Part shown: in pieces, positions 1 through 64,000 of the stretch | Layout of the letters: the number at the start of each line of letters is the position of its first letter | How positions within the stretch are numbered: the stretch's first letter is position 1 | Origin: Sphingomonas sp. | Lineage (GTDB): Bacteria > Pseudomonadota > Alphaproteobacteria > Sphingomonadales > Sphingomonadaceae | Reading direction: 5' to 3' | Length of the DNA stretch: 64,000 bases | Assembly: GCF_004799495.1 (NCBI RefSeq) | Contig: NZ_SSMY01000011.1 | Coordinates: 62,001 to 126,000 of the forward strand | Notes under the pieces: model-generated | The model's database searches: none | The model's input: only the letters and a program-made list of their open reading frames with translations | What the model was told of the DNA's origin: nothing | Made by a program: the position numbers and the translations under genes

Positions 1-801
1 GCCCTCCCCGTGCTGCTGCCTGCAGCGGAAGGGCGTCCCCGCGCACAGATACCGCTGTCGCAGGTGGCACAGATCCGGCTCACCGAAGGGTTGAACCAGA
101 TCAGCCGCGAGAACGGCAAGCGCCGCGTCGTCGTGCAGGTCAACCTGGCGGGCCGCGACGCCGGTTCCTTCGTCGAGGAAGCGCAGGCCAAGGTCGCCAA
201 GCTGAAGCTGCCCGCCGGCTACTACCTGGAATGGGGGGGCCAGTTCGAGAACCTCCAGGCGGCGTCGCAACGCCTCTCGATCGTGGTGCCGCTGTGCTTC
301 GCCGCCATCTTCGGGCTCCTCTACATGGCGCTCGGCACACTCGGTCGGGCGACGGCGGTTTTCCTCGCCGTTCCGCTGGGCCTCGCCGGCGGCGTGTTCA
401 CGCTGGCGGTGACGGGGATCGCGTTCTCCGTGTCGGCTGCCGTCGGGTTCATCTGCCTCGCCGGCGTCGCCGTCCTGAACGGGCTGGTCGTCATGTCCGA
501 GATAAGGCGCCGAAGCGAGGAAGGCCTGCCGCTGGTCGATGCCATTAGGGAAGGCATGCGCGAGAAGATGCGCGCGGTCGTGATGACCGGGTTCGTGCCC
601 GCGATCGGGTTCGTGCCGATGGCACTCGCACACGGCACCGGCGCCGAGGTCCAGAAGCCGCTGGCCACGACGGTAATCGGCGGACTGGTCGCGGCCACGA
701 TCCTCACGCTGCTGGTGCTGCCGGCGATCGCCAAGGTGGTGCTCGGCACCATCGAGCGGCGGCGGTCGGCCGCCCGCGAAGAAACGACGGAGGTCGCGTG
801 A
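1..801 (+). CDS. Heavy-metal RND efflux pump (CusA/CzcA type), C-terminal part
   Basis: The reading frame is open from the first base, so this is the 3' end of a gene starting outside the window (about 266 residues visible, of roughly 1,000-1,050 in full-length pumps). It shows part of a periplasmic porter domain, then a run of hydrophobic helices, an amphipathic loop (MSEIRRRSEEGLPLVDAI) and two last helices, as in the C-terminal half of HAE/HME-RND proteins. These pumps export cations such as Cu, Ag, Co, Zn or Cd from periplasm or cytoplasm through a tripartite complex. The following CDF and ZIP genes fit a metal role. Which metal is carried cannot be told, because the defining transmembrane residues lie outside the window. 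Confidence 0.85.
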   Translation, partial: ALPVLLPAAEGRPRAQIPLSQVAQIRLTEGLNQISRENGKRRVVVQVNLAGRDAGSFVEEAQAKVAKLKLPAGYYLEWGGQFENLQAASQRLSIVVPLCFAAIFGLLYMALGTLGRATAVFLAVPLGLAGGVFTLAVTGIAFSVSAAVGFICLAGVAVLNGLVVMSEIRRRSEEGLPLVDAIREGMREKMRAVVMTGFVPAIGFVPMALAHGTGAEVQKPLATTVIGGLVAATILTLLVLPAIAKVVLGTIERRRSAAREETTEVA

Positions 802-844
802 TGCGGAGGGACGACCCGAAGCGGGAAATGAGAGGAGAAACGTC

Positions 845-1051
845 ATGTCTCTGGTGAAGTCGGTCGCCGCGGGCGCCGCCATCTCGCTGCTCATCGCCAA
901 CGTCATGCACCAGGAAGCGGTGAGCGAGGGTGGCGTCCTCGGCGGCACCCACTTCACGGTGCTCGACCAACGCGTCGCCTGGTCGTGGACGATCTTCGTG
1001 ATCGCGACGGTCGTGATTTGGCTGCTGTTCAAGGCGGTCGATGCCGGATGA
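845..1051 (+). CDS. Small membrane protein downstream of the RND pump
   Basis: This is a 68-residue protein with a short hydrophobic N-terminal stretch (about residues 5-20) and a clear C-terminal transmembrane helix (about 45-64, WTIFVIATVVIWLLFKAV). The middle contains a His and acidic residues (MHQEAVSEGG). A purine-rich ribosome site (GAGGAGAAA) precedes the ATG. It lies 43 bases after the pump and 32 bases before the DUF190 gene, in the same direction, so it is probably part of the metal operon. I do not recognise the family. It may be a pump accessory peptide, which is inference only. Confidence 0.6.
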   Translation: MSLVKSVAAGAAISLLIANVMHQEAVSEGGVLGGTHFTVLDQRVAWSWTIFVIATVVIWLLFKAVDAG

Positions 1052-1083
1052 CCGCTTCTCACGATCCAAAAGGAGACCAGACG

Positions 1084-1413
1084 ATGACCAAGCAGATGAT
1101 GCTGCTCAGGATATACACCGACGAACGCGCCTATTCGGGCGATCGCAAGGTTTTCGAGCTCGTCGCCGAGCGGGCACGTGACGCCCAGCTGGCCGGCGCG
1201 ACGGTGGTGGAGGCGATGCTTGGGTTCGGGCGGTCCGCGCACATGCACCGCCGGCACATCCTCGAAAGCGAGCGCTCGATCCTCATCGAGATCGTCGACG
1301 AGGATTCGAACCTGCGGACCTTCATGGCCGGTCTACGCGACCTGTCCGGAATCGGGCTGATGACGCTCGAGAAGGTCGAGGTCGTGACGCCCGCCGAGGA
1401 CCCGCCCGAATGA
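1084..1413 (+). CDS. DUF190 family PII-like protein
   Basis: This 109-residue protein has the DUF190 pattern: an N-terminal strand (LLRIYTDERA), a helix, then GATVVEAMLGFGRSAHMH, and a C-terminal strand ending in EKVEVV. DUF190 proteins have a ferredoxin-like, PII-like fold and often sit beside ion transport genes, where they are thought to act as small-ligand sensors. The start is the ATG after AAAGGAGACC. It sits between the RND pump with its small membrane protein and the zinc-ribbon protein, so a role in sensing or tuning metal transport is plausible but unproven. Confidence 0.8.
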   Translation: MTKQMMLLRIYTDERAYSGDRKVFELVAERARDAQLAGATVVEAMLGFGRSAHMHRRHILESERSILIEIVDEDSNLRTFMAGLRDLSGIGLMTLEKVEVVTPAEDPPE

Positions 1414-1455
1414 CCGGACCCGCCGACAACCAACATCCGACGGAAAGCAAAACCC

Positions 1456-1794
1456 ATGACCGATACAGACGACCGAACCACCGGCATGCCCTGCCCGACC
1501 TGCAAGGTCGACCTCCTCCTTTCGGAGCGGCAGGGCATCGAGATCGACTATTGCCCCAAGTGCCGGGGCGTGTGGCTGGACCGCGGCGAGCTCGACAAGA
1601 TCATCGAACGCAGCGCTGTCGAGGACGCGGAACGCGGCCGGGGAGCGCCGCGTGACGCCGGTCCCGGCTACCGGCAGGACGGCCCTTTCGGCGGCAATGA
1701 CCGCCACGGCGGGGGTCACGGTGGCGGAGGCCACGGTGGCGGCAAGCACTACGGCAAGCGGCACGGTGGCTTCCTTGGCCGCCTGTTCGGTTGA
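1456..1794 (+). CDS. Zinc-ribbon protein (TFIIB-type) with Gly/His-rich tail
   Basis: The 112-residue protein carries two CxxC knuckles (CPTC at about 13-16 and CPKC at about 35-38) followed by GVWLDRGELDKI, the signature of the bacterial zf-TFIIB family. The C-terminal third is a low-complexity Gly/His repeat that could bind metal ions. It is in line with the metal transport genes on both sides. The function of this family is not established. Here a zinc-binding or metal-buffering role is inferred from the His-rich tail and from its neighbours. Confidence 0.75.
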   Translation: MTDTDDRTTGMPCPTCKVDLLLSERQGIEIDYCPKCRGVWLDRGELDKIIERSAVEDAERGRGAPRDAGPGYRQDGPFGGNDRHGGGHGGGGHGGGKHYGKRHGGFLGRLFG

Positions 1795-1865
1795 GAAGAG
1801 GCGAGCATGGCCGGACCGACGCCGCGTCGGCCCGGCCCCGACCGACACCAGAAAGGAATAGGACG

Positions 1866-2855
1866 ATGAGCAGCGACGCGAAGGACCGGCCCGATCACGG
1901 CGACGATCACGCCGGTCACGGCCATGCCGGTGACGACCACGCCGGTCACGATCATGGCGCACTCGGGCACAGCCACGCGCCCGCCAGCTTCGGCAAGGCG
2001 TTCGCGATCGGCACGGCGCTGAACGTCGCGTTCGTCGCCGTCGAGGCCACCTACGGGTTGATCGCCGGGTCGATGGCGCTGCTGGCCGACGCCGGGCACA
2101 ATCTCAGCGACGTGCTCGGCCTGCTCATCGCGTGGGGCGCGGCGACACTGGCGAAGCGCAGGCCTAAGGGCCGCTACACCTACGGCCTGCGCAGCTCGTC
2201 GATCCTCGCGGCGCTGCTCAACGCCCTGCTGCTGCTCGTCGCGATCGTCCTCATCGCGGCCGAGGCGATCCGACGCTTCTCCGAGCCCGCCCCGGTCGCG
2301 GGCGTGACCGTGATGATCGTCGCGGCGGTCGGCATCCTGATCAACGGCCTGACAGCGATGCTCTTCATGAGCGGCCGCAAGGGCGACCTCAACATCCGCG
2401 GCGCCTTCCTCCACATGGCGGCCGACGCGGCCGTGTCGGCGGGCGTGGTGATTGCCGGACTCGTCATCGTCCTGACCGGCTGGTCGTGGGTCGATCCGGT
2501 GGTCAGCCTGCTGATCGTGGTCGTCATCGCCATCGGCACCTGGGGCCTGCTGCGGGACTCGGTGATCATGAGCCTGCACGCCGCTCCCGCGGACCTCGAC
2601 CCCAAGGTGCTCACGGCCTTCCTGGCCGGGCAGCCTGGCGTCAACGCCGTGCACGACCTGCACGTCTGGCCGCTGAGCACCACGGAGACCGCGCTGACGG
2701 CGCACCTCGTGATGCCGGCGGGATATCCAGGCGACCAGTTCACGGCCGACCTCGCAGCGACGCTGAAGGAGCAGTTCGGCATCCACCACTCCACCGTGCA
2801 GATCGAGACCGACCCGAACGCGGACTGCGTGCTGAAGCCGGACGACGTCGTATGA
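1866..2855 (+). CDS. czcD: Cation diffusion facilitator, CzcD/ZitB-like exporter
   Basis: This 329-residue CDF exporter moves divalent cations (Zn, Co or Cd in relatives) out of the cytoplasm in exchange for protons. The N-terminus is a His/Asp-rich segment (about residues 10-45). Six transmembrane helices follow, with the paired metal-site motifs LLADAGHNLSD in helix 2 and HMAADAAVS in helix 5. A cytoplasmic C-terminal domain holds VHDLHVWPLS. The start is the ATG after AAAGGAATAGGACG. The gene symbol is given for the family; substrate choice cannot be read from the sequence. Confidence 0.9.
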   Translation: MSSDAKDRPDHGDDHAGHGHAGDDHAGHDHGALGHSHAPASFGKAFAIGTALNVAFVAVEATYGLIAGSMALLADAGHNLSDVLGLLIAWGAATLAKRRPKGRYTYGLRSSSILAALLNALLLLVAIVLIAAEAIRRFSEPAPVAGVTVMIVAAVGILINGLTAMLFMSGRKGDLNIRGAFLHMAADAAVSAGVVIAGLVIVLTGWSWVDPVVSLLIVVVIAIGTWGLLRDSVIMSLHAAPADLDPKVLTAFLAGQPGVNAVHDLHVWPLSTTETALTAHLVMPAGYPGDQFTADLAATLKEQFGIHHSTVQIETDPNADCVLKPDDVV

Positions 2856-2889
2856 ACGCGCGAGGTACTATGAACAGGAAGGGACCGAG

Positions 2890-3573
2890 ATGACCGGATT
2901 GATAAGCACGATCATACCCGTGCTGGCGGTGCTGCTGGGCGCCCTGGTCTCGGTATGGCGACGACCCGGCGAGGCCGTCGTGGCCGGCGTCCAGCACCTC
3001 GCTGCCGGCGTCGTCTTCGCGGCCGCCGCCGCCGAGATCCTGCCGCAGGTCCTCCACGGCGGGTCGCCGGCGGCGACGCTGATCGGCGGAGCGGTCGGAG
3101 TCGTGGTGATGCTGGGGCTGAAGGCAGCGGGGTCGAAGATGACCGGTCCGGTGGCCATGCTCGGCGCCGTCGGGATCGACATCCTCGTCGACGGCCTCGT
3201 GCTCGGGCTGGCCTTCGTCGCCGGCGAGAAGGCCGGGCGCCTGCTCACCATCGCGCTGACGCTCGAGGTGCTGTTCCTCGGGCTGACGGTGACCGAGGCC
3301 TTGCAGGATCGAATCCGCTCGAAGGTCGCGATCATCGGCGCCACGCTCGGCATCGGCCTGCTGCTTCCCGTTGGCGCGCTCATCGCGACCCCGGTCGCGA
3401 CGCTGTCGCCGGCTATGATCACCGCGTTCCTCAGCTTCGGCCTGATGGCCCTTCTCTACCTCGTCACCGAGGAGTTGCTCGTCGAGGCGCACGAGAAGCC
3501 GGACACGCCGCTCATCAGCGCAATGTTCTTCGTCGGGTTCCTCGGCCTTCTGCTCATCGAGGAGCTTTCCTGA
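2890..3573 (+). CDS. ZIP-like metal transporter
   Basis: A 227-residue, highly hydrophobic protein with about eight membrane segments. It has ZIP-like motifs: HLAAGVVFAAAAAEILP in an early helix and DGLVLGLAF plus LFLGLTVTEAL in the centre. ZIP proteins usually bring Zn, Fe or Mn into the cytoplasm. Family assignment rests on these motifs; the usual HS and HE pairs of helices 4 and 5 are altered (VDGLVLGLAF and LEVLFLGLTVTE), so transport activity or direction may differ. It follows the CDF gene by 34 bases and is probably co-transcribed with it. Confidence 0.75.
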   Translation: MTGLISTIIPVLAVLLGALVSVWRRPGEAVVAGVQHLAAGVVFAAAAAEILPQVLHGGSPAATLIGGAVGVVVMLGLKAAGSKMTGPVAMLGAVGIDILVDGLVLGLAFVAGEKAGRLLTIALTLEVLFLGLTVTEALQDRIRSKVAIIGATLGIGLLLPVGALIATPVATLSPAMITAFLSFGLMALLYLVTEELLVEAHEKPDTPLISAMFFVGFLGLLLIEELS

Positions 3574-3617
3574 CGATCCGTCTAGCGGCGGCATCTAGGG
3601 AAAAACCCGGCCGTCGT

Positions 3618-3654
3618 GCCCCCGCGCGCTGCTTCCCCCTAGGCGCGCGGGGGC
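3618..3654 (+). terminator. Strong hairpin after the metal gene cluster
   Basis: There is a perfect 12-bp stem (GCCCCCGCGCGC paired with GCGCGCGGGGGC) around a 13-base loop, 44 bases after the ZIP-like gene. No T run follows, so it may be a transcription barrier or an mRNA-stabilising hairpin and not a classical intrinsic terminator. Confidence 0.5.
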
Positions 3655-3745
3655 GAAATCAACATCCGCCCAGGCACGAGGGGAACGCACAGAGCGCCAG
3701 GCTAGCGCGTCGCAAGCGCCGCCTGCCAATCGGAAGGAGTTGACC

Positions 3746-3967
3746 ATGCCCGACGACAACCGGCGCTCCACGGAGGCGGATGATCGCGCCTATTGGCGAA
3801 GGCGCGCAGACCAGCATGCGGCGATGGCCGCTCGTGCCGCGGCTCCCGAAGTCGCCGCCGTCCACCGGGCGATCGCCGAGGCCTACAGCACGCGTGCCGA
3901 TGCGGCCGCCGCTCCAAATCCCAACCTGCCGTCCGGACGAGACGGTAATGGTCCGCATGGAGTTTGA
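3746..3967 (+). CDS. Small hypothetical protein, Ala/Arg-rich
   Basis: A 73-residue soluble protein with a charged helical centre (AYWRRRADQHAAMAARA, then AVHRAIAEAYSTRADAAAA). It begins at an ATG preceded by GGAAGGAG, a very good ribosome site. Its stop overlaps the upstream part of the MgtC reading frame. I do not recognise a family and no catalytic motif is visible. Confidence 0.5.
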   Translation: MPDDNRRSTEADDRAYWRRRADQHAAMAARAAAPEVAAVHRAIAEAYSTRADAAAAPNPNLPSGRDGNGPHGV

Positions 3968-4056
3968 GCCTTGTCGGTGGATGGCCAAAATCTGACGATG
4001 ACTCGACTGGCCGGCTTCGTCGCGCCCGCACACACCACCGCGGATGGTGGACGCCC

Positions 4057-4512
4057 ATGCTGCCGCTGACCGTAACCAGTATGTGGGAGGTGCTGGGCCA
4101 CCTGGCTTCGCTCGCAATCGCCTACATCTTCGCCTTTCCCATCGGCTGGGACCGTGAGCGGGAAGAGCGGAGCGCGGGCCTTCGCACGTTCCCCCTCGTC
4201 GCGCTCGCAAGCTGCAGCTTCGTCCTGGTCGCGGTGAAGGTGCTGGGCGCCGAATCCCAGAGCCAGGCACGGATCCTGGAAGGCCTGCTGACAGGCGTCG
4301 GGTTCATCGGCGGCGGCGCGATCCTGAAGCACGGCGGCAAGGCATCCGGAACGGCCACCGCCGCAAGCCTGTGGGCCACTGGCGCGCTTGGCGCGGCCGT
4401 AGGCTACGGCCTCTACGACATCGCGGCGATCGTCGGCCTGGGGACATTCCTGACCCTCCGCTCGTCACGCGCGATCAAGTCGGCGTCGGGTGCGCGTGCC
4501 GACGAACCATAA
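4057..4512 (+). CDS. MgtC/SapB family inner-membrane protein
   Basis: A membrane protein of about 151 residues with the MgtC core. The conserved GWDRERE(E)RSAGLRT segment is followed by helices containing LEGLLTGVGFIGGGAILK and TAASLWATGALGAAVGYG. MgtC-type proteins affect magnesium homeostasis and, in pathogens, F-ATPase activity; their biochemical role is debated. The start is chosen at the ATG giving MLPLTVTS; an in-frame ATG at 4081 and a GTG-type upstream start remain possible. It closes the ion-transport part of the island. Confidence 0.85.
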   Translation: MLPLTVTSMWEVLGHLASLAIAYIFAFPIGWDREREERSAGLRTFPLVALASCSFVLVAVKVLGAESQSQARILEGLLTGVGFIGGGAILKHGGKASGTATAASLWATGALGAAVGYGLYDIAAIVGLGTFLTLRSSRAIKSASGARADEP

Positions 4513-4560
4513 AGTTGGGGAAAGGCGCCTGTCCGCCGACCATCAACCGTAACTGACGGT

Positions 4561-4689
4561 CTAGTCACCCTGTGGAGTGTCTTCCACGCTATCGCGGCCG
4601 TCCTCGTCGGGACGAGCTGGCTGCTCGGGGTTCTGATCGTCCCCGTCAGGCACTGAATCCGGGTGGGGATCGGGCGGTGCGCTGGCCAT
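4561..4689 (-). CDS. 42-residue Pro/Asp-rich small protein
   Basis: The short minus-strand frame starts at an ATG preceded by AGGAGGAGAG, one of the best ribosome sites in the window. The product is almost entirely Pro, Asp, Glu, Gln and Ser, has no hydrophobic segment and should be disordered. No family is recognised. The strong ribosome site and a composition unlike random out-of-frame reading support expression. Confidence 0.5.
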   Translation of the reverse strand: MASAPPDPHPDSVPDGDDQNPEQPARPDEDGRDSVEDTPQGD

Positions 4690-4871
4690 GACATCTCTCC
4701 TCCTGCTCTGACCGACTAACATCACTCGCGCCTCGGGGTTCCCGATCCCCGGCCAGCCGAACGAAGCATGGCCGATCCCACGGCTGAAGGCGCCCCGGGA
4801 TGACCCTTCCAGCGTAAGGGAAAAGAAACCCGGAAGGTCGATGACTGCGGTTGTCATCGGAGATTGGAAAA

Positions 4872-5180
4872 ATGCATCAAGAACTAGCCGACACCGAGTT
4901 TTACCGCGTCGTCGTCGACCCCGGGAATTCCCTCTGCGTCATGCTCACGACCACGCAATCGGTGAATACGACTTCCGAGCCCGCCGCGCCGCTGTGGCGA
5001 TGGGAGCTTCCTGACGCCCCGTCGATGGCGGCCTTGTTGGATTGGATGGAAGTTCGTCGCGATCGCTGGCAGGAATGGGGATCGCTCGCCGAGCATCTGG
5101 GGCCGGGCGAGTTCCACATGCACATGCTCAAGCGCATGCAGACCGAGCCAGTGATTGGTAATGCGGAGCAGCGAATTTAG
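4872..5180 (+). CDS. Hypothetical protein
   Basis: A protein of about 102 residues starting at the ATG (MHQELADTEFYRVVVD) preceded by GGAG with nine-base spacing; an in-frame TTG at 4851 is less likely. It shows two N-terminal strands with a Trp-rich middle (LWRWELP, LLDWMEVRRDRWQEWGSL). No family or catalytic motif is recognised. It is isolated between small genes in the accessory region. Confidence 0.5.
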   Translation: MHQELADTEFYRVVVDPGNSLCVMLTTTQSVNTTSEPAAPLWRWELPDAPSMAALLDWMEVRRDRWQEWGSLAEHLGPGEFHMHMLKRMQTEPVIGNAEQRI

Positions 5181-5270
5181 TCGGTCGATCCGCCGATACG
5201 TCGAATTGCGAGACCCCGGGTCGGCCGCGCGTGGCTGGCGCAGGCCAACTGCCGCCCTTATCGTGAGCAC

Positions 5271-6284
5271 GTGAACCGATCGCCCGAGCAGTGGAAGCCA
5301 CCGGCGGAACCCGAAGCGCCGTGCCCATGCGGGCGGGGGCGTCGATTCGGCGAATGCTGCGACGTCCCAGGCGGCCTGCCCGTGCTGCGCTATTCATCGC
5401 TCCGGCCGCCACCACCCCGGACGGGTCTGTCGAATCCGCGCTGCTACATGCGTTCGACCCGCGACTGCTCGACGCAGATCTCCGGCGAGCATTACATCTC
5501 GGCCGCCATCCTCGCCGAGTTCAGTGAACTACGGACGTCCGGGCTACCGTTCTTCGGCGATGGTGAGACACGGGTCGGCCGCAATGCACTGCGTTCGAAC
5601 ATCCTATGCACGAGGCACAATTCCGCACTGTCCCCCCTCGACCAGGAAGGGCACCGCGCCCTGGTCGCGATCCGCGACGGGCTCAACCACGTTTGGCGCC
5701 GCTCCCTTTCGCGCAAGACGCTGCACAGCATCATCAGTGGCGAGGCGCTGGAGCTGTGGGCGATCAAGACCCTGATGGGGCTGCTCAAGGCCGATGTCGC
5801 CCGCACCGACGGCCGGTCGACCGCCGACGCGTTCACCGTTGACGATGCGCTCGTCGCGGACGTGCTCACGGCTGGCAGGCTCCCTCCGGGCTGCGGGCTC
5901 TACGTCGGGCAAGACAGCGACCTGCTGCATGACACGATCGGCTTCGCGCCGATCACGCACCAAGCTGGCGGCCGCGTCTCCGGGCTTCGCGTCAGCTTCC
6001 TCGGTATCGTGCTCGACTTCCTGTTCGATCCCCAGGTTGCGCAGGCACTGGCGTTGCGCGACGACCCCCACTTCCAGCCGTCGATCATCGATCTCGACGG
6101 CGGTGTCAGGCGCGCCCGTATCATCCTGACGCGAGGGCAGAACGGGCGCGAGCCGAACGTGTTGACGCTCCGTCTGCGGAGGGCGACCGTTTCCGAAGCG
6201 GATGCCGAAGGCCTCGCGCAAAGGTTCGCCCGCCGTGAATTCGAGCAAGTGCGGCCAGCCGGAACGAGCGGCCGCCAACGCTAG
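5271..6284 (+). CDS. SEC-C-motif protein with HNH-like zinc region, function unknown
   Basis: This 337-residue protein starts with CPCGRGRRFGECC (about residues 18-30), close to the SEC-C zinc motif. A Cys/His-rich stretch follows: CYMRSTRDCS, ISGEHYISAAIL and, about 35 residues later, ILCTRHNSALSPLDQEG. The spacing of GEH and CxxHN resembles HNH-type nuclease or zinc-finger cores. The remaining 200 residues look globular with no known motif. SEC-C modules often tether proteins to other proteins. A nuclease role is inference only. GTG is used as start. An 8-bp hairpin (CTTGCGGC paired with GCCGCAAG) follows the stop at about 6312-6343. Confidence 0.55.
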   Translation: MNRSPEQWKPPAEPEAPCPCGRGRRFGECCDVPGGLPVLRYSSLRPPPPRTGLSNPRCYMRSTRDCSTQISGEHYISAAILAEFSELRTSGLPFFGDGETRVGRNALRSNILCTRHNSALSPLDQEGHRALVAIRDGLNHVWRRSLSRKTLHSIISGEALELWAIKTLMGLLKADVARTDGRSTADAFTVDDALVADVLTAGRLPPGCGLYVGQDSDLLHDTIGFAPITHQAGGRVSGLRVSFLGIVLDFLFDPQVAQALALRDDPHFQPSIIDLDGGVRRARIILTRGQNGREPNVLTLRLRRATVSEADAEGLAQRFARREFEQVRPAGTSGRQR

Positions 6285-6439
6285 GGTAGAGGGCGGCGTG
6301 TTCCGGTCTTGCGGCTTGGTAAAGGGAGCCGGCCGCAAGGATTTAGACCAGTCCGTAGACCCCATGCTTGGCGTCTCCAGTGTCCTCCCAGGGAGAGGGG
6401 AAAAGCGCTCCGCTTATGTGCGGGCTAAGGAGACAAGAA

Positions 6440-6934
6440 ATGTTCGACGAGAACGGTGAACGTCACATCAGGGCTTTTATCAGCGCGATGAAGTGCGTCG
6501 CGGATCCGCATCGCGCACTGCAGGCCGATCAGAATTCGCCGGTCGTGGTAACTGGCGGGTCGCCGCTCAACCTCATCCAGTTGGCCCAGTTCGCGCGGTC
6601 CGCCTCGGAAGTGTTCGACGCCGATGTCATACACCTCGAATTCGAGCCAGGTCGCGAGGCTGAAGGTCCGCAGCGCATCGCCGTCGGCATGTTCCGCGAC
6701 GGGATCGCCCAGGTGAAGTCGGATTGTCAGGTCTGGGCCGACCCGCGCGGTCGCCCATTCCTGCTTGCCAGGCAAGGACAGAAGATGGGCTTGGCGAGCT
6801 TCGATCCGGAAGGCATGGACTATCGGCCCGGGCGGCCGAAGTCTGACGTCGCCAAGGGCCTTGCCCGGGGCGCGAAGCTCCTTCGGCAGCTCGCGGCGAA
6901 CGACCTCGCTAAGCCGATGGCCAAAGCTGCTTGA
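6440..6934 (+). CDS. Hypothetical protein
   Basis: A 164-residue soluble protein starting at the ATG preceded by AAGGAGACAAGAA (MFDENGERHIRAFISAM). It appears alpha/beta, with a C-terminal basic helix (KSDVAKGLARGAKLLRQLAA). No domain is recognised. It lies directly upstream of the LexA-type box and the SRAP-like gene but is separated from them by a strong hairpin, so it is probably its own transcription unit. Confidence 0.5.
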   Translation: MFDENGERHIRAFISAMKCVADPHRALQADQNSPVVVTGGSPLNLIQLAQFARSASEVFDADVIHLEFEPGREAEGPQRIAVGMFRDGIAQVKSDCQVWADPRGRPFLLARQGQKMGLASFDPEGMDYRPGRPKSDVAKGLARGAKLLRQLAANDLAKPMAKAA

Positions 6935-6942
6935 CCTGTTCA

Positions 6943-6966
6943 GCCCGCCCCGAAGCCGGGGCGGGC
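6943..6966 (+). terminator. Hairpin after the hypothetical gene at 6440-6934
   Basis: A perfect 10-bp stem (GCCCGCCCCG paired with CGGGGCGGGC) closes a four-base AAGC loop nine bases after the stop codon. There is no T tract, so termination strength is uncertain. It separates the preceding gene from the SOS-type promoter at 7020. Confidence 0.5.
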
Positions 6967-7019
6967 GCCTACCGCCCGAGCTGCGGATCGATCGGGGACT
7001 CGACTCCAACGCCGGTATG

Positions 7020-7034
7020 GAACATTAAGGGAAC
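7020..7034. promoter_or_regulatory. LexA-type SOS box (GAAC-N7-GAAC)
   Basis: GAACATTAAGGGAAC is an exact match to the alphaproteobacterial LexA consensus GTTC-N7-GTTC read on the other strand. It ends 12 bases before the ATG of the SRAP-like gene, so it should control the block 7047-9457 (SRAP-like, HhH, small protein, AlkB, SRAP). Similar boxes precede imuA and uvrD in this window, which supports its being real. Confidence 0.75.
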
Positions 7035-7046
7035 GAACACGACTCG

Positions 7047-7712
7047 ATGAACCGTATGTCCCGGCTACACAGCCTCCGCGCGTCGATTGACGACGTCGCA
7101 AAAACCTTCGACGCCGATCCTGGCGAGCTGTTCTCGATCCCGGCGGACGTGACCGAGGGAGAGAGCGGCGTCGTCATGTTCGAAACCGGTGGACGACGCC
7201 GCCTCAGGATGATGCGGTGGGGATTCCCAAGACGCATCCGCGACGCGCGGAAGGTCGGCATGGAGGCGGACATCATCGGCCTGGTCGCCGACCTTACCAA
7301 CCCGATGTGGGAGCAGACCGTCGTGGATCCCCGCTACCGCTGCGTCATCCCGATCACGCACTTCGGCAATCCTGAGGGTGACGCCGGCGCCAAGACCCGG
7401 GCCTGGTTCTCGGTGAAGGACCAGCCGATCATGGCGTGGGCCGGGTTCTGCAGGAACATCCCGGACGTCGGCCCCTGTTACGCGGGCATGACCATGGAGG
7501 CTAACGCCGCCATCCCACCCACCAACGACCGCATGCCCGTCTTGCTCGAGTTCGACGAGATCGACACGTGGCTGCACGGCACGATCCAAGACGTGATCCG
7601 ACTCCAGTTCCGCCCGCCGTTCGCGGCCGACCGCATGGATGTCATGCACACCGACGACGCATGGCGGAACGGTGGGCCTCCACCCTCGTTCGCCCAGATG
7701 CCGCTGATCTAA
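7047..7712 (+). CDS. SRAP/YedK-family protein lacking the catalytic residues
   Basis: The 221-residue protein follows the SRAP (SOS response-associated peptidase, YedK/HMCES) fold: MRWGFP, RCVIPITHF, WFSVKD, AGF and NDRMPVLL, ending in QMPLI like the intact copy at 8813-9457. SRAP proteins crosslink to abasic sites in single-stranded DNA through Cys2. Here no Cys follows the start Met (MNRMSRL, or MSRL from the second ATG). The active-site Glu aligns with Asn (FGN against FAE), the active-site His with Asn (TNDRMP against VHDRMP), and the conserved Asn is lost. It is therefore probably a pseudoenzyme, perhaps an abasic-site or single-strand reader. A LexA-type box lies just upstream. Confidence 0.75.
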   Translation: MNRMSRLHSLRASIDDVAKTFDADPGELFSIPADVTEGESGVVMFETGGRRRLRMMRWGFPRRIRDARKVGMEADIIGLVADLTNPMWEQTVVDPRYRCVIPITHFGNPEGDAGAKTRAWFSVKDQPIMAWAGFCRNIPDVGPCYAGMTMEANAAIPPTNDRMPVLLEFDEIDTWLHGTIQDVIRLQFRPPFAADRMDVMHTDDAWRNGGPPPSFAQMPLI

Positions 7713-7748
7713 GCGGTGCATCGTGCAGTGCCCAGTGAAGGACCACAG

Positions 7749-7940
7749 ATGCCAGCAGTGAACGTCAACGACGCATGCCAGGAGGAGCTCGACGCGGTCG
7801 AAGGCCTGCGCGGCCACGGCTATGAGATCGTCCGCTACCGCGAGGACCGCGGTCGGTTCCACAGCCTGCGGCAGCTCGAAGAGGTTCCAGGCCTCGCAGG
7901 CAAGCTCGACGGCGCGACACTCGCCGGCCTCACTGTCTGA
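7749..7940 (+). CDS. Helix-hairpin-helix mini-protein (ComEA-like)
   Basis: A 63-residue protein made almost wholly of one ComEA-type double HhH unit: VNVNDACQEELDAVEGL, then YEIVRYREDRGRF and LRQLEEVPGL. HhH motifs bind DNA backbone without sequence preference. There is no signal peptide, so unlike ComEA it is likely cytoplasmic. It lies 36 bases after the SRAP-like gene and 14 bases before the next small gene, in an apparent SOS-controlled block, suggesting it is a DNA-binding partner in repair. Confidence 0.7.
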   Translation: MPAVNVNDACQEELDAVEGLRGHGYEIVRYREDRGRFHSLRQLEEVPGLAGKLDGATLAGLTV

Positions 7941-7954
7941 CGGGTCGGAGCGAC

Positions 7955-8167
7955 GTGGATCCGGTCACGGCGCGGGTGCCGCCCCTACCCCCATCTCGCG
8001 TCGCCGCGCTCACCGCCTGGCGCGAGCGGAACCCGTCGATGATCGTCGGCGAAGGCGCGCTGCGCGAAGCGGCGGCGTGCGCGACGCTCGTCGAATCCGC
8101 CGACGGCCCACGTTTTGACGACTCGTTCGCCGAACTGGTCGAGTTCATCGCCGAGTTGCCATTCTGA
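7955..8167 (+). CDS. Small hypothetical protein in the SOS block
   Basis: A 70-residue protein with GTG start (MDPVTARVPPLPPSRV). A Pro-rich N-terminus is followed by two predicted helices and an acidic C-terminus (FAELVEFIAELPF). Its stop codon overlaps the start of the AlkB gene, which indicates translational coupling. No family is recognised. Confidence 0.55.
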   Translation: MDPVTARVPPLPPSRVAALTAWRERNPSMIVGEGALREAAACATLVESADGPRFDDSFAELVEFIAELPF

Positions 8168-8751
8168 TGCTCGACCTGTTCGACGCCCCCGTCCTGCCCG
8201 GCATCGCCACCGTGGCGGACATCGTATCGCCCGACGAGGAAGCCGCCCTCGTCGCAGCGATCGATTCCGAACCCCTGACGCCATTTCAGTTCCAGCAATG
8301 GGAGGGGAAGCGGCTGACGCGCAGCTTCGGTATCAAGTATGACTTCCAGACGGGGCGGGTCAGCCGCGGCGACCCTCTTCCGGATTGGCTTGCCGGCCTG
8401 CGCAACCGGGCCGCGACGTTCGCCGGCGTCGAACCCTGCGATGTCGCTCAGTGCCTGTTGATCAGATACGATCCAGGCGCCGGCATCGGCTGGCACCGCG
8501 ATCGGCCTGCATACGGCCATGTCATCGGCGTCTCGCTCGGCGCGCCGGCCGCGATGCGGTTCAGGCGGCGCGTCGGCGGCGGGTTCGAACGAGCCTCCCT
8601 TCCCCTCGATCCGCGCGGCGCCTACCATCTGTGCGGCGAGGCGCGGCACGATTGGGAGCACAGCATAGCCGAGATGGAACGGACGAGGCATTCGATCACG
8701 TTCCGCACGCTGTCCGGCGAAGGGCGTCGGCGGGCCGCAAGCCTAGACTGA
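8167..8751 (+). CDS. alkB: AlkB-like 2-oxoglutarate/Fe(II) dioxygenase
   Basis: The 194-residue protein matches short AlkB-type dioxygenases that remove alkyl groups from DNA or RNA bases by oxidation. The iron ligands are visible: WHRD (His and Asp at about 110-112) and WEHS (His at about 165). The 2-oxoglutarate-binding arginines lie in RHSITFR (about 174-180). The substrate-contact loop LLIRYDPGAGIGWH is also typical. It starts at an ATG coupled to the preceding small gene. Its place between two SRAP genes and downstream of a LexA-type box suggests damage-induced direct repair. Confidence 0.9.
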   Translation: MLDLFDAPVLPGIATVADIVSPDEEAALVAAIDSEPLTPFQFQQWEGKRLTRSFGIKYDFQTGRVSRGDPLPDWLAGLRNRAATFAGVEPCDVAQCLLIRYDPGAGIGWHRDRPAYGHVIGVSLGAPAAMRFRRRVGGGFERASLPLDPRGAYHLCGEARHDWEHSIAEMERTRHSITFRTLSGEGRRRAASLD

Positions 8752-8812
8752 CCGGTTGGTCCCTTCCGCGATTTCCCGTTGCCCCTTTCGCCGACCGCCA
8801 TGGATTGACGGC

Positions 8813-9457
8813 ATGTGCAACCTATACACCGTCCGAAAGTCCGCCGCCGAGGTGGCCGCGCACTTCGGCGTCGCCAACCCGGTCCAGTCTAACGCCGGTG
8901 AGGAAGTCTATCCCGGCACGCCCGGCGTCGTCGTCCGCGAAACCGCAGGTCAGCGCGTCGCGCAGTCGATGACGTGGGGCTTCCCGCTGCGCCTCAAGAC
9001 GATGAGCCCGACCGCCAAGCCGAAACCCGTCAACAACATCGCGGATCTCCGCAAGGGGATGTGGATCGGCCTCGCCCGAAAGCCCGAATGGCGCTGCCTG
9101 ATCCCCGTCACCGAGTTCGCCGAGGCCGAAGGTGAGAAGGGCTCGAAGACGCGGACGTGGTTCTCGGTGAAGGACGAGCCGATCTTCGCATGGGCTGGGC
9201 TATGGCGCGACAGTGCGGAGTGGGGCCCGGTCTATTCCGGCGTGATGACCGATTGCAACGAGGCGATCCGGCCGGTGCACGACCGCATGCCCGTGCTGCT
9301 CCACCGCGACGAATACGACCAATGGCTGCACGGCGGCTTCGACGACATACTCGCGTTCCAGGAACGATGCTTTCCCGACGATCTAATCGTCATGAACCGA
9401 ACCGACGAGCCGTGGGTCAAGAGGCGTGCCGCTGCAGCCGAGGTGCCGCTGATCTAA
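8813..9457 (+). CDS. SRAP family protein (YedK/HMCES-like), intact active site
   Basis: This 214-residue protein is a complete SRAP enzyme, which makes a stable thiazolidine crosslink with abasic sites in single-stranded DNA. The start is the ATG giving MCNLYTVRKSA, because Cys2 must be exposed after Met removal. The conserved Asn lies in PVNNIADL, the Glu in PVTEFAE and the His in VHDRMPVLL. MTWGFPLRLK and WFSVKDEPIFAWAG are further family marks. It is the likely catalytic counterpart of the degenerate copy at 7047-7712. Its last four bases overlap the end of the converging exonuclease gene. Confidence 0.9.
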   Translation: MCNLYTVRKSAAEVAAHFGVANPVQSNAGEEVYPGTPGVVVRETAGQRVAQSMTWGFPLRLKTMSPTAKPKPVNNIADLRKGMWIGLARKPEWRCLIPVTEFAEAEGEKGSKTRTWFSVKDEPIFAWAGLWRDSAEWGPVYSGVMTDCNEAIRPVHDRMPVLLHRDEYDQWLHGGFDDILAFQERCFPDDLIVMNRTDEPWVKRRAAAAEVPLI

Positions 9458-10266
9458 CCGCTCCGCCGCTTGCGCGCGGATCGCTTCGCCTTCCCATCCG
9501 CGAGATCGATCCATACGGGCGCGTGGTCGCTGGTCTTCTCCCAACCGCGCACGTCGCGATCCACCTGCGCGTCGACAAGCCTGTCGGCGAGCGCCGGGCT
9601 GAGCAGAAGATGGTCGATCCGCAGGCCTGCGTCGCGGCCATATGCGTTCCGGAAGTAATCCCAGAACGTATAGATCGTTTCGTCTGGATGCATCACGCGC
9701 AGGGCGTCAGTCCACCCCTGCCCCGTCAACCGAAAGAACGCGTCACGCACCTCGGGCGCGAACAGCGCATCGTCCAGCCAGCGCTCCGGCTTATAGACAT
9801 CGCGTTCTGTGGGCATGACGTTGAAGTCGCCCGCGAGCATCACCGGCAACCCCGATTCGAGCAGGCCAGCGGCATGCTCGATCAGCCGGTCGAACCAACG
9901 CAGCTTGTAGTCGAACTTCGGTCCTGGCCGCGGGTTGCCCTTCGGCAGGTATAGTCCACCGACCAGGATGCCGTTGACCGCCGCCTCCACGTAGCGGCTC
10001 TGCGCCGGGTCTGGATCGCCCGGGAGGCCGCGCCGCGTCTCCTGGATCTCGCCCACGCGACTGAGGATCGCGACGCCGTTCCAGCTCTTCTGACCGTGCC
10101 AGAGCGCATCGTAGCCGAGGTCGCGCATGGCGGACTCGGGAAACCGATCCTGCGGCGCCTTCAGTTCCTGCAGGACGACGACGTCGGGTTGCCGCTCGGC
10201 AAGCCACCGCAGCAGCACCGGCAAGCGCCCGTTGACGCCGTTCACGTTGTAGGTCGCGACCTTCAT
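9454..10266 (-). CDS. xth: Exodeoxyribonuclease III (AP endonuclease)
   Basis: A 270-residue enzyme of the exonuclease III/AP endonuclease family, which nicks 5' to abasic sites and trims 3' blocks. The N-terminal MKVATYNVNGVNGR, the metal ligand in QELKAP, YLPKGNPRPG, GDFNVMP, TFWDYFRNAYGRDAGLRIDHLLLSP and the final SDHAPVW motif are all present. A basic tail (KAKRSARKRRSG) follows. It is divergent from imuA, and the LexA-type box at 10346 lies between the two starts, so it may share SOS control. Confidence 0.9.
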   Translation of the reverse strand: MKVATYNVNGVNGRLPVLLRWLAERQPDVVVLQELKAPQDRFPESAMRDLGYDALWHGQKSWNGVAILSRVGEIQETRRGLPGDPDPAQSRYVEAAVNGILVGGLYLPKGNPRPGPKFDYKLRWFDRLIEHAAGLLESGLPVMLAGDFNVMPTERDVYKPERWLDDALFAPEVRDAFFRLTGQGWTDALRVMHPDETIYTFWDYFRNAYGRDAGLRIDHLLLSPALADRLVDAQVDRDVRGWEKTSDHAPVWIDLADGKAKRSARKRRSG

Positions 10267-10345
10267 GGGACCTAGACTCGCGCCTGCGCCAACCGTTCCA
10301 ACCCTCGCCCGACCTCGTAGCCAGTTGACACGATCGGCCGCGAAG

Positions 10346-10360
10346 GAACAAACAGGGAAC
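10346..10360. promoter_or_regulatory. LexA-type SOS box between xth and imuA
   Basis: GAACAAACAGGGAAC matches GAAC-N7-GAAC exactly. It lies 31 bases upstream of imuA and 79 bases upstream of xth on the other strand. LexA control of imuA-imuB-dnaE2 is well established in Alphaproteobacteria, which makes this the best supported of the four boxes. Confidence 0.85.
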
Positions 10361-10391
10361 GAATCAACCCGCTCATGAGTCGTTCGATGCC

Positions 10392-11123
10392 ATGCACCAA
10401 TCCGCCGTCCTCGATGATCTGCGTGCTCGCATCGCGTGCATCGAGGGGACTAGCGCAAGGCACGGCGTGGTTCCGTTCGGTGTCACCGAATTGGACGCTC
10501 GACTTCCCGGTGGCGGTATTGCGACAGGCGCTCTGCATGAGGTCGCCGGCGGGGTCGAGCTTTCGGACGACGCCAGCGCGACGATCTTCATCGCCGGCAT
10601 CCTCGCCCGCATCGAGGGGCCGGTCCTGTGGTGCCTGCGGTGGCGCGACCTGTTCGCGCCCGCGCTCCACCTTGCCGGCCTGCATCCCGACCGCGTGATC
10701 CACGTCGAGGCGGGCAGCGACACGAACGTCCTGCTCGCGATGGAGGAATGCCTGCGCCATCCCGGCCTGGCCGGCGTCGTCGGCGAAGTTGGCAAGTATT
10801 CGACGACGGCGTCGAAGCGGCTGCAGCTCGCGGCGGAGGGATCGGGCGTCGCGGCGTTCGTGTTCCGCCGCGCCGCGAAGGCCGACCAGATGGCCGAGGG
10901 GACGGCAGCCGTCACGCGCTGGCGCATCGCCGCGGCGCCGAGCGAGGATCTCGGCATCCCCAGCCTCGGCCGTCCGCGCTGGCGGGTGGAGCTCGAACGC
11001 GTCCGCGGGGGCAACCCGCACGCATGGATCGTGGAGGGTTGCGATGCGCAGGGTCGTATCGCTCTTCCTGCCGCACTGGTCGACCGACCGGCTACGCAGG
11101 AAGATTGCCAAGTCGCCGCCTGA
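10392..11123 (+). CDS. imuA: ImuA mutasome protein
   Basis: A 243-residue RecA-fold protein of the ImuA type, required with ImuB and DnaE2 for damage-induced mutagenesis. Visible features are the N-terminal LDDLRARIACIEG, the degenerate nucleotide-binding loop GGGIATGALHEVAG, and LWCLRWRDLFAPAL with LHPDRVIHVEA. It overlaps imuB by 80 bases and starts 31 bases after the LexA-type box, defining the first gene of an SOS operon. Confidence 0.9.
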   Translation: MHQSAVLDDLRARIACIEGTSARHGVVPFGVTELDARLPGGGIATGALHEVAGGVELSDDASATIFIAGILARIEGPVLWCLRWRDLFAPALHLAGLHPDRVIHVEAGSDTNVLLAMEECLRHPGLAGVVGEVGKYSTTASKRLQLAAEGSGVAAFVFRRAAKADQMAEGTAAVTRWRIAAAPSEDLGIPSLGRPRWRVELERVRGGNPHAWIVEGCDAQGRIALPAALVDRPATQEDCQVAA

Positions 11124-12597
11124 CGGCTTCGCCCTTGCCGACGGTCCGCTCGCGACCGCCGTCCCCGACCACGGCCGGCGCGTCGTAGCGGCGGTCGACG
11201 CGACCGCACGCGCGCAGGGCGTCACGCCCGGCATGACGGTCACGAAGGCCAAGACCTTCGCGCCGGACCTCCAGGTCGTCGATGCCGATCCGGATGCGGA
11301 CGCGGAAGGCCTGCGTCGCCTCGCACTGTGGGCCGGGGGGCGCTACGCCCCGCTGGTCGCCCCCGACCCGCCCGACGGCATCTGGCTCGACGTCACTGGC
11401 TGCGCGGCGTTGTTCTCCACGGAACGCGCGCTGCTCAAGGACCTTCACAGGCGCATCTCGGCGTTCGGACTCACCGTCCAGATCGCCGTCGCCGACACCG
11501 CCGGCTGCGCACACGCCGTAGCGCGGCACGTGCCTGCCGGCAGACCGGTGACCGTCGAGCCGGGCGATGCGCGCAAGGCGATCTCGCTCCTGCCGATCGC
11601 CGCGCTCAGGCTCGACGCCCCGACCGTCGATGGCCTGCGCAAGCTCGGCTTCGAACGGATCGAGCAACTGATCGGCACGCCGCGAGCCCCGCTTGCAAAG
11701 CGCTTCGGGCGCGGTCTCCACCGGCGCCTCGACCAGGCACTCGGCAACCTCCCCGAACCCATCGAGCCCGTCTTCCCTGAACACCTTCCCCGCGCTCGGC
11801 GTGGGTTCATTGAGCCGATCGCGACGCCGGAGGCATTCGGCCGCGTCATCGCCGACCTCGTCGCCGACGCCGTCGACCAGCTGGTGCGCATCGGTAAGGG
11901 CGCGAGGCGGCTCGACTGCCTGTTCCACCGCGTCGACGGGCACGTGCAGGCCGTGCGCGTCGGCACTGCGACGCCGTCGCGCGACGCCGCCCACTTGGCC
12001 AAGCTGCTGCGCGCGAGGATCGAAACCGTCGAGCCCGGACTCGGAATCGAGGCGATGACGCTGGTCGTGCCGTTGGCGGAGGCGATGGCTGCGCACCAGG
12101 GCGAAGGACTGGAATCCTTCGGAAGACGGGGCCCCAACGTCGCCGCACTCGTCGACGCGCTCGTCAACCGGTTCGGCGGCGGCAGCCTTCACCGCACGGC
12201 ACCGAGGCCGGGCGCGATGCCGGAGCGGTCGGTCGATCTGCCAGCCGCCCTCGCCCCGGCACGCGACGCCGCGTGGGCCGACGACCTGCCCCGTCCCGCG
12301 CGGCTGCTCGCGCGACCAGAACCGGTCGATGTGATCGCACTGCTGCCGGACGACGCGCCGCGCATGTTCGTCTGGCGCGGCCGCCGGTTCGCCGTCACCC
12401 GCGGCGATGGACCCGAGCGGCTGCACGGCGAGTGGTGGCGCGACGGCGGCGTCGAAGGTGAGCAGCCCTACACCGTGCGCGACTATTACCAGGTCGAGAC
12501 GGCGACGGGAGGGCGATACTGGCTGTTCCGCCTCGGTGACGGGGTCAACCCGTCCACCGGGCCGATGCGCTGGTTCATCCATGGCGCGTTCGCATGA
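11044..12597 (+). CDS. imuB: ImuB, inactive Y-family polymerase of the mutasome
   Basis: A 517-residue protein related to Y-family DNA polymerases but without their catalytic carboxylates. The N-terminus reads [15 protein letters not shown] where active enzymes have the first catalytic Asp, and [13 protein letters not shown] replaces the usual SxDE segment. ImuB links DnaE2 to the beta clamp and ImuA. The start is the ATG at MRRVVSLF inside the end of imuA; longer readings upstream are out-of-frame shadow of imuA. Its stop overlaps the dnaE2 start. Confidence 0.92.
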
Positions 12598-15500
12598 CCG
12601 CGAACGAGCCCGCATATGTCGAGATGCAGGTCACGACGCATTTCAGCTTCCTGCGCGGCGCGTCGAGCCCCGAGGAACTGTTCGCCGCCGCCGCATTGCT
12701 CGGCCTTCCCGCGCTCGGCGTGGTCGACCGTGGATCGGTGGCCGGCATGGTGCGCGCGTGGGATGGTGAGAAGACGACGGGCGTCCGTGCCATCGTGGGG
12801 GCACGCCTCGACCTGACCGACGGCACGGCGCTGTGCGTATATCCGACAGACCGCGAAGCGTATGGTCGTATGTGCAGGTTGCTGAGCGTCGGCAAGACGC
12901 GCGGCGGCAAGGGCGCCTGCCATCTCGGATGGTCGGACGTCGAGGAATGGAACGACGGGCTGATCGCCATGCTGGTGCCCGACCGCGCCGACGCCGCAAC
13001 CGAACAGGCATTGGCCACGACCAGACGGATCTTCGGCGACCGCGCATATCTCGCACTCACGGTAAGGCGCCGACCCCGCGACGCGATCAGGCTGCGCGAC
13101 CTGGCCGCGATGGCCGCCAGTGCGCGCGTCCCGACCGTCGCCACCAACGACGTCCTCTACCACTCGCCCGACCGCCGCCTGCTGCAGGACGTGGTAACCT
13201 GCATCCGCGAGAAGTGCACGGTCGACGACCTCGGCGACCGACGCGAACGCTTCGCCGATCGCCACCTCAAGACGGCCGAGGAGATGGACCGGCTGTTCCG
13301 CCGCTACCTGAAGGACACGTCGCCGGTCGCACGCAGCGTCGAGATGGCGGACCGCTGCCGCTTCTCGCTCGCCGAGCTGCGCTATCAGTATCCCGACGAG
13401 ATAAACGTGCCCGGCCGCACGCCCCAAGAGGAACTCGAGCGCCTGACCTGGGAGAACGCGCCGGTTCGTTATCCCGAAGGCATCGAGGGCAAGATCCGCA
13501 CCCAGCTCGAGCACGAGCTGCGGCTGATCGGCGAGCTCGACTACGCCCCATACTTCCTGACCGTCCACTCGATCGTCGCCGAGGCCCGGCGGCGCGGCAT
13601 CCTGTGCCAGGGCCGTGGTTCCGCCGCCAACAGCGCGGTCTGCTACGTGCTCGGCGTCACCTCGATCGACCCCGTCAGGTCGGAACTGCTGTTCGAGCGG
13701 TTCGTCTCGGCCGAGCGGCGCGAGCCGCCAGACATCGACGTCGACTTCGAGCACGAACGGAGGGAAGAGGTGATCCAGTGGATCTACGATACCTATGGCC
13801 GCACCCGCTCGGCGCTGACCGCCGTCGTCACCCGATACCGCGCGCGGGGCGCCGTGCGCGAAGTCGGCAAGGCGCTCGGCCTGAGCGAGGACATGACGGC
13901 AGGTCTATCATCGTCGGTCTGGAGCTTCAGCCGGGACGGCGTCGAGGAGAAGCACGCCGAGGAACTTAACATGGACCTCGGCGACAAGCGGCTGACCCTG
14001 ACGCTAGATCTCGCCCGCCAGCTGATCAATACGCCGCGCCATCTGTCACAGCACCCTGGCGGGTTCGTGCTGACCCGCGACCGGCTCGACGAGCTGGTCC
14101 CGATCGAGCCCGCCGCGATGGAAGACCGGCAAGTCATCGAGTGGGACAAGGACGACATCGACGCGCTTGGCTTCATGAAGGTCGACGTGCTCGCGCTCGG
14201 CATGCTCAGCTGCATGCGCCGCGCGTTCGAATTCCTCGATCAAGACAAGGGCGTGACGATGGATCTCGCGACCATCCCTGCCGAGGATCCGGCGACCTAC
14301 GCGATGATCCGCAAGGCCGACACGCTCGGCGTCTTTCAGATCGAGAGCCGGGCCCAGATGGCGTCGATCCCGCTGATGGCGCCGACCACGTTCTACGACC
14401 TGGTCATCCAGGTCGCGATCGTCAGGCCAGGCCCGATCCAGGGCGACATGGTTCATCCATACCGACGCCGCCGCGCGGGGCTGGAGGAGGTGACCTATCC
14501 GACCGAGGAATTGCGTAGGGTATTGGAAAAGACGCTCGGGGTGCCGCTGTTCCAGGAGCAGGCGATGCGCGTCGCGATCGAGTGCGCCGGGTTCACCGCC
14601 AGCGAGGCCGACTTATTGCGCCGTGCCATGGCGACGTTCAAGCTGACCGGCGGCGTCAGCCACTTCCGCGACAAGCTGATCGACGGGATGGTCGCGCGCG
14701 GATACGACCACGCATTCGCCGAGAAGACGTTCAAGCAGATCGAGGGGTTCGGTTCATACGGCTTCCCCGAGAGCCACGCCGCGAGCTTCGCGCTGATCGC
14801 CTACGCGTCGTCATGGATGAAGTGCCATCACCCCGATGCATTCTGTGCCGCGCTGCTGAACGCGCAGCCGATGGGATTCTACGCGCCGGCGCAGATCGTC
14901 CGGGACGCCCGCCAGCATGGCGTCGAGGTGCGGCCGATCGACGTCAACTCGAGCCGCTGGGACTGCACGCTCGAGCACAGCAACGGTCGCTTCAGGGCGG
15001 TGCGACTAGGGTTGCGCATGGCGCGCGACCTCGCCAACGCCGATGGCGCCGCAATCGTGGCCGCCCGGGGCGATGAGCCGTATTCGTCTGTCGAGGAAAT
15101 CCAGCGCCGCGCCGGCGTCGGACGTGGGGCGCTCGACCGGATCGGCGACGCTGACGGCTTCAGCTCGATCGGCGCGAGCCGGCGCTCCGGACTGTGGGAG
15201 GTAAAGGGCCTCGGCGATGCTCCACTACCGCTGTTCGCCGCCGCCGACGAGCGCGACGGGCGGCTGCGACGCGAGGCCATTGAACCCGCTGTCAAACTTG
15301 CCGAGATGGGTGAAGGCGCGGAGGTGGTCGAGGACTATCGCGCATCCGGCCTGTCGCTGCGCGCGCACCCGTTGGCCTTCCTGCGCGACGAGCTGAGGGC
15401 CCGCCGGATGATCACGTGCGCCGAGCTGCGCGACGTGAAGGACGGGCGATACGTCGAGCTCGCCGGCATCGTGCTGGTCCGGCAGAAGCCAGGGTCGGCG

Positions 15501-15911
15501 AAGGGCGTGATGTTCATCACGCTGGAGGACGAGACGGACGTCGCAAACCTAGTCGTGTGGACCAAGATCTTCGAGGCCAACCGGCGGACAGTGCTCGGCG
15601 CATCGATGATGGGCGTGCGCGGACAGGTCCAGCGCGAAGGCGACGTGATCCATGTCATCGCGCGCCGCCTCGACGACATGTCGTCGCTGCTCGCGAGCGT
15701 TGGCGGGCGAGCCGACGTGGCCGACGTCTACCGCGTAAGCCGGGCCGATGTCGTGAAGCATGGCATGGGGCCCGACCCGCGAGACCCGGCTGAACGGCCT
15801 CTCGGCAAGGGCGCGCGTGACATATACATTGCCGACCTGCGTCTTGGCTCGGGAATTATCCCGGGTGAACCGGTGGAAGGCATCAAAATCAAGGCGAGAG
15901 ACTTCCGATAA
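12594..15911 (+). CDS. dnaE2: Error-prone DNA polymerase DnaE2 (ImuC)
   Basis: This 1,105-residue C-family polymerase performs translesion synthesis in the ImuAB-DnaE2 mutasome. The N-terminal PHP domain starts with [18 protein letters not shown]. The catalytic aspartates are in [16 protein letters not shown] (about residue 380), and [16 protein letters not shown] precedes them. Helix-hairpin-helix and OB-fold regions fill the C-terminus ([22 protein letters not shown]). Its ATG overlaps the imuB stop. The length and motifs indicate an intact enzyme. Confidence 0.95.
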
Positions 15912-15990
15912 GCGCCAGGCGCCAAAGCACCGCGCGCGGTAACGTCGGGACAGGCTTGCGGCAGCCAAACCCATCGTATATTCCCGATGC

Positions 15991-16320
15991 ATGAAAAACA
16001 GTGAAGCGCTCGCCGCGCTTGGCGCGCTGGCACATCCCACTCGTCTCGACGCGTTCCGCGAACTCGTTCGCCACGAGCCGGCCGGTCTCTCCACGGGTGC
16101 CCTCGTCGATGCGAGCGGCCTGACGCAGAGCACGTTCTCCACGCACCTGGCCGTGCTGGCGAAGGCAGGACTGGTGACGGCGGAAAAGCAGGGCCGCCAG
16201 CAAATCCAGCGCGCCAACATCGACACGCTCCGTGGGCTGATGACCTTCCTCGCCAAGGACTGCTGCCAGGGCCGCGCCGAACTGTGCGAGCCCCTCCTTG
16301 CCGAACTCGCCTGCTGCTGA
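15991..16320 (+). CDS. arsR: ArsR-type arsenic-responsive repressor
   Basis: A 109-residue winged-helix repressor (ALAHPTRLDAFRELV; the recognition helix is in GLTQSTFSTHLAVLAKAGLV). The C-terminus contains CCQG, a Cys in ELCEPL and a final ACC, a plausible As(III) site of the type described for C-terminal-Cys ArsR proteins. The promoter is close: TATATT at 15977-15982 lies inside the inverted repeat CATCG-N8-CGATG (15972-15989), a likely self-operator, so the message may be nearly leaderless. It is first in a five-gene arsenic operon. Confidence 0.9.
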   Translation: MKNSEALAALGALAHPTRLDAFRELVRHEPAGLSTGALVDASGLTQSTFSTHLAVLAKAGLVTAEKQGRQQIQRANIDTLRGLMTFLAKDCCQGRAELCEPLLAELACC

Positions 16321-16331
16321 AGGACCACGCC

Positions 16332-16763
16332 GTGACCGACGTCATCATCTACCACAACCCCGAGTGCGGCACGTCCCGCAACACGCTGGCGATGATTCGC
16401 AACGCGGGAATCGAGCCGCACGTGATCGAGTACCTGAAGACGCCGCCGGAGCGCGCGCTGCTCGTGCAGCTGATCGAACGCGCGGGCGTGACGCCGCGTC
16501 AGCTGCTGCGCGAGAAGGGCACACCCTACGCCGAGCTCGGTCTGGACGATCACGCCATCAGCGACGACGCGCTCGTCGACGCGATGATGGACCACCCGAT
16601 CCTGATCAACCGCCCGCTGGTCGTCACGCCGGTCGGCGTGAAGCTGTGCCGCCCGTCGGAGGAAGTGCTCGACATCCTGCCTGAGCCGCAGCTGGGCGCC
16701 TTCACCAAGGAGGATGGCGAGCAGGTCGTCGGCACCGACGGCCGCCGCGTGTCGCCAGAATGA
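16332..16763 (+). CDS. arsC: Arsenate reductase ArsC (glutaredoxin-dependent)
   Basis: A 143-residue reductase that turns arsenate into arsenite using glutathione and glutaredoxin. The catalytic Cys is in HNPECGTSRNTL (about residue 13). Arginines that bind arsenate fall in LLREKGTPY and LINRPLVVTPVGVKLCRP. It starts at a GTG 11 bases after arsR and its stop overlaps the next start (ATGA). Arsenite made here would leave through the adjacent aquaporin. Confidence 0.93.
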   Translation: MTDVIIYHNPECGTSRNTLAMIRNAGIEPHVIEYLKTPPERALLVQLIERAGVTPRQLLREKGTPYAELGLDDHAISDDALVDAMMDHPILINRPLVVTPVGVKLCRPSEEVLDILPEPQLGAFTKEDGEQVVGTDGRRVSPE

Positions 16764-17428
16764 GGCGGCGCGCGCTCCTCGCCGAGGCGTTGGGCAGCCT
16801 GCTTCTGTTCACGGCCGTCATCGGCTCGGGGATCATGGCCGAGCGGCTCGCTGGCGGTAACGTCGCGATCGCGCTGCTGGGCAACACGCTGGCGACCGGC
16901 GCAATCCTGTTCGTCCTGATCACGATGTTCGGCCCGGTATCCGGCGCGCACCTCAACCCCGCCGTCACGCTCGTCATGCGGCTGCGGGGCCATCTCAGCA
17001 CGCGCCTCGCGATCGCCTATGCCGCGGCGCAGGTGGCCGGCGGCATCGTCGGTGTCTGGCTCGCCCACCTGATGTTCGACCAGCCGATCGTCGAGCTGTC
17101 GTCCAAGATCCGCGGCGGCCCGGGTCAGCTCACCGGCGAGGCGGTCGCTACGTTCGGGCTGATCCTCACGATCCTGGGAACGACCCGCATGCGACCCGCC
17201 GCAGTGCCGGCCAGCGTCGCGCTATACATCACGGCCGCCTACTGGTTCACGTCGTCGACCAGCTTCGCCAACCCAGCCATCACGCTCGCGAGATCGATGA
17301 GCGACAGCTTCGCGGGGATCGCGCCGGCCAGCGTTCTTGCCTTCGTCGCCGCCCAGATCGTGGGGGCGATCGCCGCCCACCTTGTGGCGCACGCGTTGTT
17401 CGATGAACCTGCAGCGGCGACCGCATGA
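16760..17428 (+). CDS. aqpS: MIP-family aquaporin, arsenite channel AqpS type
   Basis: A 222-residue aquaglyceroporin with two half-helix motifs: GAHLNPAVT (about residue 59) and SFANPAITLARSMSDSFAGI (about 170). About six membrane helices are visible. In Sinorhizobium AqpS replaces the ArsB pump and lets arsenite flow out after ArsC makes it. Here it holds the same place, between arsC and arsN2/arsH, and no ArsB or Acr3 gene is seen. Stop and start overlaps on both sides show translational coupling. Confidence 0.9.
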   Translation: MRRRALLAEALGSLLLFTAVIGSGIMAERLAGGNVAIALLGNTLATGAILFVLITMFGPVSGAHLNPAVTLVMRLRGHLSTRLAIAYAAAQVAGGIVGVWLAHLMFDQPIVELSSKIRGGPGQLTGEAVATFGLILTILGTTRMRPAAVPASVALYITAAYWFTSSTSFANPAITLARSMSDSFAGIAPASVLAFVAAQIVGAIAAHLVAHALFDEPAAATA

Positions 17429-17865
17429 GCAGGGTCACGTTTTCCCCCCTGCCGAAGGGTCATCACGACGTCCTCCGCCTCGCGCTCGACGCGGCACGCC
17501 TTCCGACCGGCGACCTCGACCTGCCCTGCCGCGCGTTCTTCGAACTATCCGACGATCAGGGTCCGATCGGGTTCATCGGCATCGAGGGCGATGGCGCCGA
17601 TCGGCTGCTTCGCTCGCTCGTCGTCCTGCCGAGCCGGAAGCGGCAGGGCCATGGCGGATTGCTGGTTGCCCATGCTGAAGCCCACGCTCGGCGCAATGGC
17701 GTGAAGCGGCTGCACTTGCTCACCACCAGCGTCGCCGACTTCTTCCGCGCCCGTGGATACCGGCCGGGCGAGCGCAGCGACGCTCCGCCGGCGATCGCCG
17801 GCACCGCCCAGTTCTCGTCGCTCTGCCCCGGCAGCGCCACCTACCTCGTCAAGGAACTCGCATGA
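17425..17865 (+). CDS. arsN2: GNAT acetyltransferase ArsN2-like
   Basis: A 146-residue GNAT enzyme. The acetyl-CoA motif is [18 protein letters not shown] (RxxGxG/A type). The C-terminal [24 protein letters not shown] is typical of arsenic-operon acetyltransferases called ArsN2. Related ArsN1 proteins acetylate arsinothricin or phosphinothricin; the substrate of ArsN2 is unclear. Both ends overlap neighbouring genes by four bases, so it belongs to the operon. Confidence 0.85.
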
Positions 17866-18614
17866 GACGCCTCCGCGATCTCACCGATCCCAGCCGCATG
17901 CCGGCGCTCGACGCCGCCTTGGCCAAGCGCCGGCCGGCGCTTGGCATCGGCGACGACCAGCCGCCGCCGCGCATCCTGCTGCTCTACGGCTCGCTCAGGG
18001 AACGGTCATTCTCACGCTTGGCAACTGAGGAGGCGGCGCGGCTGCTCCAGTTCTTCGGCGCCGACACACGGATCTTCGACCCGTCCGACCTGCCGCTGCC
18101 AGACCAGGTCCCAAACGACGACCATCCTGCCGTCCACGAACTGCGCGAGCACGCTTTCTGGTCCGAGGGCATGGTGTGGTGCAGCCCCGAGCGCCACGGA
18201 CAGATCACCGGTATTATGAAAGCGCAGATCGACCACCTGCCACTCGAGATGAAGGGCCGCCGCCCGACCCAGGGCCGCACGCTCGCAGTAATGCAGGTGT
18301 CGGGTGGGTCGCAGTCGTTCAACGCCGTGAACACGCTACGGCTGCTCGGTCGATGGATGCGGATGTTTACGATCCCGAACCAGTCTTCGGTCGCGATGGC
18401 CTACAAGGAATTCGATGAGGCTGGGCGCATGAAGTCGTCCAGCTACTACGACCGCATCGTCGACGTGATGGAGGAGCTGGTCCGCATCACGGTGCTGATG
18501 CGTCCGCACTCCGTGCAGTTGGTCGACAGATATTCCGAGCGGAAGGCCGCCGGCTTGAAGGCGGTCGCCGAGGACCATTCGGCGGTCGCAGTTGGAAAGT
18601 CGGATAGACCCTAG
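17862..18614 (+). CDS. arsH: ArsH NADPH-dependent FMN oxidoreductase
   Basis: A 250-residue flavodoxin-like oxidoreductase. The FMN loop [38 protein letters not shown] and [26 protein letters not shown] are all ArsH signatures. ArsH oxidises trivalent methylated and aromatic arsenicals to less toxic forms. It ends the arsenic operon, three bases before the end of the converging DUF4209-type gene. Confidence 0.95.
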
Positions 18615-18617
18615 CCG

Positions 18618-20480
18618 TCAGAGTTCCATTTCGATCGCGGGAGCGACGACGTTACGCCACCGGCTGAACAACGGCCGGCACGCCAAATTGAAGATGAACC
18701 AGCACCCCACAACCGTCTCGGGCGCGTGGAACGCGTTCCAATGCATCTTGCCGTGCGCCAGCTCGTTCCTGAGCGACGGCCCCGGCCGGAAATTGAAAAG
18801 CAGGTCGATCTCGTGGACGATGTCGACGCCCCACATCGCCTCCAGGTCGCCACGGTTGACGTCGAGCAGCGCGCCAAGCGCACGATCACCCTGCAACAGG
18901 TCAGCCTCGACCTTGGTCGGGTCGGCATTTCCGAGCACCAGCATGTGTCGCAGCGAATTCTCCAGCTGCGGGAAAAGGATGTGGGCGGCCGAGACGTAGT
19001 CGCCCTGGAACATGCGGGCGAACCCCAGCGAGAAGATGTTGCCATAGCCCGGGGGCACGAAGGGTGTGGTGTGCGTGATCGGCACGAGATGGCGCTCCTC
19101 GACACTGAAGCGGTCGAGAAGCGTGCGGCGCGCGGGCTCGATCAGCCCGTTGACCTGCTGGAACCTGGTGACCGACATATGACGGACGCACTTCGCCTTG
19201 ACCCAATCCTCGTCTGGCTCGCTGTCCAAACCTAGAGCGTCCACCCGGGCCACCGTCTTGCCGTCACCGTCGAGATATTCCGAGCCGCCGATCGCATCGA
19301 GGATCGACCCCTTCGCACCTGCGATCGCGGCCGCGCGAAGCTCGTCCCGCTTCGGTGCATCGACGAGGATCAGCATCTGCGCGAACGCGTCGGGCAGGCT
19401 CAAGCCTTCGAACAACTCAACCGCCGCCGCCCGCTCCTCGGTGAGATCGATCGGGATGAGCGTCGACCCCATCTCGTCGCGCGCCGACAGCTGCAGCTGC
19501 CGCATCTCGTCGAGAAGCTGGCGGACACGATCCTTCGTCCCCTTCACCTCGCGTAGCTCGGCGACCGCCAGCTTGGTCCAATGCGCCTTCGCCAGCGAGC
19601 CATGGCACTGGTCGCGCATCTTCAGCGTCTGTTCCGCAGCCTCGCGACGGCAACGATCCTCGTCGTCGGGCCGCTGGGACCAGCCGTGGCACCGGGCAGC
19701 CAGAAGCCAAGCGCGCTTGACGGCCTCGGGATAGGCGTTGGCGGGCGCGGCTGACGCGAGAATCTCCGCCTCACGCGACGCATCGTCCGGCGTCAACAAT
19801 CCCACCCCCATGCCGATATCGGCCAGCTCGACGAGCTGGACGTATGCGGCATCGGCGCGAGCCTGATCCCAAGCGCGCTCGAACGCTCCGCGCACCGTCG
19901 CGGCGATGTCTCCCCTCTTATTGAGCAGCCGCATCAGGTCGATGGCGCGCGCGATCGGCTTGACGACGTCGTGCATGCCGAGGGCGACGCCGGGGATGCC
20001 CGGGACAACGGTCCCGGCGAGGACCCTCATCGCAACCTCGCAATACGCCTCCATCGCTGCCCGACCGGCACGGTGATGGCGACGGGCGTTGAGGAACGCG
20101 ACGTCGCCCATCCGGGCGCGCAAATGCGCGTGGGCGATCGAGGGCGCCATGTCGGCTACGACGTCGTTCTGCTCGCCGCGGATGTCTGAGGGAATCATCG
20201 ACCTGCGGTCGCCCATGACGAGCTTCGCGCCGAACACCTCGGCCGGGTCGTCCAGCCGCATGTGGAACGACATCAGGCCCGCCAGCAGATCGAACACCCG
20301 CTCGCGCGATCCCTCCCCAGCGGCTGCCGCAACGGCCGCCGCGTCACGGAGGTCATTCTCCACCGAATAGCCGTCGGCCGAAGTGCGCGCGGCAAGGAAC
20401 GCGTCGAGGCCGCTGGCGGCGAAATCCTCCCGTGTGGCGAGGACATAGAGCGGACGGTCGTCTTCCGGCTGGTCGGACAT
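18618..20480 (-). CDS. DUF4209-like large protein with C-terminal RNxxxHG motif
   Basis: A 620-residue soluble, mostly helical protein. The C-terminus carries RNELAHG (about residues 571-577), the RNxxxHG signature of DUF4209. The Arg-x4-His spacing is also that of HEPN-type RNase motifs. N-terminal and middle parts show no known motif. The start is taken at MSDQPEDDRPLY, preceded by GGGGAGAACGG; an in-frame upstream start would add 29 basic residues. It is divergent from a TnsB-like gene, and a LexA-type box lies between them. Whether it has RNase or defence activity is untested. Confidence 0.6.
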   Translation of the reverse strand: MSDQPEDDRPLYVLATREDFAASGLDAFLAARTSADGYSVENDLRDAAAVAAAAGEGSRERVFDLLAGLMSFHMRLDDPAEVFGAKLVMGDRRSMIPSDIRGEQNDVVADMAPSIAHAHLRARMGDVAFLNARRHHRAGRAAMEAYCEVAMRVLAGTVVPGIPGVALGMHDVVKPIARAIDLMRLLNKRGDIAATVRGAFERAWDQARADAAYVQLVELADIGMGVGLLTPDDASREAEILASAAPANAYPEAVKRAWLLAARCHGWSQRPDDEDRCRREAAEQTLKMRDQCHGSLAKAHWTKLAVAELREVKGTKDRVRQLLDEMRQLQLSARDEMGSTLIPIDLTEERAAAVELFEGLSLPDAFAQMLILVDAPKRDELRAAAIAGAKGSILDAIGGSEYLDGDGKTVARVDALGLDSEPDEDWVKAKCVRHMSVTRFQQVNGLIEPARRTLLDRFSVEERHLVPITHTTPFVPPGYGNIFSLGFARMFQGDYVSAAHILFPQLENSLRHMLVLGNADPTKVEADLLQGDRALGALLDVNRGDLEAMWGVDIVHEIDLLFNFRPGPSLRNELAHGKMHWNAFHAPETVVGCWFIFNLACRPLFSRWRNVVAPAIEMEL

Positions 20481-20539
20481 CCGTCCGTTCTCCCCCTGTT
20501 CCGGATGCTTGTCCAGCGCCGCCATCGGTCGGGGACGGA

Positions 20540-20554
20540 GAACGACCGGTGAAC
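20540..20554. promoter_or_regulatory. LexA-type SOS box between DUF4209-like and TnsB-like genes
   Basis: GAACGACCGGTGAAC fits GAAC-N7-GAAC exactly. It is 59 bases upstream of the gene at 20614 and 59 bases upstream of the divergent gene at 20480. The exact match could arise by chance about once per 65 kb per orientation, so its support is weaker than that of the imuA box; the position between two gene starts is what favours it. Confidence 0.5.
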
Positions 20555-20613
20555 CACGTCTCGCCATCGGCTTGGCGGGCTCTCGGAATCTTCATCAAAA
20601 AGAGGAAAAAGAT

Positions 20614-21498
20614 ATGCAGGACATCGATCTGTCCGGCGTCGATCCGACGCGCTGGGCCGAAACCCGCCGCCGCGTCGGGATAATCCGCGAGTGGTGCGCC
20701 AAGCCGCGCCACACCAAGGCCGAGGGCATCGCCGCCGCCACCCGCTTGGGGCTCAGCGTCGGACAGTTCAACCGCCTGGTCGCGAGTTGGAAGGCACACG
20801 GCGATGCCCTTCGGATCAGTGGCAGCAACCGGCGGCGGGGAGCCAGCACCGGCACAACCACTTTGCCGGCTGCCACGCGCGCCGCCATCGACGCGGCCAT
20901 CGCCACCGTGGGTGCGGACGCGGCCTTCCAAGCCGTCCGCGACGAGGCCGCGCGTCGCTGCCGCGACGCGGGGACACCCGAGGCGTCGGAAGGCATGGTG
21001 CACTACCTGCTCATGCGCGCGCGTCGCGATGGCGCCCACCGAGCGCGTGCCGATTCAGCGCGGCTCCTGATCGGTCATGTGCAGGCCCTGCTGCCCGTCT
21101 CCGACGGCGAAGGCGGCGCGGGCATCCCTACCCTGCTACTCGCCGTCGAGGAAGCTAGCCGCCGCGTGATCGCACATCGCCTGACGATCCATGGCGCGCC
21201 ATCGGCGAACGCCGTTGATTCACTGGTCAACGAGGTCCGCGAGGGGCAACCGACCGACCGGCGGGGCGAGATCGTCGTCGCGAAGGATCTGGCCACCTCG
21301 CCGCAGGAGGGCATCAAGCATGGCGGCGGGCCCCGTCTGCTGGCATCCATCCTCGGCAGCCACCTCGACACCCTCCCGCTAAGGCACCAGCGGGCGCGGC
21401 CGGGCGAAACGCGTCGTGCACCGGGGCAGCCGGTCAGCCTAGAAGACGCCCACACCGCCGTTTCCAGCGCGGTCGACGCCCACAACCTGCGGCTGTAG
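20614..21498 (+). CDS. TnsB-like protein with degenerate integrase core (short)
   Basis: A 294-residue protein with an N-terminal HTH (RLGLSVGQFNRLVASWKAHG) and then a region that resembles a DDE integrase core: LLIGHVQALLP and LLLAVEEASRRVIAHRL match the first strands of TnsB/TniA cores and of the neighbour at 21529-22737. The first catalytic Asp is replaced by His (about 155), and no Asp-Glu pair follows. The start is the ATG after AAAGAGGAAAA. It is probably an inactive relative of a transposase, perhaps a DNA-binding regulator or accessory protein. A LexA-type box precedes it. Confidence 0.5.
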   Translation: MQDIDLSGVDPTRWAETRRRVGIIREWCAKPRHTKAEGIAAATRLGLSVGQFNRLVASWKAHGDALRISGSNRRRGASTGTTTLPAATRAAIDAAIATVGADAAFQAVRDEAARRCRDAGTPEASEGMVHYLLMRARRDGAHRARADSARLLIGHVQALLPVSDGEGGAGIPTLLLAVEEASRRVIAHRLTIHGAPSANAVDSLVNEVREGQPTDRRGEIVVAKDLATSPQEGIKHGGGPRLLASILGSHLDTLPLRHQRARPGETRRAPGQPVSLEDAHTAVSSAVDAHNLRL

Positions 21499-21528
21499 CC
21501 CATTCGCCCGCGGCGCGGACGCCCCGGC

Positions 21529-22737
21529 TCACTCCGCGAGCATCCGCAAAGCGTCGAGAAGCCCATCCGGCGGCGTCGGGGCCCCGCCGCGACGTTCGAT
21601 GACCTTCGTGGCATTCCAGGTCGCAACTTCGCGGGCGATGCGAAGTTCGGCCTCGCCCTCGGTGAACACCTCGTCACCTTGGGTCAGCGGCGGCGGCCCC
21701 TTCGCAACCCACGTCGGTCGCAGCCATATGCCGCCGATCCGCTCGCCCACATACTTGCGCAGCTGCGATCCATACCGACGCTCGCGCGTAATCAAATCGA
21801 CATCGGCGGGGCGGAGCGCCGCCTTCATGTCTGCGACCCGATGGGACCAACTTTCGCCATCGGCGCCAACCACGATGTCCATTCGGCGCATGGCCGCGGC
21901 CCACGGCAGCGGATGAGGCGTATCCTTCACCGCCTCCCGTGCGCCTATGGCGGCGCGACGGTAGCCACCGACGCTATCGGCCAGCGACCCCATCGCCCAG
22001 CCGAGGATGCGAAGCGTTCCGCGATCGATAAGGCAGAACAGCGCGAACGGTTTGCCGCCTGCGTCACGCATCGCCACCGGGCAACAGTCGAGCACGACCG
22101 ATTCGCCGAGCATCGCCATGTCCGCGACGCGAGCCTGTTCGCGGGCGATGATGGCGCGCACGGTCTTCGGCGACGGCATGGTCGGGCCGTCCTTCCTGCC
22201 GATGGCTGGCACGCGCGCGCGCACGGCGTGTTCGAGATCGCGCCGCAACGCCTCGACGGAACGAGCCCCTTCAGCCGCTGCAGCGATCACCTTCACGACC
22301 TCCGCCTGAAGCGCGGCGTTGACGGCCGGGTCGATCCGGCGCGTGCGATCCGGCGAGCCCGCGGCATAAGAGCCAACGGCCAGAAGTCCCGGCCTTCTGC
22401 GCCAGGCCGACGCCATCTGGTAGAAGCGGTTCGGCTCGACGCCAGCGGCGGCGGCCGCCGTCACCGCCGTCAGCTCGCCGCGGTCGCCCACCCATCGCCG
22501 CAGAAGCTCGATGCGTGTTGCCGCGCGACGCCGCAACGCGGGCGACATCGACAACCAGGCCTCCCTCTCCTCTGCCGTCGGCCGCTGTCCGACCAGCGAT
22601 TCGAGGTCGACCACGATGTCCGATTCGCCAGCCACCGATTCGGCATGCGCGACATCCTCGCCCCGCGTGATCCCCACGGCGGTAATAGCGGCGGCGCGCG
22701 GGCGCTTGGTGGACTTGGGGACGCGGGTCGAGGCCAT
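21529..22737 (-). CDS. TnsB-like protein with degenerate integrase core (long)
   Basis: A 402-residue protein with the same layout as its neighbour. The HTH region (AGVEPNRFYQMASAWRRRPGLL) is followed by a linker (PSPKTVRAIIAREQARV), then VVLDCCPVAMRD...FCLIDRGTLRILGW, a good match to the first strands of rve cores. Candidate aspartates remain (about D217 and D293 in VGADGESWS), but where the catalytic Glu is expected (SQLRKYV, about 325) there is no Glu. The gene converges on 20614-21498 and is divergent from tnsA. An inactive TnsB paralogue with a targeting or regulatory job is the working idea. Confidence 0.55.
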   Translation of the reverse strand: MASTRVPKSTKRPRAAAITAVGITRGEDVAHAESVAGESDIVVDLESLVGQRPTAEEREAWLSMSPALRRRAATRIELLRRWVGDRGELTAVTAAAAAGVEPNRFYQMASAWRRRPGLLAVGSYAAGSPDRTRRIDPAVNAALQAEVVKVIAAAAEGARSVEALRRDLEHAVRARVPAIGRKDGPTMPSPKTVRAIIAREQARVADMAMLGESVVLDCCPVAMRDAGGKPFALFCLIDRGTLRILGWAMGSLADSVGGYRRAAIGAREAVKDTPHPLPWAAAMRRMDIVVGADGESWSHRVADMKAALRPADVDLITRERRYGSQLRKYVGERIGGIWLRPTWVAKGPPPLTQGDEVFTEGEAELRIAREVATWNATKVIERRGGAPTPPDGLLDALRMLAE

Positions 22738-22776
22738 TTCCGCGGCATACGATGGTTAAGAGGCTGCGCCAACCCA

Positions 22777-22849
22777 TTTGCAAATGAAGACGCATAAAAA
22801 GTTGTTGCCAAAATCGAGGTCCGTCCTATGTTGCATCTTCATTTGCAAA
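22777..22849. repeat. 14-bp inverted repeat upstream of tnsA, candidate TnsB or operator sites
   Basis: TTTGCAAATGAAGA (22777-22790) is repeated exactly in inverse as TCTTCATTTGCAAA (22836-22849), 18 bases before tnsA. The enclosed DNA is AT-rich against its surroundings. The core ATTTGCAAA also occurs once after tniQ (TTTGCAAAT, 29079-29087). In Tn7 the TnsB sites of the right end overlap the tnsABC promoter, so this could be a transposon end, an operator, or both. Confidence 0.55.
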
Positions 22850-22866
22850 CAATGGGATGACAACTC

Positions 22867-23628
22867 ATGCGGTTGCAGAAGCCCCCGAAATCCGTCCAGG
22901 CGACGCAGGTCCGCAGCTTCGGCAGGATCGACGCGCTCCGGATCGTGCGGCCGATCGGCCCCGGCCCGATCCGCCAGATCATCACCGGCAACAAGGTCGT
23001 GGTGACGACCAACTATCCTTCGAAGAAGAACCGCTGCGCGCACCCCGCCGAAGCGCAGACCGAGGGTGCGGGCACGAAGCACGACGAGGTGGTCACGCAC
23101 ATCGTCCGGTCGAAGCCGCAGCCGTTCCGCATCGAGGCCGTCATCGACGGCGTCCTGTTCCGCAGCGTGCCCGACCGCATCCGGCTCATGGCCGACGGCT
23201 CGCGCTCGATCGTCGAGTTCAAGCGCGAGTGGAAGGATTTCGAGCGCGAGGAGGCGCAGGCCCAGTCGACGCTCGCCATCGCGGTCGCGGACGAACTCGG
23301 CCTCATATACGAGCGCAAGACCCTCGCCTGCCTCGGTGACGAGACCCGGCGCGCCAACATCAACCGCGTCCAGCTCTACCGCTTCGTCCCCGTCACCGTC
23401 CGCCAGGAGATGACGGCGACGCGTATGCTGGCCGAACGCGGCCCCCTCGCGCTCGGCGAACTCGCCGACGCCATGGCCGCCGACCACCGCAACGGCTTCG
23501 CGCACGTGTGTGCACTCATGGTGCGCCGCATCGCGGCCATCGACCTCGACGGTCGCGAAATCAGCCGCGACAGCCGCGTCGACCCCGTCCCGCCCCTCCC
23601 GACCGTGATGCCGAGCATCAACGTGTAG
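22867..23628 (+). CDS. tnsA: TnsA-like endonuclease of a Tn7-like element
   Basis: A 253-residue protein whose central part has a PD-(D/E)xK nuclease core: VPDRIRL (Asp103) and IVEFKRE (Glu117, Lys119). TnsA cuts the 5' strands at Tn7 ends so that TnsA plus TnsB excise the element by double-strand breaks. The C-terminal half has a winged-helix-like region (RMLAERGPLALGELADAMAA). It is first in the tnsA-tnsB-tnsC-tniQ operon. A cut-and-paste mode is inferred from its presence. Confidence 0.85.
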   Translation: MRLQKPPKSVQATQVRSFGRIDALRIVRPIGPGPIRQIITGNKVVVTTNYPSKKNRCAHPAEAQTEGAGTKHDEVVTHIVRSKPQPFRIEAVIDGVLFRSVPDRIRLMADGSRSIVEFKREWKDFEREEAQAQSTLAIAVADELGLIYERKTLACLGDETRRANINRVQLYRFVPVTVRQEMTATRMLAERGPLALGELADAMAADHRNGFAHVCALMVRRIAAIDLDGREISRDSRVDPVPPLPTVMPSINV

Positions 23629-23723
23629 CCTCCCGCCAACCCGACAATCCGCCCTTCCAGAGGCGGCTGCCGGGATGCGCGCCCCGGCCGCCGCGACGAA
23701 CCCGCGCGCCCGGAGAAGATGAA

Positions 23724-25940
23724 GTGAAGATCAAGAACGTGATCGGCCGCACCATCAAGGTCGATGGCCAGAAGCTATTCGTCGAAAAGGCGCTCGGCGA
23801 CGGGTTGCTGCACATCATCGAATTGCCCGGCGGAGCGCCGTTCCGCCCGATCAACGAGGAAACCGGCGACCGCATGATGCCGGACGAGGCATTCATCAAC
23901 GAGGTGAACCGCCGCGGCCTGCTCGAGATCCTCGCGGACGAGAACGGACCGATCGTCGGGGCGCTGCCGCCGGAACCCCCGATGACGCCCGAGGAAATCA
24001 TGGCCGTCGATCCGATGGCCGAGGTTCGGGTAATCGTCGTGGACGGGCTGCGGGAGCGCGGGGCTCACGCGAACGACCCCGACCTCTCGCGCCAACTGAA
24101 GGCTGTGTGGGCCGAGAAGGGACTGGCAAAGAAGGCCGGCCCGACGCCGCCGGTCTCGACCGCCCGCGCGTGGCTGAAGAAGGTCGAGAACGATGTGGCC
24201 ACCCTTTCGGCGCTGATGTCGCGGTCGGGTCGCGTGCCCCGCGCGCGCCGGCTCGATCCCGAGATGGTCGAGATCGTCGAGCTGCTCGCGCGCTGGTATT
24301 ACGCCCTGCGCGGACGCCGATTGCAGGACGTCGTGACCGAGGCGGACAAGAAGACGAAGGAGTTGAACGCCCGACGCAAGGCGCTGGGCCTGCAGCCGCT
24401 CCGCCCCCCGTCGCGCGAGACACTCCGCCGCGAGATCCAGCGCATCCTGTGCCGCGAGACCTACGCCGAGAAGTATGGCGAGAAGGCCGCAAAGTCGCGG
24501 TGGGACGGTTCCGGCAAGGGTCTCTCGGCGAGCATCGCGCTGGAACTTGGTCTGATGGACGACACCGTCATCGACAACGTCGTCGTGTTCGACGGACGGT
24601 CGGCGGTGCCGGCGGGGCGCCCTTACATCTGCGTGCTGCTAGACGTCAGCACGCGGGCCGCGCCCGGATGGGTGACGAGCTTCGTTCCGCCCACCGTGCA
24701 GACCGCGGCGGCGTGCGTCAGGCGCGCGGCGTTCGGGATGCCCGTTCGGCCCGACCGCGCAGAACGCTACCCGGTCCTGCTCGAGATGAACGGCAAATTC
24801 GACGAGATCGGCGTAGATAACGGCAAGAACTACGCGTCGACGTCGTTCCAGCACGCGCTCGCCGACATCGGCACGACGCTTCGGCTGATGCCGGTCGGGT
24901 CGCCGCGGCACAAGGCCATGGTCGAGAGGCTGTTCCACACGCTCAAGACCTTCCTGCTGGAGAAGCTGCCGGGCTACACCCTCAATCCCGCGATCCTGAG
25001 GGAGTTCGGCTACGATCCCGAAAAGGAAGCCGCGATCACAATCAGCGACCTCCAGAGCCTCATCGCGGACTTCTTCTACGCCTACCACATCGTCGTCCAC
25101 AGCGGCATCGGGACGCAGCCCGCGAACGCCTGGCAGAAGTCGATCGAGAAGCACGGCCGCAACGTCGTCGCGAACCCGGCCAAGCTGGCGGTGCTGGTGC
25201 ACGCCACCATGACGAGGCGCATCACGCGTGCGGGCGTCCGCGCGTTCGGCGGAATGCGCTTCACGCATCCGCAGCACGCGCCCGCCCTGCTCGACGCCAT
25301 CGTGGCGCGCGAGAAGGTCCGCAACCGCACCAGGGCCGGGACCACGGCCACCGCCCACATCAAGTATGATCCCGAGGACCTCGGCGCTATCTGGGTGCTG
25401 AACCCCGACACGAACGAATACCTGCGGCTCGACAATGTCGATCAGGAATACGCCAAGGGGCTCCCGCTCTGGCGCCACCGGCAGATCGTCAAGTGGGTCG
25501 AGAAGGAGAACCTCGCCTTCAACACCGTCGAGGAGCGGCTCGAGGCCCGGCGCTTGCTGAATGAGCGCATCCTCGAACTCGCGCCGGAGATGAAGAACCG
25601 CGAACGCCGCGCCATGGCGCGCATGCTGGGCAAGCCGCTTGTCGATGCGGAGGTCGACTTCGCGGAAGCACCGCCGACGCACGACGGTCTCGCGCCGGTC
25701 ATCGAGCACGACCTGGCTGCCGACGAGCGCATCGACGCCGAGGTCAGCTTGAGTCGGCCCGGCACCCTGACCGGCGACGGCGCCGACGACGCTGACACCG
25801 ACGGTGAGGCGGCAGCCGGCGCTCGCGGCGGCGACGCCGACGACCGTGACGACGGAGAGTCGGACGTCGAGACCGAGATCCAGGATCCGCTGTGGAGTTC
25901 GCCGCCCGACGAGGACGACCAGTGGGAGGACCTCGCATGA
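23724..25940 (+). CDS. tnsB: TnsB-like DDE transposase
   Basis: A 738-residue transposase of the TnsB/TniA/Mu group. N-terminal DNA-binding domains are followed by an rve core: an Asp in VIDNVVVFDGR (about 284 or 290), Asp365 in GVDNGKNY and Glu401 in HKAMVERLF, the last two 36 residues apart as in D35E enzymes. A Mu C-terminal beta-barrel region and an acidic tail (about 670-738) follow; the tail probably contacts TnsC. The start is the GTG after CCCGGAGAAGATGAA; the longer upstream reading is a shadow of tnsA. Its stop overlaps tnsC. Confidence 0.9.
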   Translation: MKIKNVIGRTIKVDGQKLFVEKALGDGLLHIIELPGGAPFRPINEETGDRMMPDEAFINEVNRRGLLEILADENGPIVGALPPEPPMTPEEIMAVDPMAEVRVIVVDGLRERGAHANDPDLSRQLKAVWAEKGLAKKAGPTPPVSTARAWLKKVENDVATLSALMSRSGRVPRARRLDPEMVEIVELLARWYYALRGRRLQDVVTEADKKTKELNARRKALGLQPLRPPSRETLRREIQRILCRETYAEKYGEKAAKSRWDGSGKGLSASIALELGLMDDTVIDNVVVFDGRSAVPAGRPYICVLLDVSTRAAPGWVTSFVPPTVQTAAACVRRAAFGMPVRPDRAERYPVLLEMNGKFDEIGVDNGKNYASTSFQHALADIGTTLRLMPVGSPRHKAMVERLFHTLKTFLLEKLPGYTLNPAILREFGYDPEKEAAITISDLQSLIADFFYAYHIVVHSGIGTQPANAWQKSIEKHGRNVVANPAKLAVLVHATMTRRITRAGVRAFGGMRFTHPQHAPALLDAIVAREKVRNRTRAGTTATAHIKYDPEDLGAIWVLNPDTNEYLRLDNVDQEYAKGLPLWRHRQIVKWVEKENLAFNTVEERLEARRLLNERILELAPEMKNRERRAMARMLGKPLVDAEVDFAEAPPTHDGLAPVIEHDLAADERIDAEVSLSRPGTLTGDGADDADTDGEAAAGARGGDADDRDDGESDVETEIQDPLWSSPPDEDDQWEDLA

Positions 25941-26914
25941 GCTTCGACCCCAAGCGCGCCCGCGCGCCCTTCGCGCCGCAAGAACTCGTCCCCGCCACGG
26001 GCGATCCCGGCAAGACGCCCAGCGCCACGGCCGTCGGCGTCAGCCGCGCGCGCTACCGCGCGATCTACATCAGGAGCCCGGCCCATCGCCGGGTCCACCT
26101 GGCGTTCGATCGGCTGCGCGCGCTCGGGCTGGCGACGCCCGGGATGCCGCAGCGCGCCGTCCGCAACAGCGCACATTCCGGATCCGGCAAGACCGCCAAC
26201 GCGGAGGCATACGAGAAGCACGCCAACGCGAACGCGGCCGAAGGAACGATCCCGGTCCTGCACGTCGAACTCGACAAGGCATCCACCGTCGCGCGCCTCT
26301 GGGCATCGGTGAACGAGAAGGCCGGCGACGACTACAGCGACAAGGGATCGGAGGACATGCTGCGGCGGCGCGCGTTCAAGCTGCTCAAGGAAAAGAGCGT
26401 GGAACTGCTGATCATCGACGAGGCGCAGCACCTGTCCTACCGTTCGAGCTCGCGCAACGACGTGACCGATTCCCTCAAGAAGGCGCTGGACGACGGCGTC
26501 GTCCCAATCGCGCTGGTGGGCAACCAGGACCTCGCGCCGCTGCTGTCGCAGAACATCCAGCTCTCCAACCGGATGGATCCGCCGTGCGATCTCGAACCGC
26601 TGGACGTGCGAGTGGAGCGTGACCGCAGCGAGTTCAAGGGATTCGTCGGCCGCCTCGACGACGCCATGCTCGCCCGGGGGATCGTCACGGAGAAGGCGAA
26701 CCTGGTCGAGGTGCGGACGCTCGGATGCCTCTACGCCGTCAGCTCGGGCATTATCGGACGCGTCTTCAACCTCGTCGAGCAGGCGCTCGTCCACGCCCTC
26801 GAGCGGGGAGCGACGCAGATCGAGCTGTTCGATCTGGCTGCGGCTACCGACCGCTGGGCGATTGCGCAGAAGGTCGTCGACTACAATCCGTTCCGGACCG
26901 GCGCCAAGCTGTGA
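25937..26914 (+). CDS. tnsC: TnsC-like AAA+ ATPase
   Basis: A 325-residue AAA+ ATPase of the TnsC/TniB type. Walker A is SGSGKT (about residues 81-86), Walker B is LLIIDEAQHL (about 157-166), and ALVGNQDL with NRMDPPCDLEPL fits sensor regions. TnsC forms filaments on target DNA and passes the target signal from TniQ to TnsAB. The ATG overlaps the tnsB stop, and its own stop overlaps the GTG of tniQ. Confidence 0.9.
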   Translation: MSFDPKRARAPFAPQELVPATGDPGKTPSATAVGVSRARYRAIYIRSPAHRRVHLAFDRLRALGLATPGMPQRAVRNSAHSGSGKTANAEAYEKHANANAAEGTIPVLHVELDKASTVARLWASVNEKAGDDYSDKGSEDMLRRRAFKLLKEKSVELLIIDEAQHLSYRSSSRNDVTDSLKKALDDGVVPIALVGNQDLAPLLSQNIQLSNRMDPPCDLEPLDVRVERDRSEFKGFVGRLDDAMLARGIVTEKANLVEVRTLGCLYAVSSGIIGRVFNLVEQALVHALERGATQIELFDLAAATDRWAIAQKVVDYNPFRTGAKL

Positions 26915-28899
26915 CGGCGGATTTCGAAGAGGTGGCTCGCGGCTTCGGCCGCGAGCCGCACCTCCGCCGCGTGGTGCTCCCCCTAAAGGCGGTCCACGAG
27001 CGCGAATCGCTGATGAGTATCGTCTATCGCACCGCCGAACGGACGGAATTGACGCCGGGGCACATCATTCTGTCTGCTGGCTACCCCCACCGCCAGACAT
27101 ACAACATGGCAGTGACGGAACTGCAACGCGCGCCCGATCTCGCCTACGTGCTCGGCGTCGCTGAAGACGAGGTCCGCGCCCGAATCTACGCGGAGACCTT
27201 CCACTCGGGCCGCGGATGCACATTCGTGAATTTCGCGGGCGCGTCGGTCCCGGCGACGCTCCTGAACGTCCGCGAGAGGAAGATCGCGCCGGCCGCGCTC
27301 GAGGATCGCCCGTTCCACCACCTGTTGTCGGAGCACCGGCTGCTGCCCTTCGATGCTGACACGGGCACCTTGTTAATCTCGCGCTGTCCGGAATGCCGCA
27401 AGCGGCTAGCGTGGACCGTCGTCCGGTCGTTTTACCGCTGCCCCTGTGGCGCCGATCTGCGCACCGCGCCATCCATCGCCGTGCCCGAAGAGTTCGTCGA
27501 TGGCGCGACGGCAATGGCGCACCTTCTCGACCCACGAACGGCCACGCACGCTCCCGCCGTCGAGGCGCTACCGGCGTCGATCCGGACTATGAACCGCGGC
27601 AGCCTGTTCGAGATCGGCTGGCAGACCGCCGTTGCGATCGGTTTCGCGGAGCGGCCGGAGGCCAATGCCGCCAACTGGCCGGACGACTGCAAGATCCGAA
27701 CGCTCGACCTCGCCGCCCGACTGCTCGCGAACTGGCCCGCGAGCGCCGAGGCGGCCTTCGCCGAGATCGCCTCGACGGAGCACCGGCGCCGGGCCGTCAC
27801 CAGTCTCGCAGCCCTTGCCCGGTCGACCCGGATTCCGGACGATGTGCGCGCGGGTATCCGGTCCATCCTGCCGCCGCGCGCGACGGCGACCCGGGCCGCT
27901 TCCTCGGGCCGGCCCCACGGCGTCAACCTCACCGCCTCTGAGCGATCATTGCGGCGCGAGGCGTATGCGGCCCGTGGCGGCGAGGGCACGATCGTCGGCG
28001 ATCGCGTTGCCGATTCCGTTTCGATGAATCAGGCGTGCCACATCCTTGGAACGTCCATACAGGACACATCGCGCATGCTCCGCACGATGGAACCGGTTGA
28101 CGCGCTCGGCGCGCACAAGTCACGCGTTCGCTACGCGCGTAACGACGTCGAACGCTTGGCCGACCTCATCGACAACCGGATCCCGATCGACACGCTTTCC
28201 TACCGCTCCGGCATATCGATCCACGGCATCGAGCAGATGGTCTGCCTTGGCTACCTTGACCGTCTTGACGAACCGGCGATCCTGGCGGGTTACAAGACGC
28301 CTCAGGTCGATCGCCGATCGGTCGTAGCCCTGGTCGATTGGATCGTCCGGCGGTCGCTCGATCACGAGCCGGATGGCTGGATCTCGCTCCCGCAAGCGAT
28401 GAAGGCCATAGGCGGCAGGGAGAAACCATGGGGGCCGGCATTCACCCTGCTGTTGACCGAGCAGTCGCTGCCATTCTTCTGGCGCGGCGGCGAGCGGGAT
28501 GGCTACCTGCCCACCGGCGCGATCATCGTCCCGCCAAGGGCGACCGAGGCGTTCCGCACGGTCGCCTTCTCGAGGCTGGATCATCCGCTTTTCGATTTCG
28601 ACGAATACCTTACCGCCAGGGACGCGACGACGGTTCTGAATATCTCCGATTCTAAGTTCACCAAGATTCGCGAAAAACATTTCCGAGGCGCGGTCATTAA
28701 AAACGGCCGGATCGCGGCCGCGGCGGTCATTGCCGCCGCGCAGACCTGGGTGGCACCGGGCGAGCTGGCGGCTAGGTCCGACCGAACCCCGCACGAATGC
28801 TTCACCGAACTGCAGCGCGCCAAGCTGCCCCGAACCTTGCTCGGCTTTCCGCGCCTCGAGGCCGAGCGCCTCATGAAATTGGCGCCCAGCGATTTCTGA
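26911..28899 (+). CDS. tniQ: TniQ/TnsD-like target-selection protein
   Basis: A 662-residue TniQ-family protein. The N-terminal TniQ domain includes LTPGHIILSAGYPHRQTYN. A zinc-ribbon follows (CPECRKRL and RCPCGADL, about 158-180). Several HTH-like regions fill the C-terminal half (NQACHILGTSIQDTSRML, DSKFTKIREKHF). In Tn7, TnsD reads attTn7 beside glmS. No glmS is nearby, and this protein is longer than Tn7 TnsD (about 508 residues), so it may use another attachment site. It starts with GTG coupled to tnsC. Confidence 0.85.
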   Translation: MTADFEEVARGFGREPHLRRVVLPLKAVHERESLMSIVYRTAERTELTPGHIILSAGYPHRQTYNMAVTELQRAPDLAYVLGVAEDEVRARIYAETFHSGRGCTFVNFAGASVPATLLNVRERKIAPAALEDRPFHHLLSEHRLLPFDADTGTLLISRCPECRKRLAWTVVRSFYRCPCGADLRTAPSIAVPEEFVDGATAMAHLLDPRTATHAPAVEALPASIRTMNRGSLFEIGWQTAVAIGFAERPEANAANWPDDCKIRTLDLAARLLANWPASAEAAFAEIASTEHRRRAVTSLAALARSTRIPDDVRAGIRSILPPRATATRAASSGRPHGVNLTASERSLRREAYAARGGEGTIVGDRVADSVSMNQACHILGTSIQDTSRMLRTMEPVDALGAHKSRVRYARNDVERLADLIDNRIPIDTLSYRSGISIHGIEQMVCLGYLDRLDEPAILAGYKTPQVDRRSVVALVDWIVRRSLDHEPDGWISLPQAMKAIGGREKPWGPAFTLLLTEQSLPFFWRGGERDGYLPTGAIIVPPRATEAFRTVAFSRLDHPLFDFDEYLTARDATTVLNISDSKFTKIREKHFRGAVIKNGRIAAAAVIAAAQTWVAPGELAARSDRTPHECFTELQRAKLPRTLLGFPRLEAERLMKLAPSDF

Positions 28900-28935
28900 C
28901 CGGTCGGGCCGCTTAGGTCACTGTCATTGCCGACT

Positions 28936-28989
28936 GCATACCCTAAGCGGGTATGCCATCGGATTGGAAGCTCGTTAGCGGGTATCCCA
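28936..28989. repeat. Repeats after tniQ, possible transposon-end sites
   Basis: GCATACCC-N5-GGGTATGC (28936-28956) is a perfect 8-bp inverted repeat. Its right half belongs to a direct repeat, TAAGCGGGTATGCCA (28944-28958) and TTAGCGGGTATCCCA (28975-28989), spaced 31 bases, three helical turns. Spaced repeats of this kind at the end of a tns operon could be TnsB-binding sites or a regulatory site. The other end of the element does not show the same sequence in this window. Confidence 0.4.
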
Positions 28990-29092
28990 CGATGTGCAGA
29001 ATTACGCTTTTTGGACGATTCCAAGGGGTTACGGCGAACATCCTAAACGAGCACGATCATCAGCGATCCATTCAGGTTTTTGCAAATTGCCG

Positions 29093-29186
29093 GCGCGGGA
29101 CTGAATCCCGCGCCGTCGGACCTCGCTTTGCGAGGCCGGCCGATCGGCGTCTCACGATTAGCACGCGCTAATCGTGTGCGCCTCTG
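29093..29186. repeat. Three-hairpin dispersed repeat, copy A
   Basis: Three hairpins follow in order: CGCGGGA/ATCCCGCG, CCTCGC-TTT-GCGAGG, and CACGATTAG/CTAATCGTG. They are joined by GTCGGAC and GGCCGGCC-like linkers. A second copy at 58827-58938 keeps the order and linkers but has different paired bases, so stems are conserved by compensation. The element ends exactly at the stop codon of the minus-strand response-regulator gene. It marks the apparent junction between accessory island and chromosome. Confidence 0.7.
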
Positions 29187-29573
29187 CTAGAGGATAACAT
29201 CCCCCTCGCCACCCGCGAGGATGCGGCCCATCGCCTCGAACAGCGCATCCATCGCGACCGGCTTGAACAGCACTTCGTCGGCGCCCGCGGCGATGCACCG
29301 CTCGCGCAGGTCGAGCGCGGTGTCGGCGGTGACGACGATGATCGGCATCTTCGCCTTGGCGTCGGTGCGCGCGCGGATCGCCTTGATCGCGGTGATCCCG
29401 TCCATGCCGGGCATGCGCAGGTCGATCAGCGCCATGTCGTAATCGTGGGCATCGATCATCTTTAGACCGATCTCGCCATTTTCGGCCTCGGCCATCGTGG
29501 CGCCGGCTACGTCGAGCATGTCGGCGACGACTCGCCGGTTCATCGGATCGTCCTCGATGAAGATGACGTTCAT
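29187..29573 (-). CDS. Single-domain response regulator
   Basis: A 128-residue receiver domain with no output domain. Acidic pair EDD (about 7-9), phospho-acceptor Asp in LIDLRMPGMDG (about 51), Thr in VVTADT and Lys in LFKPV are all present, so it should be phosphorylated. It lies 61 bases downstream of the hybrid histidine kinase gene on the same strand and is the likely partner. Output by protein-protein contact, CheY-like, is inferred. Confidence 0.9.
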   Translation of the reverse strand: MNVIFIEDDPMNRRVVADMLDVAGATMAEAENGEIGLKMIDAHDYDMALIDLRMPGMDGITAIKAIRARTDAKAKMPIIVVTADTALDLRERCIAAGADEVLFKPVAMDALFEAMGRILAGGEGDVIL

Positions 29574-29634
29574 CAGCGATTCCCGCGCGGCGCGGCGGAG
29601 GGGGTGTGTTGCAGCATTACGACTCCCCTAACCA

Positions 29635-32067
29635 TCATGCGGCCCGACTAGCAATATCATCATTCGTCGGATGCGTAACGATTGCGTTGACGAGCGCGGC
29701 GCCGGCGATCGGCTTGGCAATCAGCTGATCGACCCCGGCGGCGGCGAAGCGGGCACGATCGGCATCCTCCGGATTCGTCCACAACAAGGATACCGGTACG
29801 CCTGTCAGCGCGCGGACGCCACCCTCCGCATCGCCGTTCATCGCAACGGTGACTTCGTCGATCAGCACACGGCCGATCCCCCCGGCCGCGAGCGCCGCGA
29901 CCGCTTCGTCGATCGACCCGGCGATTTTCAAAGCGGCGACGCGCGACGCGAACAGCGTCTTGAGCATCGCGCGGCTGATCGGGTTCTTGTCGACGATCAA
30001 CAACGCAGCAGCATCGCTGGCGGCGGAAACCGGTGCTTCCTCGGCGAGCCGCACCAGCGGCAACGCGAAGGTAAAGGTCGACCCCTCGCCTTGCTCGCTG
30101 GCCACCGTCACGTCGCCGCCCATGGCACGTGCGATGTTGCGGCAGATCGCGAGGCCGAGCCCAGTCCCGCCGAACTGCCGCGTCGTGCCGGCATCGGCCT
30201 GGCGGAACGATTCGAAGATCAGTTCGAGCTTGTCGCGGGGAATCCCGATCCCGCTGTCGCGGATCACGACCGTCATTTGCTCGCCCTCGCTCGTCTCGAT
30301 CACGCCGGACGAGACTTGGATCGTCCCCGACTGGGTGAACTTGAGCGCGTTGGACAACAGGTTGAACACGACCTGGCGCAGCCGTGCCGGATCGCTCTCG
30401 ATCCGCGGCGGCGCGGCGGCGAGGTCGAGCTCGAATCCCAACCCTTTGTCCCGCGCCTGCTCCTCCCACATCCGCGACACATCCTTGAGCATCGCAGGCA
30501 GATCGACCGGTGCGCGCTCGATCGTGAGGTTGCCCGTCTCCATCTTCGCGACATCGAGGATATCGTCGACCAATGCGCGCATCGACACGCCCGCGCCGTG
30601 CACCACGCCGATCCGGTCGCGCGTCGCCTCGTCGAGCCGCTGATCGGCCAGCATCACCTGGGTCATGCCGAGGATACCGTTCAACGGCGTGCGGATCTCG
30701 TGGCTGGTGGTCGCGAGGAATTCGGTCTTGGCGGCGAGCGCCTTGCCCAAAGCGGCGTTGGTCGATTCAAGATCGACGTTGGCGGCGCGCACCTCGTTGC
30801 GGCTGCGCCGGATCGTGACCAGGCCGAAGCCCAGCATGCCAACGATGATCATCGCGCTGATGCCCGACCCGACGAAGATCCAGAATTGCGTGCGCGCCTT
30901 CGCTTGTTCGAAGTCCAGTTTGCGCTTGGCATCGTCCGCCTGCAGCTTCGCGATCTTCAGGTCCTGATTCGCCGAATCGAACCGCGCCGCCATCAGCGCG
31001 GTGTTGGTCGATGCGCGCAGCTTGCCGATCTTGTCGTCGAGCACCTTGAGCGCTTCGAGCTGGGCTAGTGCGTTGGGTTTGTCGCCCAACGCCTTGTAGA
31101 TTTCGTATGCGGTCTTGCGCGCCTGCCAGAATTGCGTGTCGTCAGCGCTATCGAGGCCGGCGAAGGCCTGCTCGATCTGGGCGCGCGCGCCGTTCAGGTC
31201 ATGCCGCTGCAGCCGGGCTTGCGCCGACACCGCGAGCACCTTCGCGCGTTCCTCCGACGAGGCCGTCGGCCCCAGCAAATGGAACGCTTCGGCCAGCGTG
31301 CGGTCCGCATCGTCGAGCAGGCCCGCCGCCAGTTCATTGCGCGCGACGTTGCGGAGGATCGGCAGGAGCAACGCTGGGCTCTTGAGCCCGCGCGCCAAGT
31401 CCATCGCCTTGTTGAACTCGGCCTCAGCCTCCCGGTAGCGTCCGAGTTCGCGCAGCATGTCGCCACGATTGTTGTGCATCGACACCAGCAGCAACGGGTC
31501 GCCGTGATACACGTCGAGCGCCTGGTCGACATATTTAAGCGCACCGTTGTAATCGTTCGCGTCGAGGTACAGCGCCGAAATGGTCAGCAGCGCAATCGCC
31601 TGGCTGCGCGTCTCGCCGATCTTGCGGTAGATTTCGAACGCCGCCTGGATATCGGTCAACGCGCCGGCAACATTGGCGGTCAGCGCATTGTAATTGCCCC
31701 GCGACAACAAGGCGTCGGCGTTCAGCTTGGTGCCCGGCGCGACGCGGACGATGCTGGCAAGCGCTTCGTTGATCAGCGCCCCACCCTTCTGGATCTGGTT
31801 GTCGCGGACGGACGCTTCGCCGAGCAGCCAGCTCGCGGTCGCGCGTGCAATATCGCCCGCGACGCCGGTCAATCGCTGGGCATCGGCGCGCGCTGCAAGC
31901 GCGCGGTCGATCGCTTTGTGCGGGTCGGTCAGCATCGTCGCGCGGGCATCGGCGATCGCCACATCGACCCTTGCCTGCGCCGAAGCGGCGGATTGCGCCT
32001 GCACGCCCGTCGGCACCCCGGCGAGCATCAGCAAAACGATCAGTGTTCGGCGAAATCCCGCAATCAT
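29635..32067 (-). CDS. TPR-containing hybrid sensor histidine kinase
   Basis: About 810 residues. A signal or anchor segment (MIAGFRRTLIVLLMLAGVP) is followed by a periplasmic TPR array (about 60-370), a coiled stretch and a transmembrane helix (FWIFVGSGISAMIIVGMLGFGL). HisKA has the phospho-His in ATTSHEIRTPLNG. HATPase has NLLSNALKFT, DSGIGIP and GGTGLGL. A C-terminal receiver-like domain (LLIVDKNP, VLIDEV, LIAKPI) follows. The start is the ATG giving MIAGFRR; the reading further upstream overlaps the EAL gene. It probably works with the downstream receiver protein. Confidence 0.88.
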   Translation of the reverse strand: MIAGFRRTLIVLLMLAGVPTGVQAQSAASAQARVDVAIADARATMLTDPHKAIDRALAARADAQRLTGVAGDIARATASWLLGEASVRDNQIQKGGALINEALASIVRVAPGTKLNADALLSRGNYNALTANVAGALTDIQAAFEIYRKIGETRSQAIALLTISALYLDANDYNGALKYVDQALDVYHGDPLLLVSMHNNRGDMLRELGRYREAEAEFNKAMDLARGLKSPALLLPILRNVARNELAAGLLDDADRTLAEAFHLLGPTASSEERAKVLAVSAQARLQRHDLNGARAQIEQAFAGLDSADDTQFWQARKTAYEIYKALGDKPNALAQLEALKVLDDKIGKLRASTNTALMAARFDSANQDLKIAKLQADDAKRKLDFEQAKARTQFWIFVGSGISAMIIVGMLGFGLVTIRRSRNEVRAANVDLESTNAALGKALAAKTEFLATTSHEIRTPLNGILGMTQVMLADQRLDEATRDRIGVVHGAGVSMRALVDDILDVAKMETGNLTIERAPVDLPAMLKDVSRMWEEQARDKGLGFELDLAAAPPRIESDPARLRQVVFNLLSNALKFTQSGTIQVSSGVIETSEGEQMTVVIRDSGIGIPRDKLELIFESFRQADAGTTRQFGGTGLGLAICRNIARAMGGDVTVASEQGEGSTFTFALPLVRLAEEAPVSAASDAAALLIVDKNPISRAMLKTLFASRVAALKIAGSIDEAVAALAAGGIGRVLIDEVTVAMNGDAEGGVRALTGVPVSLLWTNPEDADRARFAAAGVDQLIAKPIAGAALVNAIVTHPTNDDIASRAA

Positions 32068-32113
32068 GCCTAGCGCATGACAGATGCGAGTTAAGACGGC
32101 GCTAAGCCTGACG

Positions 32114-33514
32114 TCAGGCGACGCGGCGGAAGGCGCCGGCGCGAAATGTCGCGCGCGCCGAATCGACCAGCGCCGCATCCTTGTGATCGCGCATATAATG
32201 GCAGAAGGCGTCGATCTCGAGCGGGCGACTGATCAGATAGCCCTGGATCATGTCGCACCCCATGACGCTGAGTAGCGCTAGCGCGGCGGGGGTTTCGACG
32301 CCCTCGGCAGTCACTTCCATCTCCAGCGCGTGCGCAAGATCGATGGTCGAGCGGACGATCAGCGGGTCGCGATTGCTGCTGGTCAGTTGCAGCACGAACA
32401 TTTTGTCTATCTTCAGCTCGCGCGCCGGAAGCTGTTTCAGATACGCCAGGCTCGACAGGCCGGCGCCGTAATCGTCGATCGCGATCGCGATGCCATGGTC
32501 GGCGAACACGTTGAGGTTGGCGATCGCGCTGACGGGGTCGCGGATCACCGAGGTTTCGGTGATTTCGAAGCCCAGCGACACGTCCGATGCGCTGACGATC
32601 TCGCACGCGCGCTTGACGAACTTGGCGTTGCTCAACAACTGACCGGAGATGTTGACGAAGATCGGGATGTCCTGGCCCTCGGCGCGCAGCCGTTGCTGAT
32701 CGGCGATCACCTGCTCGATCGTCCATAGGGTCAACCGGTCGATGTCGCGCGTGCTTTCGGCGAGCGGGATGAAGTCGCTGGGCAGGATCAGCCCGCGTAC
32801 CGGGTGCCGCCAGCGCACCAAAGCCTCGGCACTCGCCACTTCCTGGCGGCGCACATGCACCTTGGGCTGGTATTGCAGGAACATCTCGCCCCGGTCGATC
32901 GCGTGCGTCAGGTCGCGCTTGAGTGCCATCACGTCGACCATCGGGTCGAGCATCGACAGGTCGCGGACGACGGGGCCGTGCTCATGGCGGGACTGATTAA
33001 GCGCGTCCTCGACCTCTTCGGCCAGCCGTACGTCGTTGATGAGGCCGGGCGGCCCCGCCGCGACACCGATCGCGAGGTCGACGGGATGGTTCTCGCCGTC
33101 GAGATCGAACGGCTCGGCGACCGCGCCCGCCAGCACCTTGGCGAAACGGTCGAGGTCGGCCGCGTCGCCGACACAGGTCTCGACCTCGATCGTCCAGCGC
33201 CCGACCACCGATACCGCGGCATCGGGCATCAGCGCGACGATCCGGTCGGCGACGTCGAGCGCGACGTCGTTCGAGCGCGCCACGCCGAGCAAGCGGCGCA
33301 ACGCGGCCTGATTGGTAAGCTGCAACAGCGCCTGGGCGATCCACGGCTTGGCGAGCGAGATTTCGGTCGGCGTGACTCGCGGGTCGCGCCCGCGCGCGCC
33401 AGCCGCACGCCCGCGCCGGGCGACCGACAGGTCCGAGGAATGATCCGAGGTGCGAACGCGCGCCATGCCCTGGGCAATACCCTCCTGAACTGAAGGAACT
33501 CTTAAGTGCGCCAT
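32114..33514 (-). CDS. EAL-domain cyclic-di-GMP phosphodiesterase
   Basis: A 466-residue protein with a weak GGDEF-like N-terminal region (about 60-190, no GGDEF motif) and a full EAL domain. The motifs are EALVRWRHP, FVNISGQLL, FEITETSVI, IDDYGAGLSSLAYLKQLP, LKIDKMFV and TAEGVETPAAL, so metal and catalytic residues are intact. It should hydrolyse cyclic-di-GMP and affect motility or biofilm choice. It lies just upstream of the histidine kinase on the same strand, suggesting one signalling unit. Confidence 0.9.
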   Translation of the reverse strand: MAHLRVPSVQEGIAQGMARVRTSDHSSDLSVARRGRAAGARGRDPRVTPTEISLAKPWIAQALLQLTNQAALRRLLGVARSNDVALDVADRIVALMPDAAVSVVGRWTIEVETCVGDAADLDRFAKVLAGAVAEPFDLDGENHPVDLAIGVAAGPPGLINDVRLAEEVEDALNQSRHEHGPVVRDLSMLDPMVDVMALKRDLTHAIDRGEMFLQYQPKVHVRRQEVASAEALVRWRHPVRGLILPSDFIPLAESTRDIDRLTLWTIEQVIADQQRLRAEGQDIPIFVNISGQLLSNAKFVKRACEIVSASDVSLGFEITETSVIRDPVSAIANLNVFADHGIAIAIDDYGAGLSSLAYLKQLPARELKIDKMFVLQLTSSNRDPLIVRSTIDLAHALEMEVTAEGVETPAALALLSVMGCDMIQGYLISRPLEIDAFCHYMRDHKDAALVDSARATFRAGAFRRVA

Positions 33515-33553
33515 ATTGGCTCACTCGCATGCGAATAAGCCGCTATACGCGAA

Positions 33554-33582
33554 TTGCTTTCTGGTTAAATTTCAATTAATAA
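33554..33582 (+). promoter_or_regulatory. Candidate sigma-70-like promoter of a small transcript
   Basis: TTGCTT (33554-33559), a 17-base spacer and TAATAA (33577-33582) form a plausible promoter inside an unusually AT-rich stretch. Transcription would start near 33589 and run through the small peptide frame to the hairpin at 33688-33751. Confidence 0.45.
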
Positions 33583-33621
33583 TTGGGCTGTGCCCGGGGT
33601 GGGCGCACAAGGAGTAAAGCA

Positions 33622-33675
33622 ATGCTCGCGTTTATCATTGCGCTTATCCACGGCGACACCATTCGCCCCTGGTAA
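33622..33675 (+). CDS. Possible 17-residue hydrophobic peptide
   Basis: The frame encodes MLAFIIALIHGDTIRPW and is preceded by AAGGAG with ideal seven-base spacing. A candidate promoter lies upstream and a 12-bp hairpin downstream, so promoter, ribosome site, frame and stop sit in one short unit of about 170 bases. It could be a small membrane peptide, a leader peptide or a chance frame. It is the main content of the 400-base gap between the EAL and nodT genes; the rest of the gap (33757-33921) is AT-rich and shows no gene. Confidence 0.4.
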   Translation: MLAFIIALIHGDTIRPW

Positions 33676-33687
33676 AGCGATTTTAGA

Positions 33688-33755
33688 CGGCCCGCTTCCC
33701 GCCGGTTTTCCTCGTTTTAACAACGGGATGCCGGTGGAGGCGGGCCGCTCTTTAT
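33688..33755 (+). terminator. Terminator-like hairpin after the small peptide frame
   Basis: CGGCCCGCTTCC (33688-33699) pairs with GGAGGCGGGCCG (33736-33747, one G-U pair). CCGG at 33702-33705 pairs with 33731-33734. CTCTTTAT follows, a weak T tract in the plus direction only. Confidence 0.5.
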
Positions 33756-33921
33756 CCGGCGTCCCGGCACTGTAGAAATCCGCAGCATTGCTGACTGAAA
33801 GCCGTTAAAAATTAACTATTTGTTAACTTTTCCGAATCGGATGTTAACCATCTAACGATCGTTGAAACGGCCGTTTTCGATTGTTGCGTCCAGGCAACAG
33901 GTTGACCCGATAGGCGGCGGC

Positions 33922-35388
33922 CTATTCCGCCGACCAACCTCCGCCCATCGCCTTGAACAGCGCCGCGGTCTGTTGCCGCAGTTGCGCGTCGCTCGCCGCG
34001 AGGTTCTCGCGCGCGCGCAGCACGTCGATCTGCGTGTTGATCACCGTGTCCTGTGCGACCAGTCCGGCCTTGTAGCGTGCGAGGTCCGCGCCCGCCGATC
34101 GATCGGCATCGGCCAGCGCCTGGCGCAGCAACGCGTTGCGCCGCCGCTCGGCATCGATCCGCGTCAAAGCATCCTCGACGTCGCGCAACGCCTGGAGCAC
34201 GGTCGCGCGATACGCCTGGTACGCCTGCTCGCGCTGCTCCTTGCGCACGCCGACCGTGGCCTTGCGCCGGCCCCAGTCGAACAGCGGGAAGGTAGCGGCA
34301 CCCGTGCCGGTCAATTGCAGGCTGTCGCCGGTGAACAAGGTCGCGAGCGAGGTGGAAATGAGTTGCGCCATCCCGGTCAGGCTGAACTTGGGATAGAGAT
34401 CGGCGGTCGCGACCCCGATATCGGCGGTCGCGGCCGCTAGGTTGCGCTCGGCCGCGCGGATATCGGGGCGCCGCCGCAGCAGGTCGCTCGGCAACCCGGC
34501 CGGTATCGCGGGCGTCGCGGCGAGCGCGGGCAAGGTACCCGACAGTTCGCCGAGCAGGTCTTCTGGGTTCTGGCCGAGCAGCACGCCGAGCGCATGCTTG
34601 CGGACGTCGAGGTCGGCCTTGAGCGGCTCGAGCCGCGCGCGCGTCGCGGTGATGTTGCCGTTCTGCCGCGTCACGTCGATCGCGGGGACCAGTCCGACCT
34701 TGGCGATGTTACCCGAGATTTGCAGTGCGCGGCCCTGACGCTCGATTTCGCTGTTCAACACCGCGATCTGGTCCTGGTCGAGCCGCAGCGCGAAATAAGC
34801 GTCGGCGACCTCGGCGGCCAGCGTCACTGCAGCGTCGCGGCGGTTCCATTCGGCCGCCTCGGTCCGCGCCAGCGCCGCCTCGACCCCGCGCCGTCCGCCG
34901 CCAAAGATGTCGAGTTCCCAGCTCGCGTCGAACCCGACCGCATAGGTCATGATGCTGTCGCCGGGGAGTGCCACGCCGCCCGCCGTGCCGGAGCCCGAGC
35001 CCGATCCGCTCCCGCCGCCGCCCGAAAACGCGCGCGCGAGCGACGAAAAACCGGCATTCTTGCTGAACCGCACGTCGGTGACGTTGGCGTCGGCGTTGAC
35101 CGTCGGCTTGTACTGCGCGCGCGCCTGGATCTCGCCGAGCCGCGCTTGGCGCACCCGGCTGGCGGCGGTCGCCATGTCGGGATTGTCCTTGAGCGCGCGG
35201 TCGATCAGTCCGGTCAGCGCGGGGTCGCCGAACGCTTCCCACCAGCGCGCCGGGTCGATCGCCTGCCCAGCCGGCGCGGGGCCCGCAAAGGCAGCTGGCA
35301 CAGGCAGACCGGGCTTCGTGTAATTGGGGCCGACGGTGCAGGCGGTGACCGCGAGCATCGACACGAACAGGATCGGTTTCTTCAGCAT
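33922..35388 (-). CDS. NodT-family outer-membrane efflux lipoprotein
   Basis: A 488-residue TolC-like outer-membrane factor. The signal peptide ends in a lipobox (LAVTACTVGPNY), so it is a lipoprotein. Typical marks are WWEAFGDPALTGLIDRAL, long helical barrels and GLPSDLLRRRPDIRAAE, the NodT repeat signature. It is last in the tetR-emrA-emrB-nodT order and forms the outer channel of the tripartite pump. A Gly/Ser-rich loop (SGGGGSGSGSGSGTAGG) at about 120 is an unusual insertion. The start is the ATG giving MLKKPILF. Confidence 0.92.
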   Translation of the reverse strand: MLKKPILFVSMLAVTACTVGPNYTKPGLPVPAAFAGPAPAGQAIDPARWWEAFGDPALTGLIDRALKDNPDMATAASRVRQARLGEIQARAQYKPTVNADANVTDVRFSKNAGFSSLARAFSGGGGSGSGSGSGTAGGVALPGDSIMTYAVGFDASWELDIFGGGRRGVEAALARTEAAEWNRRDAAVTLAAEVADAYFALRLDQDQIAVLNSEIERQGRALQISGNIAKVGLVPAIDVTRQNGNITATRARLEPLKADLDVRKHALGVLLGQNPEDLLGELSGTLPALAATPAIPAGLPSDLLRRRPDIRAAERNLAAATADIGVATADLYPKFSLTGMAQLISTSLATLFTGDSLQLTGTGAATFPLFDWGRRKATVGVRKEQREQAYQAYRATVLQALRDVEDALTRIDAERRRNALLRQALADADRSAGADLARYKAGLVAQDTVINTQIDVLRARENLAASDAQLRQQTAALFKAMGGGWSAE

Positions 35389-35389
35389 A

Positions 35390-37033
35390 TTAATGTCCCA
35401 TTCCGCCACCACCGGCCTTGCCCGACCGCAGCAGCAGCACGGCCGGCGTCAGCACGAGGACGACCACCATCAGCGACCGGAAAACGTCGAGGAACCCGGC
35501 CATCGCTGCTTGCCGCCCGACGATCTGGTACAGCACCGCTTGGGGCAGCACGTTCGGGTCGCCGACCCCGGCGAACGCGCCCTTCGCTTTCGCCATCCAG
35601 TCGGTGTAATTGGGGTCGAGCGGGTTGAGCTTCTGGACGAGCTCGGACTGGTGCCGCTGCACCGCGTTCGCCAGCATCGTTTGCGCGGTCGAAATGCCGA
35701 TCGTCCCGCCCAGGTTGCGCGCGACGTTCAGCAGGCTCGACGCCTGTGCGGTCTTTTCGCGCGGCAACCCCTGATACGCGACCGAGTTGATCGGCACGAA
35801 CAGGAACGGCAGCGCCATTGCTTGATACAATCGCCCAGTCGCCGCGTCGGCGAAGGTGATGTCGGCCGACCAGTGCGACATGTTCCACAGTGCCGCGGCT
35901 TGCACGAACAGCGCCCCGCCGAGCAGGATTCGCGCGTCGACCTTGCCCGTCAGCCGACCGGCGAATGGCACCGCGACCAACGTCGCGAACCCGCCGAAGG
36001 TCATCGCGAGCCCCGCGTCGAACGACGAATAACCCATCACCTGTTGCAGCATCTGCGGGATCAGCTGCGTCGTGCCGAACAGGATCACGCCGGTGATGCC
36101 CATCACCAGCAGCGTCACCGCGAAGCTGCGGTTCTTGAGCAGCTTCAGGTCGACGACCGGGTCCTTGTGGTTGAGCTCCCACAAGACGAGGCTGATCAGC
36201 GACAGCGCCGAAATCGTCGCGGTCATGACGATGAACCCGCTCGAGAACCAATCCTCGCGCTGCCCGCGGTCGAGCGTGAGTTCGAAGAAGCCGAGTCCCG
36301 CCGCGACGAGCAGCACGCCGACATAATCGATCCGCAAGCCCCCCTCGATCCGCTTCGCGCGGTCCTTCTTCACCTGGTCCGGCTCGGCGACGAACAGGTA
36401 GCTCAACACGACCGCGACGATCCCGACCGGCACGTTGATCAGGAATACCCAGTGCCAGCTCCACGTCTCGGTGATGTACCCGCCCAGCGTCGGCCCGAGC
36501 ACCGGCCCCACCACCACGACGATCGCGAACGCCGCCATCGACATGCCGCGCTTTTCGGGCGGGAAGGTATCGACCAGCATCGATTGCTCGACCGGCGCTA
36601 GCCCACCGCCGCCGATCCCCTGCGCCACGCGCGCGATCACCAGCGTCGTCAGGTTCGGCGCGATGCCGCAGACAAAGGACGCCAGCGTGAACAGCGCGAT
36701 CGAGAACAGGAAATAACGCTTCCGCCCGATCGCGTCGCTGAGCCAGCCGGAAATCGGAATGATGATCGCGTTGGCGACGAGGTAACTCGTCAGCACCCAT
36801 GTCGCCTGGTCGACCGTGATCGACAACCCGCCGGCGATATGGTCGAGGCTGACATTGGCGATCGAGGTGTCGAGCACCTCCATGAAGGTCGGGAGAGAGA
36901 TGATGCCGACGATCAGCCAGGGATTGTACGGCCCCGCGGCCGAGCGGCTGGCATCCCAGCCGCCTTGCCCGCCCGCCGGCTTGGCGGTCTTGCTCTTCGA
37001 GCCTGCGCCCGCGCCTTGCGCAGCGCTCGCCAT
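35390..37033 (-). CDS. emrB: DHA2-family MFS drug exporter, EmrB-like
   Basis: A 547-residue, 14-helix proton-driven multidrug exporter. MEVLDTSIANVSLDHIAGGL is the DHA2 motif D1, SDAIGRKRYF is motif A and GPVLGPTLGGYI is motif C. The N-terminus is a low-complexity Ala/Gly/Lys segment. It lies one base after emrA and one base before nodT, so the three form an EmrAB-TolC-like tripartite system exporting hydrophobic toxins. Confidence 0.93.
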   Translation of the reverse strand: MASAAQGAGAGSKSKTAKPAGGQGGWDASRSAAGPYNPWLIVGIISLPTFMEVLDTSIANVSLDHIAGGLSITVDQATWVLTSYLVANAIIIPISGWLSDAIGRKRYFLFSIALFTLASFVCGIAPNLTTLVIARVAQGIGGGGLAPVEQSMLVDTFPPEKRGMSMAAFAIVVVVGPVLGPTLGGYITETWSWHWVFLINVPVGIVAVVLSYLFVAEPDQVKKDRAKRIEGGLRIDYVGVLLVAAGLGFFELTLDRGQREDWFSSGFIVMTATISALSLISLVLWELNHKDPVVDLKLLKNRSFAVTLLVMGITGVILFGTTQLIPQMLQQVMGYSSFDAGLAMTFGGFATLVAVPFAGRLTGKVDARILLGGALFVQAAALWNMSHWSADITFADAATGRLYQAMALPFLFVPINSVAYQGLPREKTAQASSLLNVARNLGGTIGISTAQTMLANAVQRHQSELVQKLNPLDPNYTDWMAKAKGAFAGVGDPNVLPQAVLYQIVGRQAAMAGFLDVFRSLMVVVLVLTPAVLLLRSGKAGGGGMGH

Positions 37034-37034
37034 G

Positions 37035-38150
37035 TCAGCGGACCTTGACCGTCGGGACCACCGACATGCCCGGGCCGATCGGGTAATTGCGCGGGTCGGG
37101 ATAATCCTTGCCGATCAGAAAGGTGATGCGCACCGGCACGCGCTGGACGACCTTGACGTAATTGCCCGTCGCGTTCTGCGGCGGGAGGATCGAGAAGGCC
37201 TGCCCCGCGCCGCGCTGGATCGAATCGACCCGGCCGCGAAACTTCACGTCGGGAAAGGCGTCGACCTTGATCGTGACTTCCTGGCCGATCCGCATGTCCT
37301 TGAGCTGGGTTTCCTTGAAATTGGCGGTGATCCACATCGTGTCGGGGACGATCGCCATGACCTGCGTGCCCGGCGCGACGTACGACCCGACGTTGATCGA
37401 GCGGTTGACCACCTGGCCCGACACGGGTGCGGTCAGGCGCAGGTCGCCGAGCGTGATGCGCGCCTGACTGGCTTGCGCGCGGCGGGCGGCGATGACCGCA
37501 CCCGCCGCGTCGGCGGCCTTGCGCGCGACCCCGATCTGCGCGTCGGCGCTCGCCACCTGGCGCCGCGCCGCGGCGGCGTCGGCGGCGGTCGAACGGGCAT
37601 TGGCGCGCGCCTGATCGAGTTGAGTCGAGGCGACGGCCGCGCGGTCGATCCGCGCCAGGTTTTCGTACCGCGCCAGATCCTGCGCCGCCTTGGTCGCGGC
37701 GGCGAGCGGCACGAGCGACTGCGCGCGGGCCTGATCGCGAGTGGCGGTCGCGGCGGCAATCTGCGCCTGCGCCTGGCTATACTGCGCCATCGCCTGGTCG
37801 ACCCCGGCCTGAGCCTCCGCCAGTTGCGCCTCGGGCCCGCTCGGCTTGATCACCGCGAGCAACTCGCCCGCCTTGACGTGGCGATTGTCGAGGTCGGCGA
37901 CCTGCATCAGCGTGCCGGCCACTTCGGGCGCGATCCGCACGATATGCGCGTCGACGAACGCATCGTCGGTCGATTCGAATTCGCGCGCGTGGAGGTAATA
38001 GAGCGTCCCGCCGATCACGAGCGCCGCGACCACCGCGACCGCGATGATCCAGAATATCGGTTTGCGAAAGACCGGCGTCTTCCTTTCGCCGTTGTCCGCG
38101 TCGTCCTTGGGACGCGCGTCATTCGCATCGGCGGGCTGTTCGTCGCTCAT
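37035..38150 (-). CDS. emrA: HlyD/EmrA-type membrane fusion protein
   Basis: A 371-residue periplasmic adaptor. One N-terminal membrane helix (about 33-53) follows a charged cytoplasmic tail. DDAFVDAHIVRIAPEVAGTL is the barrel-sandwich signature. A long Ala-rich coiled-coil hairpin (about 100-215) and a beta-barrel region (LTAPVSGQVVNRSINVGSYV) follow. It links the EmrB-like pump to the NodT-like channel. The start is the ATG giving MSDEQPAD, which overlaps the tetR stop by four bases. Confidence 0.92.
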   Translation of the reverse strand: MSDEQPADANDARPKDDADNGERKTPVFRKPIFWIIAVAVVAALVIGGTLYYLHAREFESTDDAFVDAHIVRIAPEVAGTLMQVADLDNRHVKAGELLAVIKPSGPEAQLAEAQAGVDQAMAQYSQAQAQIAAATATRDQARAQSLVPLAAATKAAQDLARYENLARIDRAAVASTQLDQARANARSTAADAAAARRQVASADAQIGVARKAADAAGAVIAARRAQASQARITLGDLRLTAPVSGQVVNRSINVGSYVAPGTQVMAIVPDTMWITANFKETQLKDMRIGQEVTIKVDAFPDVKFRGRVDSIQRGAGQAFSILPPQNATGNYVKVVQRVPVRITFLIGKDYPDPRNYPIGPGMSVVPTVKVR

Positions 38151-38782
38151 GATTGCTCCTGTCGCTCGGCGATCATCCGGTCGAGGATGGCGTCGATATT
38201 GGCCACGACGCGCGCGGCGTAATCGTCGATGACGTCCTGGGTCAGCGTCTCGCGCTCGAGCATCTTGCGGCACGTCGCGCGCGCCGCCTTCATCACCAGC
38301 ACCTGGCCGAACAGCGAGATCGCCGCGAGCCGCGCCGCCGCGCGATCGTCACCGCCGGTCGCGACGCAGATCAGCTCGACCAGCACGCGCGCGGTCTGCC
38401 CCATCGGCCCCGCATAGATGCGCTCGAACGCCTCGGTCGGGTTGAGTTGCTCGCGCATGATGAACAGCGCCCAGGCATTGCTCTGCGGTTGCTGCAGCCG
38501 CTCGAGGAAATTGCGCATGATCGCGGCGATCGCGCCGCGCGCCGCCGCCGGGTCGCCGCCCGCGATGACGCGATCGAACGTCGCGATCGTGTCAAGACCG
38601 CCCATCTGCTTGGCGACCTCGTCGGCGGCGGCGAGGTACAAGCCTTCCTTGCCGCCGTAATGATAGGTGATCGACGACATCGCGGTGTCCGCCGCCGCCG
38701 CGATCTCGCGCGTGCTGACGCCGTCTAGCCCGTGCTGGCCGAATTGTTCGATCGCGATATCGAGGAGTCGCTGCTGAACCAC
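38147..38782 (-). CDS. TetR-family repressor of the efflux operon (DUF1956-like C-terminus)
   Basis: About 211 residues. The HTH is STREIAAAADTAMSSITYHYGGKEGLYLAA. The C-terminal ligand domain has ALFIMREQLNPTEAFERIY, like the CecR/DUF1956 group. GTG at 38782 is chosen because an earlier start would put the palindromic operator inside the coding region; no clear ribosome site is visible, so the start is uncertain. It is first in the efflux operon and should repress it and itself until a ligand binds. Confidence 0.85.
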   Translation of the reverse strand: MVQQRLLDIAIEQFGQHGLDGVSTREIAAAADTAMSSITYHYGGKEGLYLAAADEVAKQMGGLDTIATFDRVIAGGDPAAARGAIAAIMRNFLERLQQPQSNAWALFIMREQLNPTEAFERIYAGPMGQTARVLVELICVATGGDDRAAARLAAISLFGQVLVMKAARATCRKMLERETLTQDVIDDYAARVVANIDAILDRMIAERQEQS

Positions 38783-38795
38783 GCGCCGCCATGTA

Positions 38796-38811
38796 GTTCG
38801 TTCGAACGAAC
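38796..38811. promoter_or_regulatory. Perfect palindromic operator upstream of tetR
   Basis: GTTCGTTCGAACGAAC is a perfect 16-bp palindrome 13 bases upstream of the tetR start. It fits a dimeric TetR-family operator controlling tetR-emrA-emrB-nodT. It does not have the GTTC-N7-GTTC layout of LexA sites. Confidence 0.75.
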
Positions 38812-38949
38812 AAGCAAGCGTAGATTTCGTTGGGGAGGGCCCGAGCGGAATAACCGGTCGACATCGCCCTGGTTCCCCGGCCCGGTTGCCGAAATCTTCA
38901 CCACTGCGCGCTAGCATCGCGCGCAAGGCTTATCCGAACGAGGAATCGA

Positions 38950-39294
38950 ATGAAGGATCGTCAGTTCACGGTCATCCTGGCGCTGGTCGTGGCAGCAGGG
39001 CTCGTCATGGGCCTGATCGCGTTTCGCATGACCGCCGGTGCACCGGTTGGGGTGGCGGGCAACGCGGCGGTCGCGAACGACGGCGCGCCGCATCCCTCGC
39101 CGGCGGACGAACTCACGACCCAATCGACCGATAGCCCAACCTTGTCGCCAACGCCGGACAACACGCAAAACGCGGAACCCGCGGTTCCGACGGGCGAGCC
39201 GCCCGAAATGCGCGGCCCGGGCAGCGGCGACCCGCCGGGAACCGCAGCGAGTGCGGCACCGCCGGCCGCGCCGTCGAGCGACGCGATCCAGTAA
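38950..39294 (+). CDS. Membrane-anchored Pro/Ser/Thr-rich protein
   Basis: A 114-residue protein with one N-terminal membrane helix (about 7-27) and a low-complexity Pro/Ala/Thr/Asp tail that should be disordered in the periplasm. GAACGAGGAATCGA precedes the ATG. It is followed after eight bases by a gene of similar design. No family is recognised; the layout suggests a cell-envelope spacer or accessory protein. Confidence 0.55.
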   Translation: MKDRQFTVILALVVAAGLVMGLIAFRMTAGAPVGVAGNAAVANDGAPHPSPADELTTQSTDSPTLSPTPDNTQNAEPAVPTGEPPEMRGPGSGDPPGTAASAAPPAAPSSDAIQ

Positions 39295-39302
39295 CCGGCG
39301 TG

Positions 39303-39623
39303 ATGGGCAGGCGCGGCTGGATTCTGACGGCGCTCGGCGCGATCGGGGCGATCGTCGTCGGCATGGGTGTGGCCAGTCTGGTGGGCCCGTCTCCGGGACA
39401 CAAACCGGTCGCGGCAACGACGGCCGCAATGGTCCGCATCGATCCCGCGCCGACGCCTACGCCGACACCATCGCCCATCGCCGCGGTTCCCTTGGCACGT
39501 CCCAGTGTGGAACCCGTTGCCATCGCGACGCCCGCGCCCAAGTCACGGCACGTACCGATGCCACATCCGGAGCAATCGGCAGCGCCCGATGTGGTGACCG
39601 TATCGACGATCAATTCGTGGTGA
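39303..39623 (+). CDS. Second membrane-anchored Pro-rich protein
   Basis: A 106-residue protein with an N-terminal helix (about 5-26) and a Pro/Thr repeat (PAPTPTPTPSPIAAVP) leading to a short C-terminal region. It resembles its upstream neighbour in design and is probably co-transcribed with it. No function can be assigned. The small-RNA candidate begins about 78 bases after its stop. Confidence 0.5.
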   Translation: MGRRGWILTALGAIGAIVVGMGVASLVGPSPGHKPVAATTAAMVRIDPAPTPTPTPSPIAAVPLARPSVEPVAIATPAPKSRHVPMPHPEQSAAPDVVTVSTINSW

Positions 39624-39666
39624 GCGCCCCTTCGCTGCACTGCGACAAATTGCAACAATAGCGACA

Positions 39667-39694
39667 TTGAACCGCGACAAAGCGCGCCTATCTA
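39667..39694 (+). promoter_or_regulatory. Candidate promoter of the small RNA
   Basis: TTGAAC (39667-39672), a 16-base spacer and TATCTA (39689-39694) form a credible sigma-70-like promoter. The predicted start, about 39700-39702, coincides with the base of the first hairpin of the RNA candidate. Confidence 0.55.
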
Positions 39695-39700
39695 GCCCTT

Positions 39701-39806
39701 GTCGCGGTGAGTCCTCCCCTTGCTGGCCGCGACCTTGATCGGCCTTATCCCCCTTGGCCGATCTCCCCGAACTGCGGGGCGGTCCGTCCGGGCCGCCCCG
39801 TTTTTT
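39701..39806 (+). ncRNA. Small RNA candidate with C-rich loops
   Basis: A unit of about 106 bases with three hairpins. Stem 1 is GTCGCGG/CCGCGAC (39701-39733) with CCTCCCC in its loop. Stem 2 is GATCGGCC/GGCCGATC (39737-39763) with CCCCC in its loop. Stem 3 is CGGGGCGG/CCGCCCCG (39775-39800), followed by six T, a classical intrinsic terminator. A promoter lies at the right distance. Loops with CUCC(U)CCC anti-Shine-Dalgarno motifs are typical of several alphaproteobacterial trans-acting RNAs, so it may block translation of target mRNAs. It could instead be the 3' end of the upstream gene's mRNA. Confidence 0.65.
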
Positions 39807-39892
39807 ATGCGCAGGCGCGCTAGCGCCGAGCAGGGCGGGCGGACGGCTAGCAGCCGATCCGGTCGACGGCTTCGCCGGCCGCCCGCTTCACC

Positions 39893-41044
39893 TTACAAAT
39901 ACGGCTTCAGCGTATATTCCACGTCGCGCCGCGCCCCGCCGCGCTCGACCGCCAGCTTCACCACGCGTCCCGGTGGCCCGCCGATCGCGGCCGGCGCCTT
40001 GTCCCACGGCACATCGACGATCCGGTCGCCGACCGCCATCCCGGCGGCTGCGGCGGGGCTGCCCGCGCCCACCGCGACGACGGTGACATGGCCGCCTTCC
40101 TGTTCGATCCAAAGACCCGATAAGCCGTAGCGCGCCTCGGGCACCGATTGGCGGCTCGGCTGCACCCACAATTTGCGCCCGCGGCTGTCGATCGACAGGT
40201 TGAAACGGCGGATGAACGACAGGCCGAGGATACCGTCGACATTGCCACCCACCGTATCGCCGAGCAGCGTGATCAAGGGGCGATCGTGCCGCGCCCCGCC
40301 CATTTCCAGCGACTCGACGCGGATCGTGCGCGCCAGCGGCCCCGTCCCGCCGATCCCGCGCGGGCGAAGCGGCGCGTAAGCGCGGCCACTGTCCCACAGC
40401 CCCAGCCGCTTGGCCGCGGTCTGGTTGAGCATCAGCACGCTCGGCGCCCCCGTATCAAGCACGCAGCGGATCGGGCGCCCTTCGAGCAACACCGTCGCCA
40501 TGATCTTGCGCGATCCGCGATCCGCCTGATCCGCGCGCGGGATTTCCGAATCGAGCGCGACGAAGCCGGACCGGTCGCCGTGCCCGTCGGGATAGATGCG
40601 CAGCTCCCCCCGATCGAAATCGAGGTCGGTATCGGTCGCGGTCAGGATACCCGCGGCGAGCGCGCCGTAGATGTCGCTTTGATAGCCGAAGTCGAACGAA
40701 TCCTCGAGTACGACGCTCGGCTGGCGGATCCCACCGCCGATCACGAAATTGTCGGCGCGATAGATCGCGTAGGACCCCCTGCCACCGACGCCGCGCGAGC
40801 CTTCATACCCTTGCACCGGCAATTTCAGTTGCTTGGCGAGGTCTGGGCGGATCAGGCTGACATAGGTGCCGGTGTCGATCATGAAGATATACGGCCCCTT
40901 GCCGTTCATCCCGACCGCGACGAGCACGCGATTGTCCTCCAGCGCGATGCTCGACGTGAACACTCGCCGGTCGGCCGCCAGTGCGATCCCCGGCATTGCC
41001 AGGCCGCCCGCCAGTGCCGCCATCACTTCGCGCCTGCCGATCAT
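39893..41044 (-). CDS. Retropepsin-like aspartic protease with PDZ domain
   Basis: A 383-residue exported protein. The signal peptide resembles a weak Tat type (MIGRREVMAALAGG...ALAADRR). Two aspartyl motifs, FMIDTGTYVS (about 55) and CVLDTGAPSV (about 200), give the two halves of a pepsin-like site within one chain. A C-terminal PDZ-like segment (VTVVAVGAGSPAAAAGMAVGDRIVDV) follows. It probably acts in the periplasm on unknown substrates. Confidence 0.8.
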   Translation of the reverse strand: MIGRREVMAALAGGLAMPGIALAADRRVFTSSIALEDNRVLVAVGMNGKGPYIFMIDTGTYVSLIRPDLAKQLKLPVQGYEGSRGVGGRGSYAIYRADNFVIGGGIRQPSVVLEDSFDFGYQSDIYGALAAGILTATDTDLDFDRGELRIYPDGHGDRSGFVALDSEIPRADQADRGSRKIMATVLLEGRPIRCVLDTGAPSVLMLNQTAAKRLGLWDSGRAYAPLRPRGIGGTGPLARTIRVESLEMGGARHDRPLITLLGDTVGGNVDGILGLSFIRRFNLSIDSRGRKLWVQPSRQSVPEARYGLSGLWIEQEGGHVTVVAVGAGSPAAAAGMAVGDRIVDVPWDKAPAAIGGPPGRVVKLAVERGGARRDVEYTLKPYL

Positions 41045-41114
41045 CGCGCCACTCCATTGTTTTCGCGGGCGAACCTAATCGGATTTTAGCAATCGTGCAG
41101 GCAAAAAGTGACGC

Positions 41115-42560
41115 GTGTCGCCCCGCTTGTCCGCGCCCCGCCCGACCCTTAAGCGTCCAGCGGTGACTTCGCACGATCCCTCGGCCGACGCGTTGCAGGG
41201 AGCGTGGCGCGCGCTCGACGGCGATCCATCTTTGCAACGCAACAAGGTGATCGTCGCCGATGCCATCGCGCGACATCGCGGGCTGATCGATCGGCGCCGC
41301 GCGGATGATCTGCACCGGCTGCTGATCGACCCCGACCTCGACCCGCGCCCCTTCGCCGCGGCCGGTTGGCGCCACCTTGCGGCATGCGGCCGATTGCCGA
41401 CGGCCGACGCAGCAGGCGCGGCGCTGGTGGAGTCGAGCGCGTTCCTCCGCGACCTGCTGACCGAGACGTTTGTCGCCGTGGCGGACGCCGAGCGCGCGCT
41501 GTCGGCGCTGCGCCGCTGGCTGCTGTTGTCTGGCCACGCAGCCGACTTCCCGAAAACGACCGCCGCGTTCGTCGCGCAAGCCATACGAAACGAAGGAGCA
41601 TGGCCGTTCGAACCGGACGAACGGGCCGCGTTCGAGGAGCACGCGCTACGGCCTGCTTACCTCCCGCCCCGCCCCGCGCCACTCGCCGACGCGGACGCGT
41701 CGTCGACCACCGCGCGCGTCGCGGCGCAGTATGAAGGGTGGCCCTATCCGACATGGGAACGCATCACGCGACGCCGGCGCTCGCTGCGGCAATTGCTCGA
41801 CCGGATCGACGCGGATGCCGCCACGGCCTTGCCCGCGCGGCCCAAAATCCTGATCGCAGGTTGCGGCACGGGGTCCGAAGCGTTGCGCTACGCGCGGATG
41901 GCGCCCGAGGCGCGGATCACCGCGATCGATTTGAGCGCGACCTCGCTGCGTTATGCGCAAGAGCGCTGCGCGCAGGCCGACAACATCGACTTCCGGCAGA
42001 TCGACCTGCACCAAGTGGCCGACCTCAACGCCAGCTTCGACGTGATCGTCTCCGCCGGTGTGCTCCACCATCTGCCCGACCCCGAAGCGGGCTGGTCGGC
42101 GCTCGTCGGCGTGCTTCGGCCCGGCGGCGTGATGAACGTGCAACTCTACAGCACGGCCGCGCGGCTGCCGCTGCAGGCGGCGCGGCGGAAACTCGCCGAT
42201 CTTCTGGCGCGCCCGGTTGACGACGATTTGATCCGTGAGGCACGCGCGCGGTTGAACGCCGCGCCATACAACCCGCTCGCCGAATCGCCCGACTTCTACA
42301 GTCTCGCCGGCGCCTACGACCTGATCTTCCACGAGCATGAGGATCCGTTCGACATCCCGCGGATCCGAGCGGCGATCGAAGCGAACGGGCTCGAGCTGTT
42401 GCGCTTCGTGCTACCGTCGCCGGACGAGCAAACGCGCTATCGTGCCGAGCGACCGGACGACCCACACAACCGCGACTTCGCCGGGTGGCAGGCGTGCGAG
42501 CGCCGCGACCCCTCGCTGTTCGCCGCGATGTACGATTTCTGGTGCCGCAAACCGGCGTGA
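41115..42560 (+). CDS. Class I SAM-dependent methyltransferase
   Basis: A protein of about 481 residues with an N-terminal helical extension (about 200 residues) and a Rossmann methyltransferase. Motif I is ILIAGCGTGSEALRYA; AIDLSATSLRYA and VIVSAGVLHHLPDPEAGW follow. The N-terminal helical part may bind a substrate. GTG starts at 41115 and 41163 are both possible. The target is unknown. Confidence 0.8.
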   Translation: MSPRLSAPRPTLKRPAVTSHDPSADALQGAWRALDGDPSLQRNKVIVADAIARHRGLIDRRRADDLHRLLIDPDLDPRPFAAAGWRHLAACGRLPTADAAGAALVESSAFLRDLLTETFVAVADAERALSALRRWLLLSGHAADFPKTTAAFVAQAIRNEGAWPFEPDERAAFEEHALRPAYLPPRPAPLADADASSTTARVAAQYEGWPYPTWERITRRRRSLRQLLDRIDADAATALPARPKILIAGCGTGSEALRYARMAPEARITAIDLSATSLRYAQERCAQADNIDFRQIDLHQVADLNASFDVIVSAGVLHHLPDPEAGWSALVGVLRPGGVMNVQLYSTAARLPLQAARRKLADLLARPVDDDLIREARARLNAAPYNPLAESPDFYSLAGAYDLIFHEHEDPFDIPRIRAAIEANGLELLRFVLPSPDEQTRYRAERPDDPHNRDFAGWQACERRDPSLFAAMYDFWCRKPA

Positions 42561-42570
42561 ACCTGCCCGG

Positions 42571-44058
42571 TCAGTACTGTCCATACCGCCCGCGCACCGA
42601 CGCCAGCAACGCCGCGGGATCGTAGCCGACGCCGTCCTTGAACACCGTCACGATGCGCTCGATATCGGCGATATTTGTTGATGGATCGCCATCGACGAGC
42701 ACCAGGTCGGCATCCTTCCCTTCGGCAATCGACCCGATCCGCCCGGCAAGCCCGAGATAGGTCGCGCCGTTGAGCGTGCCGATGCGGATCGCCTCGAGCG
42801 GCGAGAACCCGGCCTGCACCAGCAACTCGATCTCGCGCTGGTCGCCGAAGCCGGGCAGCACTTGCCCGCCGCCGGTGGGATCGGGCCCGGCGATCAGCAG
42901 CCCGCCCGCCGCGACGAACGCGCGTTCCAACCCCAGTTCATTGGCCCATTGCTTCGCCCGCGCCGCCTTCGCCTCGGGCGACGCGGTGCTCCCTCGCGTG
43001 CGGACGTAGAAATAATCGGCGCGCGCCTCGGGCGTCATCAGGTCGAGCTGGCGCTGCGGCAGCGTCGCGTAGGTCGGCGACGCGCCTTCGAACACCGGTA
43101 GCGTCGAGGTGACGGCGACGTGCTTCGCGACGAGCAGCGCGATCAGCGCCTTCGCCGCCGCGCTGTCCGGCGTCATCGCGGTCAGCGTCGGGCCGCCGGT
43201 GCCTTTCGAGCAGGTGTCGGGCGCCTTCCCCGGATCGAGCTGCGTGTTGACCCAGAAGCCATGCTCCAGATTGTCGATCCCGAGCGCCGCAGCCTCGGGA
43301 TAGGTCACCGAGCACAGATGCCCCGTCAGCTTCAGTCCGCGCGCGTGCGCCGCATCGATCGCCGCCTTCAACTCGGCGCGCGTGATGTTCATATACGCCT
43401 TGAACGACGTCGCCCCGCGGTCCGCCCAGTAATTCACCGTCGCGACGGCGTCCGCTGCGCCCTTGAGCGGGTGCATCTGGAGGAACGGGCTGCCCGATCC
43501 TTCGAGATACGGCCCGGTCACGTCCATGTGCGGCCCGGGCAACGTCCCCGCGTCGATCGCCGTCTTCATGTTGAGGTCGGTGTACGGTTCGACCGACCCC
43601 GTCGTGCGCAGCGTGGTCACGCCCGACGCAAGGTAGAGGCGGGGCGACGAGAAGGCCATTTGCGGGATCATCAGCGGCGGCTCGCTGCCGCCCTCGGCGG
43701 TCAGGTTGGGGCGCGCGATATAATATTGGTGGTCGTGCATCCCGATCAGGCCGGGGATCAGGCTCTTGCCGGTGCCGTCGATGCGCTGGAAATCCGCCGG
43801 ACCCGTGTCGTTGCCCGGATGGATCGCGACGATCTTGCCGCCGTCGATCAGCACGGTGCGGTCGTCCTCCGCCGGCGCGCCGGTTCCATCGATTACGCGC
43901 ACGTGCATGATCGCAATCTTGGGACCCGGCACCTTCACGAACGGCAGCACCGCCTTCCCCGGCGCGGCGGGCGGCGGGAGGACGGCAGCGGCCATGTTGA
44001 CCTTCGCGGGCGCGGCCGCCCCCAGCAGCAGCGCGGTCAGCGGCATCAGTCGGCGCAT
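42571..44058 (-). CDS. Exported amidohydrolase family metal-dependent hydrolase
   Basis: A 495-residue protein with an N-terminal signal peptide. The amidohydrolase core has DGTGKSLIPGLIGMHDHQYYI (metal-binding HxH), HARGLKLTGHLCS and LVLVDGDPS near the end. Relatives include imidazolonepropionase- and prolidase-like enzymes acting on N-acylated or cyclic amides in the periplasm. The substrate cannot be named. Confidence 0.85.
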   Translation of the reverse strand: MRRLMPLTALLLGAAAPAKVNMAAAVLPPPAAPGKAVLPFVKVPGPKIAIMHVRVIDGTGAPAEDDRTVLIDGGKIVAIHPGNDTGPADFQRIDGTGKSLIPGLIGMHDHQYYIARPNLTAEGGSEPPLMIPQMAFSSPRLYLASGVTTLRTTGSVEPYTDLNMKTAIDAGTLPGPHMDVTGPYLEGSGSPFLQMHPLKGAADAVATVNYWADRGATSFKAYMNITRAELKAAIDAAHARGLKLTGHLCSVTYPEAAALGIDNLEHGFWVNTQLDPGKAPDTCSKGTGGPTLTAMTPDSAAAKALIALLVAKHVAVTSTLPVFEGASPTYATLPQRQLDLMTPEARADYFYVRTRGSTASPEAKAARAKQWANELGLERAFVAAGGLLIAGPDPTGGGQVLPGFGDQREIELLVQAGFSPLEAIRIGTLNGATYLGLAGRIGSIAEGKDADLVLVDGDPSTNIADIERIVTVFKDGVGYDPAALLASVRGRYGQY

Positions 44059-44119
44059 GGCGGTCTTCCCCCGATTTCGCGCCGCATGATGCGCGCTCGC
44101 GGTTGCCCGGGCAAGCGCC

Positions 44120-44134
44120 GTTCCCTAAGTGTTC
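44120..44134. promoter_or_regulatory. LexA-type SOS box upstream of uvrD/pcrA
   Basis: GTTCCCTAAGTGTTC is an exact GTTC-N7-GTTC. It ends five bases before the chosen GTG of the helicase gene. UvrD is SOS-induced in many bacteria, so the site is credible; its closeness to the start implies either a very short leader or a later true start. Confidence 0.7.
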
Positions 44135-44138
44135 GCGC

Positions 44139-46451
44139 GTGACTCACCCCAGTACCTTGCCCGACGATCCGCCGTATCTGCGCGGCCTCAACGCGCCGCA
44201 GCGCGAGGCGGTGCTGACCACCGAGGGCCCGGTGCTGGTGCTCGCTGGCGCCGGCACGGGCAAGACCGCGGCGCTGACCGCGCGCCTCGCGCACCTGCTC
44301 TTCACCCGCAAAGCGTGGCCGTCGGAAATCCTCAGCGTCACCTTCACCAACAAGGCCGCGCGCGAGATGCGCGAGCGCGTGCGGCACATCGTCGGCGACG
44401 TGGTCGAGGGGATGCCGTGGCTCGGCACGTTCCACGCGATCGGCGCGAAGATGCTGCGCCGCCATGCGGAGCTGGTCGGGCTGCACCCCAATTTCACGAT
44501 CCTCGACACCGACGACCAGTTGCGGCTCTTGAAGCAGATCATCCAGGCCGCCGACTTGGACGAGAAACGCTTCCCCGCGCGCCAGCTCGGCGGGCTGATC
44601 GACGAGTGGAAGAACAAGGGCCTCGTCCCCGCCGACATCCAGGCGGGCGAGAGCGAGCGCTACGCTAACGGCCGCGGGGCCGAGCTCTATGCCGCGTACC
44701 AGGCGCGGCTGAAGGCGCTCAACGCGTGCGATTTCGGCGACCTGCTGCTCCACATGCTCGTCATCCTGCGCACCCACCGCGAGGTGCTCGCCGACTATCA
44801 GCGCCGTTTCAAATACGTGATGGTCGACGAATATCAGGACACCAACAGCGTCCAGTACCTCTGGCTCCGCCTGCTCGCGCAGGAGCGCAAGAATCTGTGC
44901 TGCGTCGGCGACGACGACCAGTCGATCTATTCGTGGCGCGGCGCGCAGGTCGAGAACATCCTGAAGTTCGAGAAGGATTTTCCCGGCGCGAAGGTCATCC
45001 GGCTGGAGCAGAATTACCGCTCGACCCCGCACATCCTCGCCGCGGCCTCCGGGGTGATCGCCAACAACAGCGGCCGCCTCGGCAAGACGCTGTGGACCGA
45101 GGAGGCCGAGGGCGAGAAGGTCAAGGTGCTCGGCGTGTGGGACGGGCCCGAGGAAGCGCGCCGCGTCGGCGACGAGATCGAGGCAGCACAGCAGGTCCGC
45201 GGCCAGAGCCTCGACACCATCGCGATCCTGGTCCGCGCGCAGCACCAGACGCGCGAGTTCGAGGACCGCTTCATCGCGATCGGCCTGCCGTACCGCATCG
45301 TCGGGGGTTTCCGCTTCTACGAGCGGCAGGAAATCCGCGACGCGCTCGCGTATCTCCGCGTCGTGGCGCAGCCCGCCGACGACCTGGCGTTCGAACGGAT
45401 CGTCAACACGCCCAAGCGCGGGCTCGGCGACAAGGCGCTGGCGAAGGTCCACCAGCTCGCGCGCGCCGAGGGCGTGCCGCTGACGACGGCGGCCGCGCGT
45501 ATCCTCGACACCGACGAACTGACCCCGCGGGCGCGCCGCGCGCTCGGCAACCTCGTCGCCGACATGGCGCGCTGGCGCAGCATGGCGGGCGAGATGCCGC
45601 ACCCCGACCTCGCGCGCCAGATCCTCGACGAAAGCGGCTACACCGCGATGTGGCAGGCGGAGAAATCGGCCGAGGCCGCCGGGCGGCTCGAAAATCTCAC
45701 CGAACTCGTTCGCGCGATGGAGGAATACGAAAACCTGGGCGCGTTCCTCGAACACGTCTCCCTCGTGATGGACAATGACGCGAGCGCCGACGAGGCCAAG
45801 GTAACGATCATGACGATCCACGCCGCCAAGGGCCTCGAATACGACACGGTGTTCCTGGTCGGGTGGGAGGAAGGGCTGTTCCCCTCGCAACGCTCGCTCG
45901 ACGAAGGCGGGCTCGCCAGCCTAGAGGAGGAACGCCGCCTGGCGTACGTCGCGATCACGCGCGCCCGGCGCCGCGCGACGATCCTCCACGCCGCCAACCG
46001 CCGCATCTACGGCCAATGGACGTCGAGCATCCCCAGCCGCTTCGTCGCCGAACTGCCCGACGCGCATATCGACAGCGAGAGCAGCATGGCCGGCGGCGAA
46101 AGCCTGTGGCGCGCCAACTGGAGCGAACGCGCCGACCCGTTTGCGGACGTCGCGCGCGGAACGGGCCGCGGCCCGGGGTGGCAGCGCGCGGCGGGCATGG
46201 ACATGAGCAAGCCGGGCGGCAGCTTCACCAGCCGCACCTTCACCCGCGAACCGGCCCGCGTGGTCGAGGCGCGCGCGAGCGCGGTGAGCCTGGGCAACAA
46301 GGGCCGATCCGACGTCGCGATCGGCATGCGCGTGTTCCACCAGAAATTCGGCTACGGCACGATCGAGGAGATCGAGGGCAACAAGCTGGAGATCGAGTTC
46401 GAACAGGCCGGGCGGAAGCGGGTGATGGATAGTTTTGTGACGGTGGGGTGA
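44139..46451 (+). CDS. uvrD: UvrD/PcrA-type superfamily 1 DNA helicase
   Basis: A 770-residue helicase for nucleotide-excision and mismatch repair. Motif I is LAGAGTGKTAALTARLAHLL, motif Ia is SVTFTNKAAREM, motif II is VDEYQDTN, motif III is CCVGDDDQSIYSWRGA, motif IV has LEQNYRS and motif VI is LAYVAITRARRRA. A C-terminal Tudor-like end (VFHQKFGYGTIEEIEGNKLEIEF) is typical of PcrA. The start is a GTG right after a LexA-type box. Confidence 0.93.
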   Translation: MTHPSTLPDDPPYLRGLNAPQREAVLTTEGPVLVLAGAGTGKTAALTARLAHLLFTRKAWPSEILSVTFTNKAAREMRERVRHIVGDVVEGMPWLGTFHAIGAKMLRRHAELVGLHPNFTILDTDDQLRLLKQIIQAADLDEKRFPARQLGGLIDEWKNKGLVPADIQAGESERYANGRGAELYAAYQARLKALNACDFGDLLLHMLVILRTHREVLADYQRRFKYVMVDEYQDTNSVQYLWLRLLAQERKNLCCVGDDDQSIYSWRGAQVENILKFEKDFPGAKVIRLEQNYRSTPHILAAASGVIANNSGRLGKTLWTEEAEGEKVKVLGVWDGPEEARRVGDEIEAAQQVRGQSLDTIAILVRAQHQTREFEDRFIAIGLPYRIVGGFRFYERQEIRDALAYLRVVAQPADDLAFERIVNTPKRGLGDKALAKVHQLARAEGVPLTTAAARILDTDELTPRARRALGNLVADMARWRSMAGEMPHPDLARQILDESGYTAMWQAEKSAEAAGRLENLTELVRAMEEYENLGAFLEHVSLVMDNDASADEAKVTIMTIHAAKGLEYDTVFLVGWEEGLFPSQRSLDEGGLASLEEERRLAYVAITRARRRATILHAANRRIYGQWTSSIPSRFVAELPDAHIDSESSMAGGESLWRANWSERADPFADVARGTGRGPGWQRAAGMDMSKPGGSFTSRTFTREPARVVEARASAVSLGNKGRSDVAIGMRVFHQKFGYGTIEEIEGNKLEIEFEQAGRKRVMDSFVTVG

Positions 46452-46462
46452 AACCTGAGGGT

Positions 46463-47101
46463 TCAGTCGAAAGATGCAGGTTCTCCCGCTACCTTCCAAT
46501 CCACCATGCCACCAAGAAACTCTTTGGTAGGGTACTGTCGGATATCTCGATCGGTAGCACCAGCCGCACGATGCTTCTCGAAATACCATTCCTGAAAATC
46601 CGCATATTTGCCGATAATTCGTTGAGCTCCTACGTTTTCGGCGTCGGCCTCATTGACCAGCCAATTCCGAACTTTTTTGATGGCAATGTCAAACTTGTTT
46701 GAGTGAGATTCGATGTCGTTGCCTGCTATATCCGACAAAGCTTTCTGATAATGGTATTGTTTGTCGGCCGTGATCAGCATCTTTTTTTCGGCCCACACGC
46801 CATCCTTGAATTTCCGGCATCCTTGGTCGACACCGAGTTCGAACGGCATGTTAAGTCGATAAATCTCACCAACTTTTCGCGCCTTATATCGGCTAAGGTC
46901 ATGAATAGAGTATTTTGATTTTTCTATCAGCTCTATAATCTTATCTATTCTAACTTCAGCACCGTTGTTGCGCTCTCGGGCGATACGAGGTTTAAATTCA
47001 AGATAGACGATGCAAAACAGCATCGCTTGCAAAATAGGCTCAAACTCTTTGTCAAATGGACAATTGATAAAGACCGACTTGTGGAAATCCGGATCCTCCA
47101 C
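46463..47101 (-). CDS. TIR/SLOG-like alpha/beta protein of unknown function
   Basis: A 212-residue soluble protein. The sequence has VFINCPFDKEFEPILQAM, then IEKSKYSIHDLSR and NMPFELGVDQG, a pattern seen in a family of bacterial proteins with a nucleotide- or NAD-processing Rossmann-like fold (TIR or deoxyribosyltransferase-like). The Glu in MPFELG is the candidate catalytic residue. Base composition is clearly AT-rich against its surroundings, indicating recent transfer. It follows a DUF2188 gene by five bases. A role in phage defence is only a guess. Confidence 0.5.
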   Translation of the reverse strand: MEDPDFHKSVFINCPFDKEFEPILQAMLFCIVYLEFKPRIARERNNGAEVRIDKIIELIEKSKYSIHDLSRYKARKVGEIYRLNMPFELGVDQGCRKFKDGVWAEKKMLITADKQYHYQKALSDIAGNDIESHSNKFDIAIKKVRNWLVNEADAENVGAQRIIGKYADFQEWYFEKHRAAGATDRDIRQYPTKEFLGGMVDWKVAGEPASFD

Positions 47102-47106
47102 AGACT

Positions 47107-47355
47107 TTAGCCTTTGGGAGGATAGCTATCTGGACCATAGGAATCACGACTGCGAATTCGGCCATCCCGACCATGAATATACAGCTCAGTACCTTGGTTT
47201 TTGGCTGCTTTCCTTGCCTCCGAGATAGCTTCGGACTGGGTGTCGAAAACGCGCGATGCCTTCGAAGCGCCCGCTTTGCGAACGCTCCACTTGCTACCGT
47301 TTGGCACGACGTGTTGACCGGGCTTCGACACAATATCCTCCTCACGGTTCCTCAT
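47107..47355 (-). CDS. DUF2188 family protein
   Basis: An 82-residue protein with the DUF2188 signature: HVVPNGSKWSVRKAGASKA, FDTQSEAISEARKAAKNQG and YIHGRDGRIRSRDSYG. Its function is unknown. It is first in the two-gene AT-rich cassette and overlaps the end of the HTH gene upstream by 14 bases. DUF2188 proteins occur commonly on plasmids and islands. Confidence 0.75.
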   Translation of the reverse strand: MRNREEDIVSKPGQHVVPNGSKWSVRKAGASKASRVFDTQSEAISEARKAAKNQGTELYIHGRDGRIRSRDSYGPDSYPPKG

Positions 47356-47719
47356 TGACAGTATAGGAAGCAGTTGGGCTGAAAGCGATAGCCATCAATA
47401 AGCCGCCACCCGCTTCACCCCAACCACATCCCCCCTTAGCCCGCACCTGCGCCAGATCGTGCGCCGCCTGCATCCGCATCAGCGTGTCGGCGCTCAGCCC
47501 AAATGCCTGTTCGAACCGGATCGCCATTTCCGCCGACAGCCCGACGCGGCCGCGGAGCAGGTTGCTCATCGCCTGCCGCGTCACGCGCAGTTTCGCCGCC
47601 GCGTCGGTCACCGACAGCCCATGCGGCTCGATCATCTCCGCGCCCAACCACGCACCGGGATGGACCGCAAAACTCGGGTGCAGCTTGATCGCCGTGGCCG
47701 CCGCATACTTGATTCCCAA
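47342..47719 (-). CDS. HigA/VapI-like HTH antitoxin, divergent from the toxin gene
   Basis: A 125-residue protein with an XRE-type HTH: LSVTDAAAKLRVTRQAMSNLLRGRVGLSAEMAIRFEQAF. The N-terminal IKLHPSFAVHPGAWLGAEM matches addiction-module antidotes of the VapI/HigA group. No partner toxin follows it, but a HigB-like gene is divergent. The TTG start lies inside the palindrome TTCCCAATTTGGGAA, so start and regulation are uncertain; the C-terminus (about 100-125) looks atypical. Confidence 0.6.
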   Translation of the reverse strand: MGIKYAAATAIKLHPSFAVHPGAWLGAEMIEPHGLSVTDAAAKLRVTRQAMSNLLRGRVGLSAEMAIRFEQAFGLSADTLMRMQAAHDLAQVRAKGGCGWGEAGGGLLMAIAFSPTASYTVNEEP

Positions 47720-47737
47720 TTTGGGAACAACTATAAA
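47709..47737 (+). promoter_or_regulatory. Promoter with embedded operator for the toxin-antitoxin pair
   Basis: TTGATT, a 17-base spacer and TATAAA form a strong promoter. The spacer holds most of the inverted repeat TTCCCAA-T-TTGGGAA (47713-47727), the likely antitoxin operator. Predicted transcription start is about 47743-47744, at the toxin GTG itself, implying a leaderless message. Confidence 0.65.
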
Positions 47738-47742
47738 GGATC

Positions 47743-48045
47743 GTGAGGTGGATCGCTCGAAACACGCTCGTCGCGTTCATTGACAGGCATCCGGAAACGC
47801 GTGCCTCGCTGACGCACTGGCAGAGCGTGGTGAAGGCGGCAGCGTGGTCGAATGCGGCGGAGGTGCAATCCGCCTTTTCGAAGGCGAAGGTGCTGAACGG
47901 CGAGCGGGTGAGGTTCGAGGTCGCGGGCGGCGATTACCGGCTGATCGCCGCGTTCGATTTCCGTCGCGGTATCGCCTTTGTAAAGTTCGTCGGCACCCAC
48001 GCCGAATACGACCGGATCGACGCGTTGTCGGTCAATTTGTTTTGA
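47743..48045 (+). CDS. higB: HigB-like RelE-fold toxin
   Basis: A 100-residue basic protein matching HigB mRNA interferases: HPETRASLTHWQSVVKAAAWSNAAEVQSAF, GERVRFEVAGGDYRLIAAFDFRRGIAFVKFVGTHAEYDRI. The final HAEYDRID segment is typical. Relatives cut mRNA in the ribosome. The HigA gene follows by nine bases. It appears intact. Confidence 0.85.
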   Translation: MRWIARNTLVAFIDRHPETRASLTHWQSVVKAAAWSNAAEVQSAFSKAKVLNGERVRFEVAGGDYRLIAAFDFRRGIAFVKFVGTHAEYDRIDALSVNLF

Positions 48046-48054
48046 GGAACTGGT

Positions 48055-48432
48055 ATGCAGATCGCCCCGATCCGAACCGATGCCGATCACGAGGCCGCGT
48101 TGCGCGAGATCGAGACGCTGTGGGGCGCCTCGGAGGGAACGCCCGACGGCGACCGGCTCGACGTGCTGGCGACGTTGGCCGACGCCTATGAGGACAAGCG
48201 CTGGCCGGTCGCCGAGCTCGATCCGGTCGAGGCTATCGAGGCCGCGATGGCGCATGACGGCCATACGCGCGCCGATCTCGCCGCGCTGATCGGCGGCAAA
48301 TCGCGCGCGTCCGAGATTCTACGGCGGCGGCGCGCCCTGACCTTGCCGATGATCCGCCGGATTTCACGCGAATGGCATGTTCCCGAACGTCTGCTCGTGC
48401 GTGAATATGCGCTAGCGAGCGATGCGCGCTAA
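48055..48432 (+). CDS. higA: HigA-like antitoxin (XRE)
   Basis: A 125-residue antitoxin of the COG5499 type. An N-terminal toxin-binding region (about 1-60, HEAALREIETLW) precedes an HTH (HTRADLAALIGGKSRASEILRRRRALTLPMIRRIS). It directly follows the toxin, the reverse of most toxin-antitoxin orders but normal for higBA. With the palindrome at 47713 it should control its own operon. Confidence 0.87.
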   Translation: MQIAPIRTDADHEAALREIETLWGASEGTPDGDRLDVLATLADAYEDKRWPVAELDPVEAIEAAMAHDGHTRADLAALIGGKSRASEILRRRRALTLPMIRRISREWHVPERLLVREYALASDAR

Positions 48433-48485
48433 CCCGTGGAATTAAACCCTTCCAATGTAGGATTTCGTCTGAAATACGCTGGTCG

Positions 48486-48938
48486 ATGCACCCCGCGCCC
48501 GACCTCGATCCGATCGCGTTCGATCCCGTTCCCACCGCCTCGACTCGCCACGACGGCTGGACGCCGACGCGGCAGCGTGCGTTCATCGATGCGCTCGGCA
48601 AGTGCGGGCTGGTCGCCGCCGCCGCGCGCGAAGTGGGGATGACACCCAAGTCCGCCTATCGCCTGCGCGCGCGGGGCGATGCGGCGAGCTTTGCCGCGGC
48701 GTGGGACGTGGCGGTCGATCAGGGCAGCGCGCTGGCCGCCGACACCGCGATCGAGCGCGCGATGCAGGGCGAGGTGGTCCCGGTCTTCTATCGCGGGCTG
48801 CAGGTCGGCGAGCGGCGGCGCTACGACAATCGGCTGCTGATCGCCGCGCTGCGTAACTGGCGGCCCGCCGCGCCCGACGGCACCGCAACGCTCGCCGCCT
48901 TCCTCGATTCGTCGCATTCCAACGCGGACATACCGTGA
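48486..48938 (+). CDS. HTH protein, terminase-small-subunit-like
   Basis: A 150-residue protein with a helix-turn-helix of phage or terminase-small-subunit type: GWTPTRQRAFIDALGKCGLVAAAAREVGMTPKSAYRLRAR. A second helical part (IERAMQGEVVPVFYRGLQVGERRRYDNRLLIAAL) is common in sphingomonad homologues without assigned role. No large terminase or phage genes are nearby, so it is probably a chromosomal DNA-binding protein. Confidence 0.6.
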   Translation: MHPAPDLDPIAFDPVPTASTRHDGWTPTRQRAFIDALGKCGLVAAAAREVGMTPKSAYRLRARGDAASFAAAWDVAVDQGSALAADTAIERAMQGEVVPVFYRGLQVGERRRYDNRLLIAALRNWRPAAPDGTATLAAFLDSSHSNADIP

Positions 48939-49040
48939 CTTTCGTGACCTTCGGCGAGCGCCCCGCCCCTGTCCCCGGCTAGCATAGCGTGGGACCGCCG
49001 TGCTACGCCGCGCGGCGATAGAAAGGCCGCACGTCCCGCT

Positions 49041-49835
49041 ATGCTGAAGAACCTGTTTTCGAAGGGCGCTCCCCCCGCCGAGGCCGAGTCGGAAGCCGCT
49101 GCGCCCGCCCCGGCCGAATCCCGCGCGATCACGATCGGCTGGCTGCTCAACACCGAACAGTCCAGCATCATCTGGGACACGCCTCGACCGGTGCGGATCG
49201 AATCGCAGTCCAGCGACCCGCGCTCGGTCGGGCAATGCCCCTCCGCGCTCGATTTCGACCGGCGGCATTACGCGATCAACTGCCCGATCGACGTCCACTT
49301 GCGGCTCGACATGTCGGGCGGCGCGATGGACGTGAAGAACATGCTCGCGGACAAGAGCCCGATCCGGTCGGACGCGCTGCAACGCTGGATCGTGTTCCAG
49401 CCGCGCCACGAATGGCGCCACCCGCAGCGCCCAGTGCTGCAGATGCTGACGCCGTTCGTGTTCGTCACGGACGACCCGGTGTACATCAACCAATATCCCC
49501 CGATCTTCCATTATTCGGGGGACAGCCGGCCGGGCATTCCGATCAGCGGGCGCTTCCCGATCGACATCTGGCCGCGCGCCTTGATGTGGGCGTTCGAATG
49601 GCACGACACGTCGAAGGATTTGATCCTGCGGCGCGGCGAGCCGCTGTTCTACGTCCGCTTCGAAGGGACCGACCCGGCGGCACCGATCCGGCTGATCGAG
49701 GCGAAGAAGACGCCCGAGCTGGAAAGCTTCATGGCGTCGATCTCGGGCGTGACCGAGTTCGTCGGGCAGACCTATTCGCTATTCAAGACCGCGCGCGAGC
49801 GCCGGCCGGCGAAGCTGCTCTTCCCGAAGGACTAG
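49041..49835 (+). CDS. Hypothetical protein of about 264 residues
   Basis: A Trp- and Pro-rich soluble protein with an Ala/Glu-rich N-terminal linker (about 10-28), then WLLNTEQSSIIWDTPRP, INQYPPIFHYSGDSRP and LILRRGEPLFYVRFEG. No membrane helix or catalytic motif is seen. The C-terminal basic end (FKTARERRPAKLLFPKD) could bind nucleic acid or membrane. The family is not recognised. It precedes another unknown gene by 51 bases. Confidence 0.5.
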   Translation: MLKNLFSKGAPPAEAESEAAAPAPAESRAITIGWLLNTEQSSIIWDTPRPVRIESQSSDPRSVGQCPSALDFDRRHYAINCPIDVHLRLDMSGGAMDVKNMLADKSPIRSDALQRWIVFQPRHEWRHPQRPVLQMLTPFVFVTDDPVYINQYPPIFHYSGDSRPGIPISGRFPIDIWPRALMWAFEWHDTSKDLILRRGEPLFYVRFEGTDPAAPIRLIEAKKTPELESFMASISGVTEFVGQTYSLFKTARERRPAKLLFPKD

Positions 49836-49886
49836 CGGCGGCGTATCGCCGGCACGATCATCGTCGATAGCGAAGGGAAGCATGCG

Positions 49887-50249
49887 TTGAAGTACATCCG
49901 GGTGGTCGAATGCGTGGTGATGGACGACCGCGTCCGCGTCGAACTGCTCCGCGAGGATCAGCAGACGCACCGGTTCGAAGTCGGCGCCGAATGCGCCGGG
50001 CTGCTCACCGCGTCGCTCGCGACCGAGGTGCAGAAGCTCAATGCCGAGACCAGGGCGCAGCAATTCATCCGGCCGACGGGCATGCAGACCGGGCGAACCG
50101 AACAGGGCGAGCCGATGCTCTTTCTGTCGCTCGAGGACGGCGTGGAACTGCCACTGGTGTTCAAACCCGAAAGCGTGCGCGTGCTCATCTCCGAACTGGA
50201 GAAATTGATGAACGCCGTTCAGCCGGAGCACGAAATCCGCTGGCAGTAA
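49887..50249 (+). CDS. Hypothetical protein of about 120 residues
   Basis: A small alpha/beta protein with TTG start and GAAGGGAAG upstream. Strands near the N-terminus (YIRVVECVVMDDRVRVELL) and the C-terminal ISELEKLMNAVQPEHEIRW are visible. No motif is recognised. It may share a transcript with the preceding gene. Confidence 0.45.
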   Translation: MKYIRVVECVVMDDRVRVELLREDQQTHRFEVGAECAGLLTASLATEVQKLNAETRAQQFIRPTGMQTGRTEQGEPMLFLSLEDGVELPLVFKPESVRVLISELEKLMNAVQPEHEIRWQ

Positions 50250-50364
50250 TCGGGTAGTCCAGCATGGATAGGATTTAGCTTCGTTCACGCCGGATCAAAT
50301 TGAGCAATACTTTCCCTCGCCGCGATGATACTTATGGTGTCACATCGCGGATCGGGAGGGGAAT

Positions 50365-51204
50365 ATGACCACCTTGTTTGCCTGGGTAACGCCCGCCTTC
50401 TGGAGCGGGTCGCCGCTCGATCACACCTGGGTCACCACCTACAACAGCAACCTGACCCCCTACCCCGCGATCGCCGACGTCGTCGCGGCGGGCGAGGATC
50501 TGTGGTATTGCTGGGGCAGCTTCCATCCCATCGGCAACCCGCCGGGGATGCTCGCGTCGCGCGCGGGCAATCGCGCGCTCGCCGAATGCCTGGTCCAGCC
50601 CAACGCCGATTCGTCGACCAGCGCGCCCGCGCGCGGCACGATCTTCACCTATGGCGTCGACGGCGTGTGCCACCAGCTCGCCAACCAGGTGCTGTACGCG
50701 ACCGGCAGCCCGGGCAACCCGCCGCTGACCGTCAAGGGCGCGCGTGGCTATTCGCTCAGCAGCTTCCTATTTGGCACCTATGGGCTTCAGGCGTCGGCGT
50801 GGCACACCAAACTGCAAGGATGCCTGGGGCTGGGCGATCCGGTGTCCGGGTTGCCGCAGTGGAGCGAAAAGATCATGCCCGATGCGCCGCCGACCCCCGC
50901 CCTTCCCGACGATTTCCGCGACCATGCGCGCGAAGTGCTGGCGGACGATCCGGAGAAACTTCAAGCGCTGATGGCGCTGCGCGGCGAGATGCAGGCGTTC
51001 CTCGCGCGGCGCGTCCCCGGTTTCCTTCCGCCCGACGCGGAGATGCTCAACGCCCACCACCGACATATGCTCGAACAGGCCGCGCTGTTGCTGGGGCCGG
51101 AGAAGTTCACCCAGCTGTTCGGGATCGAGCCGGGCGAGCAGGTCGATCTCGTCGATCCGGCGATGGCCGCTGCGCAACGCGGGGACGAGCCGCAACCGTT
51201 GTGA
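50365..51204 (+). CDS. Hypothetical protein with CHQLAN motif
   Basis: A 279-residue protein preceded by GGGAGGGGAAT. The N-terminal half is rich in Trp, Tyr and Ser (HTWVTTYNSNLTPYP, LWYCWGSFHPIG). A central segment GVDGVCHQLANQVLYATG and GARGYSLSSFLFGTYGLQ could form a Cys/His site. The C-terminal third is helical with acidic ends. No signal peptide is obvious. I cannot assign a family. Confidence 0.5.
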   Translation: MTTLFAWVTPAFWSGSPLDHTWVTTYNSNLTPYPAIADVVAAGEDLWYCWGSFHPIGNPPGMLASRAGNRALAECLVQPNADSSTSAPARGTIFTYGVDGVCHQLANQVLYATGSPGNPPLTVKGARGYSLSSFLFGTYGLQASAWHTKLQGCLGLGDPVSGLPQWSEKIMPDAPPTPALPDDFRDHAREVLADDPEKLQALMALRGEMQAFLARRVPGFLPPDAEMLNAHHRHMLEQAALLLGPEKFTQLFGIEPGEQVDLVDPAMAAAQRGDEPQPL

Positions 51205-51325
51205 GGCGACGGCGGCATGGGCCGCGCGCCACCTGTACCGCACCCGACCATCGCATTCAGGAACCATGTCGTTGCAGGGGCGTATCGTCCACGTCGCCCT
51301 ATTCCGGGCACGAGAGGATGAACCC

Positions 51326-51610
51326 ATGAAGAGCTTTTTGATCGCCGCCGCGATGGCGGGCATGATGATCGGCGCGGCCCCCGCCGCCGCCGCAGCGGCC
51401 GGCAACGCGCCCGCCGTCGCCGCGCCGCAGGACAGGGACTGGCGCGACGAGCGCCGGGATCGCCGCGACGACCGCCGCGATCGCCGCTGGGACAATGACC
51501 GCCGCCACCATGGCTGGGACCGCGGCCGCCACAACGGCTGGGGCAACGGCAACCGCTGGTGCCATAACGAGCGCCGTCACCATCGCTGGGTCCGCATCTG
51601 CCGCCGCTGA
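51326..51610 (+). CDS. Exported Arg/Asp/His-rich small protein
   Basis: A 94-residue protein with an N-terminal signal peptide (MKSFLIAAAMAGMMIGAAPAAAAA) and a mature part of Arg-Asp, Arg-His and Trp-Asn repeats ending in WCHNERRHHRWVRICRR. Such RcnB-like low-complexity proteins are common in sphingomonads. Its periplasmic role is unknown; metal or polyanion binding is possible. Confidence 0.6.
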   Translation: MKSFLIAAAMAGMMIGAAPAAAAAAGNAPAVAAPQDRDWRDERRDRRDDRRDRRWDNDRRHHGWDRGRHNGWGNGNRWCHNERRHHRWVRICRR

Positions 51611-51619
51611 CCCGCATGA

Positions 51620-51654
51620 AAAAGGGGGCGGCCCGCAAGCCGCCCCCGATTTTC
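51620..51654. terminator. Bidirectional terminator between converging genes
   Basis: GGGGGCGG (51624-51631) pairs with CCGCCCCC (51640-51647). AAAAA precedes and GATTTT follows, so it can end transcription from both sides, after the exported protein and after the hemerythrin gene. Confidence 0.75.
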
Positions 51655-51678
51655 TGGGACCGTCGATAGCCGTCGCGG

Positions 51679-52188
51679 TCAAACGGTCGCGTCGGTCATC
51701 GTCGTCAATTCGGGCTTGGGCAGGCCGTTCGCGGTATAATCGGCGACCAGCTCTTCCTTGCGCGCGCGCAACTGATCGCCGAGCGCGTCCATGTCGAGCC
51801 CGGCATGCCGCGCCTGGCTGAACATGCCCTCCATCCGCTTTTCCTCTTCCTCGACATGGTGCTCGATCTGTTCGGACAGCACCTTGACCTTGGCGTCGTA
51901 GAAATCGTCGCCGGGCCCGCCCGCTTCGATCTCGGCGATCAACACCTTCGCGCCGTCATGTTCGACATAAGCTTCCTTGATCAGGTCTTCCTCGACCTTG
52001 CCCTCACACGCCGGATAGAAAATTTCTTCTTCGATCTGCGCGTGCACGGTGAGCTCGAGGCAGATTTGTTTGGCGATCTTCTCCTTAGCGCCGTCGCCCG
52101 TCGCGCCCTCGAATTTCTCGAACAATTCCTCGACCGTGCGGTGGTCGGCTTTCAGCAATGCGATCGCATCCTGCTTGGTATCGGCCAT
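51679..52188 (-). CDS. Hemerythrin HHE-domain protein
   Basis: A 169-residue four-helix protein. The di-iron ligands are in LKADHRTVEELFEKFE, HAQIEEEIFYP, EHDGAKVLIAEIE and EHHVEEEEKRMEGMF. Such proteins bind oxygen, NO or iron and help with stress. The start is the ATG giving MADTKQDAI after GGAGGACGGAAAAC. Confidence 0.88.
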   Translation of the reverse strand: MADTKQDAIALLKADHRTVEELFEKFEGATGDGAKEKIAKQICLELTVHAQIEEEIFYPACEGKVEEDLIKEAYVEHDGAKVLIAEIEAGGPGDDFYDAKVKVLSEQIEHHVEEEEKRMEGMFSQARHAGLDMDALGDQLRARKEELVADYTANGLPKPELTTMTDATV

Positions 52189-52273
52189 GTTTTCCGTCCT
52201 CCTTCGGCCGATCAATCGCGGAGCGCGCGCGGAGTTCCCGAAAAAGGCGCAACCTTGATCGAGATTGGTCCGA

Positions 52274-52963
52274 TCAGCGCTCGGTTCTTGCCCGAACCCA
52301 GCGGTTCGCCGCGAACACGGAAAGCGCCCAGGCCGTGCCGAAGCTCCACCCGCCGAGCACGTCGCTCGGCCAGTGCACTCCCAGGAAGACGCGGCTCATC
52401 CCGATCAGCAGCACCAGCAGCGCGAAGAACCCGACCAAGGCCACGCGAGGCGCCCAGCCCTTCTGCCCCTCGGCCAGCATCAGTCCGAGCGTGAGGTAGA
52501 GCGCGGCGGAGACGAGGCTGTGGCCGCTCGGGAAGCTGGAGTCGGTGACTTGCGCCAAGTGCGGGACGAGGCTCGGGCGCGGGCGGCCGATCGCATATTT
52601 GAGGCTGCTGCTGATCAGGCTGGCACCGATCAGCGACCCCGCGATCCATCCGGCTTCGGCGCGGCGGCGCTGGTACAGCAGCCAGACGAGACCCGAGACG
52701 CCGAACAGCCACATCAGCGTCGGTCCGCCCAGCGCGGAGATGTCCACCGCCGATTGCAGCAGCCAATGTGGCCCGATCGGCGTATCGAGATGACCGGAAA
52801 CGCGCAGGCCCAGCAGGATGCGCGGGTCGATCGCCCAGCCCTCGCCCTCGATCAGCTCGTCGGCGAGGTACGCGCCGAGCCCCGCGAGCGATAGCACGAA
52901 CAGCCCGAGCGCGGGCCACAGCCACGGGCGGAAGACTATCGGTTTGGGATTGTCCTCGGTCAC
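52274..52963 (-). CDS. PAP2-family membrane phosphatase
   Basis: A 229-residue protein with six membrane segments. The phosphatase motifs KYAIGRPRP, SFPSGHS and SRVFLGVHWPSDVLGG are complete. It removes phosphate from lipid phosphates such as undecaprenyl pyrophosphate or phosphatidate, outside the inner membrane. It is separate from the hemerythrin gene by 85 bases. Confidence 0.9.
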   Translation of the reverse strand: MTEDNPKPIVFRPWLWPALGLFVLSLAGLGAYLADELIEGEGWAIDPRILLGLRVSGHLDTPIGPHWLLQSAVDISALGGPTLMWLFGVSGLVWLLYQRRRAEAGWIAGSLIGASLISSSLKYAIGRPRPSLVPHLAQVTDSSFPSGHSLVSAALYLTLGLMLAEGQKGWAPRVALVGFFALLVLLIGMSRVFLGVHWPSDVLGGWSFGTAWALSVFAANRWVRARTER

Positions 52964-52997
52964 TGCGGCGACCTTGGCACAAGTGCGGCGGCTTGGG

Positions 52998-53333
52998 CTA
53001 GCGCTCGACGGTCATCAGTGCGCCATCGGCGAAGCGCTCGTCGGCCGGGTCCCACAGCTCGCTGGTCTGGAACGGACGGTCGGTGATCGCGATCTCGCCC
53101 AAACCGTCGAGCTTGAACACGCCGAGCTTATATTCCTTGGGCACCACGCCGTCGCGCTCGAGCGTGACCGCGCCGACGTGCACCGCATCGTTCTTCATGA
53201 ACAGCACATGCGGCGCGAGCACCACCACGCCGCGGTTGTACGTCGCGGCGACGCATTGCTTGATCACGATCGCCTGGAGGATCGTCGGCGTCGCGCCGGT
53301 CGGCGCCGCCTCGGGCTTGCTGCTCATATCCAT
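52998..53333 (-). CDS. Hypothetical protein of about 111 residues
   Basis: A small beta-rich protein with ILQAIVIKQCVAATYNRGVVVLAPHVLFMKNDAVHVGAVTL, a pattern seen in small sphingomonad proteins with a putative ligand-binding fold. No known domain is certain. The start could also be the second Met, MSSKPEA. It lies between PAP2 and the GH92 gene. Confidence 0.5.
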   Translation of the reverse strand: MDMSSKPEAAPTGATPTILQAIVIKQCVAATYNRGVVVLAPHVLFMKNDAVHVGAVTLERDGVVPKEYKLGVFKLDGLGEIAITDRPFQTSELWDPADERFADGALMTVER

Positions 53334-53374
53334 GAACTTGATATATCATTCATGTTGCGGTGCAGCAAGAAACC

Positions 53375-55707
53375 TTAGTAACCGCTCATCGAATAAGGCC
53401 GCGCGGCGATGCTTGTCCCCCAGGTCTTGTTGGGCGTCGCGCTCATCGCGAAGCGCAACTCGCCGCCACGCTCGATCTCGTCGTGGGTGATGTAGACGCG
53501 GGTCAGCGGTTTGCCGTTCAGGGTGACCGCGCCGACATAGCGGTTCGCGTCGCTCATTCCGTCGGCGACGACCGTGAAGCGCTTGCCGTTGGGCAGCTTC
53601 ATCGTCGCTTTGTCGACGAACGGCCGGCCGATCACATACTGCCCGCTGCCCGGCGCGACGGGGTAGAAACCGAGGCTCGTGAACACCAGCCACGCCGACA
53701 TCTGGCCGATATCGTCGTTGCCCGACAGGCCCTGCGGCGTGTCGTTATACTGGCTGTCGACGATCTGCTTGAGCCGCGCCTGCGTCCGCCACGGCGCGCC
53801 GGCGAAGGCGTAGAGATAGGCGACGTGATGGCTCGGCTCGTTGCCGTGGATGTACTGACCGATGAGCCCGGCGATATCCTCGGACTTGGAATAATCGAGC
53901 TTGGAAGTGTCGAAATCGAACATCGCGTCGAGCTTCGCCACGGTCGCCGCGTCGCCGCCGAGCATGCGGAACAGCCCGCCCTGATCCTGCGGCACGAACC
54001 ACGAATATTGCCAGGCATTGCCCTCGGTATAGTCCGATCCATAGTTGATCGCGGTCGGGTCGAACGGGACGCGGAAACTGCCGTCCGCCTTGCGCGCGCG
54101 CAGCCAGCCGGTCTTCGCATCGAACGAGTTCCGCCAATAGGCGGCGCGCTTCTCGAACGTCGCGGCGACGTCCATCCGCCCCATCGCCCGCGCCATCCGC
54201 GCGATCGTCCAGTCGTCGTACGCGTATTCGACCGTCTTCGACGCCGCCTCGGGCTCGCGGTCGATCGGCACGTAGCCGAGGCTCATATAATCGCCGAGCC
54301 CGCCGTATGGCGCGTAGGTGGCGCTCGCGACCATCGCGTCGAGGGCCTTGCTCGCGTCGAACCCGCGAATGCCTTTGAGATACGCGTCGGCAATGACCGG
54401 GACGGCGTGATAACCGATCATCGTCCACGTCTCTTGCCCCTGGAACTGCCAGACGGGGAGGATGCCGTACGGGCTCTCCTCGCGGCTGGCGACGAGCGAG
54501 CGGACGACGTCGGCGGTGGTCGACGGCGGCTGGATGATCGTCAGCAGCGGGTGTTCGGCGCGGAAGTGTCCCACAGCGAAAAGGTCGAGCGGAAGGTGAA
54601 GCCATCGGCGCGGTGGATCTGGTCGTCGGGCCCGCGATAGCGCCCGTCGGCGTCCGACAGCACACTCGGCGCCATCAGCGCATGATAGAGCGCGGTGTAG
54701 AGCGTGCGCTGCATCTTCGGAGCCGCCTGGATGTCGAGCGCGGACAGCGCCTTGTCCCAGGCGAGTTCGGTCTTGTGGCGGATGGCATCGAAATTGCCCG
54801 GTTCGCTGGCGAGGTTGGCGATCGCGCCGTCCTCGTCGACCGTCGAGAGGCCGACCTTGATTTCGAGCGGCGCGTCGATCCGCCCGAAGTCGAGCCGCGC
54901 GACGATTGCACGTCCCTTCAGCTCGGCGATGTCGCTGCCCGTACGCCCCGGCCCCTTGAACCCGCGATACGGCACGTCGGTCTCGGTATTGCGGAACTCG
55001 TGACCCGTCAGCGGCCGCGAGAAACGCATCGCGAAGAACAATTTGCGCCCCGGCGCCCAGCCGCGCGTCTCGCGCCCGCCGGTCAGCGTGCCGTCAGGCC
55101 GTAACCGGATCGACGACCACGACACCTTGCTGGGATAATTGTAGAGGCTGGTGCGCAGGTCGAACACGAGGTGCGCGGCCCTGTCTTTCGCGAAGGTATA
55201 GCGATGCACCCCGATCCGCGTCCCCGCGGTCATCTCCGCCCGCACGCCGGGGTCGGTCAGCGTGACCGCGTAATAGCCCGCGCTCGCGACCTCGCTGTCA
55301 TGGCTGAAGCGCGAGCGGTACCCGCTCCCCGGCTTGGCAGCGTCGCCCGGTTCGAGCGGGACGACATCGCCCGACACCGGCATGACGAGGAAATCGCCAA
55401 GGTCCGAATGCCCCGCGCCTGAAAAGTGGGTATGGCTGAACCCTTGGATCGTCGGGTCCTCGTACCGATAGCCCGCCGCGTGTGAATAGCATTTGCGGAT
55501 CTCGCACGTGGTATTGGTGTCGGGCGACAGCTGCACCATCCCGAACGGGGCCACCGCGCCGGGGAAAGTGTGCCCCTCCCCGCCAGTTCCGATGAACGGA
55601 TCGACCGCGCCACGTGGGGTTGGCGTCCCAGCTTCGGCGATCGGTGACGCGACCAATCCCAATCCGGCGAGGACGGCGGGCAGGCGGCGAAGGGCGCGGG
55701 TCAGCAT
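53375..55707 (-). pseudogene. GH92 alpha-1,2-mannosidase gene with a frameshift
   Basis: Two overlapping frames together make one GH92 enzyme. The N-terminal part (from 55707) has a signal peptide, VDPFIGTGGEGHTFPGA and ends FSLWDTSAPNTRC. The C-terminal part resumes with FRAEHPLLTI and includes TWTMIGYHAVPVIADAY, GLSGNDDIGQMSAWLVFTSLGFYPVAPGSGQYVIG. The family pattern is FSLWDTFRAxHPLL, so one C seems lost near 54566-54569 (GACACTTCCGC in place of GACACCTTCCGC, minus strand). It is either a broken gene or a base-calling error; both halves are otherwise full. Confidence 0.85.
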
Positions 55708-55738
55708 CCCCGCATCAAAGCATGCCCGCCGCTAGTGC

Positions 55739-55822
55739 TCAATGATGGAAGACGAACAGGTAGAGCAGGATGATGACCGGGATCGGCACGCCGAGTAGCC
55801 ACAGAATGCAACCTTTGCCCAC
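55739..55822 (-). CDS. 27-residue hydrophobic membrane peptide
   Basis: A short frame with GTG start, preceded by GAGAGGAT, encodes a peptide beginning VGKGCILWLLGVPIPVIILL and ending FVFHH. It would be a single membrane helix. Similar tiny proteins (MGKGCxLWLLGVP...) occur in sphingomonad genomes, which supports translation. Its role is unknown. Confidence 0.6.
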   Translation of the reverse strand: MGKGCILWLLGVPIPVIILLYLFVFHH

Positions 55823-55919
55823 GGTCCAATCCTCTCATTGGTTTCGGTAGCGGTACAACCGCGACCGGCGCAATGGGTTCCGCGGACGCCGGGGCGTTGC
55901 GCGACGGCGCTAAATCGGC

Positions 55920-57329
55920 ATGAGGGAGCGGATGAAGGACGGCCTGCCCCTTCCCCGCCGTTATGGCGCGATCGGCGCTCTGTGCTGCGGCACTGCGCTG
56001 ATCATCATCGACGGCGGGATCGCCAACGTCGCCCTGCCCAGCATCGCGCGCGACCTGCACGTCGAGTCTAGCTCGGTCGTATCGATCGTCACGGTCTATC
56101 AGTTGATGCTGGTGATGCTGCTGCTGCCGTTCGCCGGGCTGGGCGAGCGCATCGGGCTCAAACGGATGTACCAAGTCGGCCAGGCGATCTTCACTATCGC
56201 AACATTGCTCTGCTTCTTCGCCAACAGCCTGCCGTTCCTGCTCGTCGTGCGCGCGGCGCAGGCGGTCGGCGCGGCGGGTGCGCTCAGCGTGTCGTCGGCG
56301 CTGATCCGCTCGACCTATCCGGCGAGCCAGCTCGGGCGCGGCCTGGGGATCAACTCGGTGATCGTGTCGAGCTCGGCCGCCGCCGCGCCGACGATCGGCG
56401 GGCTGGTGCTGGCGGTGGCGCCGTGGCCGTGGGTCTTCGCGTGCGCGGTGCCGTTCGCGGTGCTGAGCCTGATCCTCGGGCGTGCCTTGCCGAACCCGCC
56501 GGCGCGCGACCGCCATTTCGACCTGCTCGGCGCGATCATGTGCGCGGCGATGTTCGGGCTCGTGATCGGCGGCGCGGAGAGCGCGGTGCACGGCAACAGT
56601 CCCGTGGTGTCGGCGGCGATTATCCTGACGGGGGCGACGATCGGCTATTATTTCGTGCGGCGCGAACAGGGCGAAGCGAGCCCGATCCTGCCGATCGACC
56701 TGCTGGCGCGTCCCGTGCTCGCGCTGTCGGCGATCGGCGCGTACACCGCGTTCATCGCGTCGATGACCCTGCTGCTGTCGACCCCGTTCCGGCTGACGCA
56801 GGAGTTCGGGTTCTCGGCGGCGATGGTCGGCGCGTGCATCGCGCCATGGCCGCTCACCAACATGATCGTAGCCCCATTGTCGGGCTGGCTGTCGGATCGC
56901 ATTCCCGCCGGGCTGCTCGGCGGAATCGGGATGGCGATCAGCATCATCGCGCTGCTCCTTCTCGCCTTCCTGCCGGCGCATCCGAGCTATTTCGACGTGG
57001 CGTGGCGGATGGCGCTGTGCGGGTCGGGGTTCGGCACCTTCATGCCGCCCAATGCGCGGCTGATCATCGGCAGCGCCCCGCGCAATCGCGCGGCCGCGGC
57101 GGGCGGTATGGTGTCGACCGTGCGCCTGGTGGGCCAGACCACCGGCGCCACCGTCGTTGCGATGCTGCTCGCGCTCGGCGTCGGCGCCGGTCGCGTTCCG
57201 CCGCTCGTGTCGGTCGGGTTCGCGGTGGTCGCCGGGCTGTGCAGCGTCGCGCGCCTGCGCCCGTCGATCCGCAACCCGGCGCGAATCGAGGTGCAGGAAG
57301 ACGTGCCGACGCTTAAGACCACCCGATGA
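55920..57329 (+). CDS. MFS transporter, DHA2-like
   Basis: A 469-residue transporter with about 14 membrane helices. DGGIANVALPSIARDL is the DHA2 motif, GLGERIGLKRMYQ is motif A, and SSSAAAAPTIGGLVL resembles motif C. It ends in an ATGA overlap with the halogenase gene, so the two are coupled. It may export a halogenated product or related compound, which is inference. Confidence 0.88.
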   Translation: MRERMKDGLPLPRRYGAIGALCCGTALIIIDGGIANVALPSIARDLHVESSSVVSIVTVYQLMLVMLLLPFAGLGERIGLKRMYQVGQAIFTIATLLCFFANSLPFLLVVRAAQAVGAAGALSVSSALIRSTYPASQLGRGLGINSVIVSSSAAAAPTIGGLVLAVAPWPWVFACAVPFAVLSLILGRALPNPPARDRHFDLLGAIMCAAMFGLVIGGAESAVHGNSPVVSAAIILTGATIGYYFVRREQGEASPILPIDLLARPVLALSAIGAYTAFIASMTLLLSTPFRLTQEFGFSAAMVGACIAPWPLTNMIVAPLSGWLSDRIPAGLLGGIGMAISIIALLLLAFLPAHPSYFDVAWRMALCGSGFGTFMPPNARLIIGSAPRNRAAAAGGMVSTVRLVGQTTGATVVAMLLALGVGAGRVPPLVSVGFAVVAGLCSVARLRPSIRNPARIEVQEDVPTLKTTR

Positions 57330-58840
57330 GCGACCCACAGCGCAGCATCGTCATCCTCGGCGGCGGCACCGCGGGGTGGATGGCGGCCAATCTGTTCGCG
57401 CATCATCTCGGGCCTACGGTGGCAGTGACCGTTGTAGAGTCGCCGGAGATCGGGATCGTCGGCGTGGGCGAAGGATCGACCCCGCAGCTGAAGGCATTCT
57501 TCGACACGCTCGGTATCGCCGAAGCCGAGTGGATGCCGCGCTGCAACGCGACCTACAAGACCGGGATCGGCTTTCGCGGCTGGTCGGAGGCATGGGGGTT
57601 CGAGGGCTATTTCCACCCCTTCGCGACCGACCTCGACGGGTTCACCGCGCCCGCGTTCTTCGTCAACGCCTATGCGCGGCGGCACAACGCCGATGTCTGG
57701 GCGCACCCCGACCGCTTCTTCCTGCCGACTGCCTTGGCCGGACACCGGCTGGCACCGCTCGTGCCCGACAATTTTCCGTTCAAGGTCGGCTACGGCTATC
57801 ATTTCGACGCGCACCTGGTCGGCGCGTTCCTGCGCGATCACGCGGTCGGCCTCGGCGTTCGCCACCTGCAGCACCGCGTGGTCGACATCGCGGTCACCGA
57901 CGGCGACGTGACGCACCTGATCGCCGAAGACGGTGTGACGATCGCCGGCGACTTCTTCGTCGATTGCAGCGGATTTCGCTCGGTCATCGCGCAGGGCGCG
58001 CTCGGCGTTCCGTTCCTCCCGTTCGCCAGCAACCTGTTCAACGACAGCGCGGTGGTGATGCCGACGCCGCGCGACCCGAGCGGCACCAACTGCCAGACGA
58101 TCTCAACCGCGTTCCGCCATGGCTGGGCGTGGGATATCCCGCTCACCAGCCGCACCGGCAACGGCTATGTCTATGCCAGCAGCTATTGTTCGGCCGACGA
58201 TGCGGAGACCGAATTGCGCGCGCATCTCGGCCTGCTCGATGCGCCGGTCGAGGCGCGGCATCTCAAGATGAAGGTCGGACGGATCGCCGATAGCTGGTCG
58301 GGCAATTGCCTCGCGCTCGGGCTGGCGCAGGGCTTCATCGAGCCGCTCGAAGCGACCGCGCTCCACATCGTCCAGGCGACGGTCGAGGGGTTCGTTGCGG
58401 CATGGCGCGACGGCGGCTTCGGCCCGCTGCACCGCACCGCCTTCAACCGCACGATCGCCGCGCGGTACGAGGGCATTCGCGACTATATCGTCGCGCACTA
58501 TCGCATGAACCGGCGCACCGACACGTCCTATTGGCGCGATAATGCCGCCAATCAGGATCTGTCTGATTCTTTGAAGGGCATCATCACTTGCTGGTTCACC
58601 GGGCGAGACCTGGAGGAAGAGATCGCGCGGCAGGATATCGGCAAATATTACTCGGCGGCGTCGTGGCATTGCCTGCTCGCAGGGTACGGACAGTTCCCTG
58701 ATCCCGCGCAGGTCGATCGCAACGCGCCACTACCCCCGACCGACATGACGGAGGTCGATGCATTCATTACCGGGTGCGCGCTGAACTTCGCGTCGCACGA
58801 TGAGGCGTTGGCGGCGCTTGACGGCCCGACGCGAGAGTGA
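57326..58840 (+). CDS. Tryptophan-halogenase-family flavoprotein
   Basis: A 504-residue FAD-dependent halogenase-like protein. The FAD motif is GGGTAGWMAA (about 12-21). The Lys that carries chlorine is likely the one in ATYKTGIGFRGW (about 78). WAWDIP (about 268) is the family WxWxIP motif and FIEPLEAT (about 337) holds the catalytic Glu. In sphingomonads and Caulobacter such genes sit in sugar-uptake loci near TonB receptors; no receptor is seen here. The substrate is unknown. Confidence 0.88.
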   Translation: MSDPQRSIVILGGGTAGWMAANLFAHHLGPTVAVTVVESPEIGIVGVGEGSTPQLKAFFDTLGIAEAEWMPRCNATYKTGIGFRGWSEAWGFEGYFHPFATDLDGFTAPAFFVNAYARRHNADVWAHPDRFFLPTALAGHRLAPLVPDNFPFKVGYGYHFDAHLVGAFLRDHAVGLGVRHLQHRVVDIAVTDGDVTHLIAEDGVTIAGDFFVDCSGFRSVIAQGALGVPFLPFASNLFNDSAVVMPTPRDPSGTNCQTISTAFRHGWAWDIPLTSRTGNGYVYASSYCSADDAETELRAHLGLLDAPVEARHLKMKVGRIADSWSGNCLALGLAQGFIEPLEATALHIVQATVEGFVAAWRDGGFGPLHRTAFNRTIAARYEGIRDYIVAHYRMNRRTDTSYWRDNAANQDLSDSLKGIITCWFTGRDLEEEIARQDIGKYYSAASWHCLLAGYGQFPDPAQVDRNAPLPPTDMTEVDAFITGCALNFASHDEALAALDGPTRE

Positions 58841-58938
58841 ATCCCGCGTCGTCGGACGCGGCAGTGCCGCGCCGGCCGGCCGGCCGTTCGCGTCGCTGCG
58901 CGAGCGGCGATTAGCGAATGCTAATCGCCCCGCTCCGG
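58827..58938. repeat. Three-hairpin dispersed repeat, copy B
   Basis: This copy has the order of copy A (29093-29186): GACGCG/CGCGTC stem around a GAATCC-like core, then GCGGCA-GT-GCCGC, a GGCCGGCC linker, and GCGATTAGC-GAAT-GCTAATCGC. It overlaps the last codons of the halogenase gene and ends at the stop codon of the minus-strand DUF885 gene, in the same relation to a minus-strand gene as copy A. Both copies keep the pairing while bases differ. Confidence 0.7.
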
Positions 58939-60693
58939 CTAAAAGACGGCTTTGGCGTCGCCCCCCATCATCGCCGCTCGTACCAGCGGGATCGGTGGGC
59001 CGCCGAAGCTCAGGAACTCGTCGTGGAACGCCTTCCACGCTTTCCTGCCGCCACGCGTCGCGATCCAGTCGTCGCGCAGCTTGCGGATCATCAGCTTGCC
59101 CATCGTGTAGTTGAGGTACGCCGGATCGTACGTCCCGCGCGCCGCCTGCTGGTCGGCATTGCCCTCATCCTGATAGCATTGCTCACGGAACATCTTGAAC
59201 GAATCCGCCTGGCTCATGCCGCGCGCGTGCATCCCGATCGCCGATAGGAAACGGCAATCGCGCAGCAAGGCATTGCTGATCTGGCCGATGTGCGTCTCGG
59301 CATCGCCGCGGCCGAGCCCGGCGTCCCACATCATTTCCTCGGCATAATGCGCCCAGCCTTCGGCGAAGGCGTAGCCCACGAACAGCTGACCGAAGAGTGA
59401 TGGCGAGCGGTTGGCGTGGAGGAACTGGACGAAATGCCCCGGCATCACTTCGTGGACCGAAGTGAACAGCAGGTCCATCTTGCCCGGCACGAACCCAAGC
59501 TGCTTCGCCTTGGGCCAGCTCGGGTCGGGCGGCGAGATATAATAGACCGACGGGATGCCCTTATCGAACGGTCCGGGCGGGTCGATATAGGCCGAGTTCT
59601 GCCGGTTGTACGGCGGGCTTTCCTCGACCAGCGCCTGTTCGGTGCCGGGGATTGAGACGATGTCGTTGGCCAGCACGAACGCCTTGAGCGTCGGGATCTG
59701 GCGCCGCGCCTCGGCGACCGGATCGTTCCCGGCAGGCTTGTTCGCCGCCATCTTGTCCATGCATTGCTGGAGCGTCTTGCCGTGCGCGAAGCGATCGCAT
59801 TCGCTCTTCAGCGCGTCCTGGTTCTTCTTGAGATCGGCGCGCCCCGCCGCCTCGAGCTGGTCGAGCGGGGTATCGACGCCCTCGGTCGCCAGCAGCATCC
59901 GCTGAAACTTGTCGGCGCCGAGCGCGAAGTCCTGCGTCGCCGATCCCTTCTGGCCGTCGAGCCACTTGGCGAGATCCGCCATCGCCTTCGACGCCGCACC
60001 CGCCGCGTCGTCGAAGTCCTTTTGCAGCGCCTTGTCGTGGACGCTCGCGAACGCCTTCTTCGCGTCGCCGGTGTAATAATCGGCGAAGCCCGAGAACCCG
60101 GCGACACCGTATTTAATGAAGCTCGCCGGCATCGGCGTTTTCAAATTGGTGCGGATGTTCGCGGCGGCCGACGGAATTTGGCGGAAGAACTTGATGATCG
60201 CCTTCATCCGCGTCGGCGCATCGGCATAGTGGCGCGCGATATAGACGTTGGGATCGAGCCCGCCGCCGACGTAATAAGCGGGGTTGGTGTGCGGCTGGTC
60301 GGCATCCTCCAGCCAGAACAGCTTACCCTTGGCGACCTGGATCAGGTAATCGCGTTCGAACGCATCCTGCTTCGACATTTTAGATTTGTCGTAGGCGCCG
60401 GCGTCGGTGATCGCCTTGTGGAAGAAATCGCTCTGCGCCTTCAGGCCGGCGGGGCTCCAGTCGGCGATCCCGCCGTCATACTCGTGCTTGCCCTCGTACA
60501 CCGCGTTGGCGGGGTCGAGCTTGAACCAGCCGTCGATGAAGCCATCGCGGAACTGCGCCCAGGGCATTGCAGCCGCGGCGGTCGTCGTCGACGTGCTGGT
60601 GGTATTGCCCGTCGCCGTGTTGTTCGTCGTGGTCGACGATGTGCAGGCGGCCAGCGCCAGGATGGCGACCGCGCTCAACAGCTTTACCTTCAT
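58939..60693 (-). CDS. DUF885-family lipoprotein, putative metallo-carboxypeptidase
   Basis: A 584-residue protein with a lipobox (AILALAACTS), then a Thr/Ser/Asn-rich linker, then DUF885. TSVHEVMPGHFVQFLHANR holds the HExxxGH motif of the family, a likely zinc site, and YAFAEGWAHYAEEMMWDAGLG has the third ligand Glu. It should be attached to the membrane on the periplasmic side. The start is the ATG giving MKVKLLSAV after GGGAGAGAGCG. Confidence 0.85.
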   Translation of the reverse strand: MKVKLLSAVAILALAACTSSTTTNNTATGNTTSTSTTTAAAAMPWAQFRDGFIDGWFKLDPANAVYEGKHEYDGGIADWSPAGLKAQSDFFHKAITDAGAYDKSKMSKQDAFERDYLIQVAKGKLFWLEDADQPHTNPAYYVGGGLDPNVYIARHYADAPTRMKAIIKFFRQIPSAAANIRTNLKTPMPASFIKYGVAGFSGFADYYTGDAKKAFASVHDKALQKDFDDAAGAASKAMADLAKWLDGQKGSATQDFALGADKFQRMLLATEGVDTPLDQLEAAGRADLKKNQDALKSECDRFAHGKTLQQCMDKMAANKPAGNDPVAEARRQIPTLKAFVLANDIVSIPGTEQALVEESPPYNRQNSAYIDPPGPFDKGIPSVYYISPPDPSWPKAKQLGFVPGKMDLLFTSVHEVMPGHFVQFLHANRSPSLFGQLFVGYAFAEGWAHYAEEMMWDAGLGRGDAETHIGQISNALLRDCRFLSAIGMHARGMSQADSFKMFREQCYQDEGNADQQAARGTYDPAYLNYTMGKLMIRKLRDDWIATRGGRKAWKAFHDEFLSFGGPPIPLVRAAMMGGDAKAVF

Positions 60694-60785
60694 CGCTCTC
60701 TCCCGCGTCTTTTCTGGCACGCGTGCTGCCAGATTGCGCGGTTCGACGCCAGTGGTGGGCGCGCGAAAACGCGCGGCGCGCTCCG

Positions 60786-61100
60786 CTATTTCAGCGGAAT
60801 GACAACCTCGTTGGGGTTGACCACGTTGAGCTGCTTGCGTGTCAGCTCGTCGGCCATGTCCGGATCGACCTTGCGGGGATCGAGCAACTGGACGCGGTTG
60901 GCGAGCACTGCCTGCTGTTGCTTGAGCTGCGCGAGGTGCTGCTGCTGGCGCGCGAGCATTCGCTGATAGTCGCCATACGCCAGCGCGCCGTTCGACCCGA
61001 CCACCGCGTAGATGCCGAAAAACGCCATGATTCCGAGCGCGAGCGCAGGGAACGCGGCACGGCGAAAGACGTAGCGGAAGGTGGTTTGGGTGCGCGACAT
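60786..61100 (-). CDS. ftsB: FtsB-like cell-division protein (septum formation initiator)
   Basis: A 104-residue protein with a short cytoplasmic end, one membrane helix (about 15-37) and a periplasmic coiled coil (YQRMLARQQQHLAQLKQQQAVLANRVQLL), the layout of FtsB/DivIC. FtsB joins FtsL and FtsQ in the divisome. It lies next to eno on the same strand, a common association in Alphaproteobacteria. Confidence 0.85.
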   Translation of the reverse strand: MSRTQTTFRYVFRRAAFPALALGIMAFFGIYAVVGSNGALAYGDYQRMLARQQQHLAQLKQQQAVLANRVQLLDPRKVDPDMADELTRKQLNVVNPNEVVIPLK

Positions 61101-61206
61101 TGCGACTTCATCTGTCGCGCAAGCCGACTCATGGATCAAGCTGAAAATTAACCATGATTCGGTGAGTCGAGTCGGTTTAGCGGTAAAGCGAATCCGACGG
61201 TGGAAC

Positions 61207-62502
<1,296 letters not shown>

Positions 62503-62635
62503 CTAGATTGGTACCCGCAAGGGGTGTCGCGGCGGCGCTCTATCGGGTTCGACTGATGCGGGCAATTCGCTTGGGAGGACGGAACCGGCAGGGACCGCCT
62601 TGGTTGTCGCAAGAGGTAGAGTAAGGAACGATTTC

Positions 62636-63094
62636 ATGGCCGACACTGCACCCACGACCCCGACTGGCACCGTCGTCGATAACGACACGGGCGCGACCGC
62701 CGGCACCGCGCCGGGCATCCAGACGCTCAAGGACAATGTCATCAAGTTCGCCAACGATGCGGGCGACAAGGCGAAGGCCGCGGCGGAAGACGGCAAGACC
62801 CGCGCGGGCGGTGCGCTCGACGAGCTCGCCGCGATGCTCCACGACGCGGTGGGGACGGTCGACGAGAAGGTCGGCGACCAATACGGGCAATACGCCCGCT
62901 CCGCCGCCGACGCGGTCGCGAACTTCTCCAAGTCGCTGCAGTCGAAGCAAGTCGACGACATCATCGAGGAAGCGCGCGATTTCGTGAAGAAGAGCCCGGC
63001 GGTCGCGATCGGTACCGCGGCGGCGATCGGCTTCGTGCTGGCGCGGCTGGTCAAGGCGGGGCTGGACGCCCCCGCCGACGACAAGAAGGCCTGA
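62636..63094 (+). CDS. ElaB/YqjD-like membrane-anchored protein
   Basis: A 152-residue protein with a long amphipathic helical part (KDNVIKFANDAGDKAKAAAEDGK) and a C-terminal membrane helix (SPAVAIGTAAAIGFVLARLV). The design is that of ElaB/YqjD proteins, which bind ribosomes at the membrane in Escherichia coli. AAGGAACGATTTC precedes the ATG. It opens a four-gene cluster of similar proteins. Confidence 0.75.
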   Translation: MADTAPTTPTGTVVDNDTGATAGTAPGIQTLKDNVIKFANDAGDKAKAAAEDGKTRAGGALDELAAMLHDAVGTVDEKVGDQYGQYARSAADAVANFSKSLQSKQVDDIIEEARDFVKKSPAVAIGTAAAIGFVLARLVKAGLDAPADDKKA

Positions 63095-63109
63095 CGGCGC
63101 AGCGCCCGC

Positions 63110-63469
63110 GTGGAGGAGGAGCCGGCACCCCAGAACGAAAGCATCCCTGCGTTGGTCAGCCGGCTGATCGACGACGGCGAGGAATTCGTCCGGGCGGAAC
63201 TCAAGCTCTATCGGGCGCGGCTGTTTTCGCGGATCGATGAGGCACGCAACGCGATCATCCTCGCGGTCATAGCACTGGCGCTGGTCCAGGCGGTAATCGT
63301 CGCGGCGCTGGTCGGGCTGCTAATCGTGCTGACCCGGCTGATCGGCCCTGGCGGCGCGACCGGGATCGTGGTGGTCGTCGGGCTGGCGCTCGCCGGATTG
63401 CTGGCGTTCCTCGCCTACCGTCTGTTGCTCAAGGCGACCGACATCAAGGACAAGGACCGGCGGCGATGA
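63110..63469 (+). CDS. Phage-holin-like/YqjE-family membrane protein
   Basis: A 119-residue protein with GTG start. A charged N-terminal helix (LIDDGEEFVRAELKLYRARLF) precedes two membrane helices (about 48-74 and 82-106), as in the Phage_holin_3_6/YqjE family. Its stop overlaps the next gene (GATGAG). It is probably a membrane partner of the neighbouring ElaB-like protein, not a lysis holin. Confidence 0.8.
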   Translation: MEEEPAPQNESIPALVSRLIDDGEEFVRAELKLYRARLFSRIDEARNAIILAVIALALVQAVIVAALVGLLIVLTRLIGPGGATGIVVVVGLALAGLLAFLAYRLLLKATDIKDKDRRR

Positions 63470-63753
63470 GCTTGGCCGATGACGAACTCGCCCGCGCCGA
63501 GGCGCAGTCGGCGGAAAGCCGGCAGCAACTGGCCAACACGGTCGTCGCGCTGCAATCGCGGCTCAAGCCGAGCGCCCTGGCACGCGACGCGATCGACGAA
63601 CTGAAGGAAATCGGTGGCGACATCGCACAGGCCGGCGTCGACACGATAAAGCGCAACCCGGTGCCGACGATGGGCGTTGTCGCCGCAGTGACCGCCTTCC
63701 TCGTCCGCAAGCCGCTTGCCCGCCTGTTCCGCCGCCGATCGACCAATACCTGA
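63466..63753 (+). CDS. DUF3618-like protein
   Basis: A 95-residue protein with an N-terminal helix (DDELARAEAQSAESRQQLANTVVALQSRLKPSALARDA) typical of DUF3618, and a short hydrophobic C-terminal part (PTMGVVAAVTAFLV). It overlaps the preceding gene by four bases. The function is unknown. Confidence 0.75.
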   Translation: MSLADDELARAEAQSAESRQQLANTVVALQSRLKPSALARDAIDELKEIGGDIAQAGVDTIKRNPVPTMGVVAAVTAFLVRKPLARLFRRRSTNT

Positions 63754-63781
63754 ATCAACGTTTTCCAAGAGGACTACTCCG

Positions 63782-64000
63782 ATGACCGAGCAGACCACCA
63801 AGAAGCCCGCAGGCCGCATGGAAACCGCGCTGACCAGCGCGCGTGGCGCGGCCAACGACGCGCTCCACGAAACGCGCAAGGCGGCGCAGCGCGTCGGCAA
63901 GGCCGCCGAGGCCAATCCGCTCGCGGTGGTTGTGGGCGGGATCGCGATCGGGCTGGCGGCGGGCGCGCTGCTGCCCAGGAGCAAGCGCGAAACCGAATTG
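63782..64000 (+). CDS. ElaB/YqjD-like protein, 5' part (runs off the window)
   Basis: 73 residues are visible. A charged helical start (MTEQTTKKPAGRMETALTSA) leads to a C-terminal hydrophobic helix (NPLAVVVGGIAIGLAAGALLP), much like the first gene of this cluster. GAGGACTACTCCG precedes the ATG. The stop is outside the window. Confidence 0.7.
   Translation, partial: MTEQTTKKPAGRMETALTSARGAANDALHETRKAAQRVGKAAEANPLAVVVGGIAIGLAAGALLPRSKRETEL

Follow-up and report, generated by a model that had tools for sequence, protein, structure and literature searches.

The window analysed here is a 64,000 nt stretch of Sphingomonas sp. DNA. Its segment 20614-28899 carries the genes for two TnsB-like proteins, which we call X and Y, followed by a Tn7-like tnsA-tnsB-tnsC-tniQ operon. 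X (20614..21498, plus strand, 294 aa; an alternative in-frame upstream start at 20509 is possible) and Y (21529..22737, minus strand, 402 aa) are convergent and lie ahead of tnsA, and the coordinates and gene order are as the original prediction had given them. TnsA (22867..23628, plus strand) is assigned by its position; its match to a PD-(D/E)XK model is weak (E 0.096), and it scores 253.8 bits against a family profile that has the window protein among its seeds. The tnsB gene (23724..25940, plus strand) starts with the ATG at 23724, within a frame open from 23508. Its catalytic triad (D279, D365, E401) is invariant in 16 of 16 aligned TnsB sequences, with 36 residues from the second Asp to Glu, in line with the intact triad and spacing first read from the window. 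TnsC (25892..26914, plus strand) is an AAA+ protein of the TniB family (PF05621, E 2.9e-16). TniQ (26911..28899, plus strand, GTG start) has, with 662 aa, the size of TnsD. It matched PF06527 with 23.7 bits (E 8.1e-5), under the Pfam cut-off of 27, and the PADLOC TniQ model at E 5.2e-5.

Response-regulator and kinase genes begin at 29187, and for the kinase, relatives were detected in every genome of the genus (61 of 61). On the tniQ side, the element is expected to end within the interval 28900..29187. Two copies of a direct repeat (AGCGGGTATSCCAY), at 28946 and 28977, lie in it and are possible transposase sites. Searches for repeats, motifs and target site duplications with terminal repeats, covering 78.6 kb on the cargo side, gave no credible element ends for the window. 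The top end match (18/24) was rejected; it lies past the start of the conserved response-regulator gene and does not surpass the best match of other elements for which no credible end was found. A search for the empty site looked on the cargo side for the genes that relatives have after the kinase/response-regulator pair, and found none in the stretches compared. In a related element (L010), TATCAGATTGCAC is present at both ends and GATTG is duplicated, and three others (L094, L098, L105) have plausible candidates for terminal repeats with target duplication. Next to X, a candidate defence gene resembling PDC-S39 (DUF7380 and DUF4209; 18618..20567, minus strand) is probably cargo. A third conserved gene upstream of X was considered and rejected, as genes at this place are common to few loci only.

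X and Y matched no Pfam family above the cut-off, including the TniQ domain, and PADLOC returned one weak match of X to JetD (residues 39-128, E 5.3e-4, 17.4 bits). Profile-profile comparison revealed homology between X and Y (E 1.1e-14), with weak matches to TnsB (E 0.0058 for X, 0.018 for Y). Sequence profiles matched no PDB chain with Y; the only chains matched with X were two designed repeat proteins and one transporter protein. With these searches weak or empty, the fold is predicted from AlphaFold models (mean pLDDT 76.4 and pTM 0.60 for X, 78.1 and 0.56 for Y). TnsB and MuA were the top structure matches of both models (Foldseek E 1.3e-5 and VIA Z 9.2 for X; E 9.1e-8 and Z 10.7 for Y). 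The margin is modest, and smallest for X, because the next matches, at Z 8.3 for X and 8.4 for Y, are retroviral integrases, which have an RNase H fold as well. Both proteins are thus predicted to resemble TnsB/MuA, with helical DNA-binding domains followed by an RNase H domain, and the models agree with the layout of an HTH followed by an integrase proposed before; the N-terminal DNA-binding part is based on whole-chain structure matches with high rmsd.

Alignments indicate that the DDE triad is lost in both proteins. In Y, Asp217 at the first-Asp slot is conserved in all 26 sequences, the window included, while the second slot holds G in 17, P in 7, Q in 1 and D in 1; an Asp is found two residues further on in 16 of the 26, and none of the slots checked has a conserved Glu. 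X has no conserved catalytic set: near the first-Asp slot residue 154 is Asp in 10 of 29 sequences, and residue 155 is His in the window. The original prediction had described a His at the first Asp in X and a missing Glu in Y. Both statements are fair, with the addition that Y also lacks the second Asp, and the view of X and Y as inactivated transposase cores was right as judged from the models and the alignments.

We searched 396 genomes with a Y profile. Matches were obtained in 37 genomes, and loci were taken from 24 of them besides that of the window. Among the other 12, one (G444) was left out and 11 had a weak match on or beside a TnsB-profile match; we read these as DNA-binding regions of ordinary transposases. 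The pair adjoins tns genes in the window and in 25 of 25 further loci fetched with this profile, which bears out the suggested co-occurrence, and its place directly upstream of tnsA is nearly fixed. With the RNase H fold predicted for both proteins, the original prediction has thereby passed both of the refuting checks it had set. It is not obligatory, since two cores have no detectable X/Y. A class-wide search of 385 genomes at E 1e-10 found Y confined to the genus of the window (2 genomes). In plasmid records neither relatives of X or Y (at E 1e-3) nor close copies of the L114 core were found, and viral contigs held no relative of Y. The dN/dS values of X and Y in four element pairs (0.08-0.47) reveal purifying selection and suggest that the pair is not debris.

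We then compared the inheritance of the pair with that of the tns core by Mantel tests on 28 elements (27 for comparisons that involve TniQ or TnsC; L114, a near copy of L010, was removed). TniQ, TnsC, TnsB and TnsA correlate with each other (Spearman 0.61-0.71, p 0.002), and so do X and Y (0.68, p 0.002; this p value is the floor of 500 shuffles). Core proteins and X or Y do not (-0.04 to 0.09, p 0.18-0.76). Pearson coefficients were 0.90-0.93 within the core, 0.84 for X-Y and 0.12-0.23 between core and pair. The test was repeated without L108, L110 and L111, which differ in X copies or X orientation, and gave 0.63-0.74, 0.71 and -0.08 to 0.09, respectively (Spearman). Among 351 pairs of 27 elements (leaving out L114 and L097), 9 have a mean core identity of 45% or more, and just one of these has Y at 40% or more. 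Conversely, Y reaches at least 40% in 7, with a core of at least 45% in 1 and of at most 22% in 5. X/Y pairs that are 69-81% identical are common to cores of about 20% identity, and related cores also occur with unlike pairs. These data demonstrate that inheritance of the pair is independent of that of the core. The two genes can also part: L108 and L111 have kept their X copies along with the core (93 and 97% identity between matched copies) and Y alone differs. For elements with more than one X copy, the comparison used the copy with the best score, and the 38% X value for L108-L111 pairs unlike copies. L117 and L196 are in neither Mantel test, nor in the 351-pair count or the target permutation described below.

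Dead or truncated transposases serve as inhibitors in other systems, and with a fold predicted as that of TnsB, X and Y could act in the transpososome or on the element ends, either as competitors of TnsB or as mediators of target immunity that prevent self-insertion nearby. We consider this improbable. Recognition of ends should covary with TnsB, though the coefficients for TnsB are 0.05 with Y and 0.09 with X, and for this reason a competitor matched to its own ends, as originally suggested, is disfavoured. In addition, the site upstream of Y in L118 is at neither mapped end of this element, even with 3 mismatches allowed.

The main rival is that X/Y form a second target-selection module comparable to TnsE or TnsF, which would bind target DNA such as mobile elements and recruit TnsC, beside TniQ for the chromosomal site. 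Target selectors are modular and might be inherited independently of the core, and TnsF of Tn6022 is an inactivated tyrosine recombinase with zinc fingers that is operonic with tniQ and selects targets (PMC10293859). X and Y share with TnsF that an inactivated recombination enzyme is kept by a Tn7-like element, but the fold differs. The structure searches with X and Y ranked TnsB/MuA first, and that TnsE (SSB-like) and tyrosine-recombinase folds are missing from their lists carries no weight. Two elements that are 96% identical occupy differing sites, one at a tRNA-Thr gene, the second flanked by a PRA-CH/PRA-PH gene and tRNA-Cys, and therefore more than one targeting pathway may exist. Against this, four elements adjoining tRNA-Thr(CGT) are alike in their cores (TniQ 36.1% identity versus 23.7% background, p 0.004; L010 and L097 left out of the permutation), and not in Y (p 0.29) or X (p 0.18). 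Because the common target follows the core, a chromosomal target selector, another role put forward for the pair originally, is disfavoured. Moreover, TniQ is already of TnsD size here, and X/Y, placed upstream of tnsA, do not track the only target for which a test was possible. On balance the selector is unlikely, if less so than a role at the ends. Sorting all elements into target classes by their tniQ-side neighbours was rejected, as these are too diverse beyond the tRNA-Thr group.

Which DNA is exchanged along with the pair can be seen at breakpoints. In four comparisons with a breakpoint, the Y-proximal DNA before tnsA goes with Y. Two elements with unrelated cores have X, Y and the Y-tnsA intergenic DNA in common up to near the tnsA start, in two others with 91% identical core DNA homology ends 272 bp before Y, and in another pair with related cores it ends at the start of tnsA. 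The pair and the DNA switch between it and the tns machinery thus appear to be traded among otherwise unrelated transposons. A selector would not need this promoter-side DNA. The exchange of tnsA-side DNA likewise speaks against an exclusion or interference cassette directed at other mobile elements and merely carried by the transposons, as does the nearly fixed place of X/Y, whereas cargo varies. Such a cassette would fit the independent inheritance, the additional X copies in L108 and L111, and an orphan X/Y pair without core in L117, whose genome contains a complete element besides; we regard it as the least probable of the readings.

In the window, the exchanged region contains two operator-like sites in inverted orientation, site 1 (TTTGCAAATGAAGACGCA) at 22777..22794 on the plus strand and site 2 at 22832..22849 on the minus strand. 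Allowing up to 3 mismatches, the window has these 2 matches and no more (0.03 expected; p 0.003 in the site-pair test). A sigma-70-like promoter directed towards tnsA, by consensus match only, lies between them (22805..22832, plus strand; 1 found, 0.1 expected). No promoter consensus was present between paired sites in 8 other loci scanned, and it is therefore not used as general evidence. A significant site pair (p<=0.05) was detected between Y and tnsA in 10 of 29 loci (about 1.5 expected, Fisher p 1.4e-5) and upstream of X, as control, in 2 of 26 (p 0.74); the remaining 19 had none by the test used. Two of the 10, L118 and L116, do not count as independent, and conservation of their site is partly inheritance, since the block in common is 75% identical. 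For L009, the Y start was set at 8457, inside a longer open frame. A held-out locus fetched later (L196) also has a site pair (p 0.001). Five loci were scanned whole (L009, L115, L116, L118, L100), and the own site of each was found only between Y and tnsA; the site of L118 is also missing from L134, where the far end of L118 lies. In L095 the significant pair differs from the pair that resembles that of L118, and the orphan pair of L117 has no such site upstream of Y, though its nearest relatives have one.

Since the Y-proximal promoter region, where repeated sites are enriched, is exchanged along with the pair, the regulator is favoured among the three roles initially proposed. We predict, with a probability of about 0.5, that X/Y are a swappable regulatory cassette of repressor and operator sites that controls tns expression. 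X and Y, alone or together, would bind the site pair in the divergent Y-tnsA region and repress both tnsABC-tniQ and Y at the level of transcription, and the cassette would be traded with its own sites among elements with unrelated transposase cores, like the immunity regions of temperate phages. We infer the binding to the sites, repression as its effect, and selection for immunity or control. By analogy to lambdoid phages, we tentatively extend this to a transposon immunity region that would repress the own and incoming elements with the same sites; swapping would then make elements with related cores mutually permissive (heteroimmune).

Transposase-related DNA-binding proteins are known as regulators: the Mu repressor and MuA share operator binding, and Tn5 has its inhibitor. 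X and Y differ from these in combining a DNA-binding part with a dead RNase H domain, in being paired, and in being inherited apart from the core. With TnsB/MuA of Tn7, CAST and phage Mu they share the predicted fold and domain order, but their catalytic set is lost, they end soon after the RNase H region, and they stand as a pair beside an intact TnsB. The function proposed here is closest to that of CvkR, a repressor of type V-K CAST carried by the element, with inverted-repeat sites in tns promoters (PMC9938897); CvkR is of MerR type, not transposase-like, and encoded by a single gene.

Research on Tn7-like elements deals with their target selectors and with their use as tools for genome editing. 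No earlier report of the X/Y pair was found in the literature searched, which does not cover this conserved, independently inherited module with a predicted transposase fold. If X/Y were a selector, they would represent a new class of selector. If they form a repressor-operator cassette, this would show that immunity regions can be traded among transposons, as they are among phages, and the cassettes would provide a natural collection of matched switches for controlling Tn7-like systems.

The window is part of contig C3 of a 3.03-Mb genome and carries, all on the plus strand, the core genes tnsA (22867-23628), tnsB (23724-25940), tnsC (25892-26914) and tniQ (26911-28899). Two convergent genes are located before tnsA, X (20614-21498, plus strand) and Y (21529-22737, minus strand). 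TnsB is intact, with D279, D365 and E401 invariant in 16/16 TnsB proteins aligned. In three loci from other genomes (L008, L010, L095) TnsB is encoded by two overlapping open frames for the catalytic and the C-terminal part (e.g., 11585-13063 and 13060-13983 in L010), representing either a split TnsB or a frameshift. The first residue of the P-loop motif is usually Gly; in the tnsC of the window (26171-26194) the motif reads AHSGSGKT, with Ala at this position. On the opposite strand, X is adjoined by the candidate defence gene PDC-S39 (18618-20567; PADLOC E 8.5e-85). A DNA polymerase III alpha-type gene (12594-15911, Pfam), which we take to be dnaE2-like, shows 83-87% identity to its counterparts in three further genomes of the genus, of which G225 has two copies, and 51% to the other copy in its own genome. 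It is probably mobile cargo. It adjoins genes for an ArsR-type regulator and an FMN-reductase, and the region 15991-18614 with these genes looks like an arsenic gene group.

X and Y matched no Pfam family above cut-off, and profile-profile comparison revealed homology between the two (E 1.1e-14). For the structure models, which rest on nine-sequence alignments (pLDDT 78.1 for Y, 76.4 for X), TnsB and MuA were the top matches (Foldseek E 9.1e-8 for Y and 1.3e-5 for X; Z 10.7 across 160 residues for Y and 9.2 across 128 for X), followed by other RNase H integrases (Z 8.4 and 8.3, respectively). The N-terminal helices are predicted to be laid out like DNA-binding domains, the matches covering this part being only whole-chain matches with high rmsd. 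Among 26 Y sequences the first Asp is always present, while the slot of the second Asp (G in 17, P in 7, Q in 1, D in 1) and the catalytic Glu are lost. X has no conserved catalytic set.

A profile built from six Y proteins matched 37 of 396 genomes of the order. In this order-wide search no match outside the window's own family exceeded 60 bits, and a thinner class-wide search gave matches at E 1e-10 in the window's genus only; named relatives identified by sequence belong to Sphingomonas, Qipengyuania, Tsuneonella, Blastomonas, Sphingobium and Novosphingobium. Besides the window, 25 loci were taken from 24 of the 37 genomes, and all 25 as well as the window combine X-type, Y-type and tns genes (L097 is truncated by a contig end ahead of tnsC and tniQ; in L112 the tns genes are divergent). 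X and Y are convergent in 23/26 loci and have the same direction in L108, L110 and L111; L108 has two X copies and L111 three. Further elements were added from the named collection (L113, L114, L115) and from S. albertensis (L196). A reverse survey starting from TnsB in the same 396 genomes yielded 29 loci at a score of at least 380 bits. The pair was present in 24 and a single X/Y-type protein in one (L181), X/Y were not detectable beside TnsB in L177 and L178, and L179 and L180 are cut by contig ends. Upstream of tnsA, L178 has a serine recombinase gene and two RepB/ParB-type genes (4809-8157) on the same strand as tnsA. An orphan pair without tns genes in the fetched stretch was found in L117 (9833-11987), from a genome that also has another, complete X/Y element. 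X and Y are under purifying selection and are not debris: dN/dS values for Y and X were 0.30 and 0.47 (L114/L118), 0.29 and 0.33 (L094/L113), and 0.08 and 0.12 (L118/L116, where dS is near saturation), and 0.12 for X of L108/L111, compared to 0.03 to 0.22 for the core genes.

Inheritance of the pair does not follow that of the core. Protein identity matrices from 28 elements (27 where TniQ or TnsC enters; 500 shuffles) were mutually correlated for TniQ, TnsC, TnsB and TnsA (Spearman 0.61-0.71, permutation p 0.002, the floor) and for X and Y (0.68, p 0.002), but not between core and pair (Spearman -0.04 to 0.09, p 0.18-0.76; Pearson 0.12-0.23); since identities of about 20% are near saturation and correlations were calculated without trees, this describes two linkage blocks and not a dated history. 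Leaving out the three elements of odd X arrangement changed nothing (-0.08 to 0.09, p 0.18-0.81). Among 351 pairs from 27 elements, mean core identity was at least 45% in 9, one of which had at least 40% in Y; Y reached at least 40% in 7, one of which had at least 45% in the core. L010 and L093 share 18-23% identity in the core, 81% in Y and 74% in X, and L094 and L113 19-25%, 76% and 69%. The reverse was seen for L096-L099 (core 59-77%, Y 25%, X 25%) and L012-L106 (57-72%, 23%, 19%). In L108 and L111 the core (89-98%) and matched X copies (93 and 97% protein identity) are highly similar while Y is not (30%), so that Y alone was replaced there.

Comparison of breakpoints revealed that the DNA immediately upstream of Y goes with Y: two comparisons with a shared Y have it in common, and two with different Y proteins do not. 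L118 and L116, with unalike cores, are 75% alike over a block that begins at L118 position 9799, near the start of tnsA, includes Y and X and ends at 12978, and in L094/L113 likeness covers parts of the intergenic DNA and then X/Y. L108/L111 are 91% alike in the core and in the greater part of a long intergenic region, the likeness ending 272 bp before Y; in L096/L099 likeness ends at the tnsA start.

In the window this intergenic DNA contains TTTGCAAATGAAGAYGCA at 22777-22794 and an inverted copy at 22832-22849, with a sigma-70-like match between them; allowing up to 3 mismatches, the sequence occurs nowhere else in the 64 kb. For each of 29 loci we scored the 310 bp around the Y start by the best pair of 15-mers, direct or inverted, spaced 30-95 bp, with dinucleotide shuffles as background. 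A significant pair (p<=0.05) was found in 10/29 loci versus 1.5 expected (Fisher p 1.4e-5), a count in which L118 and L116 are not independent and some loci had been inspected before the test was fixed; 19 loci had no significant pair. The same test just upstream of X gave 2/26 (p 0.74). In L196, fetched after the test, we found an inverted pair whose two sites differ by a single mismatch (p 0.001). L009 and L115 (Y 46%) have one site type in common, and that of L118 and L116 is identical; L095 matches the latter more loosely (3 and 5 mismatches), at a place other than its pair scoring in the test. L117 lacks the site of its relatives, and this, like the 19 loci above, counts against the sites.

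In the Blastomonas element (L118, with its far end in L134) both ends are TATCAGATTGCAC and GATTG is duplicated; on the tniQ side the element ends where a PRA-CH/PRA-PH gene has its 3' end, and on the far side six bases past a tRNA-Cys gene. Its 96% identical Qipengyuania copy (L114), which probably reflects recent transfer between genera, sits at a different chromosomal site, where about 22 bases separate its tniQ-side end from a tRNA-Thr gene. The same tRNA-Thr(CGT) is on the tniQ side in five elements, in opposite orientation in L096 and 1.8 kb from tniQ in L100; L095, L100 and L109 were placed by this neighbour and not by mapped ends. That Tn7-like elements can target tRNA genes has been described before (PMC8649781, PMC11406308). 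In the four same-orientation elements TniQ identity was 36.1% versus 23.7% in random sets (p 0.004), and TnsC (p 0.003), TnsB (p 0.002) and TnsA (p 0.004) were raised as well, whereas Y and X were not (p 0.29 and 0.18, respectively); L095-L114 alone exceeded background in Y and X too (40 and 38%). The attachment site thus follows the core, most simply TniQ. X/Y may possibly act as target selector of a second pathway. A survey of selectors (PMC10293859) sought genes operonic with tniQ/tnsD, and would therefore have missed a divergent X/Y pair.

The pair, transposase-like in its predicted fold, is dead, conserved and exchanged with the DNA beside tnsA. It is most simply explained as a regulatory cassette, the most likely form being a putative repressor with its candidate sites. 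CvkR is a known case of a repressor carried by the element itself, with inverted-repeat sites in tns promoters (PMC9938897). The passages retrieved from a limited library did not mention a Tn7-like element with a pair of dead TnsB proteins. Shared sites could confer immunity to incoming elements, and such immunity, if true, would explain why related cores carry unlike pairs.
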